Assembly: GCF_006442795.2 (NCBI RefSeq)
Contig: NZ_CP083956.1
Span: 2,395,501-2,459,500 of the forward strand
Source: Mesorhizobium sp. B1-1-8
GTDB taxonomy: Bacteria; Pseudomonadota; Alphaproteobacteria; Rhizobiales; Rhizobiaceae
Length of the DNA stretch: 64,000 bases
Reading direction: 5' to 3'
The notes beneath the pieces were generated by a model. The model did not search any database, was not told where the DNA came from, and saw only the letters and a program-made list of their open reading frames with translations. The translations under genes and the position numbers were made by a program. Of the stretch, positions 1 to 64,000 are shown in pieces (position 1 is the first letter of the stretch; each line of letters starts with the position of its first letter).

Positions 1-1468
1 AGCCGAGGTCATAGTCCCAAAGATCATGATGGACCGTCTGGAAATGCCAGACCGGCTTGCCGGTCGTCACGTCGATGGCAACGATTGATGAATTGAACTG
101 GTTTTCGAAATCCTTGCGGTCGACGCCATAATAGTCGACGGCGGCATTGCCGAGCGGCAGATAGACGTAGCCGAGCTGCGGGTCGGCGGCCGCGACGGTC
201 CACATGTTGGGCGTGCCGCGGAAGTAGGTGTCGCCGGCAGGTGGCACGCCAGTGCGATCGGGATGCCCCATATCCCATGCCCAGGCGAGTTTGCCCGTCG
301 TAGCGTCGTAGCCGCGAACGACGCCCGAAGGCGCGTTCTCGGCCTGGCCGTCCTTGACTTGTGCGCCGACGACGGCGATGCCGCGCACGATCGTCGGCGG
401 CGCGGTGACCGAATACCAGCCCGGCACCGTCTCGCCGATGCCCTGGTTGAGATCGACGCTGCCTTGCTGGCCGAAATCCGGGCAGGGCTTGCCCGTCCGG
501 GCGTCGATGGCGATCAGTCGCGCGTCCAGCGTTCCGAAAATGATCCTTGTGGCACAGGCCTGGTCCGCGCTCGCGCCAGGGACGGTGAAGTAGGCGACCC
601 CGCGGCAACTCGCACCGTAAGGTATGGCGTTGTCGGGAACTTTCGGATCATAGCGCCACTCTTCCTTGCCCGTCCTGGCATCGGCGGAAACGATGATGTC
701 CTTGGCCGAGCAGGCGTAGAGATGGCCGCCGATCTCCAGCGGCGTGTTCTCGGGCGAATAGAGATCCTTGGTTGCCCCGTTCGGCATGTCGCCCGTGTGG
801 AATGACCAGGCGCGGGTGAGCTTGGAGACATTCGCCGCCGTGATCTGGTTCAGCGGCGAATAGCGCGTGCCAAGTTCCGAGCCGCCATAGACGGGCCAGT
901 CATTGTCGGCCTGGTGAATCGCGGTGTCCTGCGACGCCGGCGCGCCGTTCGGCGCGGGCTGCGCGGCAGGCGCCGGCGGTTGCGCCGGTTGTGACTGCGC
1001 CAAGGCAGTGATGTGCAAGAAGCCGAACGCGCCTAGCGCCATGACCGGCAACAGCAAGCCGGTCACATAGGCTGCGTTCCGGCTGCCTCGTCCTGTCGTC
1101 CCACGGAAGGCGGGGATGGCCAGTAGAACGAAGATGAGCACGACCGTGGGGGCGAGGACGCGTGGCATCAGGGCCCAGCCGTCGAAACCCACCTCCCAAT
1201 AGGCCCAGGCGAGCGTGGCGAGCCAGGTCAGCACGTATAGCCAGACGCCGCCCATATTTCCAACCAGCAGGAGGAGGCCTGCGAGCAGCAGTGCGATGCC
1301 TGTAGGCAGGTAGTACCATGAGCCGCCAAGTGCGATCAGCCAGGCGCCGCCGCCGCCAATCAGGATGCCGAGAATGACCAGTAGTATGCCGACCAGCACT
1401 CTCCACCAGAAGGCGACGCCGCGATGGTGCACAGGGCGATGAGCGTTGATTGCGGCGGTGTCGGTCAT
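1..1468 (-). CDS. gcd: Membrane-bound PQQ-dependent glucose dehydrogenase, N-terminal 489 residues (cut by window edge)
   Basis: Quinoprotein that oxidises D-glucose to gluconolactone in the periplasm and passes electrons to ubiquinone. The visible part starts MTDTAAINAHRP and has about five hydrophobic segments within the first 145 residues, the usual membrane anchor of Gcd. A Pro/Ala/Gln-rich linker follows, then from about residue 185 the beta-propeller begins with DNDWPVYGGSELGTRYSPLN, typical of PQQ dehydrogenases. Further propeller repeats run to the edge (WSFHTGDMPNG, SADARTGKEEW, DYYGVDRKDFENQFNSS). Family length is about 780-800 residues, so roughly 300 C-terminal residues lie outside the window. 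The gene is divergent from the respiratory operon at 1655. It could feed the quinone pool used by that operon, but this is inference from position only. Confidence 0.93.
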   Translation of the reverse strand, partial: MTDTAAINAHRPVHHRGVAFWWRVLVGILLVILGILIGGGGAWLIALGGSWYYLPTGIALLLAGLLLLVGNMGGVWLYVLTWLATLAWAYWEVGFDGWALMPRVLAPTVVLIFVLLAIPAFRGTTGRGSRNAAYVTGLLLPVMALGAFGFLHITALAQSQPAQPPAPAAQPAPNGAPASQDTAIHQADNDWPVYGGSELGTRYSPLNQITAANVSKLTRAWSFHTGDMPNGATKDLYSPENTPLEIGGHLYACSAKDIIVSADARTGKEEWRYDPKVPDNAIPYGASCRGVAYFTVPGASADQACATRIIFGTLDARLIAIDARTGKPCPDFGQQGSVDLNQGIGETVPGWYSVTAPPTIVRGIAVVGAQVKDGQAENAPSGVVRGYDATTGKLAWAWDMGHPDRTGVPPAGDTYFRGTPNMWTVAAADPQLGYVYLPLGNAAVDYYGVDRKDFENQFNSSIVAIDVTTGKPVWHFQTVHHDLWDYDLG

Positions 1469-1654
1469 GGCATTTTCCAGCGTGAAACAGATCGTGATAG
1501 TTGGCGAACGCATGCGACCGGCTGTGGTTGCGGAGCCCTGTCCGCGGCGACAGTCACCATTCTGTGATCCCCGCAAGGCTTCGGAACTTTCGAGGCGAAA
1601 GCACCGTTAGGTGTCGTCAACTCTGGGTTTGCCTTCAGCAGAATCGGCGAGAGG

Positions 1655-2294
1655 ATGCCGCAGATCTTCTCGAAAAACGCCAATGGCGTTGCGCGCTTCG
1701 TCATCTGGGGAAGCTGTGCACTTCTGCTGATAGCCGCCGCGATCGGGATAATCCTCCCCCGCTCGGACCTGGTAACGGGAGTAGGGGAGCCGTTGGCGCA
1801 GCCAGTGCCATTCAGCCACAAACACCATGTCGGCCAGCTCGGCATCGACTGCCGCTATTGCCACAGCGGTGTGGAAACCTCGGCTGCGGCGGGCCTGCCG
1901 GCAACCGAAGTCTGCATGACCTGCCATTCGCAGCTTTTCACCGATGCCGGCATGTTGGCGCCGGTCCGCGCAAGCCTCGCCGGCGGCCAGCCCATCGCAT
2001 GGCAGCGCGTCAACAGCGTCCCCGACTTCGTCTTCTTCAACCACGCGATCCACGTAACCAAGGGTGTCGCCTGCGAGACCTGCCATGGCGAGGTGGACGA
2101 GATGCCGCTGACGAGGCGGGCCCATACGCTGAGCATGGAATGGTGCCTCGGCTGCCACCGCAACCCGGAGCCCAACCTACGCCCGCCGCAGGATGTATTC
2201 CTTATGCACTGGCAGCCACCCGGGGACATCGAAGAGGTCAGGCGAAAGCTGATCGGCATGCTCGACATCCACCCCGAGACGATGACGGATTGCT

Positions 2295-2311
<17 letters not shown>
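1655..2311 (+). CDS. actA: Alternative complex III subunit ActA, pentaheme cytochrome c
   Basis: First gene of the alternative complex III operon. 218 residues, one N-terminal membrane segment (about residues 13-35) and five CxxCH haem c motifs: CRYCH (about 65), CMTCH (87), CETCH (140), CLGCH (164) and CYVCH (213). The count and order match the pentahaem ActA of ACIII, which carries electrons from the iron-sulfur subunit ActB towards cytochrome c or the oxidase on the periplasmic side. The start ATG follows GGCGAGAGG. The last 17 nt overlap actB in another frame, so translation is probably coupled. Confidence is high because all the neighbours are the other Act subunits in canonical order. 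Confidence 0.95.
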
Positions 2312-5262
<2,951 letters not shown>

Positions 5263-5270
<8 letters not shown>

Positions 5271-6621
5271 AGCGAGCGCCGAAGGCCCGGCGGTCCTGCG
5301 CGGCCGCCACGATTTTCCCGAAATCAGCGGCCGCATCGGCTCGATCGTGCTTGGCGGACGGCTGCCGCGTCATTTCTGGACCGCATTTTTCCTGTGCTTC
5401 CTGCTCGTCCTGTTGCTCCTGTATTCCATCAGCTATCTGATCTCGGTCGGTGTCGGCGCGTACGGCATCGATATCCCGGTGGCATGGGGTACGATGATTT
5501 CCAACTTCGTCTGGTGGATCGGCATCGGCCACGCCGGTACGCTGATCTCAGCGGTGCTGCTGCTGCTGCGCCAGCCCTGGCGGGCCTCTATCAACCGCTT
5601 CGCGGAAGCCATGACGCTGTTTGCCGTCGCCATGGCCGGACTGTTCCCGATCCTGCATCTGGGCCGGCCATGGTTCTTCTACTGGTTGCTGCCACTGCCC
5701 AATGTGCATATGCACTGGCCGCAATGGCGCAGTCCGCTGGTCTGGGATTTTGCGGCGATCGCTACGTATGCGACCGTCTCGCTGTTGTTCTGGTATATGG
5801 GGTTGTTGCCCGACCTGGCGGTGTTGAGGGATCGCGGCAGGTCGAGACCTGCTCAGCTCTTCTACGGAATACTGGCGCTCGGATGGCGCGGGTCGGCCTA
5901 CCATTGGGCGCGCTACCAGACCGTCTATTTCCTGCTTGCCGCGCTCGCGACGCCGCTGGTCGTGTCGGTGCATTCGATCGTCTCGCTCGACTTCACCTTC
6001 GCGATCACGCCCGGCTATCACTCGACCATCTTCCCGCCCTATTTCGTCGCTGGCGCGCTGCTCTCCGGCTTTGCCATGGTGCTCACAATCGCCATCCCGC
6101 TGCGCTGGGCTTTTTCCGTGAAAGACCTGATCACCGTCAGGCACATGGACAATGCCGCCAAGCTGATGATCGCCGCGGGAATGGTCGTCGCCTACGGCTA
6201 TGTCTCGGAAGCGTTCTTCGCCTGGTATTCGGGTAAACCTTACGAACGTGCAATGATGTTGCAGCGCGCCATTGGCCCGTACGCGCCTTTGTTCTGGACA
6301 ATGCTTGGCCTCAATTGCGGGGTGCTGCAGCTGCTGTGGTTCAGACGCATCCGGCGCAACATGCCGGTGCTGTTTGCGATTGCCGTGGCGATCAACATCG
6401 GCATGTGGATCGAGCGCTACATCATCGTCGTCACAGGACCGAGCCGGGATTACCTGCCGTCCGCCTGGGGCGAGCAGTCGCTGACGTGGCTCGATTTCGG
6501 CATCCTGTTCGGTTCGATCGGCACTTTCTTCGCGCTGGTGTTCCTGTTCATCCGCATCCTGCCGGCGATCACCATCTTCGAGGTCGAGGAACTGGCGGAA
6601 GAGGAGGGCAAGCTCCGATGA
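5263..6621 (+). CDS. actC: Alternative complex III membrane subunit ActC (NrfD/PsrC family)
   Basis: Polytopic quinol-oxidising subunit of the NrfD/PsrC family, about 452 residues with roughly ten hydrophobic helices. In ACIII this subunit carries the quinol site and a proposed proton path. The ATG at 5263 is preferred over an in-frame GTG at 5251 because GAGGCGAG lies at the right distance upstream and the resulting 8-nt overlap with actB matches the rest of the operon. The N-terminus before the first helix is hydrophilic (FPEISGRIGSIVLGG), as in other ActC proteins. The C-terminal tail is acidic. It overlaps actD by 4 nt (ATGA). Confidence 0.94.
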
Positions 6622-7145
6622 GCCTCTACGGCCTTGTGGCGGTGTTTGCCGATCCGCAAGCGCTCATAGAGGCGGCGCGCGGCATGCGCGAGCGCGGCTA
6701 TCGGCGCATGGATGCCTTCTCGCCATTCCCAATGAAGGAGCTGGACGGGATACTGGGTATCCGGAAGACGCGCCTGCCTTGGGCCGTACTCGCCGGAGGC
6801 ATCGCCGGCGCCGCTCTGGTCTATGCGTTGATCTGGTATTCGGTCGAGATCGACTATCCGGTGAATGTCGGCGGGCGGCCGCTGCATTCCTGGCCGCCCT
6901 TCGTCGTCATCGCCTTCGAAGCCGGCATTCTCGGCGCCGCCTTCGCCGGCTTCATCGGAGTGCTCGCGGCCAACGGGCTGCCTTGCTACCACCACCCGGT
7001 CTTCAATGCGGAAAGCTTCAGCTATGCGCGCGGCGGCAAGTTCTATCTGCTGATCGAAGCGGGTGATCCCAAATACCGCAAGGGCGTGACCAAGGGCCAG
7101 CTGACACGGCTCGGCGCCGAGATGGTCGAGGAGGTCGAGGCATGA
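6618..7145 (+). CDS. actD: Alternative complex III subunit ActD (DUF3341)
   Basis: 175-residue subunit with the DUF3341 arrangement: a short N-terminal cytoplasmic ferredoxin-like part (MSLYGLVAVFADPQALIEAA), then two membrane helices (about residues 55-77 and 94-117), and a C-terminal cytoplasmic tail. The motif YRRMDAFSPFPMKELDGILG is characteristic of ActD. Its role is structural within ACIII. It is joined to actC and actE by 4-nt ATGA overlaps, so it is co-translated with both. Confidence 0.92.
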   Translation: MSLYGLVAVFADPQALIEAARGMRERGYRRMDAFSPFPMKELDGILGIRKTRLPWAVLAGGIAGAALVYALIWYSVEIDYPVNVGGRPLHSWPPFVVIAFEAGILGAAFAGFIGVLAANGLPCYHHPVFNAESFSYARGGKFYLLIEAGDPKYRKGVTKGQLTRLGAEMVEEVEA

Positions 7146-7687
7146 TGAGCCGTCTGCGCCTCGTGCTCTTGCTCGCCGCATTGCTCGTCGCCGGCTGCCG
7201 GCAGGATATGGAGGATCAGCCGCGCTACGACCCGCTGGAGGCCAGCGATCAGTTCGCCGACGGCATGTCGGCGCGAACGCCTGTCGCCGGAACCGTTGCC
7301 CGCGACGCCGACCTGACGCCAACGCCGGACCGGATCCCTTATCCGGTCACCATCGAGCTTCTGCGGCGCGGACAGCAGCGCTTCGACATCTTCTGCTCGC
7401 CCTGCCACGGCCGCTCGGGCGACGGTCACGGCATGATTGTCCAACGCGGTTTCCCGGCGCCGCCGAGCTACCATCAAGACGCGCTGCGCAAGGCCGCCGA
7501 CCGGCATTTCTACGACGTCATCACCAATGGCTACGGCGCCATGTATTCCTACGCGGCGCGGGTGCCGCCGCGGGACCGCTGGGCGATCGTCGCCTATATC
7601 CGCGCGCTGCAATATTCGCGTGACGCCCCGGTCGCCGAACTTCCGCAGACATTGCGCGCGCGGCTCGAAGCGGAGGCTTCGCCATGA
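7142..7687 (+). CDS. actE: Alternative complex III monohaem cytochrome c lipoprotein ActE
   Basis: 181-residue exported cytochrome c. The N-terminus is a lipoprotein signal with lipobox LVAGC (Cys about 19), so it is probably anchored by lipid on the periplasmic face. One haem c motif, CSPCH, lies near residue 85, with a likely axial methionine downstream (GAMYSYA region). In ACIII this subunit is the electron exit to the terminal oxidase. The start ATG overlaps the stop of actD and its stop overlaps the start of actF. Confidence 0.92.
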   Translation: MMSRLRLVLLLAALLVAGCRQDMEDQPRYDPLEASDQFADGMSARTPVAGTVARDADLTPTPDRIPYPVTIELLRRGQQRFDIFCSPCHGRSGDGHGMIVQRGFPAPPSYHQDALRKAADRHFYDVITNGYGAMYSYAARVPPRDRWAIVAYIRALQYSRDAPVAELPQTLRARLEAEASP

Positions 7688-8799
7688 GGCGTGCCGAGCA
7701 AAGTTTTCTGTTGGCCGGCGCCGCCGGAATCGTCCTCTGCGCGCTCGGCGCATCGCTCGATGCCAAGGCGATGTCAGGCGCCTGGCTCGCGGCCGCCATC
7801 TTCGCGCTCAGTCTACCGCTCGGCGCGTTGACCATACTGATGGTGCATGGGCTGACCGGCGGGCGCTGGGGCGAAGCAGTCCGCCAGCCGCTGCGCACGA
7901 TCGCAGCGACGCTGCCGCTGGGTTTGGTCTTTCTCGTGCCTGTCCTCACAAGGCCCGGCCTCGTCTTCCCGTGGGTCGAAGCCGATGCGGCGAAGCTGCC
8001 GGAGATGGTCCTTCAGAAGCTTGCCTATCTCAACGTGCCGTTCTTCCTGCTGCGCTTCGTGGTTTGTTCCGCGATCTGGCTTGTTCTGACCTGGGTGGTG
8101 CTCGGTTCGACCAACGCTCCAGCCAATTCGAATGATGGCAACGGCAAGAAATTCGCCCTTGGCCTGATCCTCCACGCGCTTGCCGTCAGCGTCTTTGCCA
8201 TCGACTGGATGCTTTCGATCGAGCCTGAATTCACCTCGACCGTCTACGCACTTTGCGAGGCGGCAGCGGAAGTAGTCGGTGCCATGGCGCTTGCCATCCT
8301 TGTTCTGGCGGCAAGTCGAGCGCTGCAGCTCATGCCCGGCGGCGAAGAAGAGGTTGCTCTCAGCGAAGACCTTGCCAACATGCTGCTCGGCTTCGTGCTG
8401 GCCTGGATCTATCTCACCTTCATGCAGTGGCTCGTCGTCTGGGGCGGCGACCTTCCCGATGAGATCCACTGGTACATCGCTCGCGCCACGGACGGCTGGC
8501 AATATCTGCTGTGGCTGCTGATCGTGTTCCATTTCGCTGCACTTGCAGCGTCGCTCAGCCATCGGTTGAAGCGCCGTCGCAACGGCCTGGTCTGGCTGGC
8601 GAGTGTGGCTCTGGCCGGTCACTTCGCCGACGTCTTCTGGCGCATCCGGCCACCACTATTTTCTGGCGGCTTGCTGGCATTGTGGCACGACGTTGCGGCC
8701 GCGATCGCGCAGACCGGCCTGTGGCTAGCGCTGTTCCTTTTCCTGCTCCGCCGGCCGGACAGGATCGTCTGGTGGAAGCGGGAGGCCGCCCATGGCTAA
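7684..8799 (+). CDS. actF: Alternative complex III membrane subunit ActF
   Basis: 371-residue polytopic membrane protein with about ten hydrophobic segments, second NrfD-like integral subunit of ACIII, in its usual position after actE. Recognisable features are the conserved AIDWMLSIEPEFTST stretch (near residue 175) and WYIARATDGWQ (about 260), both typical of ActF/ActC. It probably forms a membrane scaffold and part of the proton-translocating half without its own quinol site. It overlaps actE by 4 nt and the next gene by 8 nt. Confidence 0.9.
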   Translation: MRRAEQSFLLAGAAGIVLCALGASLDAKAMSGAWLAAAIFALSLPLGALTILMVHGLTGGRWGEAVRQPLRTIAATLPLGLVFLVPVLTRPGLVFPWVEADAAKLPEMVLQKLAYLNVPFFLLRFVVCSAIWLVLTWVVLGSTNAPANSNDGNGKKFALGLILHALAVSVFAIDWMLSIEPEFTSTVYALCEAAAEVVGAMALAILVLAASRALQLMPGGEEEVALSEDLANMLLGFVLAWIYLTFMQWLVVWGGDLPDEIHWYIARATDGWQYLLWLLIVFHFAALAASLSHRLKRRRNGLVWLASVALAGHFADVFWRIRPPLFSGGLLALWHDVAAAIAQTGLWLALFLFLLRRPDRIVWWKREAAHG

Positions 8800-9238
8800 G
8801 GCGCATCGCCATCCCGAGACCCGCGATGTCCGGCCACGTATGCTGCTCGCTTTCGGCGGCGGGCTGCTGCTGTTTATCGCTTTGGCCGCAATCGGCATGA
8901 AGCTGGCCTTCAACACCAAACCGACATGGCTGCCGCTGCCCGCGAACGTCAGTCCGGAAAACCCCGACTTACAGATCACCCCGAAGCAGGACTTGGCCAG
9001 TCTCCGCGCCGAGGCGGATCGCCAACTCAAAATGCTTGGCTGGGTCGACCGCAATGCCGGCATCGCTCACATCCCGATCGACGACGCCATGTGGGCGGTG
9101 GTGAGCAACGGCTTGCCGGATTGGTCAGAACCGGGCGCCGCAGCAGCGGCACCCGACGACTGCGCCTTGATCACAGCGGCGGCGCCTCGCGCGCCGCAGG
9201 CTCAAAATTGTCGTCCGCAAAGCGGGGCAGGGCGATGA
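8792..9238 (+). CDS. Small membrane-anchored protein of unknown function inside the ACIII-oxidase operon
   Basis: 148 residues, family not recognised. It has one hydrophobic segment near residues 17-38 (MLLAFGGGLLLFIALAAIGM) and then a hydrophilic, probably periplasmic domain with the stretch LRAEADRQLKMLGWVDRNAG followed by IAHIPIDDAMWAVVSNGLP. That last part resembles the short conserved motif with which several cytochrome oxidase accessory proteins end, but no function follows from it. The C-terminal 35 residues are Ala/Pro-rich. It starts 8 nt before the end of actF and overlaps sco by 4 nt, so it is locked into the operon. An assembly factor or minor subunit is the likeliest role. Confidence 0.75.
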   Translation: MAKAHRHPETRDVRPRMLLAFGGGLLLFIALAAIGMKLAFNTKPTWLPLPANVSPENPDLQITPKQDLASLRAEADRQLKMLGWVDRNAGIAHIPIDDAMWAVVSNGLPDWSEPGAAAAAPDDCALITAAAPRAPQAQNCRPQSGAGR

Positions 9239-9984
9239 GAAGCTTGCTTGCGGCGCTTGGCCTGTTGCTCGCTGGTGCGGCACTCGCCAGCGAGCGACCG
9301 ACCTTCGACCCGAAAATCGGCGCTCAACTTAGCCTTGGCCGCGAATTGGTCGATGCAAACCGCCAGAGGCGGACGCTTGACGGAACCCTGGGCGGCCATC
9401 CAGCGCTCGTCATCTTCGGCTACGACAGATGCCCGAATCTTTGCGGTGTCACACAGCAGGCGGTCGCTTCCGATCTGAAGAAGACGTCGCTTCGTCCTGC
9501 CGACTATCGCGCGCTGTTCATTTCGATCGATCCCGAAGAGACGCCCGCCGATGCCGCGGCGGCGCAGGCGGAGATCGCGTCCGCTGCCGGTCCGTCCGCA
9601 CCGGCGTGGCGGTTCCTGACAGGCAGCGACGGCGCCGGCGCGGCGCTTGCCAATGAGGCCGGCATAACTTTCGACCGACGTAAAGGCATCGACCAGTTCG
9701 TGCATCCGATCGCGGTCATCGCGCTCACACCGTCCGGCCGGATTGCGCGGGTGTTGCCGGCGCTGAGCTTCACGCCGCGCGACCTTGAGCTCGCGCTGGT
9801 CGAGGCGTCGGCCAACAAGCTCGGCTCTATCGCCGATCACGTCTTCCTCCTCTGCGCCGGCTTCGACAGTTCGAAGGGGCAGTATTCGCCTGCGATATGG
9901 GTGGCGCTGAAATTGGCAAGCCTGGCGACGGTGCTCGGCCTGGGCGCGACCGTGCTCTGGCAGACGCGGGGGAGGGCAAGGTGA
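9235..9984 (+). CDS. SCO1/SenC-family copper chaperone for cytochrome oxidase
   Basis: 249-residue Sco protein that delivers copper to the CuA site of oxidase subunit II. It has a cleavable or anchoring signal ([19 protein letters not shown]), a thioredoxin fold with the copper-binding CPNLC motif near residue 66 and the third ligand His in QFVHP near residue 156. Unusually for Sco it ends with a C-terminal hydrophobic helix (about 220-240). A longer in-frame reading begins at 8926, but the ATG at 9235 overlapping the previous stop is the one that yields a signal peptide. It lies immediately before coxB, whose product is its expected client. Confidence 0.92.
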
Positions 9985-10934
9985 GCTTCGGCATTCCCTT
10001 CTTCCCGCAGGAAGCCTCATCGGAAGCCGGGTATGTCGATGCCCTGTTCTACACGCTGCTCGCCTTCTCGGTTGTTCTCGGACTGGCGCTCACCGGTCTC
10101 GTCGTCGGTTACGCTGTGAAATACCGCGTCGGCTCGCTGGCGGATCGCACCGGCTCGCGTTCGCGCAACATGCCGCTGGAAATGACCTGGACGATCGCAA
10201 GCCTGATCATCGCCTTCATCTTCTTCGGCTGGGGCGCGGCGCTTTTCGTGCGCCGCGACCATCCGCCGGCGGACGCGCTCGAGATCTCGGGGCTTGGCAA
10301 GCAATGGATGTGGGAGTTCAGGCAACCGGGCGGCCAGCGCGAGATCAACGAATTGCATGTTCCGGTCGGCAAGCCGGTCGTGGTGTCGCTCGCCTCGCAA
10401 GACGTCATCCACTCCTTCTACGTGCCGGCCTTCCGCATCAAGCAGGACGCGGTGCCCGGGCGCACGACGCATATCTGGTTCATCGCCACCGAGCCTGGCC
10501 GCTACCATCTCTTCTGCGCCCAATATTGCGGCACGCAGCATTCCGAAATGGGCGGCTGGGTGACAGTGATGGCTCCCGAGCAATATGCATCCTGGCTGAA
10601 CGGCCAAGGCGAGGGAGAGACACTTGCCGCGAGCGGCGAAAAACTGTTTCGTGCGCTTGGCTGCTCAGGCTGCCATGGCGCGAGCAGCAAGGTGAGGGCG
10701 CCGCCCCTCGAAGGCATCTTCGGCCGGCCGGTGGCGCTCGACAACCAGCAGACGGTGATCGCCGACGAGCGCTATCTGCGCGACTCCATCCTCAACCCGA
10801 AGAAGGAGATCGCCGCCGGCTACCAGCCGGTCATGCCGAGCTTCGACGGCCTTATCGACGAAGGCGAGCTGCAGATGCTGCTTGCCTATCTGAAGTCGCT
10901 GTCGCCTCAACCAGCGGCTGGAGCCAAGTCATGA
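9981..10934 (+). CDS. coxB: Cytochrome c oxidase subunit II with fused C-terminal cytochrome c domain
   Basis: 317-residue subunit II. Two N-terminal membrane helices (about 24-45 and 67-88) are followed by a cupredoxin domain with the CuA ligands in [12 protein letters not shown] (about 179-190) and the upstream His in [10 protein letters not shown]. After about residue 215 there is a cytochrome c domain with CSGCH (about 228) and a candidate axial Met in MPSFDG, so this is a caa3-type subunit. The GTG at 9981, preceded by GGAGGG and overlapping the sco stop, is chosen over an upstream reading that has no ribosome site. It overlaps coxA by 4 nt. Confidence 0.94.
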
Positions 10935-12574
10935 GCAACGCAGCGATGCCCGGCACTTATCTGGGGAAGGGGAGCGGGCCTCGCGCGTGGCTGCTCACCA
11001 CCGACCACAAGCGCGTGGCGTGGCTCTACCTGATGTCGCTGACCGCCTTCTTCTTTCTCGGCGGCGCCATGGCGGTGCTGATGCGGATCGAGCTGGCGAC
11101 ACCGGCAGGCGACCTCGTCTCCGACGATGTCTACAACCGGCTGTTCTCGCTCCACGGCATCATCATGGTCTGGTTTTTCCTGGTGCCGTCGATCCCGGCG
11201 ACCATGGGCAATTTCCTTTTGCCGCTGATGATCGGCGCGCGCGATCTTGCGTTTCCGCGGCTGAACCTCGCCAGCTGGTATGTCTTCATCTTCGGCAGTC
11301 TGTTCGCGTTGTTTGCGGTGGTAGCCGGCGGCGTCGATACCGGCTGGACCTTCTACACGCCGCTGTCGACGCTCTATGCCAACGGCTTCGTCTCGACCGC
11401 CGCGTTCGGCGTCTTCATCGTCGGCTTCTCGACGATCATGACCGGCATCAACTTCATCGTCACGGTGCACACGCTGCGCGCGCCGGGGCTCACCTGGTTC
11501 CGTCTGCCGATTTTCGTCTGGACGCTCTACGCCACCAGTCTTGTGATGGTGCTGGCAACGCCGGTGCTCGCCGCCTCGCTGATCCTGATCGTGCTGGAGC
11601 GCGTCTTCGGCATCGGCATCTTCAATCCCGATCTCGGCGGCGATCCGCTGCTCTTCCAGCATCTCTTCTGGTTCTATTCGCACCCCGCAGTCTACATCAT
11701 GATCCTGCCCGGCATGGGCGTGGTGTCTGAGGTCTTGCCCTGCTTCAGCCGCCGGCCGTTGTTCGGTTACAAGGCGGTAGCGATGTCGTCGATGGCGATC
11801 GCCGTCTTCGGATTCCTGGTCTGGGGCCATCATATGTTCGTCAGCGGGCAGTCGGCCTATGCCGGCGTGGTGTTCTCGTTCCTGTCCTTCTGCGTCGCGA
11901 TCCCCTCAGCGATCAAGGTCTTCAACTGGAGCCTGACGCTGCGCAAGGGCGAGATCAGCTTCGAGACGCCCATGCTCTACGCGCTGTTCTTCCTGGCGCT
12001 GTTCACCTTCGGCGGATTGGCCGGGCTCTTTCTTGCGGCGTTGGCGGTCGATGTCCATGTCCACGACACCTATTTCGTCATCGCGCATTTCCACTACATC
12101 ATGGTCGGCGGCATGGTGACCGCCTATATGGCCGGCCTGCATTTCTGGTGGCCGAAGCTGACCGGCCGCATGTATTCGGAAACGGCGGGGCGCATAGCGG
12201 CAGCCGTCACCTTTATCGGCTTCAACCTGACCTTCTTCCCGCAATATGTGCTGGGCTTCAACGGCATGCCGCGGCGCTATCATACCTATCCGCCGGAGTT
12301 CCAGTTCTGGAACGTACTGTCCTCCGGCGGCGCGGTGGTACTGGCGATCGGGTATCTAATGCCGTTGTTCTATCTCGGCTGGTCGCTGCTTCGCAGCGCC
12401 CGCGCGCCCGACAATCCGTGGAATGCCACCGGGCTGGAATGGCAGACAAGCTCGCCGCCGCCGCCGCATAATTTTGAGACGATGCCGGTGGTGACGCGGC
12501 CAGCCTATGCTTACGACATGAAGGGGCTCGAGCACGAGCGTTTCAGTCCGCACCGGGAGGAGGCGGCGGGATGA
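10931..12574 (+). CDS. coxA: Cytochrome c oxidase subunit I, A2 type
   Basis: 547-residue haem-copper oxidase catalytic subunit with twelve expected helices. Haem and copper ligands are visible: HGIIMVWFF (low-spin haem His), YSHPAVY (CuB His and cross-linked Tyr, about residue 249), GHHMF (two CuB His, about 299) and [12 protein letters not shown] (haem His pair, about 378-388). The motif YSHPAVY in place of GHPEVY means the D-channel glutamate is absent and replaced by the Tyr-Ser pair that defines the A2 subfamily, as in Rhodothermus-type caa3 oxidases. The ATG at 10931 overlaps the coxB stop; a longer reading from 10304 is out of frame with coxB and is discarded. Confidence 0.95.
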
Positions 12575-13206
12575 GCGGCACCGAAAGCGTCGCTTTCGAC
12601 ACACCCCAGCGCGAACGGCGTGCCGGCACTTTTGCGATGTGGGTATTCATCGGATCGGAAGCGATGCTGTTCGGCGCGATCTTCCTGGTTTTCCTCTTCG
12701 CGCATATCGATTTCGGCCCCGCCTTCGCGGCAGCCTCGAAACATCTTTCGTTGCCGCTCGGCACCTTCAACACCGCAGTCCTGATCACCAGCAGCTTCAC
12801 CATGGCGCTGGCGCATATGCTTGCGCTTCATAGACGTTGGCGCGCGACTGTCTGGGCGTTGGCCGCGACCTCGGCGCTGGGTGGGTGTTTCCTTGTCGTG
12901 AAGGGGGTCGAATACGGCAAGGAGATTCACGAAGGCCTGGCGCCGCTCCTCGGCTTGCCGTTCCACTATACCGGGCCGGATCCGGTCCACGCGGAATTCT
13001 TCTTCGGCCTTTATTTCACGATGACCTCGCTGCATGCACTGCATCTGATCGGCGGCATCGTCGTGATCGCCGGCATGATTGCGCTATGGCGGACCGCCAG
13101 CCCCGCCAGCCGCCTTCGCCGGGTCGTGGCCGTTGGTCTCTACTGGCATTTCGTCGATATCGTCTGGGTTTTCATGTTCCCCGTTCTTTACCTGATCAAC
13201 CGATGA
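12571..13206 (+). CDS. coxC: Cytochrome c oxidase subunit III
   Basis: 211-residue CoxC/CtaE family protein with five hydrophobic helices, the length usual for the bacterial five-helix form. Typical elements are [20 protein letters not shown] near the start, the internal [20 protein letters not shown] (about 137-157) and the C-terminal [18 protein letters not shown]. It stabilises subunit I and the oxygen pathway. It overlaps coxA and the subunit IV gene by 4 nt each. Confidence 0.94.
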
Positions 13207-13451
13207 GCGACCTGCGCAAACTCACCGCCGGCTATGTCGGGCTCCTCGCGCTCCTGGCGCTGACTGTCGGCTCGTCCTTCCTCGATCTCGGCGGCTTCAA
13301 TGTCGCGCTCAATCTGGCGATCGCTGCCGCCAAAGCGGCCTTGATAGCGGTTTTATTCATGCATCTGACCGGCACCTTGCCGAGACTAGCCGTTGCGGCT
13401 GCCGGGCTTTGGCTCGTCATCCTTTTTGGACTGACGCTGATTGGCCGATGA
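13203..13451 (+). CDS. Small cytochrome c oxidase subunit IV family protein
   Basis: 82-residue protein with three hydrophobic segments covering most of its length, and the motif AALIAVLFMHLTG (about 48-60) that marks the prokaryotic cytochrome oxidase subunit IV/CtaF-type family. It is the last gene of the ACIII-oxidase operon and is joined to coxC by a 4-nt overlap. The following 127 nt before the convergent gene hold no obvious strong terminator. Confidence 0.85.
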   Translation: MSDLRKLTAGYVGLLALLALTVGSSFLDLGGFNVALNLAIAAAKAALIAVLFMHLTGTLPRLAVAAAGLWLVILFGLTLIGR

Positions 13452-13578
13452 GCCGGGGGAATGTCATCCATCAAACGCTTGGCACACTCGACAGCCGGCT
13501 ACCCATCGGCAGGCCAAGGATGGAAATGCCGCCGGGCTTGGTAGTTCGCCAAGCAGCTATCGAGGCAATCAGGCCTCT

Positions 13579-14778
13579 TCAGTCGAAGAAGCCGGCATCC
13601 TCTTCCCTGAGATACTTCCTGGCCGCTTCGGCGTCGATATCGAGGCCCAGCCCCGGCGCTTCCAGGAGCTCCACCATGCTGTCCTTCACGATCTGCGGCG
13701 GCAGGCCGATTACGAGGTCCTCCCACCAGGGGTCGGAGGCGCTCGGGTATTCGAAGGCGATGTAGTTGGCGGGCAAGGTGGCGCAGACGTTGATCAGCGC
13801 GCCGAGGCCGAGCAGGCCGTTCGCGGTGCCGTGCGGTGCCATCAGGATCGAGTGCATGTAGGCGTGCTCGGCGACCCATTTGAGCTCGGCGATGCCGCCG
13901 ATATCGGCGGGATCGGGGCCGATGACGCGCACGGCCTGCGTCTCGATCAGCTCCTTGAAATTGTGCCGCAGATAGATCTGCTCGCCGGTATGGATAGGCG
14001 TCGAGGTGGAGGTGGTCAGCTCGCGATAGGCCTGCGGATTGACCCACGGTACATAGTCGCCGGTCAGCATGTCCTCGAGCCACATCAAATTGTACTTCTC
14101 GACCGCTTGGGCGAACTTGATGGCATCGGGCAGCATCCAGCCCGGGCCGCAATCGAGCGCCAGGCTGACCTTGTCGCCCAGCACTTCCTTCATCGCGATC
14201 ACGCAGTCGAGCATGTGATTGAAACCGCGCTCGCTGATCACGCCCTGATCCATGGCGCCGTGATAGCCGGCTTTCTTCTGCGTCACGCCGTAATGGAAGT
14301 CCTCGACGGTGTCCTTCATGTTGGAGTGGAAGGAGATTCCCTGCTTGATCATGAAGAAGTTCTGCGGCTGCTCCATCATCCATTTGACGTCGGCGGCGTA
14401 GTCCTCGGGCCGGTCGCCAGTGCGCTTGCGGCGGATCGAGCCGTTGTAGACGCGGACCTTGTCGCGCACCTTGCCGCCGAGCAGCTTGTAGACCGGCACG
14501 CCTGCGGCCTTGCCGGCAATGTCCCACAGCGCATGCTCGATGGCGCTTACCGCCGCCCCATAGGGCTTGAAGGAGCCGCGCTGGCGGATCTTCAGCATCA
14601 CCCGCTCGACGTCGGTCGGGTCTTCGCCGATCAGCGCCTCACGGAAATGCAGCACAAAGGGCTTGAGGTAGGTCTTGGTGTACTCCACTTCACCCAGGCC
14701 GTAGAGGCCCTCATCGGTGACGATGCGGACGATCGGGTGCTTGCCGATGACGGCGCAGCGCAGGTCGGTGATCTTCAT
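13579..14778 (-). CDS. Mandelate racemase/muconate lactonizing enzyme (enolase superfamily) sugar-acid dehydratase
   Basis: 399-residue enolase-superfamily protein, last gene of a GntR-led minus-strand set. A capping domain (about 1-125) precedes the barrel. Probable metal ligands are Asp209, Glu235 (WLED) and Glu266 (HTGEQ). Candidate acid-base residues are Lys145 (MIKQG) and His316 (APHGTANG). The family dehydrates acid sugars to 2-keto-3-deoxy acids in the cytoplasm; the exact substrate cannot be read from the sequence. It is 9 nt downstream of a second paralogue and shares an operon with a third. The C-terminus ends with a charged helix and EEDAGFFD. Confidence 0.85.
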   Translation of the reverse strand: MKITDLRCAVIGKHPIVRIVTDEGLYGLGEVEYTKTYLKPFVLHFREALIGEDPTDVERVMLKIRQRGSFKPYGAAVSAIEHALWDIAGKAAGVPVYKLLGGKVRDKVRVYNGSIRRKRTGDRPEDYAADVKWMMEQPQNFFMIKQGISFHSNMKDTVEDFHYGVTQKKAGYHGAMDQGVISERGFNHMLDCVIAMKEVLGDKVSLALDCGPGWMLPDAIKFAQAVEKYNLMWLEDMLTGDYVPWVNPQAYRELTTSTSTPIHTGEQIYLRHNFKELIETQAVRVIGPDPADIGGIAELKWVAEHAYMHSILMAPHGTANGLLGLGALINVCATLPANYIAFEYPSASDPWWEDLVIGLPPQIVKDSMVELLEAPGLGLDIDAEAARKYLREEDAGFFD

Positions 14779-14787
14779 CTTTTCGGC

Positions 14788-16146
14788 TCAGCTCCAGGTG
14801 CGGTCCCAGGAATACTCGTTGTCCCAGTGATCCGTCGGCTGCCAGATGCCTGTGACGCCCGGCTGCAGATGCCGCGAAATCACCTCGTCGACGACGTCGT
14901 CGATCCCAAGGCCGGGCTTGTCCGGAACGGTGATGAAGCCGTCCTTCACAAGCGGCCTTGGAAGGCCGGTGACGATGTCGTCCCACCAATCGACATCGGC
15001 GGAGTGGTATTCGAGCGCCATGAAGTTTTCGGTCGCGGTCGCGACATGGGCCGCGGCCATCGCAGCGATCGGGCTTTCGGCCATGTGGATGGCCATGGCG
15101 ACGCCGTAGTCCTGCGCCATGTCGCCGATCTTCTTGGTCTCGAGGATGCCGCCGCTGGTGAGCAGGTCCGGGTGGATGACGGAGAGGCCGCCGCTCTTGA
15201 GCAGAGGCTCGAAGCCCTCCTTGAGGTAGATGTCCTCGCCGGTGCAGATCGGCACCGTGGTGGCCTGCTGCAACTGCCGGTACTGCTCGGTGTACTGCCA
15301 CGGGATCACATCCTCGAGCCAGGCCGGCACGTATTTCTCGATGCGACGCGACAGGCGTATGCCGTCCTGCAGCGAGATGTGGCCGACATGGTCGATGGCG
15401 AGCGGGATCTCGTAGCCGATGACCTCGCGAACCTCGTGGATATACTGCTCGAGCAGGTCTATCCCCTTTTCGGTGAGATGCAGGCCCGTGAATGGGTGCT
15501 GCACGTTCTGCGCATCGTAGGCGAGATTGCGAGCCTTGCGCTGCTGAGGCGTGCCGCCACGGCCGCGCGGATTGGCGCGAAACCCTTCGAGCGCGCCGGC
15601 GGGCGCGACCACGGCGCCTGGGATATGGGCGACCTGCATTAGGCCCAGGTCCATCTTGAGGAATGTGAATCCGCGCTCCATGCGCTGCTTGAGGCGCTTG
15701 CCGGTCTCGGCGCCGCTCGGTTTCTCGGCGTCGGTATCGCAATAGACGCGCACGTGATCGCGAAACTTGCCGCCCAGCATCTGATAGATCGGGACGCCAT
15801 AGGCCTTGCCGGCGAGATCCCAGAGCGCGATCTCGACAGCCGAGACGCCGCCGCCCTGCCGCCCATGGCCGCCGAACTGTTTGATGCGGCGGAACAGGCG
15901 GTCGATATCGCAGGGATTTTCGCCGAGCAGCCGGCTTTTGAGCATCAGCGCGTAGGTGGCGCTGGCCCCGTCGCGCACCTCGCCAAGCCCGACGATGCCC
16001 TGGTTGGTGTAAATCTTGAGCAGCGCCGAGGTGAACGGCGCGCCGACGATTTCGGCTACCCGCATGTCGGTTATGCGAAGCTCGGACGGTGTGGAATTCG
16101 TGTTGATGCGATTGAGAGCCTCGTCGGCTCCGCCCGTATTTGGCAT
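14788..16146 (-). CDS. Enolase-superfamily sugar-acid dehydratase with an enlarged barrel insertion
   Basis: 452 residues, about 60 longer than typical mandelate-racemase relatives. The extra length lies between the catalytic strand with Lys164-Met-Asp166 and the metal-binding strand with Asp252-His253; that stretch (about 172-225) contains [20 protein letters not shown] and an Arg/Gly-rich loop, a layout known from some mannonate-dehydratase-like members. Other expected ligands are Glu278 (WLED) and Glu304 (TGED), with His354 as the catalytic base. The ATG at 16146 is preferred over an upstream one at 16185 because AGGACAAATC precedes it. The gene is separated from the upstream paralogue by a palindromic repeat. 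Confidence 0.84.
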
Positions 16147-16219
16147 GATTTGTCCTCGTTCTGGTCGGCGGAGTTTGTCGCCCATGCGCCGGGCGGCATG
16201 GAGTGCTGCTAGTGTTGGA

Positions 16220-16264
16220 GCATGATCTTTCCCGAAAACCGGTTCCCACCTTTCGGGATCATGC
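16220..16264. repeat. Short palindromic rhizobial repeat element
   Basis: A 45-nt imperfect palindrome with arms GCATGATC and GATCATGC and a conserved-looking core CCGAAAACCGGTTCCCACC. Elements with this core and these arms are scattered widely between genes in Mesorhizobium and relatives. It lies between two co-directional dehydratase genes, just 2 nt from the end of the upstream one, and may act as an mRNA hairpin after that gene. Confidence 0.7.
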
Positions 16265-16265
16265 T

Positions 16266-17432
16266 TTAGCCCAACTCAATCTCGTGGGCTTGCAAGTAGT
16301 CGCGGTTCATCTCGACACCGAGACCAGGCTTCGACGTCAGCTTGAGGCTGCCGTTCGAAACGTCGAGCGGCCTGTCGATGAGATGATCGTATTTGGAGAG
16401 GTTCCACGCCGACGTTTCGAGTTTGTAGAAGTTGGGGACGGTCATCATCACCTGCGCTCCCGCAATCACGTTGATCGGTCCCGCGGCGTCATGCGGCGAG
16501 ACCGGGACGTAATAGGCTTCGCACAGGGCGGAAATCTTCTTGAGCTCGGTAATGCCGCCGGTCCAGGTGACGTCCGGCATGATGTAGTCGGCGAGCTTGT
16601 TCTCGAGCACCGGCACGAAATCCCACTTGGTGTGACCGCGCTCGCCCCACGAGATAGCGGCGCTGACCTTTTCACGCACCTGCTTCAGCGCGTTGAGGCT
16701 CTCGGGCGGGCAGGGCTCCTCAAACCAGTCGATCTGGCCGGCTTCCTCGAGGCTCCGACAGAGGCGAATGGCCGTGGGAACGTCGAAGCGGCCATGCGCA
16801 TCGATGAGAATGTCGACATCGGGCCCGGCGGTTTCACGGATCAGAGCCGTGAGTTCGGCGGCCTCGCGCTCGTCCTTGCGGGTCATGCTGCCGTCGAGAT
16901 AGCCGTCCCGTCTTTCGCGGGGCACGCCGTCGACGATGCTGCCCTGGTGAGGGAAAGGATCGAATTTGAGCGCGGTGTGCCCGGATTCGACGATGTCCCG
17001 AATTTCGCGGACCACACCCTCCTTGCTGGTGAATTTGGCCTGGTTGGGATGGGTATAGAGCGCAATTTCATCGCGCACCGGTCCGCCAAGCAATTCGTAG
17101 ATCGGCTTGCCGAGAACTTTGCCGCGGATGTCCCAGAGGGCTATGTCGATGGCGCTCACGCATTCGACGGCCGCGCCGCGGCTGCCCATATAGGTGAAGC
17201 TGCGGAAAATCTTGTGCCAGAGATGCTCGATGCGCGCCGGATCCTCGCCTGTCACGGCGGCGCCTATCTGCCGCAGGATCGTGCACAGAGCGCGGTTGGC
17301 GAGCCTTGTCGTGGTGGTGATCTCTCCCCAGCCACTTACGTCCTCGTCGGTCGTCACTTCGACGAACAGGAACTCTCCCCAATAAGAAGCATCTGACTTG
17401 ATCAGCCACGGCCGAATGCTCGTAATTTTCAT
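16266..17432 (-). CDS. Enolase-superfamily dehydratase, galactonate-dehydratase-like
   Basis: 388 residues with the catalytic layout of the galactonate dehydratase branch: Lys156-Phe-Asp158, the metal/acid pair Asp211-Ala-His213 in DAHGRFD, Glu238 (WFEEP), Glu264 (WGER) and His314 (SPHDAAGP). It probably removes water from an acid sugar to give a 2-keto-3-deoxy acid. It is the first enzyme gene after the GntR regulator on the minus strand, with a 48-nt gap. Branch assignment is by motif only; the substrate is open. Confidence 0.86.
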
Positions 17433-17480
17433 CTCAACAACCTCTCTCTGATTGGTCAGGCTGACGATGTTGCCGATTGG

Positions 17481-18191
17481 CTAGCCGGCCCGGGCCGCGT
17501 TGCGGGCGCGCATTTGTTCGAGGACATGCCGGCCGGAACCCTCGACATGGTGGGCAATGAGTTCGGCCGCCGCGTCGGCATTTCCCGCCTTGACGTGCGC
17601 GATGAGCTCGCGGTGCTCGCGAAGGATTGCGGCACGCCGGGCGAGCGTGAAATTGAAACGCCGGCTGACCGCCCGCAGCACTTCGCGGTGCTTCCACCAG
17701 AGCTCGGCGGCATGGCGGTTATAGTGCCGCTGGTACATCACGGTGTGGAAGGCGGTATCCAGCTCGCTGTGCCTGAATGTGTCGGCGAAATTGTTCTCTT
17801 CGATCAGACCCTGGAGACGTTCGAGTTCGGCAATGTCCTCGTCGGTAGCCATGTTGACGAACCATCGCGTCAGGGCTGGCTCGATCAGGACGCCGATCTC
17901 GTAGATATCCCGGACGAAATCCTGGTCTATGGGTCGGACGCGCGCCCCGCGGTTGGGAAGAAAGATGACAAAGCCCTCTCCGCGCAACAGCTGCAGAGCC
18001 TCGCGCACGGGGTTGGTCGAGGTGCCGTGACGCCGGGCGAGATCGGTGACCACAAGCCGTTCGTTGGCGGCGAGCCGCCCTTCGATAATGTCCTCCCTGA
18101 TCAGTTCATAAACCGAGGCGCCCTCGCTGGAGGCCCCGATGGGGTCAATCCCCTCAGGTGGCTCTGCTTTGAAATCGCTTGTTTCGGCCAA
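17481..18191 (-). CDS. GntR-family (FadR/FCD subgroup) transcriptional regulator
   Basis: Winged-helix DNA-binding domain at the N-terminus (VYELIREDIIEGRLAANERL, then DLARRHGTSTNPVREALQLL), followed by a helical FCD effector domain with the metal-binding His pattern (HSELDTAFH, HRELIAHV, HHVEGSGRH). About 236 residues. The start is uncertain: a TTG at 18191 with GGGGGAGAG eight nt upstream gives the usual length, while the longer open reading to 18593 has no support. It is the first gene of the dehydratase operon and divergent from the ABC importer, so it probably represses both until a sugar acid binds. Confidence 0.87.
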   Translation of the reverse strand: MAETSDFKAEPPEGIDPIGASSEGASVYELIREDIIEGRLAANERLVVTDLARRHGTSTNPVREALQLLRGEGFVIFLPNRGARVRPIDQDFVRDIYEIGVLIEPALTRWFVNMATDEDIAELERLQGLIEENNFADTFRHSELDTAFHTVMYQRHYNRHAAELWWKHREVLRAVSRRFNFTLARRAAILREHRELIAHVKAGNADAAAELIAHHVEGSGRHVLEQMRARNAARAG

Positions 18192-18405
18192 GGCCGGCTC
18201 TCCCCCAAAATAATACACAGTCCGCCCAATTATCACGCACGGTTTCCATAAACAATGTACGATTCTGCGCGTTGACAGGAAATCCGCGATCTGAAAACGT
18301 ACAAAATGATCGAAGGGATACATGGAACAGTTCCCCGCGATCGAACGAGCAAGGACCGCTTGCCCCGACGCAAAGCGGCACGGGAGAGAAACCTGGAGGA
18401 TACCT
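18192..18405. promoter_or_regulatory. Divergent promoter region with paired candidate GntR operators
   Basis: This 214-nt region separates the GntR operon from the ABC importer. Two inverted copies of a TGTACG-TT motif occur: TGTACGATT at 18256-18264 and AACGTACA (its reverse complement TGTACGTT) at 18296-18303, 40 nt apart. A TTGACA box at 18272-18277 lies between them. FadR-type regulators often bind GTAC-centred sites, so repression of the importer promoter by the neighbouring regulator is a reasonable inference. The -10 box is not clear. Confidence 0.4.
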
Positions 18406-19887
18406 ATGACGAGGATTACACTCGGCGGTGCCGTCCTGCGCGGCACTGTGTCCACTGCTTTGATGGTATCGCTGATGTCCGCATCGGCGCTGGGTGCGCC
18501 GCCGGTCGACCTGAGTAAATGGTCGCCGGAATATGTGCGCTCAATCGCGGGCACACAGGATTTCGACACGGCCGCCGATTGCGCCAAGGTCACCCCGCTC
18601 GACTACAAGGGGCGACTGACCTTCTGGTATCAGGGCGTGTTCGAAGGCGACCCCGACCTCTTGCGCCAGTACTACAAGGATTTTTTCGCGACCTTCCGCA
18701 AGACCTATCCGAACATCCAGCTCGAAGAACAGGCCCTCACCTATAACGACCTTCTCGACAAGTTCCGCACCGCGCTCCTGGGCAACGCCGCGCCGATGGC
18801 GGTCCGCCTGCAAATCCTGGGCGGTACCGAGTTCGCCGCAAAGGGATATCTGCAGCCGCTCAAGCCCGAGGACGTCGGGTATTCGACGGAAGATTTCTGG
18901 CCCGGCGCCATGAAGGCCGTGACCTGGGACGGCGTGACCTACGGCATTCCAACCAACAACGAGACGATGGCGTTCATCTGGAACGCCGACATCTTCAAGC
19001 GTGCGGGCCTCGATCCGAACAAGCCCCCGGCGACCTGGGACGACGTCGTCAAGTATTCCAAGCAGATCCACGACAAGCTCGGCATTGCCGGGTATGGCCT
19101 CGTGGCTCGCAAGAATGCCGGCAATACGCCGTACCGCTTCATGCCGCAGCTGTGGGCCTATGGCGGCGGCGTCTTCGACGAAGCCACCGCGAATCCGACC
19201 TACAAGGAGGTCGAGCTCAACAGCCCGCAGAGCAAGGCGGCGCTGCAAGCCTCATACGACATGTATGTTCGCGACAAGTCGGTTCCGGTTTCGGCGCTCA
19301 CCAACCAGCAGGCCGACAACCAGCCCCTGTTCCTCGCCGGCCAGGTCGGCATGATGATCTCGCACCCGTCCGACTACAACGTCATGCTCGACCTGCAGAA
19401 GAAGGCGACGGGCGCCGACAAGGCCAAGGCGCAGACCGTCATCGACAACATGCGCTACGGCCTGATTCCGACCGGCCCCGACGGCAAGCGCGCTGTCGTG
19501 TTCGGCGGCTCGAACATTCACATCCTGAAGCCTGAATATGTCGAGGGCGGCAAAGTGGACGAGCAGGCCGCGAAGGCTCTCATCTGCATGTGGACGAGCC
19601 CTGAATGGTCGCTGAAGATGGCCTATGCCGGCTCGAACCCCGGCAATCTTAACGGCTTCAAGACCAAATGGATGAAGGAACGTCTGGACAATATCAAATT
19701 CCTGGATGTCACAACCTCGATGCTGCCATACGGCATCCCGTTCCCCGCGCTGCCGCAGTCGCCCGAGATCATGAACATCATCATCCCGGACATGCTGCAG
19801 AATGCCCTGACAGGCGCGATGACCGTCGACCAGGCAGCGGATGACGCGGCCAAGAAGGTCAAAGACCTGATGGGAGGCGGACTCTAG
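18406..19887 (+). CDS. ABC importer solute-binding protein, family 1 (sugar or sugar acid)
   Basis: 493-residue periplasmic binding protein. The signal peptide (MTRITLGGAVLRGTVSTAL, cleavage near ASALGA) is followed by a family-1 binding fold with GRLTFWYQGVFEGDP, WDDVVKYSKQI and a C-terminal GIPFPALPQSPEIMNIIIP. The ATG at 18406 is preceded by GGAGGA at ideal spacing, whereas a longer reading from 18322 lacks both a signal peptide and a ribosome site. It opens the plus-strand operon whose permeases and ATPase follow. Cargo is likely the acid sugar used by the adjacent dehydratases. Confidence 0.9.
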   Translation: MTRITLGGAVLRGTVSTALMVSLMSASALGAPPVDLSKWSPEYVRSIAGTQDFDTAADCAKVTPLDYKGRLTFWYQGVFEGDPDLLRQYYKDFFATFRKTYPNIQLEEQALTYNDLLDKFRTALLGNAAPMAVRLQILGGTEFAAKGYLQPLKPEDVGYSTEDFWPGAMKAVTWDGVTYGIPTNNETMAFIWNADIFKRAGLDPNKPPATWDDVVKYSKQIHDKLGIAGYGLVARKNAGNTPYRFMPQLWAYGGGVFDEATANPTYKEVELNSPQSKAALQASYDMYVRDKSVPVSALTNQQADNQPLFLAGQVGMMISHPSDYNVMLDLQKKATGADKAKAQTVIDNMRYGLIPTGPDGKRAVVFGGSNIHILKPEYVEGGKVDEQAAKALICMWTSPEWSLKMAYAGSNPGNLNGFKTKWMKERLDNIKFLDVTTSMLPYGIPFPALPQSPEIMNIIIPDMLQNALTGAMTVDQAADDAAKKVKDLMGGGL

Positions 19888-19910
19888 TGCCGGCCTGACT
19901 TGCGATCCGA

Positions 19911-19935
19911 CCGGCTGCGCCCTCGGCGCAGCCGG
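19911..19935 (+). terminator. Stem-loop between binding protein and permease genes
   Basis: Perfect 11-bp stem CCGGCTGCGCC / GGCGCAGCCGG with a 3-nt loop, followed by TTCTT. It begins 23 nt after the binding-protein stop. It probably acts as a partial terminator or 3' mRNA shield that keeps binding-protein levels above permease levels. Confidence 0.65.
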
Positions 19936-19963
19936 TTCTTCCCGAAAATAAGGGCACGCAACA

Positions 19964-20923
19964 GTGACGATCGTGACCGGCAAGGCCGAGGCCCGCCGAA
20001 GATTGCAACCCGGCAGGTCGGGCGTGCTGCGCAAAATCTGGGAGCATCGCGCCGATTACGCGTATGTACTCCCCGCGATCGTGGTGATGCTCATCGTCAT
20101 CGCCTATCCGATCTACTATACGATCGAGCTGTCATTCTTCAACACGCCTCCCGGCCTGCAGCTCCGCGACAAGATTTTCATCGGCTTCGACAATTACAAG
20201 GCCATTCTCACCAGCGAGGTGTTCTGGAAGATCACCTTGAACACCCTCATCTGGACAGTGGGATCCACGTTCTTTTCCTTTGTCCTGGGGTTTGGCGCCG
20301 CGCTGGCGCTCCACCGCGACTTTGCCGGCCGTGGTGTTCTGCGCGCCATCCTGATCATTCCCTGGGTCATCAGCGCGGTTGCCGCCTCTTATATCTGGAA
20401 GTGGATCTACCATTCGGACTTCGGGATCATCGGCGCGGTGCTGGTCGGTCTCGGATGGGCCGACCGGCCACCGAATTTCATCGACAGCGTCAGTACGGTC
20501 TTGCCCTCGCTGATCGTCGTCAACATCTGGCGCGAGTTTCCGTTCGCCATGATCATGATGACGGCCGGCCTGCAGACAGTCCCAGACCAGTTGCTGCGCG
20601 CCGCAAAAGTCGACGGGGCCAACGCATGGCAGCGCTTCTGGCACGTCACCTTCCCGCACTTGCGCAACGTCTCGACGGTGACGATCCTGCTGCTGGCGGT
20701 GGCCAACTTCAATTCCTTCATCATCCCCTGGATCATGACCGGCGGCGGGCCGTCGAACGCATCGCATATCTGGATCACCCACATTTATGAGCTCGCCTTC
20801 GGCCGGCAGCGCTGGGGTGTGGCAGCGGCCTATTCGGTGCTCCTGTTCATCATCCTGATGACGCTGGGCTGCTTCTACGTCCGCGCGCTCAGCGGCAACG
20901 AACGGAAAGAGGGGAACGCATGA
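19964..20923 (+). CDS. ABC sugar importer permease, first subunit (UgpA/MalF type)
   Basis: 319-residue inner-membrane permease with six predicted helices and the EAA loop in DQLLRAAKVDGANAWQRFWH (about 207-226), which couples to the ATPase. The GTG start at 19964 is the first in-frame start after the hairpin. The N-terminal 30 residues are basic and cytoplasmic. Its stop overlaps the start of the second permease by 4 nt. Family assignment is secure; cargo is inferred from context. Confidence 0.91.
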   Translation: MTIVTGKAEARRRLQPGRSGVLRKIWEHRADYAYVLPAIVVMLIVIAYPIYYTIELSFFNTPPGLQLRDKIFIGFDNYKAILTSEVFWKITLNTLIWTVGSTFFSFVLGFGAALALHRDFAGRGVLRAILIIPWVISAVAASYIWKWIYHSDFGIIGAVLVGLGWADRPPNFIDSVSTVLPSLIVVNIWREFPFAMIMMTAGLQTVPDQLLRAAKVDGANAWQRFWHVTFPHLRNVSTVTILLLAVANFNSFIIPWIMTGGGPSNASHIWITHIYELAFGRQRWGVAAAYSVLLFIILMTLGCFYVRALSGNERKEGNA

Positions 20924-21810
20924 GCGCCATTGCCGAGACAGCTCCTCGAGGCCAGACCCGTCGCCGCATGCGCGTCGACGGATGGCGGTGGGCCGGTCGC
21001 GTCTTCCTCATCTTCATGCTGCTTTACACCGCGTTGCCGATGATCTGGATGCTGATCACCTCGATCAAGTCCGGGTTCGCGGCGATGCAATTCCCGCCGC
21101 AATGGTGGCCTGACCAGCCTACCCTTGCCAGCTACCAGAAGCTGCTCGATCCGCAAAACAGCGTCGGCCAGGACTTCCTCCGCTTCTTCTGGAACAGCCT
21201 TTTCGTCTCGACGGTGACGACGATCCTTTCGGTGATCGTGGCCGTTCCGGCGGCCTACGCGTTCTCGCGCTTCACTTTCCCGGGCCGGAACTTCCTATTC
21301 TTTGCCGTGCTGCTGCGCAACATGTTCCCGGCGGTGATCTTTCTGGTGCCGCTCTTCATCCTGATGCGCGCGCTCGGGCTGGTGAACACGCATGGCTCGC
21401 TAATCCTTACCTATCTCACCTTCGGCCTGCCGCTGGCGATCTGGCTGCTCAAGGGATTCTATGACAATATCCCGGTGCAGCTCGAGCAGGCGGCGCGCAT
21501 CGACGGGGCAACGCGGTTCCAGGCCTTCATCATGATCGTGATGCCGCTTTCGGCGCCGGGAATCATCGCCACGGCGATCTATTCCTTCATCGGCGCCTGG
21601 AACGAGTACATCTACGCCTACACCTTCCTCTCCAAGAACGAACAGTTGACGCTGCCGGTCGGCATCCAGCGCTTCTTTTCGGAAAATACGACGGACTTTC
21701 CGGGCCTGATGGCGGCCAGCTTCATGATGAGCGTGCCTGTCGTGGTGCTGTTCCTCGTCCTGCAGCGATACTTCGTACGCGCCCTCACAGAAGGCGCGGT
21801 CAAGCATTAG
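20920..21810 (+). CDS. ABC sugar importer permease, second subunit (UgpE/MalG type)
   Basis: 296 residues, six helices, EAA motif in VQLEQAARIDGATRFQAFI (about 187-205) and the following PLSAPGIIATAIYSFIGAWNEY that marks MalG-type permeases. It starts inside the end of the partner permease (ATGA overlap), so the two are made in equal amounts. It forms the membrane channel with that partner. Confidence 0.91.
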   Translation: MSAIAETAPRGQTRRRMRVDGWRWAGRVFLIFMLLYTALPMIWMLITSIKSGFAAMQFPPQWWPDQPTLASYQKLLDPQNSVGQDFLRFFWNSLFVSTVTTILSVIVAVPAAYAFSRFTFPGRNFLFFAVLLRNMFPAVIFLVPLFILMRALGLVNTHGSLILTYLTFGLPLAIWLLKGFYDNIPVQLEQAARIDGATRFQAFIMIVMPLSAPGIIATAIYSFIGAWNEYIYAYTFLSKNEQLTLPVGIQRFFSENTTDFPGLMAASFMMSVPVVVLFLVLQRYFVRALTEGAVKH

Positions 21811-21819
21811 GAGTTGCCG

Positions 21820-22917
21820 GTGGCCCACGTGGTTCTCAAAGATCTCGTCAAGACCTATGGCGGCTTCAAAGCCGTCAACGACGTTTCGTTGACGGTCAAT
21901 GATGGCGAATTCGTCGCGCTCGTCGGCCCTTCAGGCTGCGGCAAGACGACCACGCTCAATCTCGTGGCGGGGCTGATCCCGATCACATCGGGCGACATCG
22001 TCATCGGGGACAGGGTAGTCAACGACCTCGACCCCAAGGACCGGGACATCGCAATGGTGTTCCAGAACTACGCGCTCTATCCGCAAAAGTCGGTCTACAT
22101 GAACCTCGCTTTCCCGCTGCAGATGCGCAAACTGCCCAGGGACGAGATCGACAGGAAGGTCAAGGAAGCGGCGCGCGTGCTCGATATGACGCAGCTGCTC
22201 GAGCGCAAGCCGCGCGAGCTTTCGGGCGGGCAACAGCAGCGCGTGGCGCTCGGCCGCGCGCTTGTTCGAGATCCGGCGGTATTCCTGATGGACGAGCCGC
22301 TCTCTAATCTCGACGCAAAGCTGCGCGTTCAGATGCGGTCCGAGATCAAACGGTTCCATCAGGACCTCAAGGCGACGATCATCTATGTGACGCACGACCA
22401 GCTCGAGGCCGTGACCATGGCGGACAGGATGGCCGTGATGAATGGCGGCTATCTGCAGCAATACGATTCGCCGGCAAAGGTTTTCGCCCATCCCGTCAAC
22501 ATGTTCGTGGCGAGCTTCGTCGGCAGCCCGGCGATGAGCCTCATTCCGCTGCAGGCATCGACGGCAAATGGCGATACCGTTCTGACCAGCGCGGAAGGCT
22601 GGAATCTCACGCTGTCGCAACTCAACGCGCGCAAGGTCCGGAGAGCGACCACCAGGAAGGTCGTGCTCGGGGCGCGACACTCGACGATCAAGCTGCACAA
22701 GAACGCGGTCTCCAGCGCCATTCCGGCCAAGGCCTATACGGTGGAACCGACCGGAGACGTCACCTTCGTGCAGGCGTTCCTCTCCGGCGCCATCGTCAAC
22801 ATCAGCGTGTCCCCCAACATCGCCGTCAAACCTGATGAGCAGATCTGGCTCGAATTCGACCAGGAACGCACGCACCTGTTCGACGGCGAAACGGAAATGG
22901 CTCTCGAGGCCGACTGA
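21820..22917 (+). CDS. ABC sugar importer ATP-binding subunit (UgpC/MalK type)
   Basis: 365-residue ATPase with Walker A GPSGCGKTT (about 37), signature LSGGQQQRVALGRA, Walker B VFLMDEP, the D-loop SNLDAK and switch His in VTHDQ. The C-terminal 130 residues form the MalK-type regulatory domain, though its sequence (NARKVRRATTRKVVLGARHS) is less conserved than usual. The GTG at 21820 is chosen because TTAGGAG sits six nt upstream; a TTG at 21814 would overlap that site. Confidence 0.92.
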   Translation: MAHVVLKDLVKTYGGFKAVNDVSLTVNDGEFVALVGPSGCGKTTTLNLVAGLIPITSGDIVIGDRVVNDLDPKDRDIAMVFQNYALYPQKSVYMNLAFPLQMRKLPRDEIDRKVKEAARVLDMTQLLERKPRELSGGQQQRVALGRALVRDPAVFLMDEPLSNLDAKLRVQMRSEIKRFHQDLKATIIYVTHDQLEAVTMADRMAVMNGGYLQQYDSPAKVFAHPVNMFVASFVGSPAMSLIPLQASTANGDTVLTSAEGWNLTLSQLNARKVRRATTRKVVLGARHSTIKLHKNAVSSAIPAKAYTVEPTGDVTFVQAFLSGAIVNISVSPNIAVKPDEQIWLEFDQERTHLFDGETEMALEAD

Positions 22918-22950
22918 GACAGGGCGGGTGCGTGTGGAACCTGGGCGTGA

Positions 22951-24114
22951 ATGACTACGAAACTTAAGATCACTGTGATCAAGCCCTATCCGGTGTGGGT
23001 CGGGACCCGCAATCAGATGCTGGTCAAGGTCGAGACCGACCAGGGCATCTTCGGCTGGGGTGAGAGCGGCTTGAGCGGCCGCGAGAGGGCCGTTGCCGGC
23101 GCGGTCGAGCACTATCGCGAGTTTGTCATCGGCCGCGACCCGATGCAGATCGGCCGGATCTGGCAAGAGCTTTATCGCAGCCAGTATTTCGAAGGCGGGC
23201 GAGTTCTGCAGGCGGCGATTTCCGCCATCGACATCGCCCTCCACGACATCAAGGGCAAGGCGCTTGGGGTGCCGGTCTACGAGCTGCTGGGTGGCAGGCA
23301 GCGCGACCGCATCCCCACCTTCGCCTCGACCGGAGACGAGGCGGAGGGCGATGTTGCCATCGAACGAGCCAGTGAACTGCGCGCGCAGGGATGGCACGCG
23401 ATCCGCTTCTTCCCCATCGGGCAAAACAACAGGGACATCTTCGAGCCGCGCGAGTCGATTGGCGCCACCGCGAGTATGCTGAACAAGGCGCGCGAGACGT
23501 TGGGCGACGATGTCGTGCTCGGCGTCGACTATCATCATCGGCTGTCGGTGGCGGAGGCGGCGAGCTTCTGCAACAAGCTCGGCCGCGGTGTGCTCGATTT
23601 CCTCGAGGAGCCGATCCGCGACGAGACTCCGGAAGCCTACGAATCGCTGCGCAAGATGACCGACATCCCCTTTGCCATCGGCGAGGAATTTGCCAGCAAA
23701 TGGCAGTTCCTGCCCTATATCGAGCGCGGCATCCATCAGTTCAACCGGCTCGACGTCTGCAATGTCGGCGGGCTCACCGAGGCGATGAAGGTCGCCGGCT
23801 GGAGCGAGGCGCACTATGTCGACCTGATGCCGCACAATCCCCTTGGTCCGGTGTGCACGGCTGCAACCGTGCATCTGGCCGCCGCGGTGCCCAACTTCGC
23901 GTGGCTCGAGACCAGGGCGCCGGAAAGAAAGCTGGGCTTCGACAATTCCGAGTTCTTTCCCGTGCAACCACGGCTCGACGGGACCGATTATCCGGTCGGC
24001 GATCTGCCGGGGCTCGGCGTCGAGGTCAACGAGGCGGCGATCCAGGCGCAGAGTTTTCGTTTCTGGGAAGCGCCTCACCTCAAGCGCCGCGACGGTTCTG
24101 TCACCAACTGGTAG
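22951..24114 (+). CDS. Enolase-superfamily protein, galactonate-dehydratase-like, with altered catalytic lysine
   Basis: 387 residues, fourth enolase-superfamily gene of this divergon, placed after the importer ATPase. Metal ligands appear intact: Asp193 (VDYHH), Glu219/220 (FLEEP), Glu245/246 (GEEF) and the base His295 (MPHNPLGP). At the second-strand position where relatives carry Lys-x-Asp or Lys-x-Lys, this protein has Arg152-Phe-Phe154 (AIRFFP), so the usual lysine acid-base is missing. It could be a dehydratase using only the His/Asp-side chemistry, or have a different reaction. It is preceded by a 33-nt gap and followed by the aldolase gene. Confidence 0.83.
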   Translation: MTTKLKITVIKPYPVWVGTRNQMLVKVETDQGIFGWGESGLSGRERAVAGAVEHYREFVIGRDPMQIGRIWQELYRSQYFEGGRVLQAAISAIDIALHDIKGKALGVPVYELLGGRQRDRIPTFASTGDEAEGDVAIERASELRAQGWHAIRFFPIGQNNRDIFEPRESIGATASMLNKARETLGDDVVLGVDYHHRLSVAEAASFCNKLGRGVLDFLEEPIRDETPEAYESLRKMTDIPFAIGEEFASKWQFLPYIERGIHQFNRLDVCNVGGLTEAMKVAGWSEAHYVDLMPHNPLGPVCTAATVHLAAAVPNFAWLETRAPERKLGFDNSEFFPVQPRLDGTDYPVGDLPGLGVEVNEAAIQAQSFRFWEAPHLKRRDGSVTNW

Positions 24115-24137
24115 TTCCATTCAACCGGAGTCCGATA

Positions 24138-24887
24138 ATGACGCATACTCCCGACATCACGCGACCACCCAGGGACCTGATCGACGCCCTGCGGGAGATC
24201 GGCGCCGCGACAGTAGCCGGCACGCTTGGCCACATGGGCTTCCGCAATCCGCACATGGTCGGTCCGGTGGCGCAGAACCACGGCAAGTCGATCGTCGGGC
24301 CTGCGTTGACGCTGCAGTTCCTGCCGCAACGGCCGGACCTCTTCACTGAGGGAGAATATGCCGATCCGGAGACACAACTGCACCGGCACGTGCTCTATCA
24401 CGCGCAGCAGGGCGATGTGGTCGTGGTCGACGCGCGCGGCGACATGAGTTCGGGCGTCTTCGGCGATATGATGTCGACATATTTCAAGGGCAGGGGCGGC
24501 GCGGGCATCGTCATCGACGGGTGCATGCGCGACCGGCCCAATGTCGAAAAGCTCGACCTGCCGCTGTGGCTGCGCGGCTGGACACCCAACTATCACGTGC
24601 AAACCAGCATCTATCCGAACGCCGTCAACGTTCCGATTGCCTGCGGCGGTGTCACGGTGATCCCCGGTGACATCATCGTCGCCGACGACGACGGGGTGGT
24701 GGTGCTTCCCGTCGCGATGGCCGCGAAGGTGATCGACGAGGCACAAAAACATCACGATTGGGAGGAGTTCTCACGAGCGAAACTCATGCAGGGCGCGCCG
24801 CTGCAACGCTATTATCCGCTGCATGACGATGCCCGCGGAGAGTACGAGGAGTGGCGCAAGACAAACCGCCTGGAGAACCCAAATTAA
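24138..24887 (+). CDS. RraA-family aldolase (HMG/CHA aldolase-like)
   Basis: 249-residue RraA/dimethylmenaquinone-methyltransferase-fold protein. The catalytic motif of class II pyruvate aldolases in this fold is present as GIVIDGCMRDRPNVEKLDLP (Arg-Asp about 133-134). A second conserved stretch GGVTVIPGDIIVADDDGVVV follows. In a sugar-acid operon it is likely to cleave or decarboxylate a keto acid made by the dehydratases, giving pyruvate. ATG at 24138 follows CGGAG; the long upstream reading from 23391 is out of frame with the dehydratase and is not real. It is convergent with soxG. Confidence 0.82.
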   Translation: MTHTPDITRPPRDLIDALREIGAATVAGTLGHMGFRNPHMVGPVAQNHGKSIVGPALTLQFLPQRPDLFTEGEYADPETQLHRHVLYHAQQGDVVVVDARGDMSSGVFGDMMSTYFKGRGGAGIVIDGCMRDRPNVEKLDLPLWLRGWTPNYHVQTSIYPNAVNVPIACGGVTVIPGDIIVADDDGVVVLPVAMAAKVIDEAQKHHDWEEFSRAKLMQGAPLQRYYPLHDDARGEYEEWRKTNRLENPN

Positions 24888-24926
24888 ACGAGCGCGAGCC
24901 TTGACGTGCCCATGCGCCCGGTGCGG

Positions 24927-25427
24927 CTAACCGGCGCTGTCGGCGATCCAGTCCGCGAGGCTGTGCGCAAAGCTTCGTGGCACGATCATATCGCAGCCGG
25001 TCTCGCTCGTGCGCAGCACGAGCACCGGTACGTGATGGAAGGCCGTTTGCAATGCGCGGCCCGGCGCTGAACCTGGCGAGCGCCAGTCGACTGCGATGCA
25101 GCTGGAGAGGATTTCCAGGACGCGCGCGCCGCTCAGGCTGAAGCGCACGCGGCCTTCGCCGAGGAAAACCGAACAGCCCAGTTCGGGATCGATCGCGGGC
25201 TGCGGCGGTTTTGCGCCCGCCTCGGTCGTCAGCCAGAGCCGGCGGGGGGAGACCCGGACGATGAGAGTATCGGCATGGCGGACCGTCTCGCCGACCGAGC
25301 CGGGAAGGTCCGTGCCCAGCATTGGCGAAACACTCGACTCGAACCGGGCGTCCCAGCCCTCGATCTGAACGATCGGGCAATCGGATGCCGACAGATTGAA
25401 ATCTTTCAATGCCAGAGCCTCAGCCAT
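24927..25427 (-). CDS. soxG: Sarcosine oxidase gamma subunit
   Basis: 166-residue protein of the SoxG family, the smallest-but-one subunit of heterotetrameric sarcosine oxidase. Recognisable elements are LSASDCPIVQIEGWD, RLWLTTEAG and VRFSLSGARVLEILSSCIAVD, then RALQTAFHHVPVLVLR and the closing RSFAHSLADWI. Gamma folds like part of a folate-binding domain and packs on the alpha subunit. It is the last gene of a minus-strand set and overlaps soxA by 8 nt. Confidence 0.87.
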   Translation of the reverse strand: MAEALALKDFNLSASDCPIVQIEGWDARFESSVSPMLGTDLPGSVGETVRHADTLIVRVSPRRLWLTTEAGAKPPQPAIDPELGCSVFLGEGRVRFSLSGARVLEILSSCIAVDWRSPGSAPGRALQTAFHHVPVLVLRTSETGCDMIVPRSFAHSLADWIADSAG

Positions 25428-28368
25428 GCAGCCGCTCTCCTTTCGGATCCAGAAAGACGGGCGAGACGATGCGGGCGCGAACGGTTTCGGCCTTCATCGG
25501 ATAGGTGGCGAGGACTTCGCCTCCCTCCGCCGCGACATCGCCTGCCAGCAGGGCGAGGCAGACATAGCGGCCAAGCTCCGGGCTGAACGTTACCGACGTT
25601 ATCCGGCCGCGCCCGTGCCCGGCGACGGTGTCGTCGGGCATGAACAGTATGGCGCCGCCGCGCAGGCGTTTGCCCTCCTCGGCGCATTCCAGGCCCACCA
25701 GACGCTGGCGGTTGGGCGCCTGAAATGCCGGACGCCGCCGCAGGACATCGCCAACAAACCCGGTGCGTTTTGCGGCCATGCGGCCAAGGCCGAGATCGTC
25801 GAGCGTGGTGCGGCCATCGATCTCCGGTCCTGCGACATGGCCCTTTTCGACGCGCAGCGCGCCGAGCGCCTCAACCCCGTAGGGTCTCAGGCCGAAGGGC
25901 GCGCCGGCCTCAAGCAAATGGCGCCAGGCCTTCTCGCCGGCAGTGGCGCCGACATAGATCTCGTAGGCGCGCTCGCCGGAATAGCTGAGCCGCATGATGC
26001 GCAATGCCCGACCGTCGAACTCGCCTTCGGCGAGGCCCATATGCGGCAGCGCTTCGTTCGAGACGTCTAGCTCCGGAAAGGCGGTGGCAAGGATATCGCG
26101 GCTCTTCGGCCCGGCGACCGACATCGCCGCCCATTCGTCGCTGACCGAGGTGACCGCGACGCGCAGGTCCGGCCAGGCGGTGTCGAGCAGGAATTCCAAC
26201 CGCGACAGGACATCGGCCGCCCTGGCGGTCGAGGTGGTCATGAAGAACTGGGTTTCCGAGAGCCGCGTCGTCGTGCCGTCGTCGAAGACGATGCCGTCAT
26301 CGCGCAGCATGACGCCGTAGCGGGCGCGGCCGACCGGCAGCCTGGCGAAGCCGTTGGCATAGACACGGTCGACGAAAATGGCCGCGTCCGGCCCTTGCAC
26401 GTCGATCTTGCCGAGGGTGGAAATGTCCATCAGCCCGGCGGCTTCGCGCACCATGCGCATCTCGGCGACATAGGCCTCGTTCACGTCGCTTCCGGCGGCG
26501 CGGTAGAAGTACGGACGCATCCAAAGCCCGACCTCGAGCATTTCGGCGTCATTCGCCACATGCCAGTCGTGCATGGGCGTGCGGCGGATCGGCTTGAAAT
26601 GATGGCCGACAGCGCGCCCGGCGAGCGCGCCGATGGCGACGGGCGTGTAGGGCGGGCGAAAGGTCGTGGTCCCGGTTTGCGAAATCGTCGCCCGGCGCAG
26701 CGCCGCCATGGCCGAAAGTGCTGCAAAATTGCTGGTCTTGCCCTGCTCGGTGCCCATGCCGAGCGTGGTGTAGCGCTTCAGGTGCTCGACCGATTCATAG
26801 CCTTCGCGATGGGCGAGCTCGATGTCCTTCGTGGTCACGTCCATCTGGAAATCGACAAAGGCCTTGCCGCGCCCGGCGGACGGGATTGCGCGGAACGGAC
26901 CGGTTGCTGCCTCGCCGAGATCGAGTTTGAGCGGCGCCGGCACCGCTGCCGATTTCCCGCAGGACGACGCCGCTTCGGTGCCGGCGCGGTGGCCGTCCTC
27001 GATGGCGGTGACAGTCGAAAAGCGGCCCATCATCGCGCCGGCGCCGAACTGGCCTGACGGAAAGCCGCCGGGAATGAAGCCGTCCATGTCGTCGCGATAG
27101 ACAGGCCTAACACCGAGATGCGAGGTGAGATGCACCGTCGGTGACCAGCCGCCGGACATGCAGACGAGGTCGCACGCGATTTCCGAATTGCCGCCCGGCC
27201 CGGCAAGCTTGGCGGCCTTGACCGCATGGCCGCCACGCAGGTCGGCGATTTGCGTCCCGGACCGGATCGCTATGGTCAGGCGCCTGGCTTCCGCAACCAG
27301 AGCGGCAGGTGGGGTGCTGCGCTGGTCCGCGAGGGTCACTTGCGCACCGGCGGCGGCAAAGTCGATGGCGGTGCGATAGGCGCCGTCATTCGTGGTCGCG
27401 ACCAGGATATTCTTGCCCGGCAGGACGGCGAAGCGGTTGAGATAGGTCCGGGCGGCCGATGCCAGCATGACGCCCGGTCGGTCGTTGTTGGAAAACACCA
27501 GCGGCCGCTCGATGGCCCCGGCGGCAAAGACGACCGAGCGGGCGCGCAGCATGGTGAAGACCTGGCACGCAGCGCCTTCCGCAGCCGGATCGTCGCGTCG
27601 CTCGATCAGCCCCAGCGTGTTGCCGTCATAGGCGCCGAACGTCACCGTCCTGCGCAGGACGGTGACGTTGGGCAGTCCTGCCAGTTCGGTCTCGACCGCC
27701 TGCAGCCAGGCTGCCGCCTCGCCATCGGAACGCTCCGAAAGAAGCTGACCGCCGAGCAGGAAATCCTGCTCGATCAGCACGACGCTCGCGCCGGCGTGCG
27801 CCGCGGCGCGCGCCGCTGACAGACCGGCAGGGCCGCCGCCGACAATGGCGACGTCGGCAAATGCGTGGCGCAGCTCGTAGCGGCCGGGATCTGGTTTGGT
27901 GCCGGCCCGGCCGAGGCCTGCAGCCCGGCGGATGAAATGCTCGTAGAACATCCAGGCGCGCCGGGTCGGGCCCATGAAGGTCTTGTAGTAGAAGCCGGCG
28001 GAGAGGAAGGGCGCAAACAGCCCGTTGATGCTCTGCAGGTCGAAGGCGAGCGAGGGCCAGCGGTTCTGGCTTTCGGCGGTCATGCCTTGCGCCAGCTCGA
28101 GCGTGGTGGCCGGCAGGTTCGGTTCGCGCCGTCCGCCGGTTCCGAGCGTGACCAGCGCGTTCGGCTCTTCCGGGCCAGCCGAAAATATGCCGCGAGGCCT
28201 GTGATATTTGAAGCTGCGGCCGGTCAGCATGATGCCGTTGGCCAGCAAGGCGGAAGCGAGCGTGTCGCCCCGACAGCCAGCCAGGTGGCGGCCATCGAAG
28301 GCGAAGCCCAGCGGCTGTGTGCGGTCGATGCGGCCGCCGGCGGCAAGGCGATTTCCGATTCTATTCAT
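25420..28368 (-). CDS. soxA: Sarcosine oxidase alpha subunit
   Basis: 982-residue alpha subunit of the heterotetrameric enzyme that demethylates sarcosine (N-methylglycine) to glycine and passes the one-carbon unit to tetrahydrofolate. The N-terminal ferredoxin-like domain (FAFDGRHLAGCRGDTLASAL) is followed by an NAD-binding Rossmann domain (IVGGGPAGLSAARAA, about 176) and, from about residue 600, a glycine-cleavage T-protein-like folate domain (MRMVREAAGLMDISTLGKID, then SYSGERAYEIYVG). The ATG at 28368 overlaps the end of soxD by 8 nt. An upstream ATG at 28398 is possible but would overlap soxD further. Confidence 0.94.
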   Translation of the reverse strand: MNRIGNRLAAGGRIDRTQPLGFAFDGRHLAGCRGDTLASALLANGIMLTGRSFKYHRPRGIFSAGPEEPNALVTLGTGGRREPNLPATTLELAQGMTAESQNRWPSLAFDLQSINGLFAPFLSAGFYYKTFMGPTRRAWMFYEHFIRRAAGLGRAGTKPDPGRYELRHAFADVAIVGGGPAGLSAARAAAHAGASVVLIEQDFLLGGQLLSERSDGEAAAWLQAVETELAGLPNVTVLRRTVTFGAYDGNTLGLIERRDDPAAEGAACQVFTMLRARSVVFAAGAIERPLVFSNNDRPGVMLASAARTYLNRFAVLPGKNILVATTNDGAYRTAIDFAAAGAQVTLADQRSTPPAALVAEARRLTIAIRSGTQIADLRGGHAVKAAKLAGPGGNSEIACDLVCMSGGWSPTVHLTSHLGVRPVYRDDMDGFIPGGFPSGQFGAGAMMGRFSTVTAIEDGHRAGTEAASSCGKSAAVPAPLKLDLGEAATGPFRAIPSAGRGKAFVDFQMDVTTKDIELAHREGYESVEHLKRYTTLGMGTEQGKTSNFAALSAMAALRRATISQTGTTTFRPPYTPVAIGALAGRAVGHHFKPIRRTPMHDWHVANDAEMLEVGLWMRPYFYRAAGSDVNEAYVAEMRMVREAAGLMDISTLGKIDVQGPDAAIFVDRVYANGFARLPVGRARYGVMLRDDGIVFDDGTTTRLSETQFFMTTSTARAADVLSRLEFLLDTAWPDLRVAVTSVSDEWAAMSVAGPKSRDILATAFPELDVSNEALPHMGLAEGEFDGRALRIMRLSYSGERAYEIYVGATAGEKAWRHLLEAGAPFGLRPYGVEALGALRVEKGHVAGPEIDGRTTLDDLGLGRMAAKRTGFVGDVLRRRPAFQAPNRQRLVGLECAEEGKRLRGGAILFMPDDTVAGHGRGRITSVTFSPELGRYVCLALLAGDVAAEGGEVLATYPMKAETVRARIVSPVFLDPKGERLHG

Positions 28369-28642
28369 ACGGACATTTTCCTGGCCGTTTCCGGGCAAAG
28401 CCGACCGATAGGATGGTGTGGTTTGTGGTGTCGCGCTCGACGACCAGCCATTGCCGGCAGCCGGTCACGTGCTGCCAGAATTCGCGGTGCGATCCGGCCG
28501 GATTGTTCCGCACATAGACGTAGCGGTACCAGGCTTCCGGATCGGGATCGTCATGCGCCGGACGCGCAACCGAAGCGTCGCCGCCGTAGCGGAACTCGTC
28601 ATGGTCGCGCGGGCCGCAGCAAGGGCATTCGATGCGAAGCAT
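28361..28642 (-). CDS. soxD: Sarcosine oxidase delta subunit
   Basis: 93-residue zinc-binding delta subunit. The zinc ligands are visible in IECPCCGPRDHDEF at the N-terminus and in HVTGCRQWL near residue 58. The motif RYVYVRNNPAGSHREFWQHV is characteristic of SoxD. It bridges alpha and beta in the tetramer. Start 12 nt after soxB. Confidence 0.93.
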   Translation of the reverse strand: MLRIECPCCGPRDHDEFRYGGDASVARPAHDDPDPEAWYRYVYVRNNPAGSHREFWQHVTGCRQWLVVERDTTNHTILSVGFARKRPGKCPYE

Positions 28643-28654
28643 TTGTCTTGCTCT

Positions 28655-29917
28655 CTATTGCAGCCAGGCCGAGGGGCCCGCACCGGCCTCGTCGAGCGTA
28701 TGGCCGGTACGAAAACGGCCGAGCCCGTAGGCGGCGATCAGCGGATGCGGCTTGCCCGTCGCCAGCGTGTGCGCGAAGCACCAGCCCGAGGCAGGCGTCG
28801 CCTTGAAGCCGCCATAGCACCAGCCGCCGTTGAGATAGAGCCCGTCGATCGGCGTCGGGCAGATGATCGGGCTGGCGTCGGGCGTCATGTCCATGACGCC
28901 GCCCCAATGGCGCAGCAGCCGGACGCGCGAGATGCAGGGCATCAATGCGATCGCGGCCTCCGCCACCTCGCGCACGACGCCGAGATTACCGCGCTGGGCA
29001 TAGGAATTGTAGCCGTCGAGATTGCCGCCGAAAACGAGCCCACCCTTGTCGGACTGGCTGACATAGAAATGATCGGCGCCGTAGGCGACGACATGGTCGA
29101 CCAGCGGCTTCAGCGGCTCGGTGACGAAAGCCTGGAGCACATGGCTTTCGATAGGCAGTTCCAGGCCGGCCTTCTGTCCGAGCACGGAGGTATGGCCGGC
29201 AACGGCGAGGCCGACCTTGCCGGCGCCGATCCGGCCCTTGCTTGTCTCGACACCGACGATCCTGTCGCCGTCGCGGACGAAGCCGGTTACTTCGCAGTTC
29301 TGGATGATGTCGACGCCATGACCGTCGGCGGCGCGTGCATAACCCCAGGCGACGGCATCGTGGCGGGCGGTACCGGCACGACCCTGCAGGATGGCGCCAT
29401 ATATCGGAAATCGCGCCGTTTCGGAGAAATCCAGATAGGGCACCAGTCGCCGCACCGCATCGCGGTCGAGTATGTCGGCATCGATGCCGTTCAGCCGCAT
29501 GATGTTGGCGCGATGGCTGAACGTGTCGAGCTGGTCCGCCGAATGGGCGGTGACGATCTGGCCGCGCTGCGAGAACATGACGTTGAAATTCAGCGCCTGC
29601 GACAGGCCTTCCCACAGCTTGACTGAGAATTCGTAGAACTGGGTATTGCCGTCGAGCAGGTAGTTGGAGCGGATGACCGTGGTGTTGCGGCCGACATTGC
29701 CGCCGCCGACATAGCCCTTCTCCAGCACGGCGACATTGCGGATGCCGTGGTTCTCGGCCAGATAGAAGGCTGTAGCCAGCCCATGTCCGCCGCCGCCGAC
29801 GATAACCACATCGTAAGCCGGCTTAGGCTCGGCGGCGCGCCAGGCGCGCTGCCAGTTCTTCTGGCCGGACAGGCCGTTGCGAAAAATCGATAGGGCCGAA
29901 TAGCGCGACATGTTCAT
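28655..29917 (-). CDS. soxB: Sarcosine oxidase beta subunit
   Basis: 420-residue flavin-binding catalytic subunit. The FAD dinucleotide-binding site is VVIVGGGGHGLATAFYL (about 37-53), followed by the conserved VLEKGYVGGGNVGRNTTVIR (about 63-82). C-terminal DMTPDASPIICPTPIDGLYL and GGWCYGGFKATPASGW complete the family signature. It oxidises N-methyl groups of sarcosine-like amines. It begins 3 nt after the stop of an M24 hydrolase gene, so the two are one transcript. A second ATG two codons in (MSRYSAL) could also serve. Confidence 0.94.
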   Translation of the reverse strand: MNMSRYSALSIFRNGLSGQKNWQRAWRAAEPKPAYDVVIVGGGGHGLATAFYLAENHGIRNVAVLEKGYVGGGNVGRNTTVIRSNYLLDGNTQFYEFSVKLWEGLSQALNFNVMFSQRGQIVTAHSADQLDTFSHRANIMRLNGIDADILDRDAVRRLVPYLDFSETARFPIYGAILQGRAGTARHDAVAWGYARAADGHGVDIIQNCEVTGFVRDGDRIVGVETSKGRIGAGKVGLAVAGHTSVLGQKAGLELPIESHVLQAFVTEPLKPLVDHVVAYGADHFYVSQSDKGGLVFGGNLDGYNSYAQRGNLGVVREVAEAAIALMPCISRVRLLRHWGGVMDMTPDASPIICPTPIDGLYLNGGWCYGGFKATPASGWCFAHTLATGKPHPLIAAYGLGRFRTGHTLDEAGAGPSAWLQ

Positions 29918-29920
29918 GGT

Positions 29921-31069
29921 CTAGCGGACGATCGGACCGGCCGGGGTGCGCGTCAGCACCTCCGCCCCCGCATCGGTCAGCAGCACGGTGTTGGAGATGA
30001 AATGGTCGCCGCGGCCAGTGCCCATCAGCCAGGACAGGATGTGGAAGCTCATGCCGGTCTCGATCTCCAGATCGGAATCGTGCCGTAGGCCCGTCACCGA
30101 ATTGCCGCCTGTCCAGGATGGCGGCTGGCCGATGCCGACCAGATAGCCGCAATGGTGGCGGCGATAGTGCGACAGGCCGGCTTCATCGGCGACGCCCTGC
30201 CAGGCGGCATAGACGTCGCGGGCCCTGACGCCGGGTTTGAGCGCCTTGACGACGGCGTCGAATGCTTTGGCCGTGACCCCGGCCATCGCTGCGTCTTCAT
30301 CCTTGATGCTGCCGATGCGGATCAGCCGGCCGAGCGGCGCATGATAGCGCGAGACGCAGCCGGACAGCTCGACGAACACCGGCTCGCCGCGGCGGTAGAC
30401 GCCGTCACCCCAAGTCGTGTGCTCTTCGCCGAGCCTGGCGGCAGGACGGATGAACGGACCGAAGCCTGGCGCATGGCCTCCGGCGCGCGCCATCGCCGCG
30501 ACGCATTCGGCGGCGACCTCCTGCTCGGCGGCGCCGTCATAGATCGCCGCGATCGCGGCGCCCGCGGCGGCGTCCGTGACCTTGGCGGCGCGGCGCATCA
30601 GCACCTGTTCCTCGGCGCTCTTCACCAGCCGCATCTTGTCGACCAGACCGGAAATGTCGCTCCATTTGGCGTCGGCCTGCGCCTCGAGCTTCAGCGCGAG
30701 GCCGTGGCTGAGACCCGAGGTCCAGTATTCGAGACCGGTGCGCTTACCCGCCAGGCCGAGCTCGGCAAGGACGCGCGCGGCGAGATCGGCGGCCGTCTCG
30801 CTGTCGGAATGGCCGCGGAATTGCGCCGCCTTCACCTGGTTTTCGATCGTCACCTTCTCCATCGATCGGGTGACCATTACCGGTTGCCTGTCGAGCGTGA
30901 CGATCAACAGGTGCGGCGCGAAATAGCCCCAATGGTCGAGGCCGGTGAGATAGAAGATGTTTTCCGGCGAAGCGAAGACGGCGGCATCAAGCCCGCGCTC
31001 GGCCAACGCCTTGCGCACCTTCGACAGGCGGGCAGCGACTTCTGCTTCGGAAAAGGGATTGCGGTCCAT
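29921..31069 (-). CDS. M24-fold hydrolase (creatinase / ectoine-hydrolase-like), copy 2
   Basis: 382-residue pita-bread protein of the creatinase/aminopeptidase P superfamily. It has a creatinase N-terminal domain (AVFASPENIFYLTGLDHWGY, about 31-50) and a C-terminal catalytic domain with EEHTTW, VFVELSGCVSRYHAPLGRL and GYLVGIGQPPSWTGG. The five metal ligands of true M24 peptidases are not evident, as in creatinase and ectoine hydrolase DoeA, which work without metal. Its active-site segments resemble DoeA more than creatinase (no ALERT motif). It sits 3 nt before soxB and 37 nt after a closer DoeA homologue. Confidence 0.82.
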   Translation of the reverse strand: MDRNPFSEAEVAARLSKVRKALAERGLDAAVFASPENIFYLTGLDHWGYFAPHLLIVTLDRQPVMVTRSMEKVTIENQVKAAQFRGHSDSETAADLAARVLAELGLAGKRTGLEYWTSGLSHGLALKLEAQADAKWSDISGLVDKMRLVKSAEEQVLMRRAAKVTDAAAGAAIAAIYDGAAEQEVAAECVAAMARAGGHAPGFGPFIRPAARLGEEHTTWGDGVYRRGEPVFVELSGCVSRYHAPLGRLIRIGSIKDEDAAMAGVTAKAFDAVVKALKPGVRARDVYAAWQGVADEAGLSHYRRHHCGYLVGIGQPPSWTGGNSVTGLRHDSDLEIETGMSFHILSWLMGTGRGDHFISNTVLLTDAGAEVLTRTPAGPIVR

Positions 31070-31106
31070 TGGGTATCCTTGAAATTGCCGGTTCTTCGCT
31101 GGCGGG

Positions 31107-32306
31107 TCAGTCGATTACGATGAGGTCGCGGGTGACGTTGCAAAGCCGCTCGCCGCCGCCCTCGGCAACGACGAAGGACTCCGAGATGGCGACGCCGAAA
31201 TCGTCGAGCCAGACGCCGGCCATGAAGTGGAAACACATGCCGGGCCGAAGCTCGGTCTTGTCGCCTGGCCTCAGGCTAGCGGTGCGTTCGCCCCAGTCCG
31301 GCGGATAGGCGAGACCGACCGGATAGCCGACGCGGCTTTCCTTCTTCAGCCCGTTTTTGCGCAACACCGCCTGCCAGGCGGCTTCGACCTGTTCACAGGT
31401 GTTGCCGGGCCGCGCCAGATCGAGACCGGCATCGACGCCTTCGACGATCACCTTGGCCATATCGGAGAGGGCGGCCGGCGGCTTGCCGAAATGCACCGTC
31501 CGGGTCAGCGCCGCATGGTAGCGCCGCCGCACGCCGGCGATCTCGACGATGGCCAGCCCGCTGTCCGGAAGCGGCGCGTCCGACCAGGTCAGGTGCGGCG
31601 TGCTCGTGCCTTCGCCGACCGGCATCAACGGGCAGATTGCGGCGTAGTCGCCGCCGGCGCCCGGCACGCCCATGATCTGCGCATGATAGATCTCGGCAAT
31701 CACGTGGTTCTGCGGCACGCCCGGCCGCATCTTTTCGACGGCGCGGTTCATGGCGGTGCTGCAGATCGCGCCGGCCTTTCGGATAAGCGCCAGCTCGGCG
31801 TACGATTTCACCAGCCGGGCCCAGTTGACGAGGTCGTGATTGTTGCTGAAGCGCGCCGCGGGCAGGCCGCCGACAAGATGGGCATGGCAGCGCGCCGTGT
31901 AGTAGTGCGCGTCCATCTCGACGCCGATGCGCGCCTGTTCCCAACCGCGTGCCCGGATCAGGCGGGCGAGCTCGTCATAGGGATGCTCGATGGGCTGCTG
32001 CACCAGCCGCTCCGAGAACGGGACGATGTTTTCTTCGGGCAGGCCGGTGGTCATGCGGGCGCTCCTGGCGTCCTGCGCCCTGCCGAACCAGATCGGCCGA
32101 TCTTCCTCCAGATGGACCAGCACGCATTGCGGCACGTAGAAGGACCAGCCGTCATAACCGGTGAGCCAGCACATGTTTGCCGGATCCTGGCAGACGATGA
32201 GATCGTAGCCGGCCTTCTCCATACGGTGCTTTACGTCGGCCAGGCGCCGTGCGTATTCCGCCTTGGTGAACCCGTCCGACCCGCCCAAAACCGTCATCCC
32301 TCCCAT
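31107..32306 (-). CDS. M24-fold hydrolase, DoeA/EutD (ectoine hydrolase)-like, copy 1
   Basis: 399 residues, first gene of the sarcosine oxidase operon. It matches ectoine hydrolase DoeA/EutD closely by eye: DPANMCWLTGYDGWSFYVPQ (about 41-60), STPHLTW, VEIAGVRRRYHAALTRTV, GYPVGLAYPPDWGERTASLR and PGMCFHFMAGVWLDDFG. DoeA opens the amidine ring of ectoine without a metal. However, none of the later ectoine genes (doeB deacetylase, doeC, doeD) is nearby, and the operon continues into sarcosine oxidase, so the substrate may be a different cyclic or N-methylated amidine. The start is uncertain; ATG at 32306 or 32297. Confidence 0.83.
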   Translation of the reverse strand: MGGMTVLGGSDGFTKAEYARRLADVKHRMEKAGYDLIVCQDPANMCWLTGYDGWSFYVPQCVLVHLEEDRPIWFGRAQDARSARMTTGLPEENIVPFSERLVQQPIEHPYDELARLIRARGWEQARIGVEMDAHYYTARCHAHLVGGLPAARFSNNHDLVNWARLVKSYAELALIRKAGAICSTAMNRAVEKMRPGVPQNHVIAEIYHAQIMGVPGAGGDYAAICPLMPVGEGTSTPHLTWSDAPLPDSGLAIVEIAGVRRRYHAALTRTVHFGKPPAALSDMAKVIVEGVDAGLDLARPGNTCEQVEAAWQAVLRKNGLKKESRVGYPVGLAYPPDWGERTASLRPGDKTELRPGMCFHFMAGVWLDDFGVAISESFVVAEGGGERLCNVTRDLIVID

Positions 32307-32525
32307 TGCCGCGCCCGGATGCGGCTTGCGGCCGCAATTTCAGGAATTGTGCACAACTGTTGAATGTTTCAGCCGCAAACCGGTGAGCAAACGGCTATTT
32401 TTCGAGATTCGTACAGCGCATCTTGCGATATGTCCAGATGAGTTGTATACGTCTTATACGCTCGATGCGACGGAGGAGAAACGTCGCCCGAGTCAGACAA
32501 TCGTCAAAAAGAAAAAGGGGAATAC
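32307..32525. promoter_or_regulatory. Divergent promoter region with repeated TATACG motif
   Basis: This 219-nt region separates the M24-sox operon from the ehu operon. TTGTATACG at 32443-32451 and TTATACG at 32454-32460 form a direct repeat of TATACG with a 9-nt period. GTATAC itself is palindromic and of the kind bound by FadR-type GntR proteins; such a regulator is the last gene of the ehu operon. No convincing -35/-10 pair was assigned. Confidence 0.35.
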
Positions 32526-33395
32526 ATGCTCATGTCACACATATCTCGCCGTGCGGTTGTGAAGGCCGCCGCCTGCCTCGCGCTAGCCGCGACCGCATTG
32601 ACGTCGTTGCCGGCCCATGCGGAGACGACGCTGGAACGCGCCAAGAAGGACGGCTACATCCGTGTCGGCTTCGCCAACGAGGCGCCGTTCGGTTTCGCGA
32701 CGCCCGACGGCAAGCTGACCGGCGAGGCTCCCGAGGTCGCCAAGGCCGTGCTCGCCAAGATGGGCATCAAACAGGTCGACGGCGTGCTGACCGAGTTCGG
32801 CTCGCTTATCCCCGGGCTCAAGGCTGGCCGCTTCGACATCATCGCCGCCGGCATGTTCATCACTCCGAAGCGCTGCGCCGAGATCAATTTCTCGGAGCCG
32901 TCCTACGGCATCGGCGAGGCCTTGTTGGTGACAAAGGGTAATCCCAAGGGCATCAAGGACTTTTCCAGCATCAAGGACAACCCGGATCTCAAGCTCGCCG
33001 TGATGGCCGGCGCCGTCGAGGGCGGCTTCGCCAAGGACGCGGGTGTTGCCGAAGGGCAGATCGTCACTTTGCCCGACCAGTCCAGTCTCGTCGCCGCCGT
33101 CCAGGCAGGGCGCGCCGATGCGGCCGCGCTCACCGCGCTGTCGATCGCCGACATGGCCAAGAAGGCCGATGGCGTCGAATCGACCAAGCCGTTCGGCGAG
33201 GTTGCCGGCAAATCGGTGAAGGGCCATGGCGGCTTCGGCTTCCGTAAGCAAGACACCGATCTGCAGAAAGCGTTCAACGCCGAGCTGAAGAAGTTCATCG
33301 GCTCGCCCGAGCACATCGCCCTGGTCGAGCCGCTCGGCTTCGGGAAGGATTATTTGCCGAACAAGACCACAGCGCAGCTCTGCAAGGGCGAATAG
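32526..33395 (+). CDS. ehuB: ABC importer binding protein, EhuB-like (ectoine/hydroxyectoine type)
   Basis: 289-residue family-3 periplasmic binding protein. The signal peptide contains SHISRRAVVKAAACLALA with cleavage after PAHA. The mature part starts ETTLERAKKDGYIRVGFANE and runs through GFATPDGKLTGEAPEVAKAV, GVLTEFGSLIPGLKAGRFD and a C-terminal GSPEHIALVEPLGFGKDYLP, a series that matches rhizobial EhuB. EhuB binds ectoines, but family members of near identical layout can bind other small zwitterions. AAGGGG precedes the ATG at 32526; an ATG two codons on is also possible. Confidence 0.82.
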   Translation: MLMSHISRRAVVKAAACLALAATALTSLPAHAETTLERAKKDGYIRVGFANEAPFGFATPDGKLTGEAPEVAKAVLAKMGIKQVDGVLTEFGSLIPGLKAGRFDIIAAGMFITPKRCAEINFSEPSYGIGEALLVTKGNPKGIKDFSSIKDNPDLKLAVMAGAVEGGFAKDAGVAEGQIVTLPDQSSLVAAVQAGRADAAALTALSIADMAKKADGVESTKPFGEVAGKSVKGHGGFGFRKQDTDLQKAFNAELKKFIGSPEHIALVEPLGFGKDYLPNKTTAQLCKGE

Positions 33396-33407
33396 TTCCC
33401 AACTGCT

Positions 33408-33437
33408 GGGCGGCGCGAAAGCGCCGCCCTCTTTTTT
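33408..33437 (+). terminator. Intrinsic-terminator-like hairpin after ehuB
   Basis: Stem GGGCGGCGC / GCGCCGCCC with a GAAA tetraloop (33408-33429) followed by TCTTTTTT. It starts 12 nt after the ehuB stop and precedes ehuC by 14 nt. It looks like a textbook Rho-independent terminator, so permease expression would need partial read-through. Confidence 0.85.
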
Positions 33438-33451
33438 CTTCGGAGAAGCAG

Positions 33452-34180
33452 ATGGGAATCCGCACGCTCGTTGCCATGCTGGCCGCCTCGCTGGCTGTGA
33501 TCGCCGTGCTGGCAACGCAGGCCACGTACAGGCTGTTCCTGCCGGGACTGCTGCAAGGTGCCGTACTGACGATCGAGATCGCAGTCCTTGGCAGCCTGCT
33601 GGCGGTTGTCATGGGCGTGCTCGCCGCGCTGGCACGCATGTATGGTCCGGCGCCGCTTAGATGGCTGGCGACGGTCTATGTCGAAATCTTTCGCGGCACT
33701 TCGGCGCTGGTGCAGCTGTTCTGGCTGTTTTTCGTGCTGCCGCAATTCGGCGTCACGCTCGACGCATTCCTGGTCGCCGTGCTGGCGCTTGGCCTGAATG
33801 TCGGGGCCTACGGATCCGAATGCGTGCGCGGCGCCATCCAGTCGGTCGCGCGCGGCCAGTGGGAAGCGGGAACGGCGCTCAACATGAGCCGATCGCAGAT
33901 GCTGCGCCGGATCATCCTGCCGCAGGCCTTCATCGCCATGATCCCGCCCTGGGGCAATCTGTTCATCGAGCTGCTGAAGTCGACCGCGCTGGTGTCGCTG
34001 ATCACGCTCACCGATCTTGCCTTCAAGGCACAGCAAATGAACCAGAATACGTTCAAGACCATTCCGATCTTCACGCTTGTGCTGCTGATGTATCTGGCGA
34101 TGTCGCTCACCGTCTCCATCGGCATGCGGCTCCTCGAAAAACGGGCCTCGCTCGGCCTGGCGCGGGGGAGGGCGGCATGA
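33452..34180 (+). CDS. ehuC: ABC amino-acid-type importer permease, EhuC-like
   Basis: 242-residue His/Glu/Gln/Arg-type permease with about five helices and the EAA-like loop SVARGQWEAGTALNMSRSQM (about 130-149). The family motif PPWGNLFIELLKSTALVSLI follows. It forms a heterodimeric channel with the next gene product, with which it overlaps by 4 nt. CGGAGAAGCAG precedes the ATG at a good distance. Confidence 0.86.
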   Translation: MGIRTLVAMLAASLAVIAVLATQATYRLFLPGLLQGAVLTIEIAVLGSLLAVVMGVLAALARMYGPAPLRWLATVYVEIFRGTSALVQLFWLFFVLPQFGVTLDAFLVAVLALGLNVGAYGSECVRGAIQSVARGQWEAGTALNMSRSQMLRRIILPQAFIAMIPPWGNLFIELLKSTALVSLITLTDLAFKAQQMNQNTFKTIPIFTLVLLMYLAMSLTVSIGMRLLEKRASLGLARGRAA

Positions 34181-34836
34181 TCTGGGATTGGGGTTTTACT
34201 CTGGAGATCCTGCCGGTGCTGGCGCACGCGGCCATCGTGTCGATCGAGGCGACGCTTCTCGGCTTCGTCATAGCGGCGACGCTTGGCATGGTCCTGGCCG
34301 TGATCCGCATCGCCGTGCCGTGGACCGCCTGGACGATCTCGGTGCTGGTCGAGCTGATCCGCTCGACGCCGCTGCTCATCCAGATCTTCTTCATCTATTT
34401 CGTCTTTCCGAAATTCGGCCTTGTGCTCGACGCGTTCACGGCCGGCGTCATCGCCATCGGCATCCACTACGCCGCCTACTGCTCGGAGGTCTATCGCGCC
34501 GGCTTCGACAATATCCATCGCGGTCAGTGGGAAGCCTCGATCGCGCTCAATCTGTCGTCCTGGACGACCTTTCGCGACATCATCATCCCGCAGGCCATTC
34601 CGCCGATCGTGCCGGCGCTCGGCAACTATCTCGTCGCGCTGTTTAAGGAGACGCCGCTGCTTTCGGCCATCGCCGTGCTGGAGCTCATGCAGACCGCCAA
34701 GATCATCGGCTCCGAGACATTCCGCTACACCGAACCGATCACCTTGGTCGGCCTGTTCTTCCTCGCGATGAGCCTGGTTTCGGCCGCGCTTATTCGTGCC
34801 CTCGAACGCCTGCTCAACCAGAGGAACGCCCGATGA
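34177..34836 (+). CDS. ehuD: ABC amino-acid-type importer permease, EhuD-like
   Basis: 219-residue partner permease with the same family signature: HRGQWEASIALNLSSWTTF in the ATPase-coupling loop (about 116-134) and PALGNYLVALFKETPLLSAI. The true start is the ATG at 34177 overlapping the ehuC stop and preceded by GGGGGAGGG; a longer reading from 33661 runs over ehuC in another frame. It overlaps ehuA by 4 nt. Confidence 0.86.
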   Translation: MIWDWGFTLEILPVLAHAAIVSIEATLLGFVIAATLGMVLAVIRIAVPWTAWTISVLVELIRSTPLLIQIFFIYFVFPKFGLVLDAFTAGVIAIGIHYAAYCSEVYRAGFDNIHRGQWEASIALNLSSWTTFRDIIIPQAIPPIVPALGNYLVALFKETPLLSAIAVLELMQTAKIIGSETFRYTEPITLVGLFFLAMSLVSAALIRALERLLNQRNAR

Positions 34837-35612
34837 CGGAACAACCGATGGTGCGCTTCGACAATGTTTCCAAACGCTACGGCTCATTGACTGTCCTCGA
34901 TGGCCTGAACCTCGAAATCGCGCGCGGCGAGAAGGTCTCCGTCATCGGTCCGTCCGGCTCCGGCAAGACCACCGTCCTGCGCATGCTGATGACGCTGGAG
35001 ACGATCAACGACGGCGTCATCTGGGTTGAGGGCGAGCCGCTGACGCATATGAAGCAGAACGGAAAGCTGGTGCCCGCCAACCTCGCCCATATCAGGCGCA
35101 TCCGGGCGAAGATCGGCATGGTGTTCCAGTCCTTCAACCTGTTTCCGCATATGACGGCGATGGCCAATTGCATCGAGGCGCCGATAACCGTGCTTGGCAT
35201 GAAACGGGCGGATGCCGAGGCGCGGGCGGCGGAGCTTCTCGACATGGTCGGGCTGTCGCAGAAGAAGGATCATTATCCCTCCCAGCTCTCCGGCGGCCAG
35301 CAGCAGCGCGTCGCCATCGCTAGGGCGCTGGCAATGCGGCCCAAGATAATGTTGTTCGACGAGGTGACGTCGGCGCTCGACCCCGAACTTGTCGGCGAAG
35401 TGCTGCAGGTGATAAGGCAAATCGGCCGCGAGCATGATTTGACAATGCTCATGGTCACCCACCAGATGGGCTTCGCCAAGGAATTTTCCGACCGCGTCTG
35501 CTTCTTCTACCAGGGAAAGATTTGCGAGCAGGGACCGCCGGGCGAGCTGTTCGGCGCGCCCAAGAACGAGCGGACGCGGCAGTTCCTGCACGCTGTCCTG
35601 GAGGCTGGATGA
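34833..35612 (+). CDS. ehuA: ABC amino-acid-type importer ATPase, EhuA-like
   Basis: 259-residue ATPase with Walker A GPSGSGKTT (about 39), signature LSGGQQQRVAIARA, Walker B IMLFDEVTSALDPE and switch His in VTHQMGFA. It contains the short insertion MKQNGKLVPANLAHIRRIRA (about 72-91) between Walker A and the Q-loop that is a mark of EhuA-type proteins. It energises uptake by the EhuBCD proteins. Its stop overlaps the GntR gene by 4 nt. Confidence 0.88.
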   Translation: MTEQPMVRFDNVSKRYGSLTVLDGLNLEIARGEKVSVIGPSGSGKTTVLRMLMTLETINDGVIWVEGEPLTHMKQNGKLVPANLAHIRRIRAKIGMVFQSFNLFPHMTAMANCIEAPITVLGMKRADAEARAAELLDMVGLSQKKDHYPSQLSGGQQQRVAIARALAMRPKIMLFDEVTSALDPELVGEVLQVIRQIGREHDLTMLMVTHQMGFAKEFSDRVCFFYQGKICEQGPPGELFGAPKNERTRQFLHAVLEAG

Positions 35613-36346
35613 CGCTGGAGACGGAGGCCTCGGCCGCGACAATGACCGCGTCGCGTCCGCTGTCGGCGCGGGAACGGTTCGAACGCATCTACCTGATCCT
35701 GCGCGACCGCATCTGCCTGCTCGACTACCCGCCGGGAAGCCGGCTCTCCGAGGAAGAACTCGCCCAGGAATTCGAGATCAGCCGCACGCCGGTCCGCCGT
35801 GTGCTGGCGCGGCTTGAATCCGAAGGCCTGGTTCAGTCCGTGCATGGCGTCGGCACCATAGTCACCGATGTCGATATCGAGGAACTGCAGCAGGTCTATC
35901 ATCTGCGCCTGGAACTGGCGCTTCTGGTCGGCAAGCTCTCGCCTATACCGCGTACGGCGGCCGACCTCGATCGGATCCGGGCGCTCATTGCGCGCTGCGA
36001 TTCCGACATGGTCAATCCGGATCAACGGGCTTTCCTGCAGCTGAACATGGATTTCTTCTCCGAACTGACCGCCATGACCGGGAACCAGCCGCTGCGCGAG
36101 ATCAGCGAGCGGCTGTATTTCCAAGTGGCGCGCGTCGTCCTGAAGATGATGCCGCAGCTGGGCCTCGTGGAGGAGTTCACGGCGTTCCGACGCGAAATGG
36201 AGGAGGTCCTGGCCGCGGCAGAGATCGGTGATTGGGAATCGATCGGGCATATACGGCGCGCCCACATCTCGATGAGCTTTCGACGCATGATGCGCCATGC
36301 TGGTCATGCCAGGGACGGCGATCGCTTGGTACGGCAAGAGGAATGA
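35609..36346 (+). CDS. GntR-family (FCD subgroup) regulator of the ehu/sox divergon
   Basis: 245 residues: winged helix (IYLILRDRICLLDYPPGSRL, then EELAQEFEISRTPVRRVLAR) and FCD effector domain with DIEELQQVYHLRLELALLV and FLQLNMDFFSEL. It is translationally coupled to ehuA, so the importer and regulator rise together. Ectoine operons of other rhizobia and marine bacteria more often use a MocR-type EnuR, not an FCD protein, which is one more sign that the inducer here may not be ectoine. Likely targets are its own operon and the divergent M24-sox operon. Confidence 0.85.
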   Translation: MTLETEASAATMTASRPLSARERFERIYLILRDRICLLDYPPGSRLSEEELAQEFEISRTPVRRVLARLESEGLVQSVHGVGTIVTDVDIEELQQVYHLRLELALLVGKLSPIPRTAADLDRIRALIARCDSDMVNPDQRAFLQLNMDFFSELTAMTGNQPLREISERLYFQVARVVLKMMPQLGLVEEFTAFRREMEEVLAAAEIGDWESIGHIRRAHISMSFRRMMRHAGHARDGDRLVRQEE

Positions 36347-36501
36347 TCCGAACATTGGCCTGGACAAACGCCATTGAACCAGGATCTGATTCAGAATTCC
36401 CGAAAAGCCATATTTTAATGAATTATAGATAGTTCTCGCCAAACGATGAGCCGCTCGGTCGACTTTGAGGGACCGGCAAGGCGCGGGGCGCGTGATCTCA
36501 A

Positions 36502-37635
36502 ATGAAATCCTCGACCGGAGAGCACTATCCAGCGCTGGATCATATCCGTGGCCTGGCGGCCTTTATGGTCTTCACTTTTCACTTCCTCCACGCATCTCCG
36601 GATGCGCCGGTAGCCTATAGCTTCGTACCGGCTCTGCCCTTGTTCAGCATCCTGGACGAAGGGCACACCGGCGTTTCCTTGTTCATGGCGCTTTCCGGTT
36701 ACCTGTTTGCCAAGCTTCTTGACGGCAAGCAGGTCAGATATCTGCCATTCTTCGCCAACAGGGCGCTCAGGCTGCTGCCCTTGCTGCTCGCCGTGATTTG
36801 CGTCGAGGCTTGCCGCAGATATCTGGCCGGTCAGGATATTGAGAAGTATTTCACCGATGTCGGCAAGGGGCTGATTTTCCCCACGCTTCCCAATGGCGGC
36901 TGGTCGATCACCGTTGAAGCCCATTTCTACCTGTTGCTGCCGTTCCTGCTAATGGCGTCCAGGCGATTCCTGTTCGCCCCGCTGCTGTTCATCGCTGCAG
37001 CCATTTTGCTGAGGATCGTTTTGTATGAGCAACTCGGCGAGGTGCAGTCCGCAGCATACTGGACGATCATAGGACATGCGGACCAGTTCCTGGCCGGCAT
37101 TCTTGCCTTCCACCTTCGGGTCTATGCGAACGGCAGGCACTGGCTGGCGCTGGCCGTTCTCGCGGCATTTTCGGGGTTCTTCTGGTGGTTCGACGCTGCG
37201 GGCGGTTTTTACCGTCTAGCGCCCCATCCGTCGCCGCGTTGGATATGGGTGATCCTGCCGACCCTGGAGGCGGCCGTCTATTCCTTCGGGATCGCCTATT
37301 ACGATACGACTTTTACCAAGAAGCGGACGAGCCTGCCGTTCAGGATCATGGAGAAGGCCGGATCGTACAGTTATTCGATCTATCTGCTGCATCTGTTTTT
37401 CGCGTTCGAGCTGGCCGCCTTCATCAACGATAACGTCATGAACATCAGCAATTTCTACGTCGCGTGCCTCTGGTCCGCAGTGTGCTTCCTCGCAACCATT
37501 CCAATCGGTTACCTCAGCTATTCCTGCATCGAAGCGCCATTCCTGCGCCTGCGTGTGCGATATGTAATGCCGGCAACCGCCGATCCGACCCCGGTCAGAG
37601 CCGCGCCGGCCGCGGCAGCTTCCCAGTTAGGCTGA
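36502..37635 (+). CDS. Acyltransferase 3 family membrane protein (OafA/ExoZ-like)
   Basis: 377-residue polytopic protein with about ten helices and the family-3 acyltransferase marks: LDHIRGLAAFMVFTFHFLH near the start with the Arg-His pair, FANRALRLLPL and the GWSITVEAHFYLLLPF motif (about 133-148). Such proteins acetylate or succinylate surface polysaccharides or lipids on the outer face of the inner membrane. There is no C-terminal SGNH domain. It stands alone: 155 nt after the GntR gene and convergent with the MaoC gene, with an unusually weak ribosome site before ATG 36502. Base composition is a little lower in G+C than its neighbours, which may point to separate acquisition. Confidence 0.86.
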   Translation: MKSSTGEHYPALDHIRGLAAFMVFTFHFLHASPDAPVAYSFVPALPLFSILDEGHTGVSLFMALSGYLFAKLLDGKQVRYLPFFANRALRLLPLLLAVICVEACRRYLAGQDIEKYFTDVGKGLIFPTLPNGGWSITVEAHFYLLLPFLLMASRRFLFAPLLFIAAAILLRIVLYEQLGEVQSAAYWTIIGHADQFLAGILAFHLRVYANGRHWLALAVLAAFSGFFWWFDAAGGFYRLAPHPSPRWIWVILPTLEAAVYSFGIAYYDTTFTKKRTSLPFRIMEKAGSYSYSIYLLHLFFAFELAAFINDNVMNISNFYVACLWSAVCFLATIPIGYLSYSCIEAPFLRLRVRYVMPATADPTPVRAAPAAAASQLG

Positions 37636-37730
37636 GATAGCAACTGGGCCATGGCAAGCTCGTCTAGCTGCTTGATGCGGTTGCTAGGATCGCAACTTCC
37701 ATCAGAGCGCCGCCGGCCGGCTGCTCCATC

Positions 37731-38210
37731 TCAACCGGCGTCCCCCTGTCGATCTCTTGCCATCGGTTTTTCCCGGCGTTCGACGATGTAGATGTGGTCG
37801 GCGGCCAGCACCACCTCGCCGCGCTGGTTGATCACCTCGCAGCGTTCGATCACCCGTCCTGAATCCGGCCGCTTGGGATCGTCTTGCTTGGCCGCGATGG
37901 TGGTGCGCGTGCGGATCGTATCGCCGATGAAAACCGGCTTGATGAAGCGCAGCCGGTCATAGCCATATGAAAAGGCGACCGGGTTGACGATGTTTGCCGT
38001 CAGGCCGATGCCGACGGAGAACACCAGCGTGCCATGCGCAATGCGCTGGCCGAACGGTGTCGTCTTCATGAACTCGGCGTCCATGTGGTGCGGGAAGAAA
38101 TCGCCGGTGTGGCCGGCATGGACGATGAAATCCGTCTCGGTGATGGTGCGGCCGCCGGTGAGGCGCGAGGAACCGATCTCGTAGTCCTCGAAATACTGGA
38201 TCTGTTCCAT
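37731..38210 (-). CDS. MaoC-like hot-dog dehydratase/hydratase
   Basis: 159-residue single hot-dog protein of the MaoC family. The hydratase motif with Asp and His is in [20 protein letters not shown] (about 27-46), and [18 protein letters not shown] follows. MaoC enzymes hydrate enoyl-CoA esters, yet the rest of this operon handles free sugars and acids. The block [20 protein letters not shown] is almost repeated in the second MaoC gene at 53926. It is the last gene of the rhamnose-type operon and starts in a 3-nt overlap with the dehydrogenase stop. Confidence 0.86.
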
Positions 38211-39283
38211 CAGGGTCTTTCCGCGATCGGCGTCGCCAGCGCCGCGCTCGACCGGTAGGCGGCCTCAACCAGCGCCATCGTGCTCCAGGCGTCCTCGACC
38301 GGACTGATCAGAGTTGCATCTTCGCCGGCAGCGAAACGCTGGACATTGGCCATGCGGCCGACGAAGGCGTCAGGAAACCATTCTCCGGCCAGTGGCACGG
38401 CAATCCAGTCCGATCCGCCTTTGGGAAAAATCTCCAGAATGTCCGGCTCGCCGCGCGGGTAGTCGAGATTGAGGCCGAGCTTGAGATAGGCCGCGCCTTC
38501 GGTGCCGCAGATGCGGAAGTCGCAGGCCTGGTGCCGGCGGCCGAATTTGTGGTCGTGGTTGATCGACAGCGCGCAGCGCACGGTGTCGCCATAGTCGAGG
38601 ATGGCGCTGGTGCGCGTCTGCGCCACCGCGTGGTTAGGATGGCCAAGCGTCTTGGCGTGGACGCCCCTGGGATCGCCGAGCAGCTGCCGGATCAGATCGA
38701 GATAGTGGATCGAATGCATGGCGATCTCGACGCGCGGTGCTTTCAGCAGGAATTCCCAAAGCTGCCACGGTGTCGCCAGCGCCAACCAGGCGTCGAAGTC
38801 GACGACCGCGCCGAGCCAGCCCTTGGCGATGGCATCTTTCAGCGCCAGCATCATCGGCGCAAAACGCAGCTGGAAATTCACCGCTGCCTTGAGTTTCTTG
38901 GCGCGGCAGATTTCGAGGATTTCTGTCGCCTCGCCGAGATAATTGCCCATCGGCTTCTGGATCAGCGCTACCGCACCATCGGGCAGAGCCCTCAGGATCT
39001 CGGCGTGCCGTCCCGGCGGCGTCGCCAGATCGAAGATCGCGTCCTTGACGGCTGCGGCTTCGTCCACCGAGCGGAACGCCGTCACGCCCCATTTCTCGGC
39101 CAGCGTCTGTGCCTTGGCCTGATCCGGATCATAAAGTCCGGCAACCGGGAACCCCGCCTTTCGGTAGGCGGGGAAATGCGCGTCGCCGACGATCGAGCCT
39201 GCGCCGAAGGTGACGATCGGGCGCGGCTTCGACGGCTTCGGCCAGGATTGGGTGAGCGAGGCGGGGTCGAAACCCTCAGTCAT
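38210..39283 (-). CDS. Gfo/Idh/MocA-family NAD(P)-dependent oxidoreductase
   Basis: 357 residues with an N-terminal Rossmann fold ([20 protein letters not shown], about 22-41) and the C-terminal Gfo/Idh/MocA domain ([36 protein letters not shown]). The hallmark EKP is present as QKP ([11 protein letters not shown]), keeping the catalytic lysine. It probably oxidises a pyranose or sugar acid at C1 or C3. ATG at 39283 overlaps the mutarotase stop by 8 nt; a reading from 39337 has no ribosome site. Confidence 0.87.
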
Positions 39284-39605
39284 GATGGAAGACCTCGTCC
39301 ATCGTCGCCCACCATTCGCCTTCCTTGCGCGTCGCAAGCGGCTCCTGGCATGGCATGCAGAGCGCCCACCATTCCTGTGTCTTCGGGTCGGCCGCCATTT
39401 TGGCCATGTCGGCGGCGTAGTCGGTGCCGTGATATTCGAAATAGGAGAACAGGAGGTTCTCCGGCCGTTTCAGGTAGATCGAATAATTCTTGATGTTGCA
39501 GGCCGAGATCATGGTCAGCACGTCAGGCCAGACTGCGGCATGCAGGCCGACATATTCCTCGACCTTTTCGGACTTCAACCCGAGCACCATTCCCATCCGC
39601 TGCAT
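39276..39605 (-). CDS. L-rhamnose mutarotase family protein
   Basis: 109-residue RhaM-type protein that interconverts alpha and beta anomers of L-rhamnose or a similar 6-deoxy or L-sugar. The catalytic His22 is in GLHAAVWPDV and matches the position in E. coli RhaM; NYSIYLKRPENLLFSYFEYH and the Trp pair EWWALCMPCQ are also conserved. A much longer reading through 40364 runs over the dehydratase gene in another frame; the true ATG is at 39605, 11 nt after that gene. Confidence 0.9.
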   Translation of the reverse strand: MQRMGMVLGLKSEKVEEYVGLHAAVWPDVLTMISACNIKNYSIYLKRPENLLFSYFEYHGTDYAADMAKMAADPKTQEWWALCMPCQEPLATRKEGEWWATMDEVFHHD

Positions 39606-39616
39606 GTCCGCTCCCT

Positions 39617-40729
39617 TTATGTCGTGATCGCCGTGGTAAATTCGGCGATGCTCATGGCGTTGACCGCGTCCCAATCCCAGTCGATGCCGATGCCAGGCTC
39701 GTCGGGCGCCAGCGCCTGCCCATCCTCGATGCGCATATGTGTGCCGGTCAACTGGTCGAGCTGCGGAATGTACTCGACATATCGGCCGTTCTGAACAGCG
39801 CAGGTGAGGCTGACATGCAGTTCCATCAGGAAATGCGGGCAGACCGGGATGTCGAAAGCCTCCGCCGCATGGGCGATCTTGAGCCAGGGCGTGATGCCGC
39901 CGATGCGGCCGACATCGACCTGGACGATCGAGCAGGCGCCTTTCTGCATGTATTCGCGAAAGTGGCGCATGGAATAGAGCGACTCGCCGATGGCGATCGG
40001 CGTCGCGGTCGAGCTCGATAGCCGCACATGGCCGTCGATGTCGTCGGCCGGCAGCGGCTCCTCGATCCAGGCGAGATCGAGCTCGCGCAGCTTCGCCGCG
40101 CGCCGGATCGCCTCGTCGACAGAAAAACCCTGATTGGCGTCGGTCATGATCTCGTAGCGGTCGCCGACCGCCTTGCGCACCGCCGACAGCCGCGCGAGGT
40201 CCTCCGATCCGTGCGGCTTGCCGATCTTGACCTTCGAGCCGCGAAAGCCCTTGGCCTTGGCAGCCAGCGCGTCGTCGACCAGCGCCTGCGTCTCGATATG
40301 AAGCCAGCCGCCCTCGGTCGTGTAGAGCGGGCAGCGGTCCCTGGCGCCGCCGGCGAGCTTCCACAACGGCAGGCCCTGCTTCTTCGCCCGCAGGTCCCAG
40401 AGTGCGGTGTCGATCGCGGCGATGGCGATGGCCGTGATCGCGCCGATCGTCGTGGCATGGGTGGCGAATTCGAGATCGTGCCAGATCGCCTCGATCATGT
40501 CAGGGTCGCGGCCGATCAGGCGCGGCGCCAGATGGTCGGACAACAGCCGCATCACCGACGAGCCGCCGGTGCCGATCGTGTAGCTGTAGCCGGTGCCGAC
40601 CGCGCCGTCGGAATCGGTGATCGTTACGATAGGCGTCTCCTGGCTGACGAAACTCTGGATGGCGTCAGTGCGCTTGACCTTGGGCACAAGGTCGACCATG
40701 CGCAGTTCTATCTTCTCGATCTTTGCCAT
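39617..40729 (-). CDS. Enolase-superfamily dehydratase/racemase of the mandelate racemase subgroup
   Basis: 370 residues, with the Lys166-Val-Lys168 motif that defines the mandelate racemase subgroup, metal ligands Asp197 (MTDANQG), Glu223 (WIEEP) and Glu249 (AIGES), and an Asp272/His299 dyad (VDVGRIGG, CPHFLMELH). This two-base layout fits dehydration of acid sugars such as L-fuconate, L-talarate or galactarate. In this operon, with a mutarotase, a dehydrogenase and a divergent lactonase, an aldonate from an L- or deoxy-sugar is the likely substrate. Confidence 0.88.
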   Translation of the reverse strand: MAKIEKIELRMVDLVPKVKRTDAIQSFVSQETPIVTITDSDGAVGTGYSYTIGTGGSSVMRLLSDHLAPRLIGRDPDMIEAIWHDLEFATHATTIGAITAIAIAAIDTALWDLRAKKQGLPLWKLAGGARDRCPLYTTEGGWLHIETQALVDDALAAKAKGFRGSKVKIGKPHGSEDLARLSAVRKAVGDRYEIMTDANQGFSVDEAIRRAAKLRELDLAWIEEPLPADDIDGHVRLSSSTATPIAIGESLYSMRHFREYMQKGACSIVQVDVGRIGGITPWLKIAHAAEAFDIPVCPHFLMELHVSLTCAVQNGRYVEYIPQLDQLTGTHMRIEDGQALAPDEPGIGIDWDWDAVNAMSIAEFTTAITT

Positions 40730-40734
40730 GTCGG

Positions 40735-41832
40735 TCAGCTCCGCAATGTCTTCCCGGTCCCGGCGTCAAACAGATGCGCCTGCGGCATGTCGAGGCTCAT
40801 CCCCACCCGCTCGCCCGGCTTCAGCGGTTTCTGATTCAGCATGCGCGAAACCCAGTCGCTGCCGTTGAATTCGACGAATACCAGCGTCTCGTTGCCGAGC
40901 GGTTCGGTGACCGTGATCGGCAGCTCGATCTGGTGGACGTCCGCCGCCGCGCCGGAACTGATGCCGTGGCCGGTTGGATAGATGTCGTCCGGCCGCAGTC
41001 CGAACACCACCTTGTCGCCGGCCGCGACATTGGCCTTGAATTGGCCGGGCAGGGGCAGCTTTTCACCGCTGGCGAAAACCAGCTGGCCATCGTCGACCGT
41101 TGCCTCATGCAGGTTCATCGGCGGCGAGCCGATGAAGCCGGCGACGAAGCGCGTCGCCGGCCGCCGGAAGACCTCGTCGGGCGTGCCGACCTGTTCGATG
41201 TAGCCGTCGCGCATTATGACGATGCGGTCGGCAAGCGTCATCGCCTCGACCTGGTCATGCGTGACGTAGATCACCGTCGAGCGCACCTTGGCGTGCAATT
41301 TCTTGATCTCGGTGCGCATCTGCGTTCTGAGCTTGGCGTCCAGATTGGAAAGCGGCTCGTCGAACAGGAAAACATCCGGATCGCGGACGATGGCGCGGCC
41401 CATGGCAACGCGCTGGCGCTGGCCGCCAGACAGTTGCGAGGGGCGGCGGTCCAACAGCGCATCGAGGCCGAGAATGGCCGAAGCCTCGGCGACGCGGCGG
41501 TCCATGTCGTCCGTGGCGGCGCCCGCGATCTTCAGGGAAAAGCCGAGATTCTCGCGGACTGTCATGTGCGGGTAAAGCGCATAGGACTGGAACACCATCG
41601 AAATGTTGCGCGAGCGCGGCGGCAGGTCGTTGACGATGCGCCCGCCGATCTCGATCGAACCGGCGCTGATCTCCTCCAGCCCGGCGATCATGCGCAATGT
41701 CGTCGACTTGCCGCAGCCGGAGGGGCCGACCAGCGCGATGAATTCGCGATCGGTGATATCGAGATCGATGCCGTGCACGATTTCGATATTGCCGTAGCGC
41801 TTGGTCAGGCTTTTGAGGGAAACAATTGCCAT
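40735..41832 (-). CDS. ABC sugar importer ATPase (UgpC/MalK type)
   Basis: 365-residue ATPase with GPSGCGKST, signature LSGGQRQRVAMGRA, Walker B VFLFDEP and VTHDQVE. The C-terminal TOBE-type regulatory domain includes VVFGLRPDDIYP. A 723-residue reading to 42906 is an artefact that runs over the permease in the wrong frame; ATG 41832 is the expected start. It lies between the permease and the dehydratase gene with a 5-nt spacer on each side. Confidence 0.93.
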   Translation of the reverse strand: MAIVSLKSLTKRYGNIEIVHGIDLDITDREFIALVGPSGCGKSTTLRMIAGLEEISAGSIEIGGRIVNDLPPRSRNISMVFQSYALYPHMTVRENLGFSLKIAGAATDDMDRRVAEASAILGLDALLDRRPSQLSGGQRQRVAMGRAIVRDPDVFLFDEPLSNLDAKLRTQMRTEIKKLHAKVRSTVIYVTHDQVEAMTLADRIVIMRDGYIEQVGTPDEVFRRPATRFVAGFIGSPPMNLHEATVDDGQLVFASGEKLPLPGQFKANVAAGDKVVFGLRPDDIYPTGHGISSGAAADVHQIELPITVTEPLGNETLVFVEFNGSDWVSRMLNQKPLKPGERVGMSLDMPQAHLFDAGTGKTLRS

Positions 41833-41837
41833 GCAGG

Positions 41838-42704
41838 TCAGCCTTTCACCGCGCCGGAGGTCAGGCCGCCGACAAGGTGTTTTTGGACGATGTAGGTGAG
41901 GGTAAGCGCCGGGATGATCATCACCACGGCCAGCGCGCACATGCCGCGCCAGTCGATGGTGAACTCGGCGGTATAGTCGAGCAGGCCGACGGGCAATGTC
42001 TTGGCGCTCACCGAACGGGTCAGTTGCGAGGCCAGCGCGAACTCGTTCCAGCAGGTCAGGAAGGCGAAGATGGCGGCGGACGCGATGCCGGGTCTGGCGA
42101 GCGGGAACTCGACCTGCCAGAAGGCCTGCCAGCGCGTGCAGCCGTCGATCTGCGCTGCTTCGGCGAGATCCTTCGGCACCTGGCGGAAGAAGCCGTCGAT
42201 CAGCCAGATGGTGAAGGGCACGTTGAGCGCGACATAGGCAAGGATCAGGCCGAAATGCGTATCGATGATGCCGAGCCTCACGTAGAGGAAGAACAGCGGC
42301 AGCGACAGCGCGATGCCCGGCACGGTGCGCGTCAGCATCAGGCCGAGGAAGACGCTCGACTTGCCGCGGAAGCGATAGCGGGCGAAGGCGTAGCCGCCGG
42401 CCATGCCGATGGCGACCGCAATGATGGTCGAGGTCACCGAGATGACCAGCGAATTGCGGAAATATTCGATCACCGGGATGCCTCCCTTGCCGATGCCGCT
42501 GAACATGGCGACATAGGCATCGAACGAGATCTCCTGCGGAATCCACACCGGCGGCTTGGCCATGATCTCGACTGTCGGCCGCAGCGACGAGATGACGATC
42601 CACAGGCCGGGCAGGCAGATGGTCAGCATCGCCAGGAACAGGCCGATGCGATAGACGATGCCGGCAAGCCGGCGCTTCAGGCGGGCGGCAGAATTCTCGT
42701 CCAT
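41838..42704 (-). CDS. ABC sugar importer permease (UgpE/MalG type)
   Basis: 288-residue permease, six helices, coupling loop PKDLAEAAQIDGCTRWQAFW (about 179-198) and FAFLTCWNEFALA. ATG at 42704 is chosen (GTG at 42710 two codons upstream is an alternative); AAGGGCGGGG lies just before. It pairs with the next upstream permease gene, 17 nt away. Confidence 0.9.
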   Translation of the reverse strand: MDENSAARLKRRLAGIVYRIGLFLAMLTICLPGLWIVISSLRPTVEIMAKPPVWIPQEISFDAYVAMFSGIGKGGIPVIEYFRNSLVISVTSTIIAVAIGMAGGYAFARYRFRGKSSVFLGLMLTRTVPGIALSLPLFFLYVRLGIIDTHFGLILAYVALNVPFTIWLIDGFFRQVPKDLAEAAQIDGCTRWQAFWQVEFPLARPGIASAAIFAFLTCWNEFALASQLTRSVSAKTLPVGLLDYTAEFTIDWRGMCALAVVMIIPALTLTYIVQKHLVGGLTSGAVKG

Positions 42705-42721
42705 CTTCACCGCCCCGCCCT

Positions 42722-43618
42722 TCACCACTCGGCACCGATCTGCGTGCGCGCCGCGGCGAGCTTGTTGAAGAAATAGACGGTGAAGGCGATCGACAGCAGG
42801 ATCGAGAAATAAGCCATCGCGTTGGCCATGCCCATGCGCCCGTCGCTGTAGGCGGTGCGCGCCACCAGCGTCCAAAGCAACTCGGTGCGGCCCGCCGGTC
42901 CGCCATCGGTCATGATCTTGACGATGTCATAGGCGCGCGCCACGTCGAGCGAGCGGATGGTCATGGCGATATAGGCGAAGGGCATGACGAACGGCCATGT
43001 CACATAGCGGAAGGTCTGCCATGGCGTGCAGCCGTCGACGCGCGCCGCCTCGACCGGCTCCTTGGGCATGGCCAACAATCCGGCGAGGATCAGGATGGCG
43101 AAGATCGCCGTCGACGACCAGATCTCGGCGACCGAGATGGCGATAAAGGCGAGATGGCCTTCGATCAGCCACGGTATGGCGTCCTGGGTGAGGCCTAGCG
43201 ATTGCAAGACGTTGTTCACCAGGCCGATATTGTCGTTGAACATGAACTTGAACTGGAAGCCGACGAGGATGGGCGAGAACATCATCGGAAACATCATCAG
43301 CGTGCGCAGGACGCGCTGGCCGCGCGTCGCCTTCTCGACCAGCATGGCGAGGCCGAGGCCAAGCAGCATTTCGAGATTGAGCGCGATCGTCAGCAACAGA
43401 ACGGTGCGGCCGAAGGCCCACCAGAAGTCGGCGTTGGACAGGATCGACAGGTAGTTCCGAAAACCGATGAAGACGAAGAACGTCTCCGGCCGGGTCAGGC
43501 GGAAAGGCGTGAAGCTGGAATAGAGCGACAGAAGCAGCGGCACCACGACGACCGCCGCCAGCACGATCATGGCCGGCAGCAGCAGCAGGAATGGCGCGGA
43601 TGGCTTGAGGCCCTTCAT
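42722..43618 (-). CDS. ABC sugar importer permease (UgpA/MalF type)
   Basis: 298-residue permease with six helices and coupling loop KEPVEAARVDGCTPWQTFRY (about 199-218). Start ATG 43618 has AAAGGA at a suitable distance; a longer reading from 43723 would include the intergenic hairpin and is rejected. It lies 108 nt after the binding-protein gene. Confidence 0.9.
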   Translation of the reverse strand: MKGLKPSAPFLLLLPAMIVLAAVVVVPLLLSLYSSFTPFRLTRPETFFVFIGFRNYLSILSNADFWWAFGRTVLLLTIALNLEMLLGLGLAMLVEKATRGQRVLRTLMMFPMMFSPILVGFQFKFMFNDNIGLVNNVLQSLGLTQDAIPWLIEGHLAFIAISVAEIWSSTAIFAILILAGLLAMPKEPVEAARVDGCTPWQTFRYVTWPFVMPFAYIAMTIRSLDVARAYDIVKIMTDGGPAGRTELLWTLVARTAYSDGRMGMANAMAYFSILLSIAFTVYFFNKLAAARTQIGAEW

Positions 43619-43680
43619 CAGGATCCTTTGCGGGTCGTGCACTTGGTCGATTGTCTGACGTTTGCCCCACAAACGCGATC

Positions 43681-43709
43681 GCCTCCCCCATTTCCGTAAT
43701 GGAGGAGGC
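43681..43709 (-). terminator. Stem-loop between binding protein and permease genes
   Basis: Inverted repeat of 12 nt with one mismatch: GCCTCCCCCATT (43681-43692) and AATGGAGGAGGC (43698-43709), loop 5 nt, no T-run on the minus strand. It begins 17 nt after the binding-protein stop and, like the hairpins of the other importers, probably sets the binding-protein to permease ratio. Confidence 0.6.
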
Positions 43710-43726
43710 AGCCTTGGGAGCAATGC

Positions 43727-45046
43727 TTAGAGCTTGCCGGCGTCCTGGAGGATTTGCGTCGCCTTGGCGGCCGCTTCATCCAGTGCCTGCTTGGAGGTCT
43801 TGTCGCCGAGGATCGCCGCCTGCAATTCGGGATAGACGGCGTTCGAGATCTCGATCCACTCCGGCGTCTGCGGCACGGCGAAGGCGTGCGTGGCCTCTTC
43901 CTGGAAGGCGGCAAGAACCTCCTTCTTGTAGGGATCGTTTTCGGCCTGCTTCAGGTCCCAGTCCCAGACGGCGGTGCGGGTCGGCAGCGGGCCCGCGGCG
44001 GCCTCGAGCTTCTGGCTGTCCTCGTTGGTCAGCCACCACACAAGCGAGGCGGCGGCCTGCTTGTTCGGGCAGTTCTCGGTCACCGAGAAGCCATGGAAAC
44101 CGGACCAGCCGGTGCGCTTGCCGGAGGAGCCCTTCGGCGCAACTTTGACGCCGACATTGCCGGCGACCTTCGATGATTTCGGATCGTTGAAGAAGCCTGC
44201 CCAGCCCGGCCAGTCGAGATTGATGGCGACGGTTCCGGAAGCAAAGCCCTGGCCGAGATCGTCCCAGAGATAGTTGGTGGTTCCGGCCGGCACGGCCTTG
44301 GCCTTGTAGAGATTGACGAACCAGTCGAGCGCCCGGACGCCGGCCTCGGAGTTGAAGACCGGCTTGCCGTCCTTGTCGAGATATTCGCCGCCTTCGGCAA
44401 CGACCATCTCGTAGAAGCGGCCGTTGATCGCCTCTTCCTTGCCGGCGAACTGGGTGCCGTAGAAATTGGGCGGGTTGGCGAAGAACTCGGCCTGGTCGGT
44501 GACTTCCTTCCAGGTGTCCGGCGGCACCAGGTCATAGCCGTATTTGGCCTTGAACTTGGCCTTGTTGTCGGCGTTGTCGTAGAGGCTCTTCTGGTAGTAG
44601 AGGGCCGAGACGTCGAACTGGGCGCGCGGCAGCATCTCCAGCTTGCCGTCGATGGTCGCCGCCTTGATCGTCGAGGGCACGAAGGCGTCGATCTCTTCCT
44701 TGGGCAGCAGCTTGCTGAGGTCGGTGTAGAGGCCCGTATATTGCGGCGCGAAGGAGGAATGGTTCCAGCCGACGCACCAGTTGGTGCTGCCCGAGGCGAT
44801 GTCGGATTTCAGCTCCTTGTCGATGTCGAAGCCGTTCTTCTTGGTCAGGATGTTGACCTTGGCGCCGGTCGCCTTCTCCCATTCGGGAATGCGCTCATAG
44901 AGCTTTTCGTATTGCTGGCCGCCGATCAGCTTCACGTCGACGGTGACGCCCGCGAACTTGCCGGGCAGATCGGCGGCAAGCGCCGCACCTGCACCGAACG
45001 CAAGCAACAATGCGCCGGCGGAGACGCCGGAAAGCAGTCTGTTCAT
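43727..45046 (-). CDS. ABC sugar importer solute-binding protein, family 1
   Basis: 439-residue periplasmic binding protein. The signal peptide MNRLLSGVSAGALLLAFGAG is cleaved near ALAAD. Mature features are RIPEWEKATGAKVNIL, the cysteine in GSTNWCVGWNHSS and WPGWAGFFNDPKSSKV, then GPLPTRTAVWDWDLKQ and a C-terminal SKQALDEAAAKATQILQDAG. It opens the eight-gene operon 45046-37731 on the minus strand. Its promoter lies in the 169-nt region shared with the IclR gene. Confidence 0.91.
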   Translation of the reverse strand: MNRLLSGVSAGALLLAFGAGAALAADLPGKFAGVTVDVKLIGGQQYEKLYERIPEWEKATGAKVNILTKKNGFDIDKELKSDIASGSTNWCVGWNHSSFAPQYTGLYTDLSKLLPKEEIDAFVPSTIKAATIDGKLEMLPRAQFDVSALYYQKSLYDNADNKAKFKAKYGYDLVPPDTWKEVTDQAEFFANPPNFYGTQFAGKEEAINGRFYEMVVAEGGEYLDKDGKPVFNSEAGVRALDWFVNLYKAKAVPAGTTNYLWDDLGQGFASGTVAINLDWPGWAGFFNDPKSSKVAGNVGVKVAPKGSSGKRTGWSGFHGFSVTENCPNKQAAASLVWWLTNEDSQKLEAAAGPLPTRTAVWDWDLKQAENDPYKKEVLAAFQEEATHAFAVPQTPEWIEISNAVYPELQAAILGDKTSKQALDEAAAKATQILQDAGKL

Positions 45047-45215
45047 TGGTATCCTCCCTTGGCGCGCCTCAAGCGCGACCGCAACGCGTCACGTGACAAG
45101 AAGTGCTACATTCATATACAAACAAAACATTCACGGATACGTCAAGGCGAAATTTGTTTCCGCCGGCCATGTTCCTGCGTATATGAAGAACGAAATTCAC
45201 TGGAAGGGATAAGCC
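45047..45215. promoter_or_regulatory. Divergent promoter region with a perfect inverted repeat, likely IclR operator
   Basis: TTCATATAC (45111-45119) and its exact reverse complement GTATATGAA (45179-45187) are 68 nt apart, centre to centre, about 6.5 helical turns, and bracket the middle of the region. Between them lies an imperfect palindrome CGAAATTTGTTTCCG near 45149-45163, of the GAAA-TTTC kind recognised by IclR-family proteins. Looping between two sites or control of two divergent promoters are both possible. Confidence 0.5.
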
Positions 45216-46001
45216 ATGGATGACAGCGAAGACGAGCGTTATCGCGCGCCGGCGCTGGACAAGGGGCTCGACATCCTCGAACTGCTGGCGGGGGTGGACG
45301 GCGGGCTGACGCAGGCCGAAATCGCCAAGAAGCTCGACCGCAGCCCGAACGAGTTCTACCGTATGCTGGACCGGCTGGTGCGGCGCGGCTATGTCACGCG
45401 CCTCGACGGCGACCGCTATTCGCTGACGCTCAAGCTGTTCGGCCTGGCGCAGTTGCACGCCCCGGTGCGGCGGCTGGTTTCCTACGCCACGCCATTGATG
45501 GGCGAACTTGCCGAGACATCGCAGCAGGCCAACCAACTCGTTGTTTTTGATCGTGGTTCCGCAGTCGTGATCGCCCAGCAAGAGGCGCCGAACTACTGGG
45601 GCATCTCGATCCGCGTCGGCGCCCATATCAGCCTGTTCGACACCGGGTCAGGGCATGTGCTGCTCGCCTTCCGTTCGCAGGAAGAGCGGCAGATGATGAT
45701 TTCCGAGCATGTCCGCAGCACCGACAAGACGGTGCAGTCGCCCGAGTTCTTCGCCCGTCTCGACCAGATCCGCGACCGCGGCTACGAGATGATGGCCTCG
45801 ATGCAGACCGCCGGCGTCTTCAACCTCTCAGCCCCGGTGCGCAGTTCCGACGGCAAGGCGATCGCGGCACTGTCGATCCCCTACATCACCGTGATCAACA
45901 CGCCTTCGGCACCCGATATCACCCGGACCATAGAGCTTTTGCTGGCGACGGCCGAGAAGCTGTCGCGCCTGGCTGGATCGGCTGTCGGCTCATCGGCTTG
46001 A
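45216..46001 (+). CDS. IclR-family transcriptional regulator
   Basis: 261 residues: winged helix-turn-helix (LDKGLDILELLAGVDGGLTQ, EIAKKLDRSPNEFYRMLDRL) followed by the IclR effector domain (VVIAQQEAPNYWGISIRVGA, SLFDTGSGHVLLAF, FNLSAPVRSSDGKAIAALSI). TGGAAGGGAT precedes the ATG. It is divergent from the ABC operon and upstream of the lactonase gene, so it likely controls the whole sugar pathway in response to sugar or keto acid. Confidence 0.92.
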   Translation: MDDSEDERYRAPALDKGLDILELLAGVDGGLTQAEIAKKLDRSPNEFYRMLDRLVRRGYVTRLDGDRYSLTLKLFGLAQLHAPVRRLVSYATPLMGELAETSQQANQLVVFDRGSAVVIAQQEAPNYWGISIRVGAHISLFDTGSGHVLLAFRSQEERQMMISEHVRSTDKTVQSPEFFARLDQIRDRGYEMMASMQTAGVFNLSAPVRSSDGKAIAALSIPYITVINTPSAPDITRTIELLLATAEKLSRLAGSAVGSSA

Positions 46002-46064
46002 ATTCTTATTTGAATGAAGAATTCCTCCGTGAGATGATTTGACCAGCGACGAGGAGGAGCCGCC

Positions 46065-46904
46065 ATGATCATCGACACCCATCTGCATCTCATCGATCGT
46101 TCGGTGCTGCGCTACCCCTGGCTTGCCGGTGTGCCGGCCCTCAACCGCGATTTCTCCTATGAGGAATATGCCGTGGAGGCGCACCGTGTCGGCGTCGGCC
46201 AAGTGCTGCATATGGAGGTCGATGTCGATCCGGCCGACATCGAGGCCGAGACCGACCGCGTCGAAGGCCTGTCCCGAGAGGCCGGCAGCATGCTGGTGGG
46301 AGCGATCGCATCCTGTCGTCCGGAAGAGCCTGACTTTCCGGCCTATATCGAGCGCCAGAAGGCAAATCCCTTTGTCAAGGGTTTCCGCCGCGTCCTCCAT
46401 GTCGTGCCTGATGACCTTTCGGAGGGCGCGCTGTTTCGTGACAACATCAAGCGACTTGCCGGCACCGGTCTGACCTTCGATCTCGTGGTGTTGCCGCATC
46501 AGATTCCCAAGGCGATCGCGCTGGCCGATCTAGCGCCCGATGTGCAGTTCGTTCTCGACCATTGCGGGGTTCCCGACATCAAGGGCAAGGGCGAGCATCC
46601 CTGGCGCGAGCATATGAGCGAGATCGCGCGGCGTCCCAACGTCGTGGCCAAGATCTCCGGCGTGGTCGCCTATGCCGATCCCGGCAGTTGGTCGGTGGCG
46701 ACGCTGCGGCCCTATGTCGAACACACCATCGGCGCGTTCGGCTGGGACCATGTCATCTGGGGCAGCGATTGGCCGGTCTGCACGCTTGGCGGCGGCCTGT
46801 CGACCTGGGTGGCGGCGACGCATGCGCTGCTTGCCGGCTGCAGCATTTCGGAACGCGACGGGCTGCTGTCAGCGAATGCCCGCAAGCTGTGGCGGTTGAA
46901 GTAG
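46065..46904 (+). CDS. Amidohydrolase-family sugar lactonase (L-fucono-/L-rhamnonolactonase-like)
   Basis: 279-residue metal-dependent hydrolase of the amidohydrolase_2 family. The HxH motif is in IIDTHLHLID, with the further ligands in KGFRRVLHV, VLDHCGVPDIKG and VIWGSDWPVC (about 224-233). This layout is that of L-fucono-1,5-lactonase and L-rhamnono-lactonase. With the mutarotase, dehydrogenase and dehydratase of the divergent operon it completes an oxidative non-phosphorylating sugar route up to the keto-deoxy acid. GGAGGAG precedes the start; 63 nt after iclR. Confidence 0.86.
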   Translation: MIIDTHLHLIDRSVLRYPWLAGVPALNRDFSYEEYAVEAHRVGVGQVLHMEVDVDPADIEAETDRVEGLSREAGSMLVGAIASCRPEEPDFPAYIERQKANPFVKGFRRVLHVVPDDLSEGALFRDNIKRLAGTGLTFDLVVLPHQIPKAIALADLAPDVQFVLDHCGVPDIKGKGEHPWREHMSEIARRPNVVAKISGVVAYADPGSWSVATLRPYVEHTIGAFGWDHVIWGSDWPVCTLGGGLSTWVAATHALLAGCSISERDGLLSANARKLWRLK

Positions 46905-46910
46905 CAGCCT

Positions 46911-47882
46911 TCAGATCGTCGTCGAGACGTGCCGCTCGCGACCATAGAGCGAGACCAGCAGCACGATGATGAAGCCGAGCGCGGCCTGCACGGCCGAGGG
47001 CTGGAATCCGAGGCCGATCAGCAGCGTGTTGATTTCCGTCAGCACCAGCACGCCGGCGATCGTGCCGAGATAGCTGCCGCGGCCGCCGACCAATGCTGCG
47101 CCGCCGACCACCACGGCGGCGATGGTCTGGAACAGATAGGGCTGACCGACATCGCCATAGGCCGAGCCGGTGAAGCCGAGCAGCAGCACGCCCGCTACGG
47201 CGGCGAAGAACGCGCTCGCCGCATAGGTGATGACCCACATGCGAACCGGGTCGATCAGCGCCAGCGGCGCGGCGCCCGGGTTGCTGCCCAGCGCATAGAG
47301 CCGGCGCCCATAGGGTGTGCGCTCCAGCACCAGAACGACGAGCGCCGCCAGCACGACCAGGCTGGGCACCAGCCACGGAACGGGCAGGGGGCCCGCCGAT
47401 CCGCCGATCGACACGAAGCTGGAGATAGCTTGCGGCGCGGAGCCGGACGGGAAGCCGGCGGTCCACAACAGCACCAGCCCTTGCACGACCATGCCGATGC
47501 CGAGCGTGACGATGAGCGGCTGGATATCGAGGCTACGTGAGATCAGACCGTTCAGCCCGCCGATGGCGAGCGCCAGCGCGCCGACGAGGCCGCAAACGAC
47601 GAAAAAATTCCAGCCGTCGCCATAGAGCTGCGCGGCCACGACGTTGGCGAAACCGATGACGAAGGGAATGGACAGGTCGATGCCGCCCATGATGACGACC
47701 AGCGTCTGCCCGATCGAGGCGACGGCGAGCAGCGAGGCGAGCACCAGCATGGCGCGCACCGCGAACGGCGCCGAATAGCCTGGAATGAGAACAGTACCGC
47801 CAAGATGCAAAAGAGCCGCGACGCAGAAGGCGCCAATGACGCGGGCGTTGGTTGTCGCGAACAGGTTTCGGCCGGCGGCCAT
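46911..47882 (-). CDS. Ribose-type ABC importer permease (RbsC family), distal copy
   Basis: 323 residues, eight to ten hydrophobic helices, typical motifs MVLASLLAVASIGQTLVVI, GGIDLSIPFVIGFANV and GGAALVGGRGSYLGTIAGVL (about 259-278). RbsC-type permeases work as dimers with a double ATPase. It is the last gene of the operon that begins at 54477. It is convergent with the lactonase gene, whose stop lies only 6 nt away. Confidence 0.9.
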   Translation of the reverse strand: MAAGRNLFATTNARVIGAFCVAALLHLGGTVLIPGYSAPFAVRAMLVLASLLAVASIGQTLVVIMGGIDLSIPFVIGFANVVAAQLYGDGWNFFVVCGLVGALALAIGGLNGLISRSLDIQPLIVTLGIGMVVQGLVLLWTAGFPSGSAPQAISSFVSIGGSAGPLPVPWLVPSLVVLAALVVLVLERTPYGRRLYALGSNPGAAPLALIDPVRMWVITYAASAFFAAVAGVLLLGFTGSAYGDVGQPYLFQTIAAVVVGGAALVGGRGSYLGTIAGVLVLTEINTLLIGLGFQPSAVQAALGFIIVLLVSLYGRERHVSTTI

Positions 47883-47883
47883 G

Positions 47884-48834
47884 TCAGCGTCCCCTCATGG
47901 CAAGACGTTCCTGCAGCGCGGTCAGCATGACGGCCAGCACCAATATGGCGCCATAAGCGATCTGCAGCACGAAGGTCGAGACGTTGAACGTGGTCAGCAC
48001 GCTTTGCAGCAGGAAGATGTCGACGGCGCCGATCGCGGCACCGGCGATGCCACCGCGCCCGCCGGCGAGGCTGACGCCGCCGAGCGCAACGGCAGCAATG
48101 GCGATCAGCGTGTAGGTGGGGCCGATATTGGGGTCGGCCGAGCCGATCAGCGCGGTCAGCATCAGCCCGGCGCAGCCGCCGAGCAGGCCGGTCATGACAT
48201 AGGCGATGAAGCGCACGCGCGTGACGTCGACGCCGGCGGTGTAGGAGGCACGGTCGTCGCTGCCGACAGCCATCAGTTGGTCGTAGTAAGGTGTACGCCG
48301 CACCAGCCACCAAGCGAGGAACATTGCCGCCAGCGGCAGCGTCGATAGGGGGCCGGACAGCGCCTTCAGCCATGCCGGCGCCGGGCCGATCGGCGCCGGC
48401 AGGATCGTCAGCGTGACGCCGGTGAGGATCAGGTAGGTGCCGAGCGTGGCGACGATCGGCTGGATGCGGATGACGGTCGCCAGAAAACCGTTTGCCGCAC
48501 CGACCAGCGCGCCGATGAGCAGCGCTGCCGGGACGAGGATCACTGGCGAGGACATCCCGGCTCGCAGAAAGAGGACTTGGATCACCACGGCGTTGACGAA
48601 ACCCATCAGCGGCCCGACCGAAATGTCGATGCCGCCACGGCCGGCGAGAATCACCGGCGTCGAGGCGATGGCCGCGCCGATCAGAGGGGCGGCCAGTCCG
48701 ATCAAAGCGCCCCAGGATGCCGGCTGGAAACGCGCCGGGCTGAGGATGAGATTGACGGCCAGCAAGACGATCAGCAGCACGGAAGCGAAGCCGACATTTC
48801 GCCAGAGAGAAGGCAGGCGCGAAATAGGGTTCAT
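47884..48834 (-). CDS. Ribose-type ABC importer permease (RbsC family), proximal copy
   Basis: 316 residues, same family as the following permease: [40 protein letters not shown] and [20 protein letters not shown]. The two permeases are clearly different proteins and probably make a heterodimer. It overlaps the C-half ATPase gene by 4 nt. Confidence 0.9.
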
Positions 48835-49574
48835 GCCGCGCGTCCGAACATGGCGGCGATCACGCTATCGGCGTTCATCGCCTCGTCGGCGATCTCGGCC
48901 GCAATTTCGTTTTCGCGGAACACTAGAACGCGATGGCAGAGGAGCAAGATCTCCTCCATCTCGCTGGACAGGATGACGAGGCCCATGCCGTCGCCTGCCA
49001 GGCCGCGAAAGACCTCGTAAAGAACATGCCGCGTCGCCACATCGACGCCGCGCGTCGGATCGTTGAGAAGCAGGATAGCCGGCTCCAGCGCCAGCGCCCG
49101 CGCCAACAGCACCTTCTGCTGGTTGCCGCCGGAAAGCGTGGTGATCGGCGCATCGGGCTGCGGCGCTGAGATCGACAGTTTCTCGCGGTAAATGTCATAG
49201 CGCGCCTTGCGCGCCGCCGGGTTGATCAGGCCAAGCCTCGTATCGCGCGACAGCGTCGAGACGGCGAAATTGTCGAGCACCGACTGCGTCGGGAAAATGC
49301 CGTTGGCGCGCCGGTCGCGCGGCAAATAGGCAATGCCGCTGGAGACGGCCTTGCGAAAACCGACGATCCTGCGCGGCCCGCCAGGCAGGTCGAGCACGAT
49401 CGACCCGCCAAGCGGTGGCGCCAGGCCGGCGAGCATTTTCAGGAACAGCTCCTGGCCGTGGCCGTCGAGGCCGGCAAGCCCGACGATCTCGCCGGGAGCG
49501 ATGGCTTGCGTGACTGGGCTGGCGCCGCGTGCGATGACGAGGTCGCGGACGGCGAGGGCAGCGCGATCAGCCAT
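48831..49574 (-). CDS. Sugar ABC ATPase, C-terminal half encoded as a separate gene
   Basis: 247 residues that equal the second half of an RbsA/MglA ATPase. The Walker A is degenerate (GLDGHGQE) as is usual for second halves, whereas the signature [15 protein letters not shown] and Walker [18 protein letters not shown] are intact, as is [11 protein letters not shown]. It starts at ATG 49574 within an 8-nt overlap (ATGGCTGA) with the N-half gene. The break falls exactly at the domain linker, so gene fission is more likely than a random frameshift. Confidence 0.87.
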
Positions 49575-50304
49575 GCGCCAGCTCCGCCGCCGTGCGTGGC
49601 GCCATGGCCTTCAACAGTTCAGCCGCCGTCGATGCGCCGCGCTCCTCGGTGCGCACCACGCTGCCGCCGCGCAGGATCGAGATGCGGTCCGAGAGCGACA
49701 TCACCTCGTCCATACGATGGGTTATGAAGAGGATGAGACAGCCTTCGCCGGCAAGGGCGCGCATCAGCGAAAAGACGGATTCGCGGTCGGCGAAGTCGAG
49801 CGCGGCGGTGACTTCGTCGAGGATCAGGATTTTTGGATTGCGCACGACCGCACGGGCAAGAACGACCAGCTGCTGCGCGGCAAGCGGCAGCAGGCCGGCG
49901 CGCAGGTCTAGAGGCACGTCGGTGATGGCAAAACGCTTTAGCGCGGCGGATGCCCAGTCGCGACGCTCGTTGCGCGGAACGGAACGCCGGACCAGCCCGT
50001 CGAGGCCAAGCAGGATGTTGTCCGTGACGCTGCGGTCGGGTGCGATCAGCACTTCCTGGAACACCGTGGCGAAGCCTTGCGCCTGGAAGGCCGAGGGGTT
50101 GGCACCCGAAAAGGGCTTGCCGTGCAAAAAGATTGCGCCGTTGTCCGGCTGGACGATGCCGGAGAGCAGCTTCACCGTCGTGCTCTTGCCGGAGCCGTTC
50201 TCGCCCAGGATGGTGTGGATGGTGCCGGCGCGGAACGCGATCGAAGCGTCCGCGAGCGCGACCGTCTCGCCATAGCGTTTGGATATGCTTCTGATTTCAA
50301 GCAT
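49567..50304 (-). CDS. Sugar ABC ATPase, N-terminal half encoded as a separate gene
   Basis: 245 residues equal to the first half of RbsA: Walker [10 protein letters not shown] (about 35), Q-loop [13 protein letters not shown], a weak signature [15 protein letters not shown], Walker [16 protein letters not shown] and switch His in FITHRMDEV. It would pair with the C-half protein to give one good and one poor nucleotide site, as in the fused family. Starts 88 nt after the binding-protein stop, beyond a hairpin. Confidence 0.87.
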
Positions 50305-50326
50305 GTCGCATTTTCAAAACAGGGTT

Positions 50327-50352
50327 AGCCGGCTCCTAGAAAGGAGCCGGCT
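50327..50352 (-). terminator. Stem-loop between binding protein and ATPase genes
   Basis: Perfect 10-bp inverted repeat AGCCGGCTCC (50327-50336) / GGAGCCGGCT (50343-50352) with a 6-nt loop, about 40 nt after the binding-protein stop on the minus strand, followed by AACCCTGTTTTG. It likely limits transcription or protects the binding-protein mRNA. Confidence 0.7.
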
Positions 50353-50392
50353 TGCTCAAACTCACTCGAGCCGGCGTCACTTCGCGCAGGCG

Positions 50393-51580
50393 TCATTTTG
50401 CACAGGCGTCTGGCACCTTCGAATAGTCCCAGCCCTTGGTCGGCGCCGGATTCGAGAAATAGGCGTCGAGCCATTCGTCCGGCATCGGATCCTTCGGCGG
50501 GATCGGGAAGATCGAGACCGCATCCGTCGTCATGCAGTCCTTGTACCAGGCGCCAAGATCGGCGCTGTGGACCGGCGGGATCGGGATCAGCAGCGTGTTC
50601 AGCTTCGGCTTCTGGCCGTCGAGCATGCGCTCGCCGACGCGAAACAGCGTCTCGGCGGTCCAGTGCGGCAGCACGGCATGGCCCTCGAAACGGTACTTGT
50701 CGGGATTGGCCTTCCAGTAGCCCAGCGCATCGCCAGTGATCGAACCGGTGATCAACGGCGCCGGCCGTCCGGCTTCGGCGAAGGCCTCGGCGACGACGCG
50801 GCTTTCGCTGCCCGTGGTCCACACCGCATCGATCGGTGCCGGATTGGTGGCGATCGCCTGCAGCACGACCGTCTTGGTGACATTGGCGGTCCAGTTGCCG
50901 TTGACGGTGCGCGCGATCTTCAGCTTCGGGTTTTCGGCCAGCGCCTTGTCGGCGCCCTGGCGTTCCTGCACCACGATCGGGTGGCCGGCAATGCCTTCTA
51001 CCAAAAGGATGCTGGCGCCGTCCGGCTCGGCCTTGCCGATCGCCGTCATCATGTCATAGCCCCAGCGCGCATAGTTGGAATCGACGTTGATCGCGTTCGG
51101 GCTGGTCACCGAACCGGCCGCGGTGATGAACGGGATGCCGGCCTTGGCGGCTGCATCGATCGCATCGTCAAGCGCGGTCGCCGAGCCGGGGATCGAAGTA
51201 ATAATCGAGCATTTCTTGTCGATGAAGGCGCGGATCTGGTTGATCTGCTGGCTGGCGTCGTTGTTGGAATCTGCCACTTCGAAGCTGGAAACGCTGCCGT
51301 CGGCGATGAGCCCGTCGACCAAACGCTTCAGCTCCTTGGTCACGGTGACGCGCCAGGGATTGCCCTGATAGGATTCCGAGTGGCACCATTTCCACGGCTT
51401 CGGCGGCGGGGTGAAATTGTCCCAGGCCGAAGGCAGCACCTTCTGCGGCGCGCCGTCATACTGCGCCTTGAGTTCCGTCGGCAGGCCGCCGATGACGCCT
51501 TGCACATCTTCGGCAAGGGCGGTCGTCGCAAGCGAGGCCAGAGCGGTTGCGGCCAGCAGGCCGCGGATCATGCTTTTCAT
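50393..51580 (-). CDS. Ribose-type ABC importer binding protein (periplasmic_binding_4 type)
   Basis: 395-residue exported binding protein. Signal peptide MKSMIRGLLAATALASLATT, cleaved near ALAED. It contains SFEVADSNNDASQQINQIRA (about 93-112), the standard motif of the ribose-binding fold, AAKAGIPFITAAGSV and AVWTTGSESRVVAEAFAEAG. At 395 residues it is longer than RbsB (about 300) owing to an N-terminal extension and a C-terminal tail. ATG at 51580 is preceded by GGAGGAGAC; an upstream reading to 51679 lacks a ribosome site. Confidence 0.9.
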   Translation of the reverse strand: MKSMIRGLLAATALASLATTALAEDVQGVIGGLPTELKAQYDGAPQKVLPSAWDNFTPPPKPWKWCHSESYQGNPWRVTVTKELKRLVDGLIADGSVSSFEVADSNNDASQQINQIRAFIDKKCSIITSIPGSATALDDAIDAAAKAGIPFITAAGSVTSPNAINVDSNYARWGYDMMTAIGKAEPDGASILLVEGIAGHPIVVQERQGADKALAENPKLKIARTVNGNWTANVTKTVVLQAIATNPAPIDAVWTTGSESRVVAEAFAEAGRPAPLITGSITGDALGYWKANPDKYRFEGHAVLPHWTAETLFRVGERMLDGQKPKLNTLLIPIPPVHSADLGAWYKDCMTTDAVSIFPIPPKDPMPDEWLDAYFSNPAPTKGWDYSKVPDACAK

Positions 51581-51605
51581 TTTGTCTCCTCCGTTCGGTT
51601 TTCTT

Positions 51606-52772
51606 TCAGGCTCCTCCACCGGCAGCGCCGGACACCTGTGCCGGGCTACCCTCCCGGAACAAGCGATTGAGATCGGCAACGACCTGGCCGGCCCGATGCC
51701 CTGAAGTCAGGCCGTCATTGATGCGGTCGGAAGCCGCCTGCTGGAACGCCATGTAGCCGTCATGGCGCGGCCGCACCCATGCGCCTTCCAGCGTCGCGCG
51801 GGTATCCCGGTAGAAATTGCCGGTCGCCGCGTTGACGGCCTGGTCTTCCCAGGCCGCGGCATGGCCGGGCTGCCCGCCGGCCGAGGCGTATGGGCCGCGC
51901 TGAACCTCACCGCTGGATATCCAGTAGGCGAAGTCGATCGCGGCCGCTTTTGACTCTGAGAAAGCCGACACGGCGATCCCGGTGCCGCCGAGCGCCGAGC
52001 CGACCGGGCCGCCGGAACCGGTAACCGGGATGTCGGTGAATGCCAGGCGGTGCGCACGAAAGCCGGCCACCGCATAGGAGACATAGCCGTAGATCAGTGG
52101 CGCGCAGACGAACCGGGAGCCGGCCTCTGTCATGCGTTCAAAAACGGCGATCGGATCCATCGCGAAACAGGCCGGGTCGACCAGCGTGGCGATCTCACGC
52201 ATGGTCTCGAAGGCCTCGCTGCCGGCCGCGACGTCGATGAGATCTCGCGACGGATCGGTGGCGCAGGGATGCCCGCGATTGCCGGCCAGCGTGAAGAAGG
52301 TCATCAGGCAATGCGGCGGCCGCAGCGGCAGCAGCACGCGGCCCTGCCGGACGAGGTCGAGCACTTCGCTCCACTTTGCAGCCGGCGCATCGAGCGCATC
52401 CGGACGCCAGACCTGGACCTGTGTCGCCGCATCGATCGGGAAGGCCCATTGCCGCCCTTGCCATGTGTAGCTCGGATAGGACCGGCCGACGCTGCCGGAG
52501 GCAAGTGCGGCACGGTCCGCTTCGCGGCCGGCGACGTCCAGCGGCTCGAGGCAGCGCTCCGCCGTGATCTGGCCGACATGCGGATGGTCGATGACGATGA
52601 GGTCGTAGGCGCGCGCCAGTTCCTCGACCGGGAAGGACTCGAAATCCTGCAGCGAGCGCTTGTCCCATTCGACCGCAACGCCGGTCCGCGCCCGCCACAG
52701 GGCCGAGCAGGCGACCATCGGATCGTAGCCGCGCGGATGGCTCCAGGTCATGCCCTTGAGCTTGAGCCTCAC
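51606..52772 (-). CDS. Solute-binding-protein-like protein without signal peptide, unknown role
   Basis: 388 residues resembling family-1 extracellular binding proteins (FPIDAATQVQVWRPDALDAP, GSALGGTGIAVSAFSESKAA, AIDFAYWISSGEVQRGPY) but the N-terminus MRLKLKGMTWSHPRGYDPMV has no signal or anchor, so it should remain in the cytoplasm. It has a notable segment ELARAYDLIVIDHPHVGQIT (about 51-70). It overlaps the CoA-transferase gene by 4 nt and lies 25 nt before the true binding-protein gene. It may be a cytosolic sensor or carrier for the same ligand; no function is proven for the family. Confidence 0.75.
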   Translation of the reverse strand: MRLKLKGMTWSHPRGYDPMVACSALWRARTGVAVEWDKRSLQDFESFPVEELARAYDLIVIDHPHVGQITAERCLEPLDVAGREADRAALASGSVGRSYPSYTWQGRQWAFPIDAATQVQVWRPDALDAPAAKWSEVLDLVRQGRVLLPLRPPHCLMTFFTLAGNRGHPCATDPSRDLIDVAAGSEAFETMREIATLVDPACFAMDPIAVFERMTEAGSRFVCAPLIYGYVSYAVAGFRAHRLAFTDIPVTGSGGPVGSALGGTGIAVSAFSESKAAAIDFAYWISSGEVQRGPYASAGGQPGHAAAWEDQAVNAATGNFYRDTRATLEGAWVRPRHDGYMAFQQAASDRINDGLTSGHRAGQVVADLNRLFREGSPAQVSGAAGGGA

Positions 52773-53923
52773 AGGCCGAACTCCTCGCGGATCGCGGCGC
52801 TGTGCTCACCGATGCGGGGGGCTGCCCGATCGACCTTGGTGCGGACGCCGTCGACGCGGAGGGGCGAGCTGGTGGTGAGGATGGAAACATTGTCCTCGCG
52901 CGTCACCGTCTGCAGCATATTGAGCGCCTGGAAGCCCTCGCTCGCCAGCATTTCGGGCCAGGTCAGCACCTTGGCGCACCAGATGTCGGCCGGCTCCAGA
53001 ATGGCCAGCCATTCCTCGATCGTTTTGGTCGCGATCCTCTGCGCGATAATTGCCTTGATGTCGTCGCGCGCGGTAAACCAGGATGCCGGTCTGTCGCGAT
53101 AGGGTGCCAGTTCCTCGAGCGACAACAGGTCGGCCAGTTTGGGGATCGGCGTCATGGCGATGGCGAGGTAGCCGTCCTTGGCCGGATAGACGCCGTAGGG
53201 CGCCGACAGATAGGCGTGCGCGCTGCGGAAACTGGAGCGCCTCGGCAAACGGCGGCCGTCATTGAGATGCGTGGTCAGCACCTCGAACTGGAAATCGACC
53301 AGCGCTTCCAAAAGGCTGGTTTCGATATGGCTGCCCTCGCCGGTGATGCCGCGCCGCACCAGCGCGGCCAGGATGCCTTGCGCGCAGGCAGCGCCCGCCA
53401 GCATGTCGCCGATAGCGAGGCCGAAGGGCACCGGCCCCTGGTCCTCGTCGCCGTTCAGCCACATGACGCCGGAACGCGACTGCGCCAGCAGGTCCTGGCC
53501 CGGCCGTTTGACCCATGGCCCTTCCTCGCCATAGCCGCTGATCGAGGCGTAGACCAGGCGCGGGTTGATCTTGCGCACAGCGCCGTAGTCGAAACCGAGC
53601 CGCTCGATGACACCCGGCCGAAAATTCTGGACCAGCACGTCGGCCTTGGCCAGCAGGCCGCGCAGTACAGCCAGGTCGGCCTCGTTTTTCAGATCAATGG
53701 CAAGGCTTTCCTTGGCCCGGTTGATCGCATGGAAGATGGTGGAATCGCCGCCGATCTCGGTGTCGCTGAGATAGAGCCGGCGCGACAGGTCGCCGCCGTC
53801 AGGGCGCTCGATCTTGATGACGCGGGCGCCGAGGTCGAGCAGCCTGAGCGAGCAATAGGGCCCGGACAGGAACTGGCTCATGTCGACGACGACGAGACCG
53901 GCGAGCGGCAATTCGGCTGCCAT
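52769..53923 (-). CDS. Class III CoA-transferase (CaiB/BaiF family)
   Basis: 384-residue family III CoA-transferase, which moves CoA between carboxylic acids in the cytoplasm. Family marks are VVDMSQFLSGPYCSLRLLDL (about 11-30), IKIERPDGGDLSRRLY, the region around the catalytic Asp, GLAIGDMLAGAACAQGILAA (Asp about 170), and SHIETSLLEALVDF. ATG 53923 has CGGAG upstream; a longer reading from 53992 overlaps the MaoC gene. It is 2 nt after the MaoC stop and overlaps the next gene, so CoA activation and the importer are co-expressed. Confidence 0.9.
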   Translation of the reverse strand: MAAELPLAGLVVVDMSQFLSGPYCSLRLLDLGARVIKIERPDGGDLSRRLYLSDTEIGGDSTIFHAINRAKESLAIDLKNEADLAVLRGLLAKADVLVQNFRPGVIERLGFDYGAVRKINPRLVYASISGYGEEGPWVKRPGQDLLAQSRSGVMWLNGDEDQGPVPFGLAIGDMLAGAACAQGILAALVRRGITGEGSHIETSLLEALVDFQFEVLTTHLNDGRRLPRRSSFRSAHAYLSAPYGVYPAKDGYLAIAMTPIPKLADLLSLEELAPYRDRPASWFTARDDIKAIIAQRIATKTIEEWLAILEPADIWCAKVLTWPEMLASEGFQALNMLQTVTREDNVSILTTSSPLRVDGVRTKVDRAAPRIGEHSAAIREEFGL

Positions 53924-53925
53924 CG

Positions 53926-54477
53926 CTATTTCTCCGTCTTGCCGACGAAATCGGCCGGGTTGCGATACTTCACCGTCTGCAGATGCTCGCAATAGAGAAC
54001 GAGCTCGCCTTCGCCCTTGAACACCTCATAGCTGGCGCGGATCAGCCCCATCTCCTTGTAGCGGGGCTTCTTGTCGAGGTTGGAGCGGATCGAATAGATC
54101 GTGTCGCCGATGAAGACAGGTTTTATGAAGCGCAGCTTGTCATAACCGTAGGAAAAGGCGTTGACGCAGTTGGTGGCGACCAGCCCGAGGCCAGCCGAGA
54201 AGACAAAGGCTCCGGCGATCAGCCGCTTGCCGAAAATGCCTTCGGTCTCGGCAAACATCTGGTCCTGCACGTAAGGGTGGATGTCGAGCACCAGCGTGTT
54301 GAACAGATAGCTGTCGCCTTCGGCCATGGTTCGCCGCAACGAGCGGATTTTGTGGCCGACCGGCCAGTCTTCGTAGAACCAGTTTTCGGCGTTCCACACC
54401 GGCAGGGCAGCGTGATCCTCGGGCATATTTTTAGGGTATGTCGAGGCGACGCCGACCGTCGGGGCGAAGTCGGTCAT
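53926..54477 (-). CDS. MaoC-like hot-dog hydratase/dehydratase, first gene of the CoA-transferase/ABC operon
   Basis: 183 residues, MaoC-type hot-dog with an N-terminal extension. The stretch [20 protein letters not shown] and [20 protein letters not shown] match the paralogue at 37731. The usual catalytic Asp-His motif is weaker here: [20 protein letters not shown] keeps an Asp-x-His but not the FxxHxD order. It may hydrate an enoyl-CoA made after the CoA-transferase acts. ATG at 54477 has GGAG seven nt upstream; readings further up to 54612 run into the divergent promoter. Confidence 0.83.
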
Positions 54478-54677
54478 GAACGACTCCGCAGGCGCTGCGC
54501 CAGGCACGGCAGCAGGGCGTGAGCATGCATCAACGCGTCGAAAAGCACGACGTCTTCCTCCCGTCAATCTTCTTTTGTAAATAGTATTTTCACATATGGG
54601 GTTGCGTTGCAAGCGACTACAGGCGAAATTTTGGCCGCTCCCGCGCGCCGAAGCGCCGCGGGGCAGGGAGGAAAAAC

Positions 54678-55772
54678 ATGGCGAACGGTCATCTGGTTTT
54701 TGTCGGCAGCCTGAACCGCGAGGCGCCGTATTTTCAGGGCGCGCGCGGCCTCGGTCTCAGCGTCTACAGTTTTGACGAAAGCACGCTGGAGATACAAAAG
54801 CTGGCCGAGACCAATGACGTCGACAATCCGACATTCCTGTCGGTGACTTCGGACGGCTCCCGCCTCTATGCCAATTCGGAAGTGTTCACCTGGCGCGAAG
54901 GGACCGTGTCGGCTTACAGCTTCGACCGCGCCTCGAGCACGCTGGGCTATCTCAACAAGCAGCCGTCTCTGGGCAGCATCACCGCGCACAACACCATTAC
55001 GCGTGACGGCACCAAGCTGCTGGTCGCCAATTACGGCATGGGCAAGGGCGGCCCGGATCGGGCAGTGGCGGTCTATGGCTTTGATAAGGACGGTGCCCTG
55101 TCGCCGCCTTTGGCCAGCGTTTCGCATAAAGGCACCGGTCCGAATACGGCGCGGCAGGAGCGCTCGCACGCCCACAGCGTGACGGAGACGATCGCCGGTG
55201 GGACGGCGATCGTCGCCGACCTCGGCATAGACCGGTTGGTGTGCTATCGGATCGAGCGCGATGGCGGCCTGACCAGGCTCGCCGAATCCGCATTGGCGCC
55301 AGGCGCCGGCCCGCGTCATATAGCCTTGCATCCGAACGGACGCTTCGTCTTCATCATGAACGAGTTGGATTCGACTGTTGTATCGATGGCTCTCGACGCC
55401 ACAGGCAGGTTGTCGCTGATCGATGCCAAGCCGGCGGTGCCGGCCGAGGCGCGCGACGGCAACCACTGCGCCGATATCCAGATCGCGCCGGACGGGCGCT
55501 TCATCTATGGCTCCAACCGTGGCCACGACAGCGTCGTCATCATGGCGGTCGACCAGCAGACCGGCGCCCTGGGCTTGGTCGACTACATCCCTTGCGGCGG
55601 CGCGACCCCGCGCAATCTGGCGCTGACGCCGTCTGGCGGTCATCTGTTCTCCGCCAACCAGAATGCCGACCGCATCTCGATCTTCGCCCGCGACGCCGAC
55701 AGCGGCATGCTGACCGATACCGGGAGGGCGATCGAGATCGGCACGCCGATGTGCGTCAAGATCGTGCGTTGA
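54678..55772 (+). CDS. YbhE-type seven-bladed beta-propeller lactonase
   Basis: 364-residue protein of the 6-phosphogluconolactonase/carboxy-cis,cis-muconate cyclase (YbhE) family. Repeated blade motifs end in [35 protein letters not shown] and [15 protein letters not shown]; the conserved [20 protein letters not shown] (about 212-231) is present. It has no signal peptide. GGGAGGAAAA precedes ATG 54678. It is divergent from the MaoC-CoA-transferase-ABC operon, so it likely opens a sugar or muconate-like lactone whose product enters that route. Confidence 0.87.
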
Positions 55773-56355
55773 GCGCTTGCGCCCTCAGCCATGATCAGAT
55801 GGTGTTGTCGGACCGGCTAAATCTGGCCGCCAGCGCGATTGATGCATTTTATATGGACTGCGCAATTTGGCGATAAAGCTTTCGCAAACATGCAACAAAA
55901 GAATAAACTGGCGTATGTTCTAACATAATGCTGTTTGTTATAATTAAGTTACTTCTAAAATAGCCGACGCTCACTCTGACTATTAATCATTTTCCAAATT
56001 CTGCCCGAAATATGGCATTTTTTCCTTGCTATGAGCAGATTTCGGATGCAGTTTTTGGCAATGGCAACCGCGTAGCGGGATTGTTTATTGGCATGCTTGG
56101 GCGGATGGGCGCTAAGCATGGAGAGTGAAATCGACACTCGTTGGTGCGCCTCCCCCTGGGGAGCTTCCCCTCGACGCAAGAGATTACGACAGCAAGCCTA
56201 AGTCGTCGAATGGCCTGTAGCTCACTCATTTCGAGAGCCGGCGAAGCTCTGTCCTTCTCGGATGGGCGCAATCAGCATCAGATCGGAAGGCGCCTGTCGG
56301 GCGACGGCGATTCCGGCTGATACACACCCCGCAGATACCAAACGGAGGACAAACT
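55773..56355. other. 583-nt AT-rich intergenic region without a convincing gene
   Basis: No supported gene was seen. From about 55840 to 56040 the sequence is clearly richer in A+T than the rest of the window (for example GTTTGTTATAATTAAGTTAC), with oligo-T and oligo-A runs. A short minus-strand reading at 56029-56271 encodes an 80-residue peptide ending GNRL-like text with many Arg/Pro and no known motif; it is more likely remnant or chance than a gene. The region may be a remnant of inserted DNA. Confidence 0.5.
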
Positions 56356-56772
56356 ATGAAAACCGCGATATTGACTGCCGTGCTGTTTGTGTCGATGCCG
56401 GCTTTCGCATTCGCCCAGGACGAATGCTATAGCAATGCCAAGGACCAGGCCAGCATGGACCAGTGTGCCGACGCTGCGTTCAAGAAATCCGACAAGCAGC
56501 TCAACGAACTTTATAAGCAGATAGAAGCGCGCCTCAAGGACGACGCGGACACCAAAAAGCTTCTGATTCAAGCCCAGCGCGACTGGGCCAAATTTCGCGA
56601 CGCCGAGTGCGATTTCCAGACCGCCGGGGCGGCTGGAGGAAGCATGATGCCAATGCTGGTCGCGCAATGCATGGGCGGCCTGACACAATCCCGCGTCGAG
56701 GCCTTCGAAGGCTACCTGAACTGCAAGGAAGGGGACATGAGCTGCCCCATTCCGGCAGCTGCCGCTCCGTAA
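56356..56772 (+). CDS. Small exported LprI-like (DUF1311) cysteine-rich protein
   Basis: 138 residues with a signal peptide (MKTAILTAVLFVSMPAFAFA, cleavage before QDECYS). The mature domain has the LprI/DUF1311 spacing: DECYSNAKDQASMDQCADAA, LNELYKQIEARL, LIQAQRDWAKFRDAECDFQT and a terminal NCKEGDMSC, giving pairs of disulfide cysteines. The family includes a lysozyme inhibitor from Mycobacterium, but most members are uncharacterised envelope proteins. CGGAGGACAAAC precedes the start. Confidence 0.87.
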   Translation: MKTAILTAVLFVSMPAFAFAQDECYSNAKDQASMDQCADAAFKKSDKQLNELYKQIEARLKDDADTKKLLIQAQRDWAKFRDAECDFQTAGAAGGSMMPMLVAQCMGGLTQSRVEAFEGYLNCKEGDMSCPIPAAAAP

Positions 56773-56777
56773 CGCCT

Positions 56778-56880
56778 AAAGCATGTCTCCCGAAAGTGTG
56801 CAGCGGTTTCGGGACAAAGACATGCTAAACATCAAAGACTTAAAGAATGTCACGTGATCCTTTTTCACGCGACATGCTTG
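56778..56880. repeat. Composite palindromic rhizobial repeat
   Basis: The arms GCATGTC (56781-56787) and GACATGC (56819-56825) form one palindrome with the core CGAAAGTGTGCAGCGGTTTCGG. A second hairpin follows, with GATCCTTTTTCACGCGACATGC to about 56877. The same composite layout is found at many intergenic sites of Mesorhizobium-type genomes. It lies between two convergent genes and probably works as a bidirectional terminator. Confidence 0.65.
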
Positions 56881-56895
56881 AAAGAGCCTTACCGT

Positions 56896-58059
56896 CTACT
56901 GCGAGCCGGCCCTGAAAGGTCTGAAGAAGGCGCGGATATCGCCGGCGAGCAGTTCCGGTTGCTCCATAGCCGCAAAGTGACCGCCCTTTGCCATCTGCGT
57001 CCAACGCACCAAATTATAGCATCGCTCAACCCAGCTGCGCGGCGGCATGGGCAGTTCATGCGGAAACATCGCCACCGCGGTTGGCGGCGTGATGCGGTCG
57101 CCGGCAACAAAATGCAACGGGCGCCGGCGGCCCTCCTTGTAGAGACGAAGAGAAGAAGCAAGCGTCCCGCTAAACCAGTAGAGCGAGATTTCCGTCAGCA
57201 GGTCGTCCAGGGTAAACGCCCGCGTCACATCGCCATCGCAGTCGCTCCAGGAGCGGAACTTCTCCACCATCCACGCCGCGAGGCCGACCGGCGAGTCCGT
57301 CAATGCATAAGCCAGGGTTTGCGGCTTGGTGCCGTGCTGATGCGCGTAGGCGCCCTCGGCATCGGTCCATTTGGCGGAGTTTTCGAGGAAAGCCTGCTCC
57401 TCCTCCGAGACGGGCGCCAGCCCGCCGCCAAGCGGCGGTCGATAGCTTCCCGGGATGTAGTTGAGGTGCAGCGCGATCACGTCCTCGGGGAACCGGTGCG
57501 CCAGCCAGGTCGAAACGCCCGCGCCGATGTCGCCCCCTTGCAGGCCGAAACGATTATAGCCGAGACCTGCCATGAGCTTGTGCCACAGCTCGGCGATATG
57601 ATGCGGCCCGACGCCGGGCTGCCTCGGTGCGTCCGAGAAGCCATAACCAGGCAGAGACGGCACGACGACATGGAAGGCGTCCATGGCGTCTCCACCATGC
57701 GATGCCGGATCGGTCAACAGCGGTACGATCTTCTCCATCTCGAAGAAGGAACCCGGCCAGCCATGGGTGAGCACCAGCGGAATCGGCGATGGGCCGTTGC
57801 CCCGCTGATGGATAAAGTGGATCGAGAGCGAATCGATGTCGGCAAGAAACTGAGGCAGCCGGTTCAGCCTGGCTTCCTGCGCGCGCCAGTCGAACCGGTC
57901 GCGCCAGTAGGCGATCAGTCTTTTGAGAAAAGCGAGACTGGCACCGTCATCCCAGCTTTCCGCGTCGAGAGCCGACGGCCACCTGACCGCATCAAGCCGC
58001 ATCCGAAGGTCCGTGAGTGCATCGTCGTCGATCGCAATCCGGAATGGACGAACATGCAT
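56896..58059 (-). CDS. Epoxide hydrolase family protein (alpha/beta hydrolase with EHN domain)
   Basis: 387 residues: an N-terminal epoxide-hydrolase domain (about 1-110, DLRMRLDAVRWPSALDAESW) and an alpha/beta hydrolase core. Oxyanion region is LVLTHGWPGSFFEMEKIVPL, the nucleophile Asp is in LQGGDIGAGVSTWLAHRFPE (about 180) and the catalytic His in MAKGGHFAAMEQPELLAGDI near the end. It probably opens epoxides of fatty or juvenile-hormone-like compounds, in the cytoplasm; the substrate is unknown. ATG 58059 is chosen because the domain begins there; the longer reading to 58374 overlaps hyfI-like sequence. Confidence 0.88.
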   Translation of the reverse strand: MHVRPFRIAIDDDALTDLRMRLDAVRWPSALDAESWDDGASLAFLKRLIAYWRDRFDWRAQEARLNRLPQFLADIDSLSIHFIHQRGNGPSPIPLVLTHGWPGSFFEMEKIVPLLTDPASHGGDAMDAFHVVVPSLPGYGFSDAPRQPGVGPHHIAELWHKLMAGLGYNRFGLQGGDIGAGVSTWLAHRFPEDVIALHLNYIPGSYRPPLGGGLAPVSEEEQAFLENSAKWTDAEGAYAHQHGTKPQTLAYALTDSPVGLAAWMVEKFRSWSDCDGDVTRAFTLDDLLTEISLYWFSGTLASSLRLYKEGRRRPLHFVAGDRITPPTAVAMFPHELPMPPRSWVERCYNLVRWTQMAKGGHFAAMEQPELLAGDIRAFFRPFRAGSQ

Positions 58060-58181
58060 GAAGCGGACCCCAAGGTTGGGTCGAGACCATGGCAGAACGT
58101 CGGGAAGGTGGCAATTCGCCGGGAGCGGCGCGTGTCCGCGAGGCTTGCAATCACGCCGGATCTTGCAAATTGTTGCGCCTG

Positions 58182-58715
58182 TCAGGAAGCGCCGGCCTTT
58201 ACATCCACGCGATCGAGCAAAGCGAGCAATCCTTGCAGAATCCTGATCGGCGGCGGCGGGCAACCGCCGATATGCAGATCCACGGGTATCACCTCGGATA
58301 TTCCGCCGACGATGGCATAGCTTCCTGCGAAGCAGCCGCCGTCCTTTGCGCAATCGCCGATCGAGACCACCCATTTGGGATTGGGCGTTGCGTCATAGGT
58401 TCGCTTCAGCGCCTCGCGCATGTTCCTGGTGACCGGTCCCGTGACCATCAGCACATCGGCATGACGTGGCGAAGCCACAAAACGGATACCGAAGCGCTCG
58501 ATGTCGTAAAAAGCATTGTTGAGCCCATGCATTTCAAGCTCGCAGCCGTTGCAGGAACCTGCGTCGACCGCACGGATCGACAGGCTTCGCCCGAGCCGCT
58601 TGCGGGCGGCGCCGTCGAGCGCGCGGGCGAGTTCATCGATCGCCGACTGGTCCGCCTCTGGCGGCATCTCGGTGAGAGGAGGCCACATCAGGCCCTGGAA
58701 GAGGTGCTTGCGCAT
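58182..58715 (-). CDS. Ehr complex small subunit (NuoB/HyfI-like)
   Basis: 177-residue iron-sulfur subunit equal to NuoB and HycG/HyfI. All four ligands of the proximal [4Fe-4S] cluster appear present: CNGC in VDAGSCNGCELEMHGLNNAF (about 55-58), Cys in GDCAKDGGCF and Cys in HIGGCPPPP. The protein starts MRKHLFQGLMWPPLTE; a TTG seven codons upstream is also open. It is the last gene of the hyf-like operon. The cluster would pass electrons to or from the large subunit, which lacks nickel ligands. Confidence 0.88.
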   Translation of the reverse strand: MRKHLFQGLMWPPLTEMPPEADQSAIDELARALDGAARKRLGRSLSIRAVDAGSCNGCELEMHGLNNAFYDIERFGIRFVASPRHADVLMVTGPVTRNMREALKRTYDATPNPKWVVSIGDCAKDGGCFAGSYAIVGGISEVIPVDLHIGGCPPPPIRILQGLLALLDRVDVKAGAS

Positions 58716-58742
58716 GACAACCTGTCTTGGAGCCAAATGAGC

Positions 58743-60260
58743 CTAGAGATCATGGCCGGAATAGGAGCAGTTGAACGACTTGTTGCAGAGCGGAAAGTCG
58801 GCAACGATGTTTTCCTCGATCGCTGCTTCAATGAGCGGCCATTGGAACCACGACGGATCGCGTAGGCGACATCGCTCGACCACACCGTTTTCAGCCATAC
58901 GGAGCCAGACCAGAACGTCGCCCCGAAATCCCTCGACGAGCGCCAGTCCCTCACGCGGCTCGCCCGCGTCCGCGACATCGACGCGGATAGGGCCGTCCGG
59001 CAGCCGTTCCAGGATTTGTTCGACCAGGGACAGGCTCTGCTCGACCTCGCGGATGCGTATCCAGACGCGTGCGTTCACGTCGCCCTCCTGAAGCAGGGGC
59101 ACATCGAAGGCGAGCTCGCCATAGGGCGGATAGCCAAGATTGCGCCGCGCGTCGAAATCCCGGCCGGAGGCTCGTCCGACAAAGCCGCCCGCACCGTATT
59201 GCCGTGCCAGACCGGCCTTGAGCCGACCGGTGGCGACGGTGCGGTCCTGCAGCGATGCGGTGTTGTCGTAAAGTTCGACCAGAGCGGGGAAGCGTCGCCT
59301 GATTTCCACGATCAATGCGCGAACAGCGTTCGTCCCTTCATCGTCGAGGTGGCCCGTTACCCCGCCCGGCACGATTCGATCGCGCATCAAACGATGGCCG
59401 AAGGCGGTGTCGTTTGCGCGCAGCACGCGCTCGCGCAGCACGCCGCAATGCGCATGCATGAGTGCGAAGGAAGCGTCGTTGCAAATGGCTCCGATATCGC
59501 CCAGATGATTGGCCAGACGCTCCAGCTCGGCCATAAGCGCGCGCAACCACACGGCGCGCGGCGGCGGCTCGACGCCCAATGCCGCTTCGGCCGCGCGGGC
59601 AAAGGCAAAAGAATATGCCACCGTGCTGTCGCCGGAAACCCTGCCTGCCAGCCTGGCGGATTGGTCGAGCGTCGACCCCGTCATCAGGCCCTCAATGCCC
59701 TTGTGCACATAGCCGAGGCGTGCCTCAAGCCGGACGACCGTTTCGCCGCTCGCCGTGAACCGGAAATGCCCCGGCTCGATTATGCCGGCATGCACGGGGC
59801 CGACAGGGATCTGGTGCAGGCTCTCTCCTTCAACGGGCAGGAAATGATAGGAATGCGCAGCGGCGGCCGCAGTCTGAGAATGCGCTGCCAGCGGATGGCT
59901 GACGCCCCATTGGCCGTGATCCAGCCACGGCCGGGTGTCGGGCAAACCCTGCGGCAGGAGCCCGAACAGATCGGCGGCCGCACGCTCAAGACGTATTGCG
60001 GGCGGATGCAGCCGGCCGACCGATGGATAACGGCCGTCCGGGCATTCGAGGCTGACGACCCCGACGTTCCCGGCATTTTCGTCGAGAAGCGCCATATGGA
60101 CAGCTCCCGGCTCGCCCCAGAGATCGAGCAGGCTCCAGTCGTTCTCGACCAGCTGTTCGATGGCATAGCTCCAGATTTTCGGGGCAACCGCGGCGCGCGC
60201 CCAAGGCATGTGATTGTCGACGCGGCGGCCGGCCAGGATGAGATCGATCAGCGCGGGCAC
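58743..60260 (-). CDS. Ehr complex large subunit (NuoCD/HyfG-like), lacking both NiFe ligand pairs
   Basis: 505 residues: an N-terminal NuoC-like part (about 1-165) fused to a NuoD/hydrogenase-large-subunit-like part. In group 4 hydrogenases the first ligand motif is RxCGxCxxxH; here the position reads RVSGDSTVAYSF (about 207). The second, DPCxxC near the C-terminus, reads NCSYSG within NKSFNCSYSGHDL. All four nickel cysteines are therefore missing, so it cannot be a classical hydrogenase. HKGIEGLMTGSTLDQSARLA marks the quinone-side region kept in complex I. GTG start with GGAAGGGAAG upstream. Confidence 0.9.
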   Translation of the reverse strand: MPALIDLILAGRRVDNHMPWARAAVAPKIWSYAIEQLVENDWSLLDLWGEPGAVHMALLDENAGNVGVVSLECPDGRYPSVGRLHPPAIRLERAAADLFGLLPQGLPDTRPWLDHGQWGVSHPLAAHSQTAAAAAHSYHFLPVEGESLHQIPVGPVHAGIIEPGHFRFTASGETVVRLEARLGYVHKGIEGLMTGSTLDQSARLAGRVSGDSTVAYSFAFARAAEAALGVEPPPRAVWLRALMAELERLANHLGDIGAICNDASFALMHAHCGVLRERVLRANDTAFGHRLMRDRIVPGGVTGHLDDEGTNAVRALIVEIRRRFPALVELYDNTASLQDRTVATGRLKAGLARQYGAGGFVGRASGRDFDARRNLGYPPYGELAFDVPLLQEGDVNARVWIRIREVEQSLSLVEQILERLPDGPIRVDVADAGEPREGLALVEGFRGDVLVWLRMAENGVVERCRLRDPSWFQWPLIEAAIEENIVADFPLCNKSFNCSYSGHDL

Positions 60261-60275
60261 GGTTCTTCCCTTCCT

Positions 60276-61730
60276 TCATCCAAGAATGTCGGCGATATGC
60301 TGGAACCATGAGACCAGCGGCGGCGGCAGATAGATGCCGGCTGCAAACACCAGCATCAGATGGGAATACATCGGCACGTAGGACGCCTCGGCGGGCGCCG
60401 TGTTGCCGTGCGGCGCGCCGAAGGCAGCACCTGTCAGTCGCAGCAACAGTGCGCCAAAAGCGACCAGAAGCCCGAAAACCAGAGGAATGGCCAGAAACGG
60501 CTGCCTCGCAAATGTCGAGCTCACCACCAGGAATTCACTCATGAAAATGCCGAGCGGCGGCAGGCCGGCAATGGCGACGACGCCAACGACCAGTGCCCAG
60601 CCAAGCCCGGGATGGGTTTCCGTAAGTCCCCGTATGTCGGCGATCCTTTGCGTGCCCTTGATCTGGGCGATGTGACCCACCGCGAAAAATATGGCCGACT
60701 TGGTCAGGCTGTGCATGACCATGTGCAGCAGGCCGGCAAAGTTGGCGAGCGGGCCTCCCATGCCAAAGGCAAACACGATGATGCCCATATGTTCGATCGA
60801 GGAATACGCGAACAGGCGTTTGATGTCGCGGCGGCGGTAGAGCATGAAGCCGGCGAAAATCAACGAGGCGAGGCCCATCGCGATCATCAATGGTCCAGGT
60901 GCTATCGCGTCCGGGCTTGCGGCGAGCAGCAACTTGAAGCGCAGCACGGCATAGAGGGCAACGTTGAGGAGCAAGCCCGACAGCACCGCGGAAATCGGCG
61001 TCGGACCTTCGGCATGCGCGTCTGGAAGCCAGGCATGCAAAGGGGCAAGTCCGACTTTCGTTCCGTAGCCGAGCAACAGGAAGATGAATGCGACGTTGAG
61101 CAGGGCCGCGTCGAAGTCCTTGGCCCGCCCGATAAGCACCGTCCAGACCATCGCGTTCGTCCCTTCGCCGACCACTGGTTGGGCGGCCATGTAGACGAGG
61201 ATGGTGCCGAACAGCGCCAATGCGATGCCGACGCTGCCGAGGATGAAATATTTCCAGGCCGCTTCCAGCGCCTCGTGCGTGCGGTAGATACCGACCATGA
61301 GCACGGTGGATAACGTGGCAAGCTCGACTGCCACCCACATCAGACCGATGTTGTTCGAGACGAACGCCAGGTTCATGCCGAACAACATGATTTGGTACAT
61401 CGCGTGGTAGAACCGCAGGTTTGTCGGCGTCAGCCGTCCAGTGTCCAGTTCGTGCGAGATATAGGAGGCGCTGAAGACGCTGGTGGTGAAACCGACGAAC
61501 GTGTTGAGCACGATGAAAACGATATTGAGATCGTCGACCAGCAGGTATTGACCCGGCTCCGGCCGATCCATGACGAAGAGCGACAGCGCGGCGAGCAGGG
61601 TAAGAAAGCTCGCGGCGACGTTGACCTTCGCACTCACCTTGTAGTTCGGCAGCGTTGCCAGAAGGGCGGCCGCGCCGATGGGAACCAGCAATATGGCGGC
61701 TACCGCGTCGAAGGGAGGAAGCCCGGTCAT
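60276..61730 (-). CDS. Ehr complex antiporter-like membrane subunit (HyfF/NuoN type)
   Basis: 484-residue polytopic protein of the Mrp-antiporter-like family with about fourteen helices. Key charged residues of the proton path are visible: the Glu in LMWVAVELATLSTVLMVGIY (about 131-150), Lys in GYGTKVGLAPLHAWLPDAHA (about 219-238) and His/Lys of HMVMHSLTKSAIFF. It overlaps the hyfE-like gene by 4 nt. It likely moves protons or sodium in a complex I-like pump. Confidence 0.91.
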   Translation of the reverse strand: MTGLPPFDAVAAILLVPIGAAALLATLPNYKVSAKVNVAASFLTLLAALSLFVMDRPEPGQYLLVDDLNIVFIVLNTFVGFTTSVFSASYISHELDTGRLTPTNLRFYHAMYQIMLFGMNLAFVSNNIGLMWVAVELATLSTVLMVGIYRTHEALEAAWKYFILGSVGIALALFGTILVYMAAQPVVGEGTNAMVWTVLIGRAKDFDAALLNVAFIFLLLGYGTKVGLAPLHAWLPDAHAEGPTPISAVLSGLLLNVALYAVLRFKLLLAASPDAIAPGPLMIAMGLASLIFAGFMLYRRRDIKRLFAYSSIEHMGIIVFAFGMGGPLANFAGLLHMVMHSLTKSAIFFAVGHIAQIKGTQRIADIRGLTETHPGLGWALVVGVVAIAGLPPLGIFMSEFLVVSSTFARQPFLAIPLVFGLLVAFGALLLRLTGAAFGAPHGNTAPAEASYVPMYSHLMLVFAAGIYLPPPLVSWFQHIADILG

Positions 61731-62389
61731 TGGCGTTCCCCCCGGTATTCGTCAAGCGCACCGACATCGACCGAGTCGAACCGTTCGCGAATGCGGAACA
61801 GGAAGACGCCGATGACGATGAAGGCAATCAGGATCGAGAAGGCGACACTGATCTCGACGACGAGCGGCATGCCCTTTGCACCCGTGGCTGCCAGAACCAG
61901 GCCGTTCTCCAGCGACATGAACCCGACAACCTGACTGACGGCATTGCGCCGGGTGACCATCACCAGCAGCCCAAGCAGGATGATGGACAGCGCGAACGCC
62001 AGATCCTCGCGGGCAAGCGGATCGGCAGCGGCCGTGACCCGCAGCATCAGCACCATGGACAGGGCCACCAGGCCAATTCCGGCGAGCATCGTCGGGCCGA
62101 TGCCGACGGCAGTCTCGATGTCGCGGTGGATGCCCAACTGCTGAATGATACGGTGAAGCCCGACGGGAATGACGATCGCCTTGAAGACGAGCGCGATCGC
62201 CGCCGTCACATAAAGATGGTGCGCGTCCTGGATGTAGGCCTGCCAGGCGACGGAAAGCGCGAGAACGACTGCGTGAAGCGCAAAGACATTGATCAGCGCA
62301 AAGAGGCGGTCCTGATAGAGCATCATGAAGCTGACCAGCACCAGGCTGCCGGCGAGCAAATGGGCGATGTCGAATGTGAGGCCGTTCAT
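61727..62389 (-). CDS. Ehr complex membrane subunit HyfE-like (NuoK-related fold)
   Basis: 220 residues, about seven hydrophobic helices, HyfE family. The C-terminal part resembles NuoK (VGFMSLENGLVLAATGAKGM with the helix Glu near 173). The N-terminal part is the extra domain specific to HyfE. ATGA overlaps join it to the genes on both sides. Confidence 0.9.
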   Translation of the reverse strand: MNGLTFDIAHLLAGSLVLVSFMMLYQDRLFALINVFALHAVVLALSVAWQAYIQDAHHLYVTAAIALVFKAIVIPVGLHRIIQQLGIHRDIETAVGIGPTMLAGIGLVALSMVLMLRVTAAADPLAREDLAFALSIILLGLLVMVTRRNAVSQVVGFMSLENGLVLAATGAKGMPLVVEISVAFSILIAFIVIGVFLFRIRERFDSVDVGALDEYRGERQ

Positions 62390-63345
62390 CAGAGGCTCCG
62401 CGAGACGAACAGCAGGAGCGTGCCGAGCAGGGCCAGCATCAGCGCCGCCCCCAGGAAATCCGGAACCCGGAAGACGCGCATCTTGGCGATAGCGGTTTCG
62501 AACACGGCAAGCAGAACGCCGCCCGCGGCGAGCTTGCCGACATAGGCTACGATGCCGAAAACATAAGGCGTCGGTCCGGCGCCGGCGGCAGCCAGTCCCC
62601 AGGGAACGAAGACACAGGAAATCAGCGACACATAAAGCAGGAGCTTGAGTGACGCGGCGAGCTCGATCATCGCCAGGTGGCGGCCGGAATATTCCAGCAC
62701 CATCGCCTCGTGGACCATCGTGAGCTCAAGATGCGTTGCCGGGTTGTCGACCGGTATGCGGGCGTTCTCGGCGATTGCCACCATGACGAGAGCGATGAGC
62801 GACATCCCGAGCGAGACGCGCAATCCAACTTCGGACGAGCTCATGAAAGCCGCCACAGTGGACAGTTGGGTGGCTCCCGCAACCAGCGCCAGGCTGAACA
62901 CGATGAGCAGCATGGCGGGTTCGGCCAGCGATGCGATCATGACCTCACGACTGGAACCGATGCCGCCAAAGCTGGTGCCGACATCCATCCCCGCCAGGGC
63001 CAGGAAGAAGCGCGCGCTGCCGAGAAGGGCGACGATGGCGATCAGATCGGCGGTCCAGCTGAAGGTGAGGCCGGTCGCGAAGGTAGGAATGAGCGCGGCT
63101 GCAACCCAGGTGGCGGCAAAGATCAAGTAGGGCGTCACCCGGAACAGCCACGATGCGTTGTGCGCCAGGACGACCTCCTTGCGCATCAGCCGTATCAGAT
63201 CGCGATAAGGTTGGACGAGGGGAGGACCCCGGCGCCGCTGCAGCCTTGCCTTTACCTTGCGCACGAAGCCGGTCAGCAGCGGTGCGAGCGCCAGCACCAG
63301 CACCATCTGCGCTCCCTGCACGATCAAGGCGAGGATCAGGGCCAT
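62389..63345 (-). CDS. Ehr complex membrane subunit HyfC-like (NuoH type)
   Basis: 318-residue NuoH-family protein with about eight helices. Characteristic stretches are VKARLQRRRGPPLVQPYRDL (about 30-49), ENARIPVDNPATHLELTMVH (about 197-216) and MIELAASLKLLLYVSLI. The acidic residues of the quinone-to-pump link (EVGLRV, ENARIP) are kept. The ATG at 63345 sits in a 10-nt overlap with the upstream gene; a longer reading to 63906 would run over it in another frame. Confidence 0.91.
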   Translation of the reverse strand: MALILALIVQGAQMVLVLALAPLLTGFVRKVKARLQRRRGPPLVQPYRDLIRLMRKEVVLAHNASWLFRVTPYLIFAATWVAAALIPTFATGLTFSWTADLIAIVALLGSARFFLALAGMDVGTSFGGIGSSREVMIASLAEPAMLLIVFSLALVAGATQLSTVAAFMSSSEVGLRVSLGMSLIALVMVAIAENARIPVDNPATHLELTMVHEAMVLEYSGRHLAMIELAASLKLLLYVSLISCVFVPWGLAAAGAGPTPYVFGIVAYVGKLAAGGVLLAVFETAIAKMRVFRVPDFLGAALMLALLGTLLLFVSRSL

Positions 63346-64000
63346 AGCGCGAGTACCAGGAGTAAGGCGACGAGGTAGAGAAAGACCAGGGTCAGGTAGC
63401 GCCGGATCGTCAGAAACTGGAGATGGTTGAGCCGGTCGGTTGCAAAGCCGACGGCACCGGTGAGCGGCTGATAGAGCCTCTCCCAGATGAGATCGTGCAT
63501 CTCGACATCCAGGCGGGCCGGTCCGGTCCCGCCAGGCGGCGGCATGTCGACCTTTTCCCGTGCGCGAAATGCATATGTGCCGAAGACCCGACGAATGGGT
63601 TGCGCGAAGCTCACTGCCGTGTATTGCGCCGCCGGCGTCACATCCGTGAAGCCGCAACTCCAGGCGGGACCACGACGAAGCGCACGCGATGCGAAGCGAT
63701 GGATCGCAAGCGCCGCCAGCGATGCCGAAAACGCGATGAAGACAAATACCAGCAAGCCGTTGTAGGAACTGCGGCTCTCGGCGATCGGGACGATCGACAG
63801 CCATGGCTGTGCCATCTGGACCGGCATGCGGTTGCCGACGAGCGAAAGCGTCACCGATGACAGGCCGTCTATGACAAGCCCCGGCAGGATGCCGGCAAGC
63901 AGGCAAAGCACCGCGAGGATGAACATCGCCGCCAGCGAGAGGCGATCGACTTCATGCGCCTGTTCGACCACCGCAGTCCGCGCCCGGCCGAGGAAAGTTA
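63336..64000 (-). CDS. Ehr complex antiporter-like subunit HyfB (NuoL-type), C-terminal part only
   Basis: The last about 221 residues of a HyfB-like antiporter subunit, reading in from the window edge (visible N-end TFLGRARTAVVEQAHEVDRL). It shows four to five hydrophobic segments and the cysteine-containing block GPAWSCGFTDVTPAAQYTAV that is typical of the HyfB C-terminus. HyfB proteins are about 670 residues, so about two thirds lie beyond the edge. A GTG at 63971 is an internal codon and not the start. Confidence 0.87.
   Translation of the reverse strand, partial: TFLGRARTAVVEQAHEVDRLSLAAMFILAVLCLLAGILPGLVIDGLSSVTLSLVGNRMPVQMAQPWLSIVPIAESRSSYNGLLVFVFIAFSASLAALAIHRFASRALRRGPAWSCGFTDVTPAAQYTAVSFAQPIRRVFGTYAFRAREKVDMPPPGGTGPARLDVEMHDLIWERLYQPLTGAVGFATDRLNHLQFLTIRRYLTLVFLYLVALLLVLALWP

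Follow-up and report, generated by a model that had tools for sequence, protein, structure and literature searches.

The closest described relatives of the locus are the following systems. The canonical ectoine cluster, ehuABCD-eutABCDE-asnC-ssd-atf, combines an Ehu importer with a DoeA-type hydrolase; heterotetrameric sarcosine oxidase (SoxBDAG; 2gag, 1vrq) is characterised by four subunits, a folate domain and a conserved histidine and lysine in SoxB; and the route from creatinase to sarcosine oxidase joins an enzyme of the M24 fold to a sarcosine-type oxidase. In addition, ectoine-like clusters of Bacillota carry an extra eutD homologue and an abgB amidohydrolase gene beside ectoine genes (PMC13188858).

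The locus analysed here comes from Mesorhizobium sp. B1-1-8, a soil bacterium related to legume symbionts, and its gene set is common to relatives of this host. It shares the Ehu importer and the DoeA-type hydrolase with the canonical ectoine cluster (and in several relatives also doeB, eutB, eutC, Lrp/AsnC, doeC and doeD), but differs from it in having a second M24 hydrolase, SoxBDAG, a second type of EhuB and a GntR/FCD regulator instead of the MocR-type EnuR. No title listed for the open-licence literature pointed to an M24-M24-soxBDAG-ehu cluster, and none was described in the portions available of PMC5924519, PMC13188858, PMC8739950, PMC3187862 and PMC5518125; ehuB together with soxB was likewise not found in that literature. 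In the available main text of PMC13188858, a survey of 575 EutD proteins, sarcosine occurs once, in a reference, and sarcosine-oxidase genes are not mentioned for the Bacillota clusters, unlike the situation here; the available texts of PMC5518125 and of two further papers place Sox in glycine-betaine use or far from ectoine genes.

Gene content and organisation of the locus

The window is the whole stretch of 64 kb that was analysed (C1:2395501-2459500, where C1 is the chromosome of the window's own genome, G000). All of the genes named in the initial annotation (two M24 genes and soxBDAG opposite ehuBCDA and a GntR gene) were present in it as open frames with Pfam or NCBIfam matches (Table 1), and its account of the gene content was thus confirmed. 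The minus-strand group runs in the order M24A, M24B, soxB, soxD, soxA, soxG and diverges from ehuBCDA and the GntR/FCD gene. The gaps between M24A and M24B, M24B and soxB, and soxB and soxD are 37, 3 and 12 bases respectively, followed by two overlaps, which suggests that M24A to soxG probably form a single operon; the true start of soxA may be closer to 28368 than to 28398. Plus-strand genes downstream of soxG converge on it, and the cluster at 19964-24887 on that strand includes a MalFG/UgpC-like sugar ABC transporter, a galactonate-dehydratase-like gene of the enolase superfamily and an aldolase-like gene.

Table 1. Features of the divergent locus, in positions of the window
Feature	Position	Strand	Evidence
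soxG, divergent	24927..25427	-	Pfam SoxG 22.9 bits, slightly above cut-off of 21
soxA, 2Fe-2S-type, Rossmann and folate-binding GCV_T domains	25420..28398	-	TIGR01372 1232 bits; GCV_T 6.4e-64
soxD	28361..28642	-	Pfam SoxD E 3.9e-32
soxB, predicted beta subunit of heterotetrameric sarcosine-oxidase-type demethylase	28655..29917	-	TIGR01373 679 bits
M24B, predicted second metal-free M24 hydrolase, clade of its own	29921..31069	-	382 aa; 29.9% to own DoeA
M24A, predicted DoeA-type cyclic-amidine hydrolase, sister clade of DoeA/EutD	31107..32306	-	399 aa; 48.5% to own DoeA, 45.2% to 6twk
Palindrome-like AGTTGTATACGTCT, putative GntR operator, divergent promoter region	32441..32454	.	only GTATAC in the 64-kb window
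ehuB, second-type binding protein	32526..33395	+	TIGR02995 315 bits
ehuC permease	33452..34180	+	TIGR03004 277 bits
ehuD permease	34177..34836	+	TIGR03003 303 bits
ehuA ATPase	34833..35612	+	TIGR03005 441 bits
GntR/FCD regulator	35609..36346	+	Pfam GntR 4.7e-20, FCD 3.3e-12

SoxA and SoxB scored above their NCBIfam cut-offs, while SoxD (108 bits, cut-off 116.5) and SoxG (53 bits, cut-off 144) scored below theirs. The folate domain of SoxA is intact and has the FDDG motif in common with 2gag_A, an argument for a demethylating function. His186 and Lys372 of SoxB, which we take to be the FMN-linking histidine and the catalytic lysine, were conserved in every aligned row, and the locus therefore has the four subunits, the folate domain and the conserved SoxB histidine of a heterotetrameric sarcosine oxidase.

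A complete canonical ectoine operon was found on the same chromosome, at approximately C1:2470977-2484616, which is 11.5-25 kb past the window end and approximately 39-53 kb from the cassette. It contains DoeB (C1:2483627-2484601), EutA (C1:2479563), DoeD- and DoeC-type genes, an AsnC-type regulator, EhuABCD, EutB, EutC and DoeA. The absence of doeB, doeC and doeD on which the initial annotation built therefore holds for this locus but not for its chromosome, which has these three genes along with a second Ehu system and EutABC; a lack of doe genes in the organism was ruled out. The further proposal that an N-demethylating enzyme had taken the place of the ectoine enzymes was not upheld, as several relatives have the same genes clustered with doeB, eutBC, doeC and doeD, and a complete operon lies nearby in this genome.

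The M24 proteins and the Ehu importer

Eleven M24 matches were identified in the window's genome. Against the NCBIfam model for DoeA (TIGR02993, cut-off 613 bits) M24A scored 482 bits and M24B 151 bits, and M24B scored 212 bits against DoeA_2 (cut-off 575), all of which are below the respective cut-offs. In a tree of 162 rows, made by a quick method with a warning for long branches, M24A was a member of a 36-row clade that is sister to DoeA proper (33 rows, among them 6twk from Halomonas and the DoeA of the window's genome), M24B belonged to a separate and more distant clade of 81 rows, and neither protein nested within the DoeA clade. The initial annotation had called for such a phylogeny and had set against its own reading the case in which both proteins nest among ectoine hydrolases while doeBCD are located elsewhere in the genome and induced together, with a binding protein specific for ectoine only; doeBCD were indeed located elsewhere, but both M24 proteins were placed outside the DoeA clade.

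The columns of the metal ligands of prolidase 1pv9 hold other residues in M24A, M24B and DoeA alike. Glu255 of DoeA, which reportedly forms a covalent intermediate, and His238 were invariant across the DoeA, M24A and M24B clades, the corresponding residues of M24B (E234 and H217) being present in 100% of its 81 rows. Given the lost metal-ligand columns and the invariant DoeA-type glutamate and histidine, both proteins look like metal-free DoeA-type C-N hydrolases. Of the polar and aromatic columns conserved in DoeA, M24A has kept 55/80 and M24B 32/80, and the pocket of M24A looks largely DoeA-like while that of M24B looks remodelled.

The four Ehu proteins all exceeded their NCBIfam equivalog cut-offs. 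Compared with 2q88, the window EhuB scored 180 bits and the canonical EhuB of the same genome 483 bits. Six residues of 2q88 were followed, namely Glu21, Phe24, Tyr60, Phe80, Arg85 and Thr133, all presumed to be ectoine contacts. In the window EhuB Glu21, Phe24, Phe80 and Arg85 are kept, Tyr60 is replaced by phenylalanine and Thr133 by valine, and the same pattern was observed across 54 second-type EhuB proteins (Phe24 kept in 83%, valine for Thr133 in 98%). These scores and residues would fit a related but different cyclic amidinium ligand.

Twenty-two genomes were searched with the DoeA, DoeB and EhuB models. In 6/22 (G009-G014) M24A was the sole DoeA-family match at E<=1e-60, and a DoeB over the cut-off was found on the same contig 4-6 kb off. 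Three Sinorhizobium genomes (G002, G003 and G005) have DoeA and DoeB, yet their single EhuB match at E<=1e-40 is of the window type, and the second-type EhuB was likewise the sole match at that threshold in the genomes of loci L055 and L090. Both results tie M24A and the second-type Ehu system to ectoine-type solutes.

Further DoeA-like genes were also observed. The window's genome has a third DoeA-like protein (44.6% identity to its own DoeA) encoded at positions 9072-10265 of locus L167, within C1:3345000-3364900, with no Ehu-type binding protein or sox gene in the 20 kb around it. In Mesorhizobium muleiense three M24 genes of the DoeA family share an island (L165/L166, G020:C16:35000-74800) with several genes of the EhuB type, which suggests that the family of ectoine-like importers and hydrolases is wider still.

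Distribution, neighbourhoods and the SoxB subfamily

A scan of one genome collection confirmed 165 M24B loci, of which 80 were kept for neighbourhood counts; gene identities in representative neighbourhoods were checked with NCBIfam. In the fetched stretches of these 80 loci, genes were counted for Ehu (64), GntR (49), eutC (43), eutB (42), a doeD-type aminotransferase (37), M24A (35), Lrp (35), doeA (34), a doeC-type dehydrogenase (34), soxB (32), an M20 deacetylase (22) and doeB (15). The fetched stretch lacked soxB in 48/80 loci, so that M24B either has a role without N-demethylation or depends on a distant Sox system. Ten of the 80 were counted without an Ehu system, an eut/doe core or soxB; among these, L092 has M24A-, DoeA- and M20-type genes and L082 has an EhuB at a contig end.

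Where soxB was present, 10/32 loci also had at least two of eutB, eutC, doeB, doeC and doeD. In six Sinorhizobium/Ensifer loci the cassette lies between doeX-C-D and eutB-eutC-doeA-doeB. In Dongia deserti one cluster holds DoeB, GntR, Ehu genes, EutB, EutC, M24A, Lrp, SoxGADB, a DoeC-type gene, M24B and a DoeD-type gene, placing the sox operon inside an ectoine-type cluster (ehuC was not resolved there by frame picking). M24B and Sox occur without M24A in two Mesorhizobium loci (L019 and L025) and in L073, and in the Devosia locus L090 a DoeA-like gene occupies the place of M24A. The pairing of two DoeA-type hydrolases with SoxBDAG and an Ehu importer, as first pointed out in the initial annotation, is therefore real and recurs outside the genus. 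Relatives of M24B with 59-60% identity were also seen in Acidiferrobacteraceae-type and other proteobacterial assemblies (L086-L089 and L091) with no ectoine genes in the stretch; in L086 an enolase-superfamily gene lies upstream.

EutA was scored over the cut-off in 7/34 genomes (G000, G001, G004, G015, G016, G019 and G020), in all of which the cassette is apart from the canonical operon. In 25 of the remaining 27 the M24B locus contains eutB, eutC or both, and in contrast to the canonical cluster none of these 25 has an EutA over the cut-off; weaker EutA-family matches were found in 11/27. M24B may stand in for EutA. According to the part of PMC13188858 that was available, EutA is also missing from Halomonadaceae clusters and many Burkholderiaceae ones, so its absence is weak evidence, and given also the kinship of the genomes the substitution is a lead and no proof.

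An initial SoxB tree was built from all SoxB over the cut-off in 14 genomes and those of the fetched loci. The clade of the cassette SoxB comprised 36 rows, of which 34 came from M24B/DoeA-type loci, with the window entered twice, and the remaining 2 from a single metagenome-assembled genome. The window's genome has three further SoxB proteins (C1:1744571, 2861331 and 5105100), all of which fell outside this clade, and so did the SoxB of Maritimibacter (L073), although it adjoins M24B. In a FastTree tree of 87 rows, with 28 class-wide rows added and 15 near-copies left out, a core clade of 20 rows was recovered with a support of 97, of which 19 were linked and one (L148) came from the same metagenome-assembled genome, on a 9.3-kb contig where sox genes are accompanied by an M20 gene and M24 is absent. 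With the class-wide rows added, the Dongia pair was placed just outside the core beside three of these rows; M24 was absent around the SoxB of one of the three (G349), and no M24 was found in the 18 kb of L161, whose SoxB lies beside the core clade.

Class-wide sampling of M24B (2/385 genomes, own included) was too sparse for a linkage test and family-wide sampling was therefore used. In an even sample of 247 Rhizobiaceae genomes, which included that of the window, 9 genomes yielded 10 SoxB matches at E<=1e-215, and all 10 lie within approximately 7 kb of a DoeA-type M24 gene. Eight directly adjoin M24B (seven by coordinates and one at a contig end), while the other two are separated from another DoeA-like gene by approximately 4 and 7 kb and belong to clusters that also hold an M20 gene and an ABC importer of the amino-acid type. 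Plasmids gave a similar result: 306 records had SoxB matches at E<=1e-150, seven of them at 80-90% identity, the next best among the matches listed being 69.2%. All seven SoxB of at least 80% identity are likewise within approximately 7 kb of a DoeA-type gene and six have M24B directly adjacent. The seventh, on the Mesorhizobium sp. 131-2-5 plasmid NZ_AP023251, lies among doeA, argE, M20, M24, soxBDAG, a binding protein, ehuC, ehuD and ehuA; its M24 is 41% identical to M24B and the whole is a divergent version of the cassette. A gene set similar to that of this plasmid was also noted in L164. Just downstream of ehuA on the plasmid and on the same strand (L227:20310-23254; NZ_AP023251.1 140111-143055) are genes for a methylaspartate ammonia-lyase, a CaiB/BaiF CoA-transferase and a CoA ester lyase, with which the pathway could end in methylaspartate or mesaconate in that strain.

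The cassette SoxB, unlike sarcosine oxidase of the 2gag/1vrq type, belongs to a separate subfamily tied to DoeA-type genes (10/10 and 7/7 sampled matches). Five columns only separate the core clade from other SoxB and none could be placed in the active site. With the histidine and lysine unchanged as well, there is no sequence sign of a radically different substrate, and plain sarcosine is possible.

The hexamer GTATAC was found at 32445, between M24A and ehuB. In the loci overall it occurs at 0.048 per kb and it was present in 35/65 EhuB stretches (410 bases each, covering the EhuB start and the sequence ahead of it), a count that is descriptive as the site was picked after inspection of the window. 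With its flanks the hexamer becomes AGANGTATACANCT in most loci from Mesorhizobium and Sinorhizobium. When 20 genomes were searched for AGNNGTATACNNCT, 13 gave a match, and judging by coordinates 12 of these have a site upstream of either the second-type EhuB or M24A (in G571 the placement was inferred from the position of M24B). Over the 20 genomes this flanked pattern was rarer than its reversed control (20 versus 43 sites), so the evidence for an operator is its position and not its number. In L052 GTATAC sites precede both Ehu/eutB and soxB/Lrp, the second, with slightly different flanks, lying between soxB and an Lrp gene that heads doeC-doeD-type genes. The first palindrome scan yielded nothing common to more than 5/39 stretches, and the loci, 1.55 Mb in total, contain no copy of a longer motif, GTATA-N5-TATAC; what recurs is only GTATAC flanked by AG/CT. 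From these positions we infer that the GntR protein binds the GTATAC sites.

Proposed pathway, alternatives and significance

That the locus represents a real and recurring variant of the ectoine-type pathway class, with an associated demethylase, is well supported. The computed gene content, clades, co-occurrence, active-site residues and recurring site suggest a substrate, an order of steps and a function for the regulator, as follows. The solute taken up by the second-type EhuBCDA would be a small amino acid with a cyclic amidinium group, akin to (hydroxy)ectoine; ring opening and cleavage of another C-N bond by M24A and M24B would give an N-methyl amino acid; SoxBDAG would bring its methyl group to the oxidation level of 5,10-methylene-tetrahydrofolate or formaldehyde; and the freed amino acid would enter central metabolism, probably as diaminobutyrate converted to aspartate by DoeB/DoeD/DoeC of the canonical operon, or as glutamate. 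The GntR/FCD protein would control both divergent operons from the shared GTATAC-centred palindrome. We consider the chances of this full explanation, in which N-demethylation is part of a branch of ectoine-type solute catabolism, to be evenly balanced, its standing having been slightly lowered by the lack of enrichment of the operator pattern over the control and by SoxB clade members without a nearby M24.

With a DoeA-type ring opening ahead of methyl removal, the simplest substrate would be an N-methyl cyclic amidine amino acid, and an N-methylated, ectoine-like compound of this kind is our best guess and the most likely substrate. Candidates are N-methyl(hydroxy)ectoine, which would yield N-methyl-diaminobutyrate and feed DoeD/DoeC, and 2-imino-1-methylpyrrolidine-5-carboxylate, which by its formula is an isomer of ectoine and whose hydrolysis would give N-methylglutamine and then N-methylglutamate. 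We know of no occurrence of the latter in soil. It is described in the available text of PMC10180399 as a natural N-methyl compound of a marine sponge, and its structure was once assigned to pyrostatin B, later found to be ectoine. Methylated ectoine, searched for under three spellings, was not found in the open-licence literature.

The main rival is ordinary use of (hydroxy)ectoine, as 48/80 M24B loci are without soxB. Here M24A would be an isoenzyme of ectoine hydrolase, M24B would replace EutA for 5-hydroxyectoine and a neighbouring Sox system would handle sarcosine, with no N-methylated solute involved. The genomes in which M24A is the only DoeA-family match near DoeB, those with no EhuB match other than the second type, and the distribution of EutA all agree with it, though the last counts for little given the gaps in other clusters and the weaker matches noted above. 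It leaves unexplained why the SoxB subfamily is repeatedly close to DoeA-type genes despite other SoxB copies in the same genomes, and also the GTATAC site before soxB/Lrp in L052, and we regard it as rather unlikely, if still to be taken seriously.

Two other readings were judged far less probable. M24 relatives cleave bonds to imino acids, and M24B could by analogy be a dipeptidase-like enzyme that releases an N-methyl amino acid such as sarcosine from some peptide-like compound imported by Ehu. Possible Dpp-type transporters, recognised by gene sizes and clustering only, lie beside M24B in L042, L045, L079, L087 and L091; however, the changed prolidase metal-ligand columns, the invariant DoeA-type residues and the Ehu genes in 64/80 loci make such a role improbable. 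The initial annotation had taken its nearest analogue from creatinase and named creatinine as an example of a substrate; in such a creatine/creatinine pathway one M24 protein would be a creatinase making sarcosine for SoxBDAG. The residues Glu262 and Glu358 of creatinase (chain index 261 and 357 in 1chm), which we take to be its catalytic pair, are missing from the alignments of M24A and M24B, and creatinase identity was rejected for both as they carry the DoeA glutamate in their stead. Identity to 1chm is 19.4% for M24A and 24.9% for M24B, creatinase fell outside both clades, though on a long branch, and no creatininase was found among the ten proteins scanned. SoxBDAG is a complex of the sarcosine-oxidase type and DoeA is described as creatinase-like in the available text of PMC3187862, but a creatine route is nevertheless very improbable.

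More specifically, the locus may represent a dedicated alphaproteobacterial pathway, carried on chromosomes and plasmids, for an unrecognised N-methylated ectoine-type osmolyte, in which DoeA-type opening, a second metal-free M24 cleavage and folate-linked N-demethylation by a specialised SoxBDAG follow one another; this we put forward tentatively, with the balance somewhat against it. If it is true, a class of ectoine-like osmolytes that has gone unrecognised as a nutrient would be a genuine food source in soil, perhaps also in the sea, and the recurring second EutD-like gene near ectoine genes would gain a testable role. Proteins named 'Xaa-Pro peptidase' at the 165 confirmed M24B loci of one genome collection would probably belong to a different pathway, and the use of compatible solutes would be linked to one-carbon metabolism.
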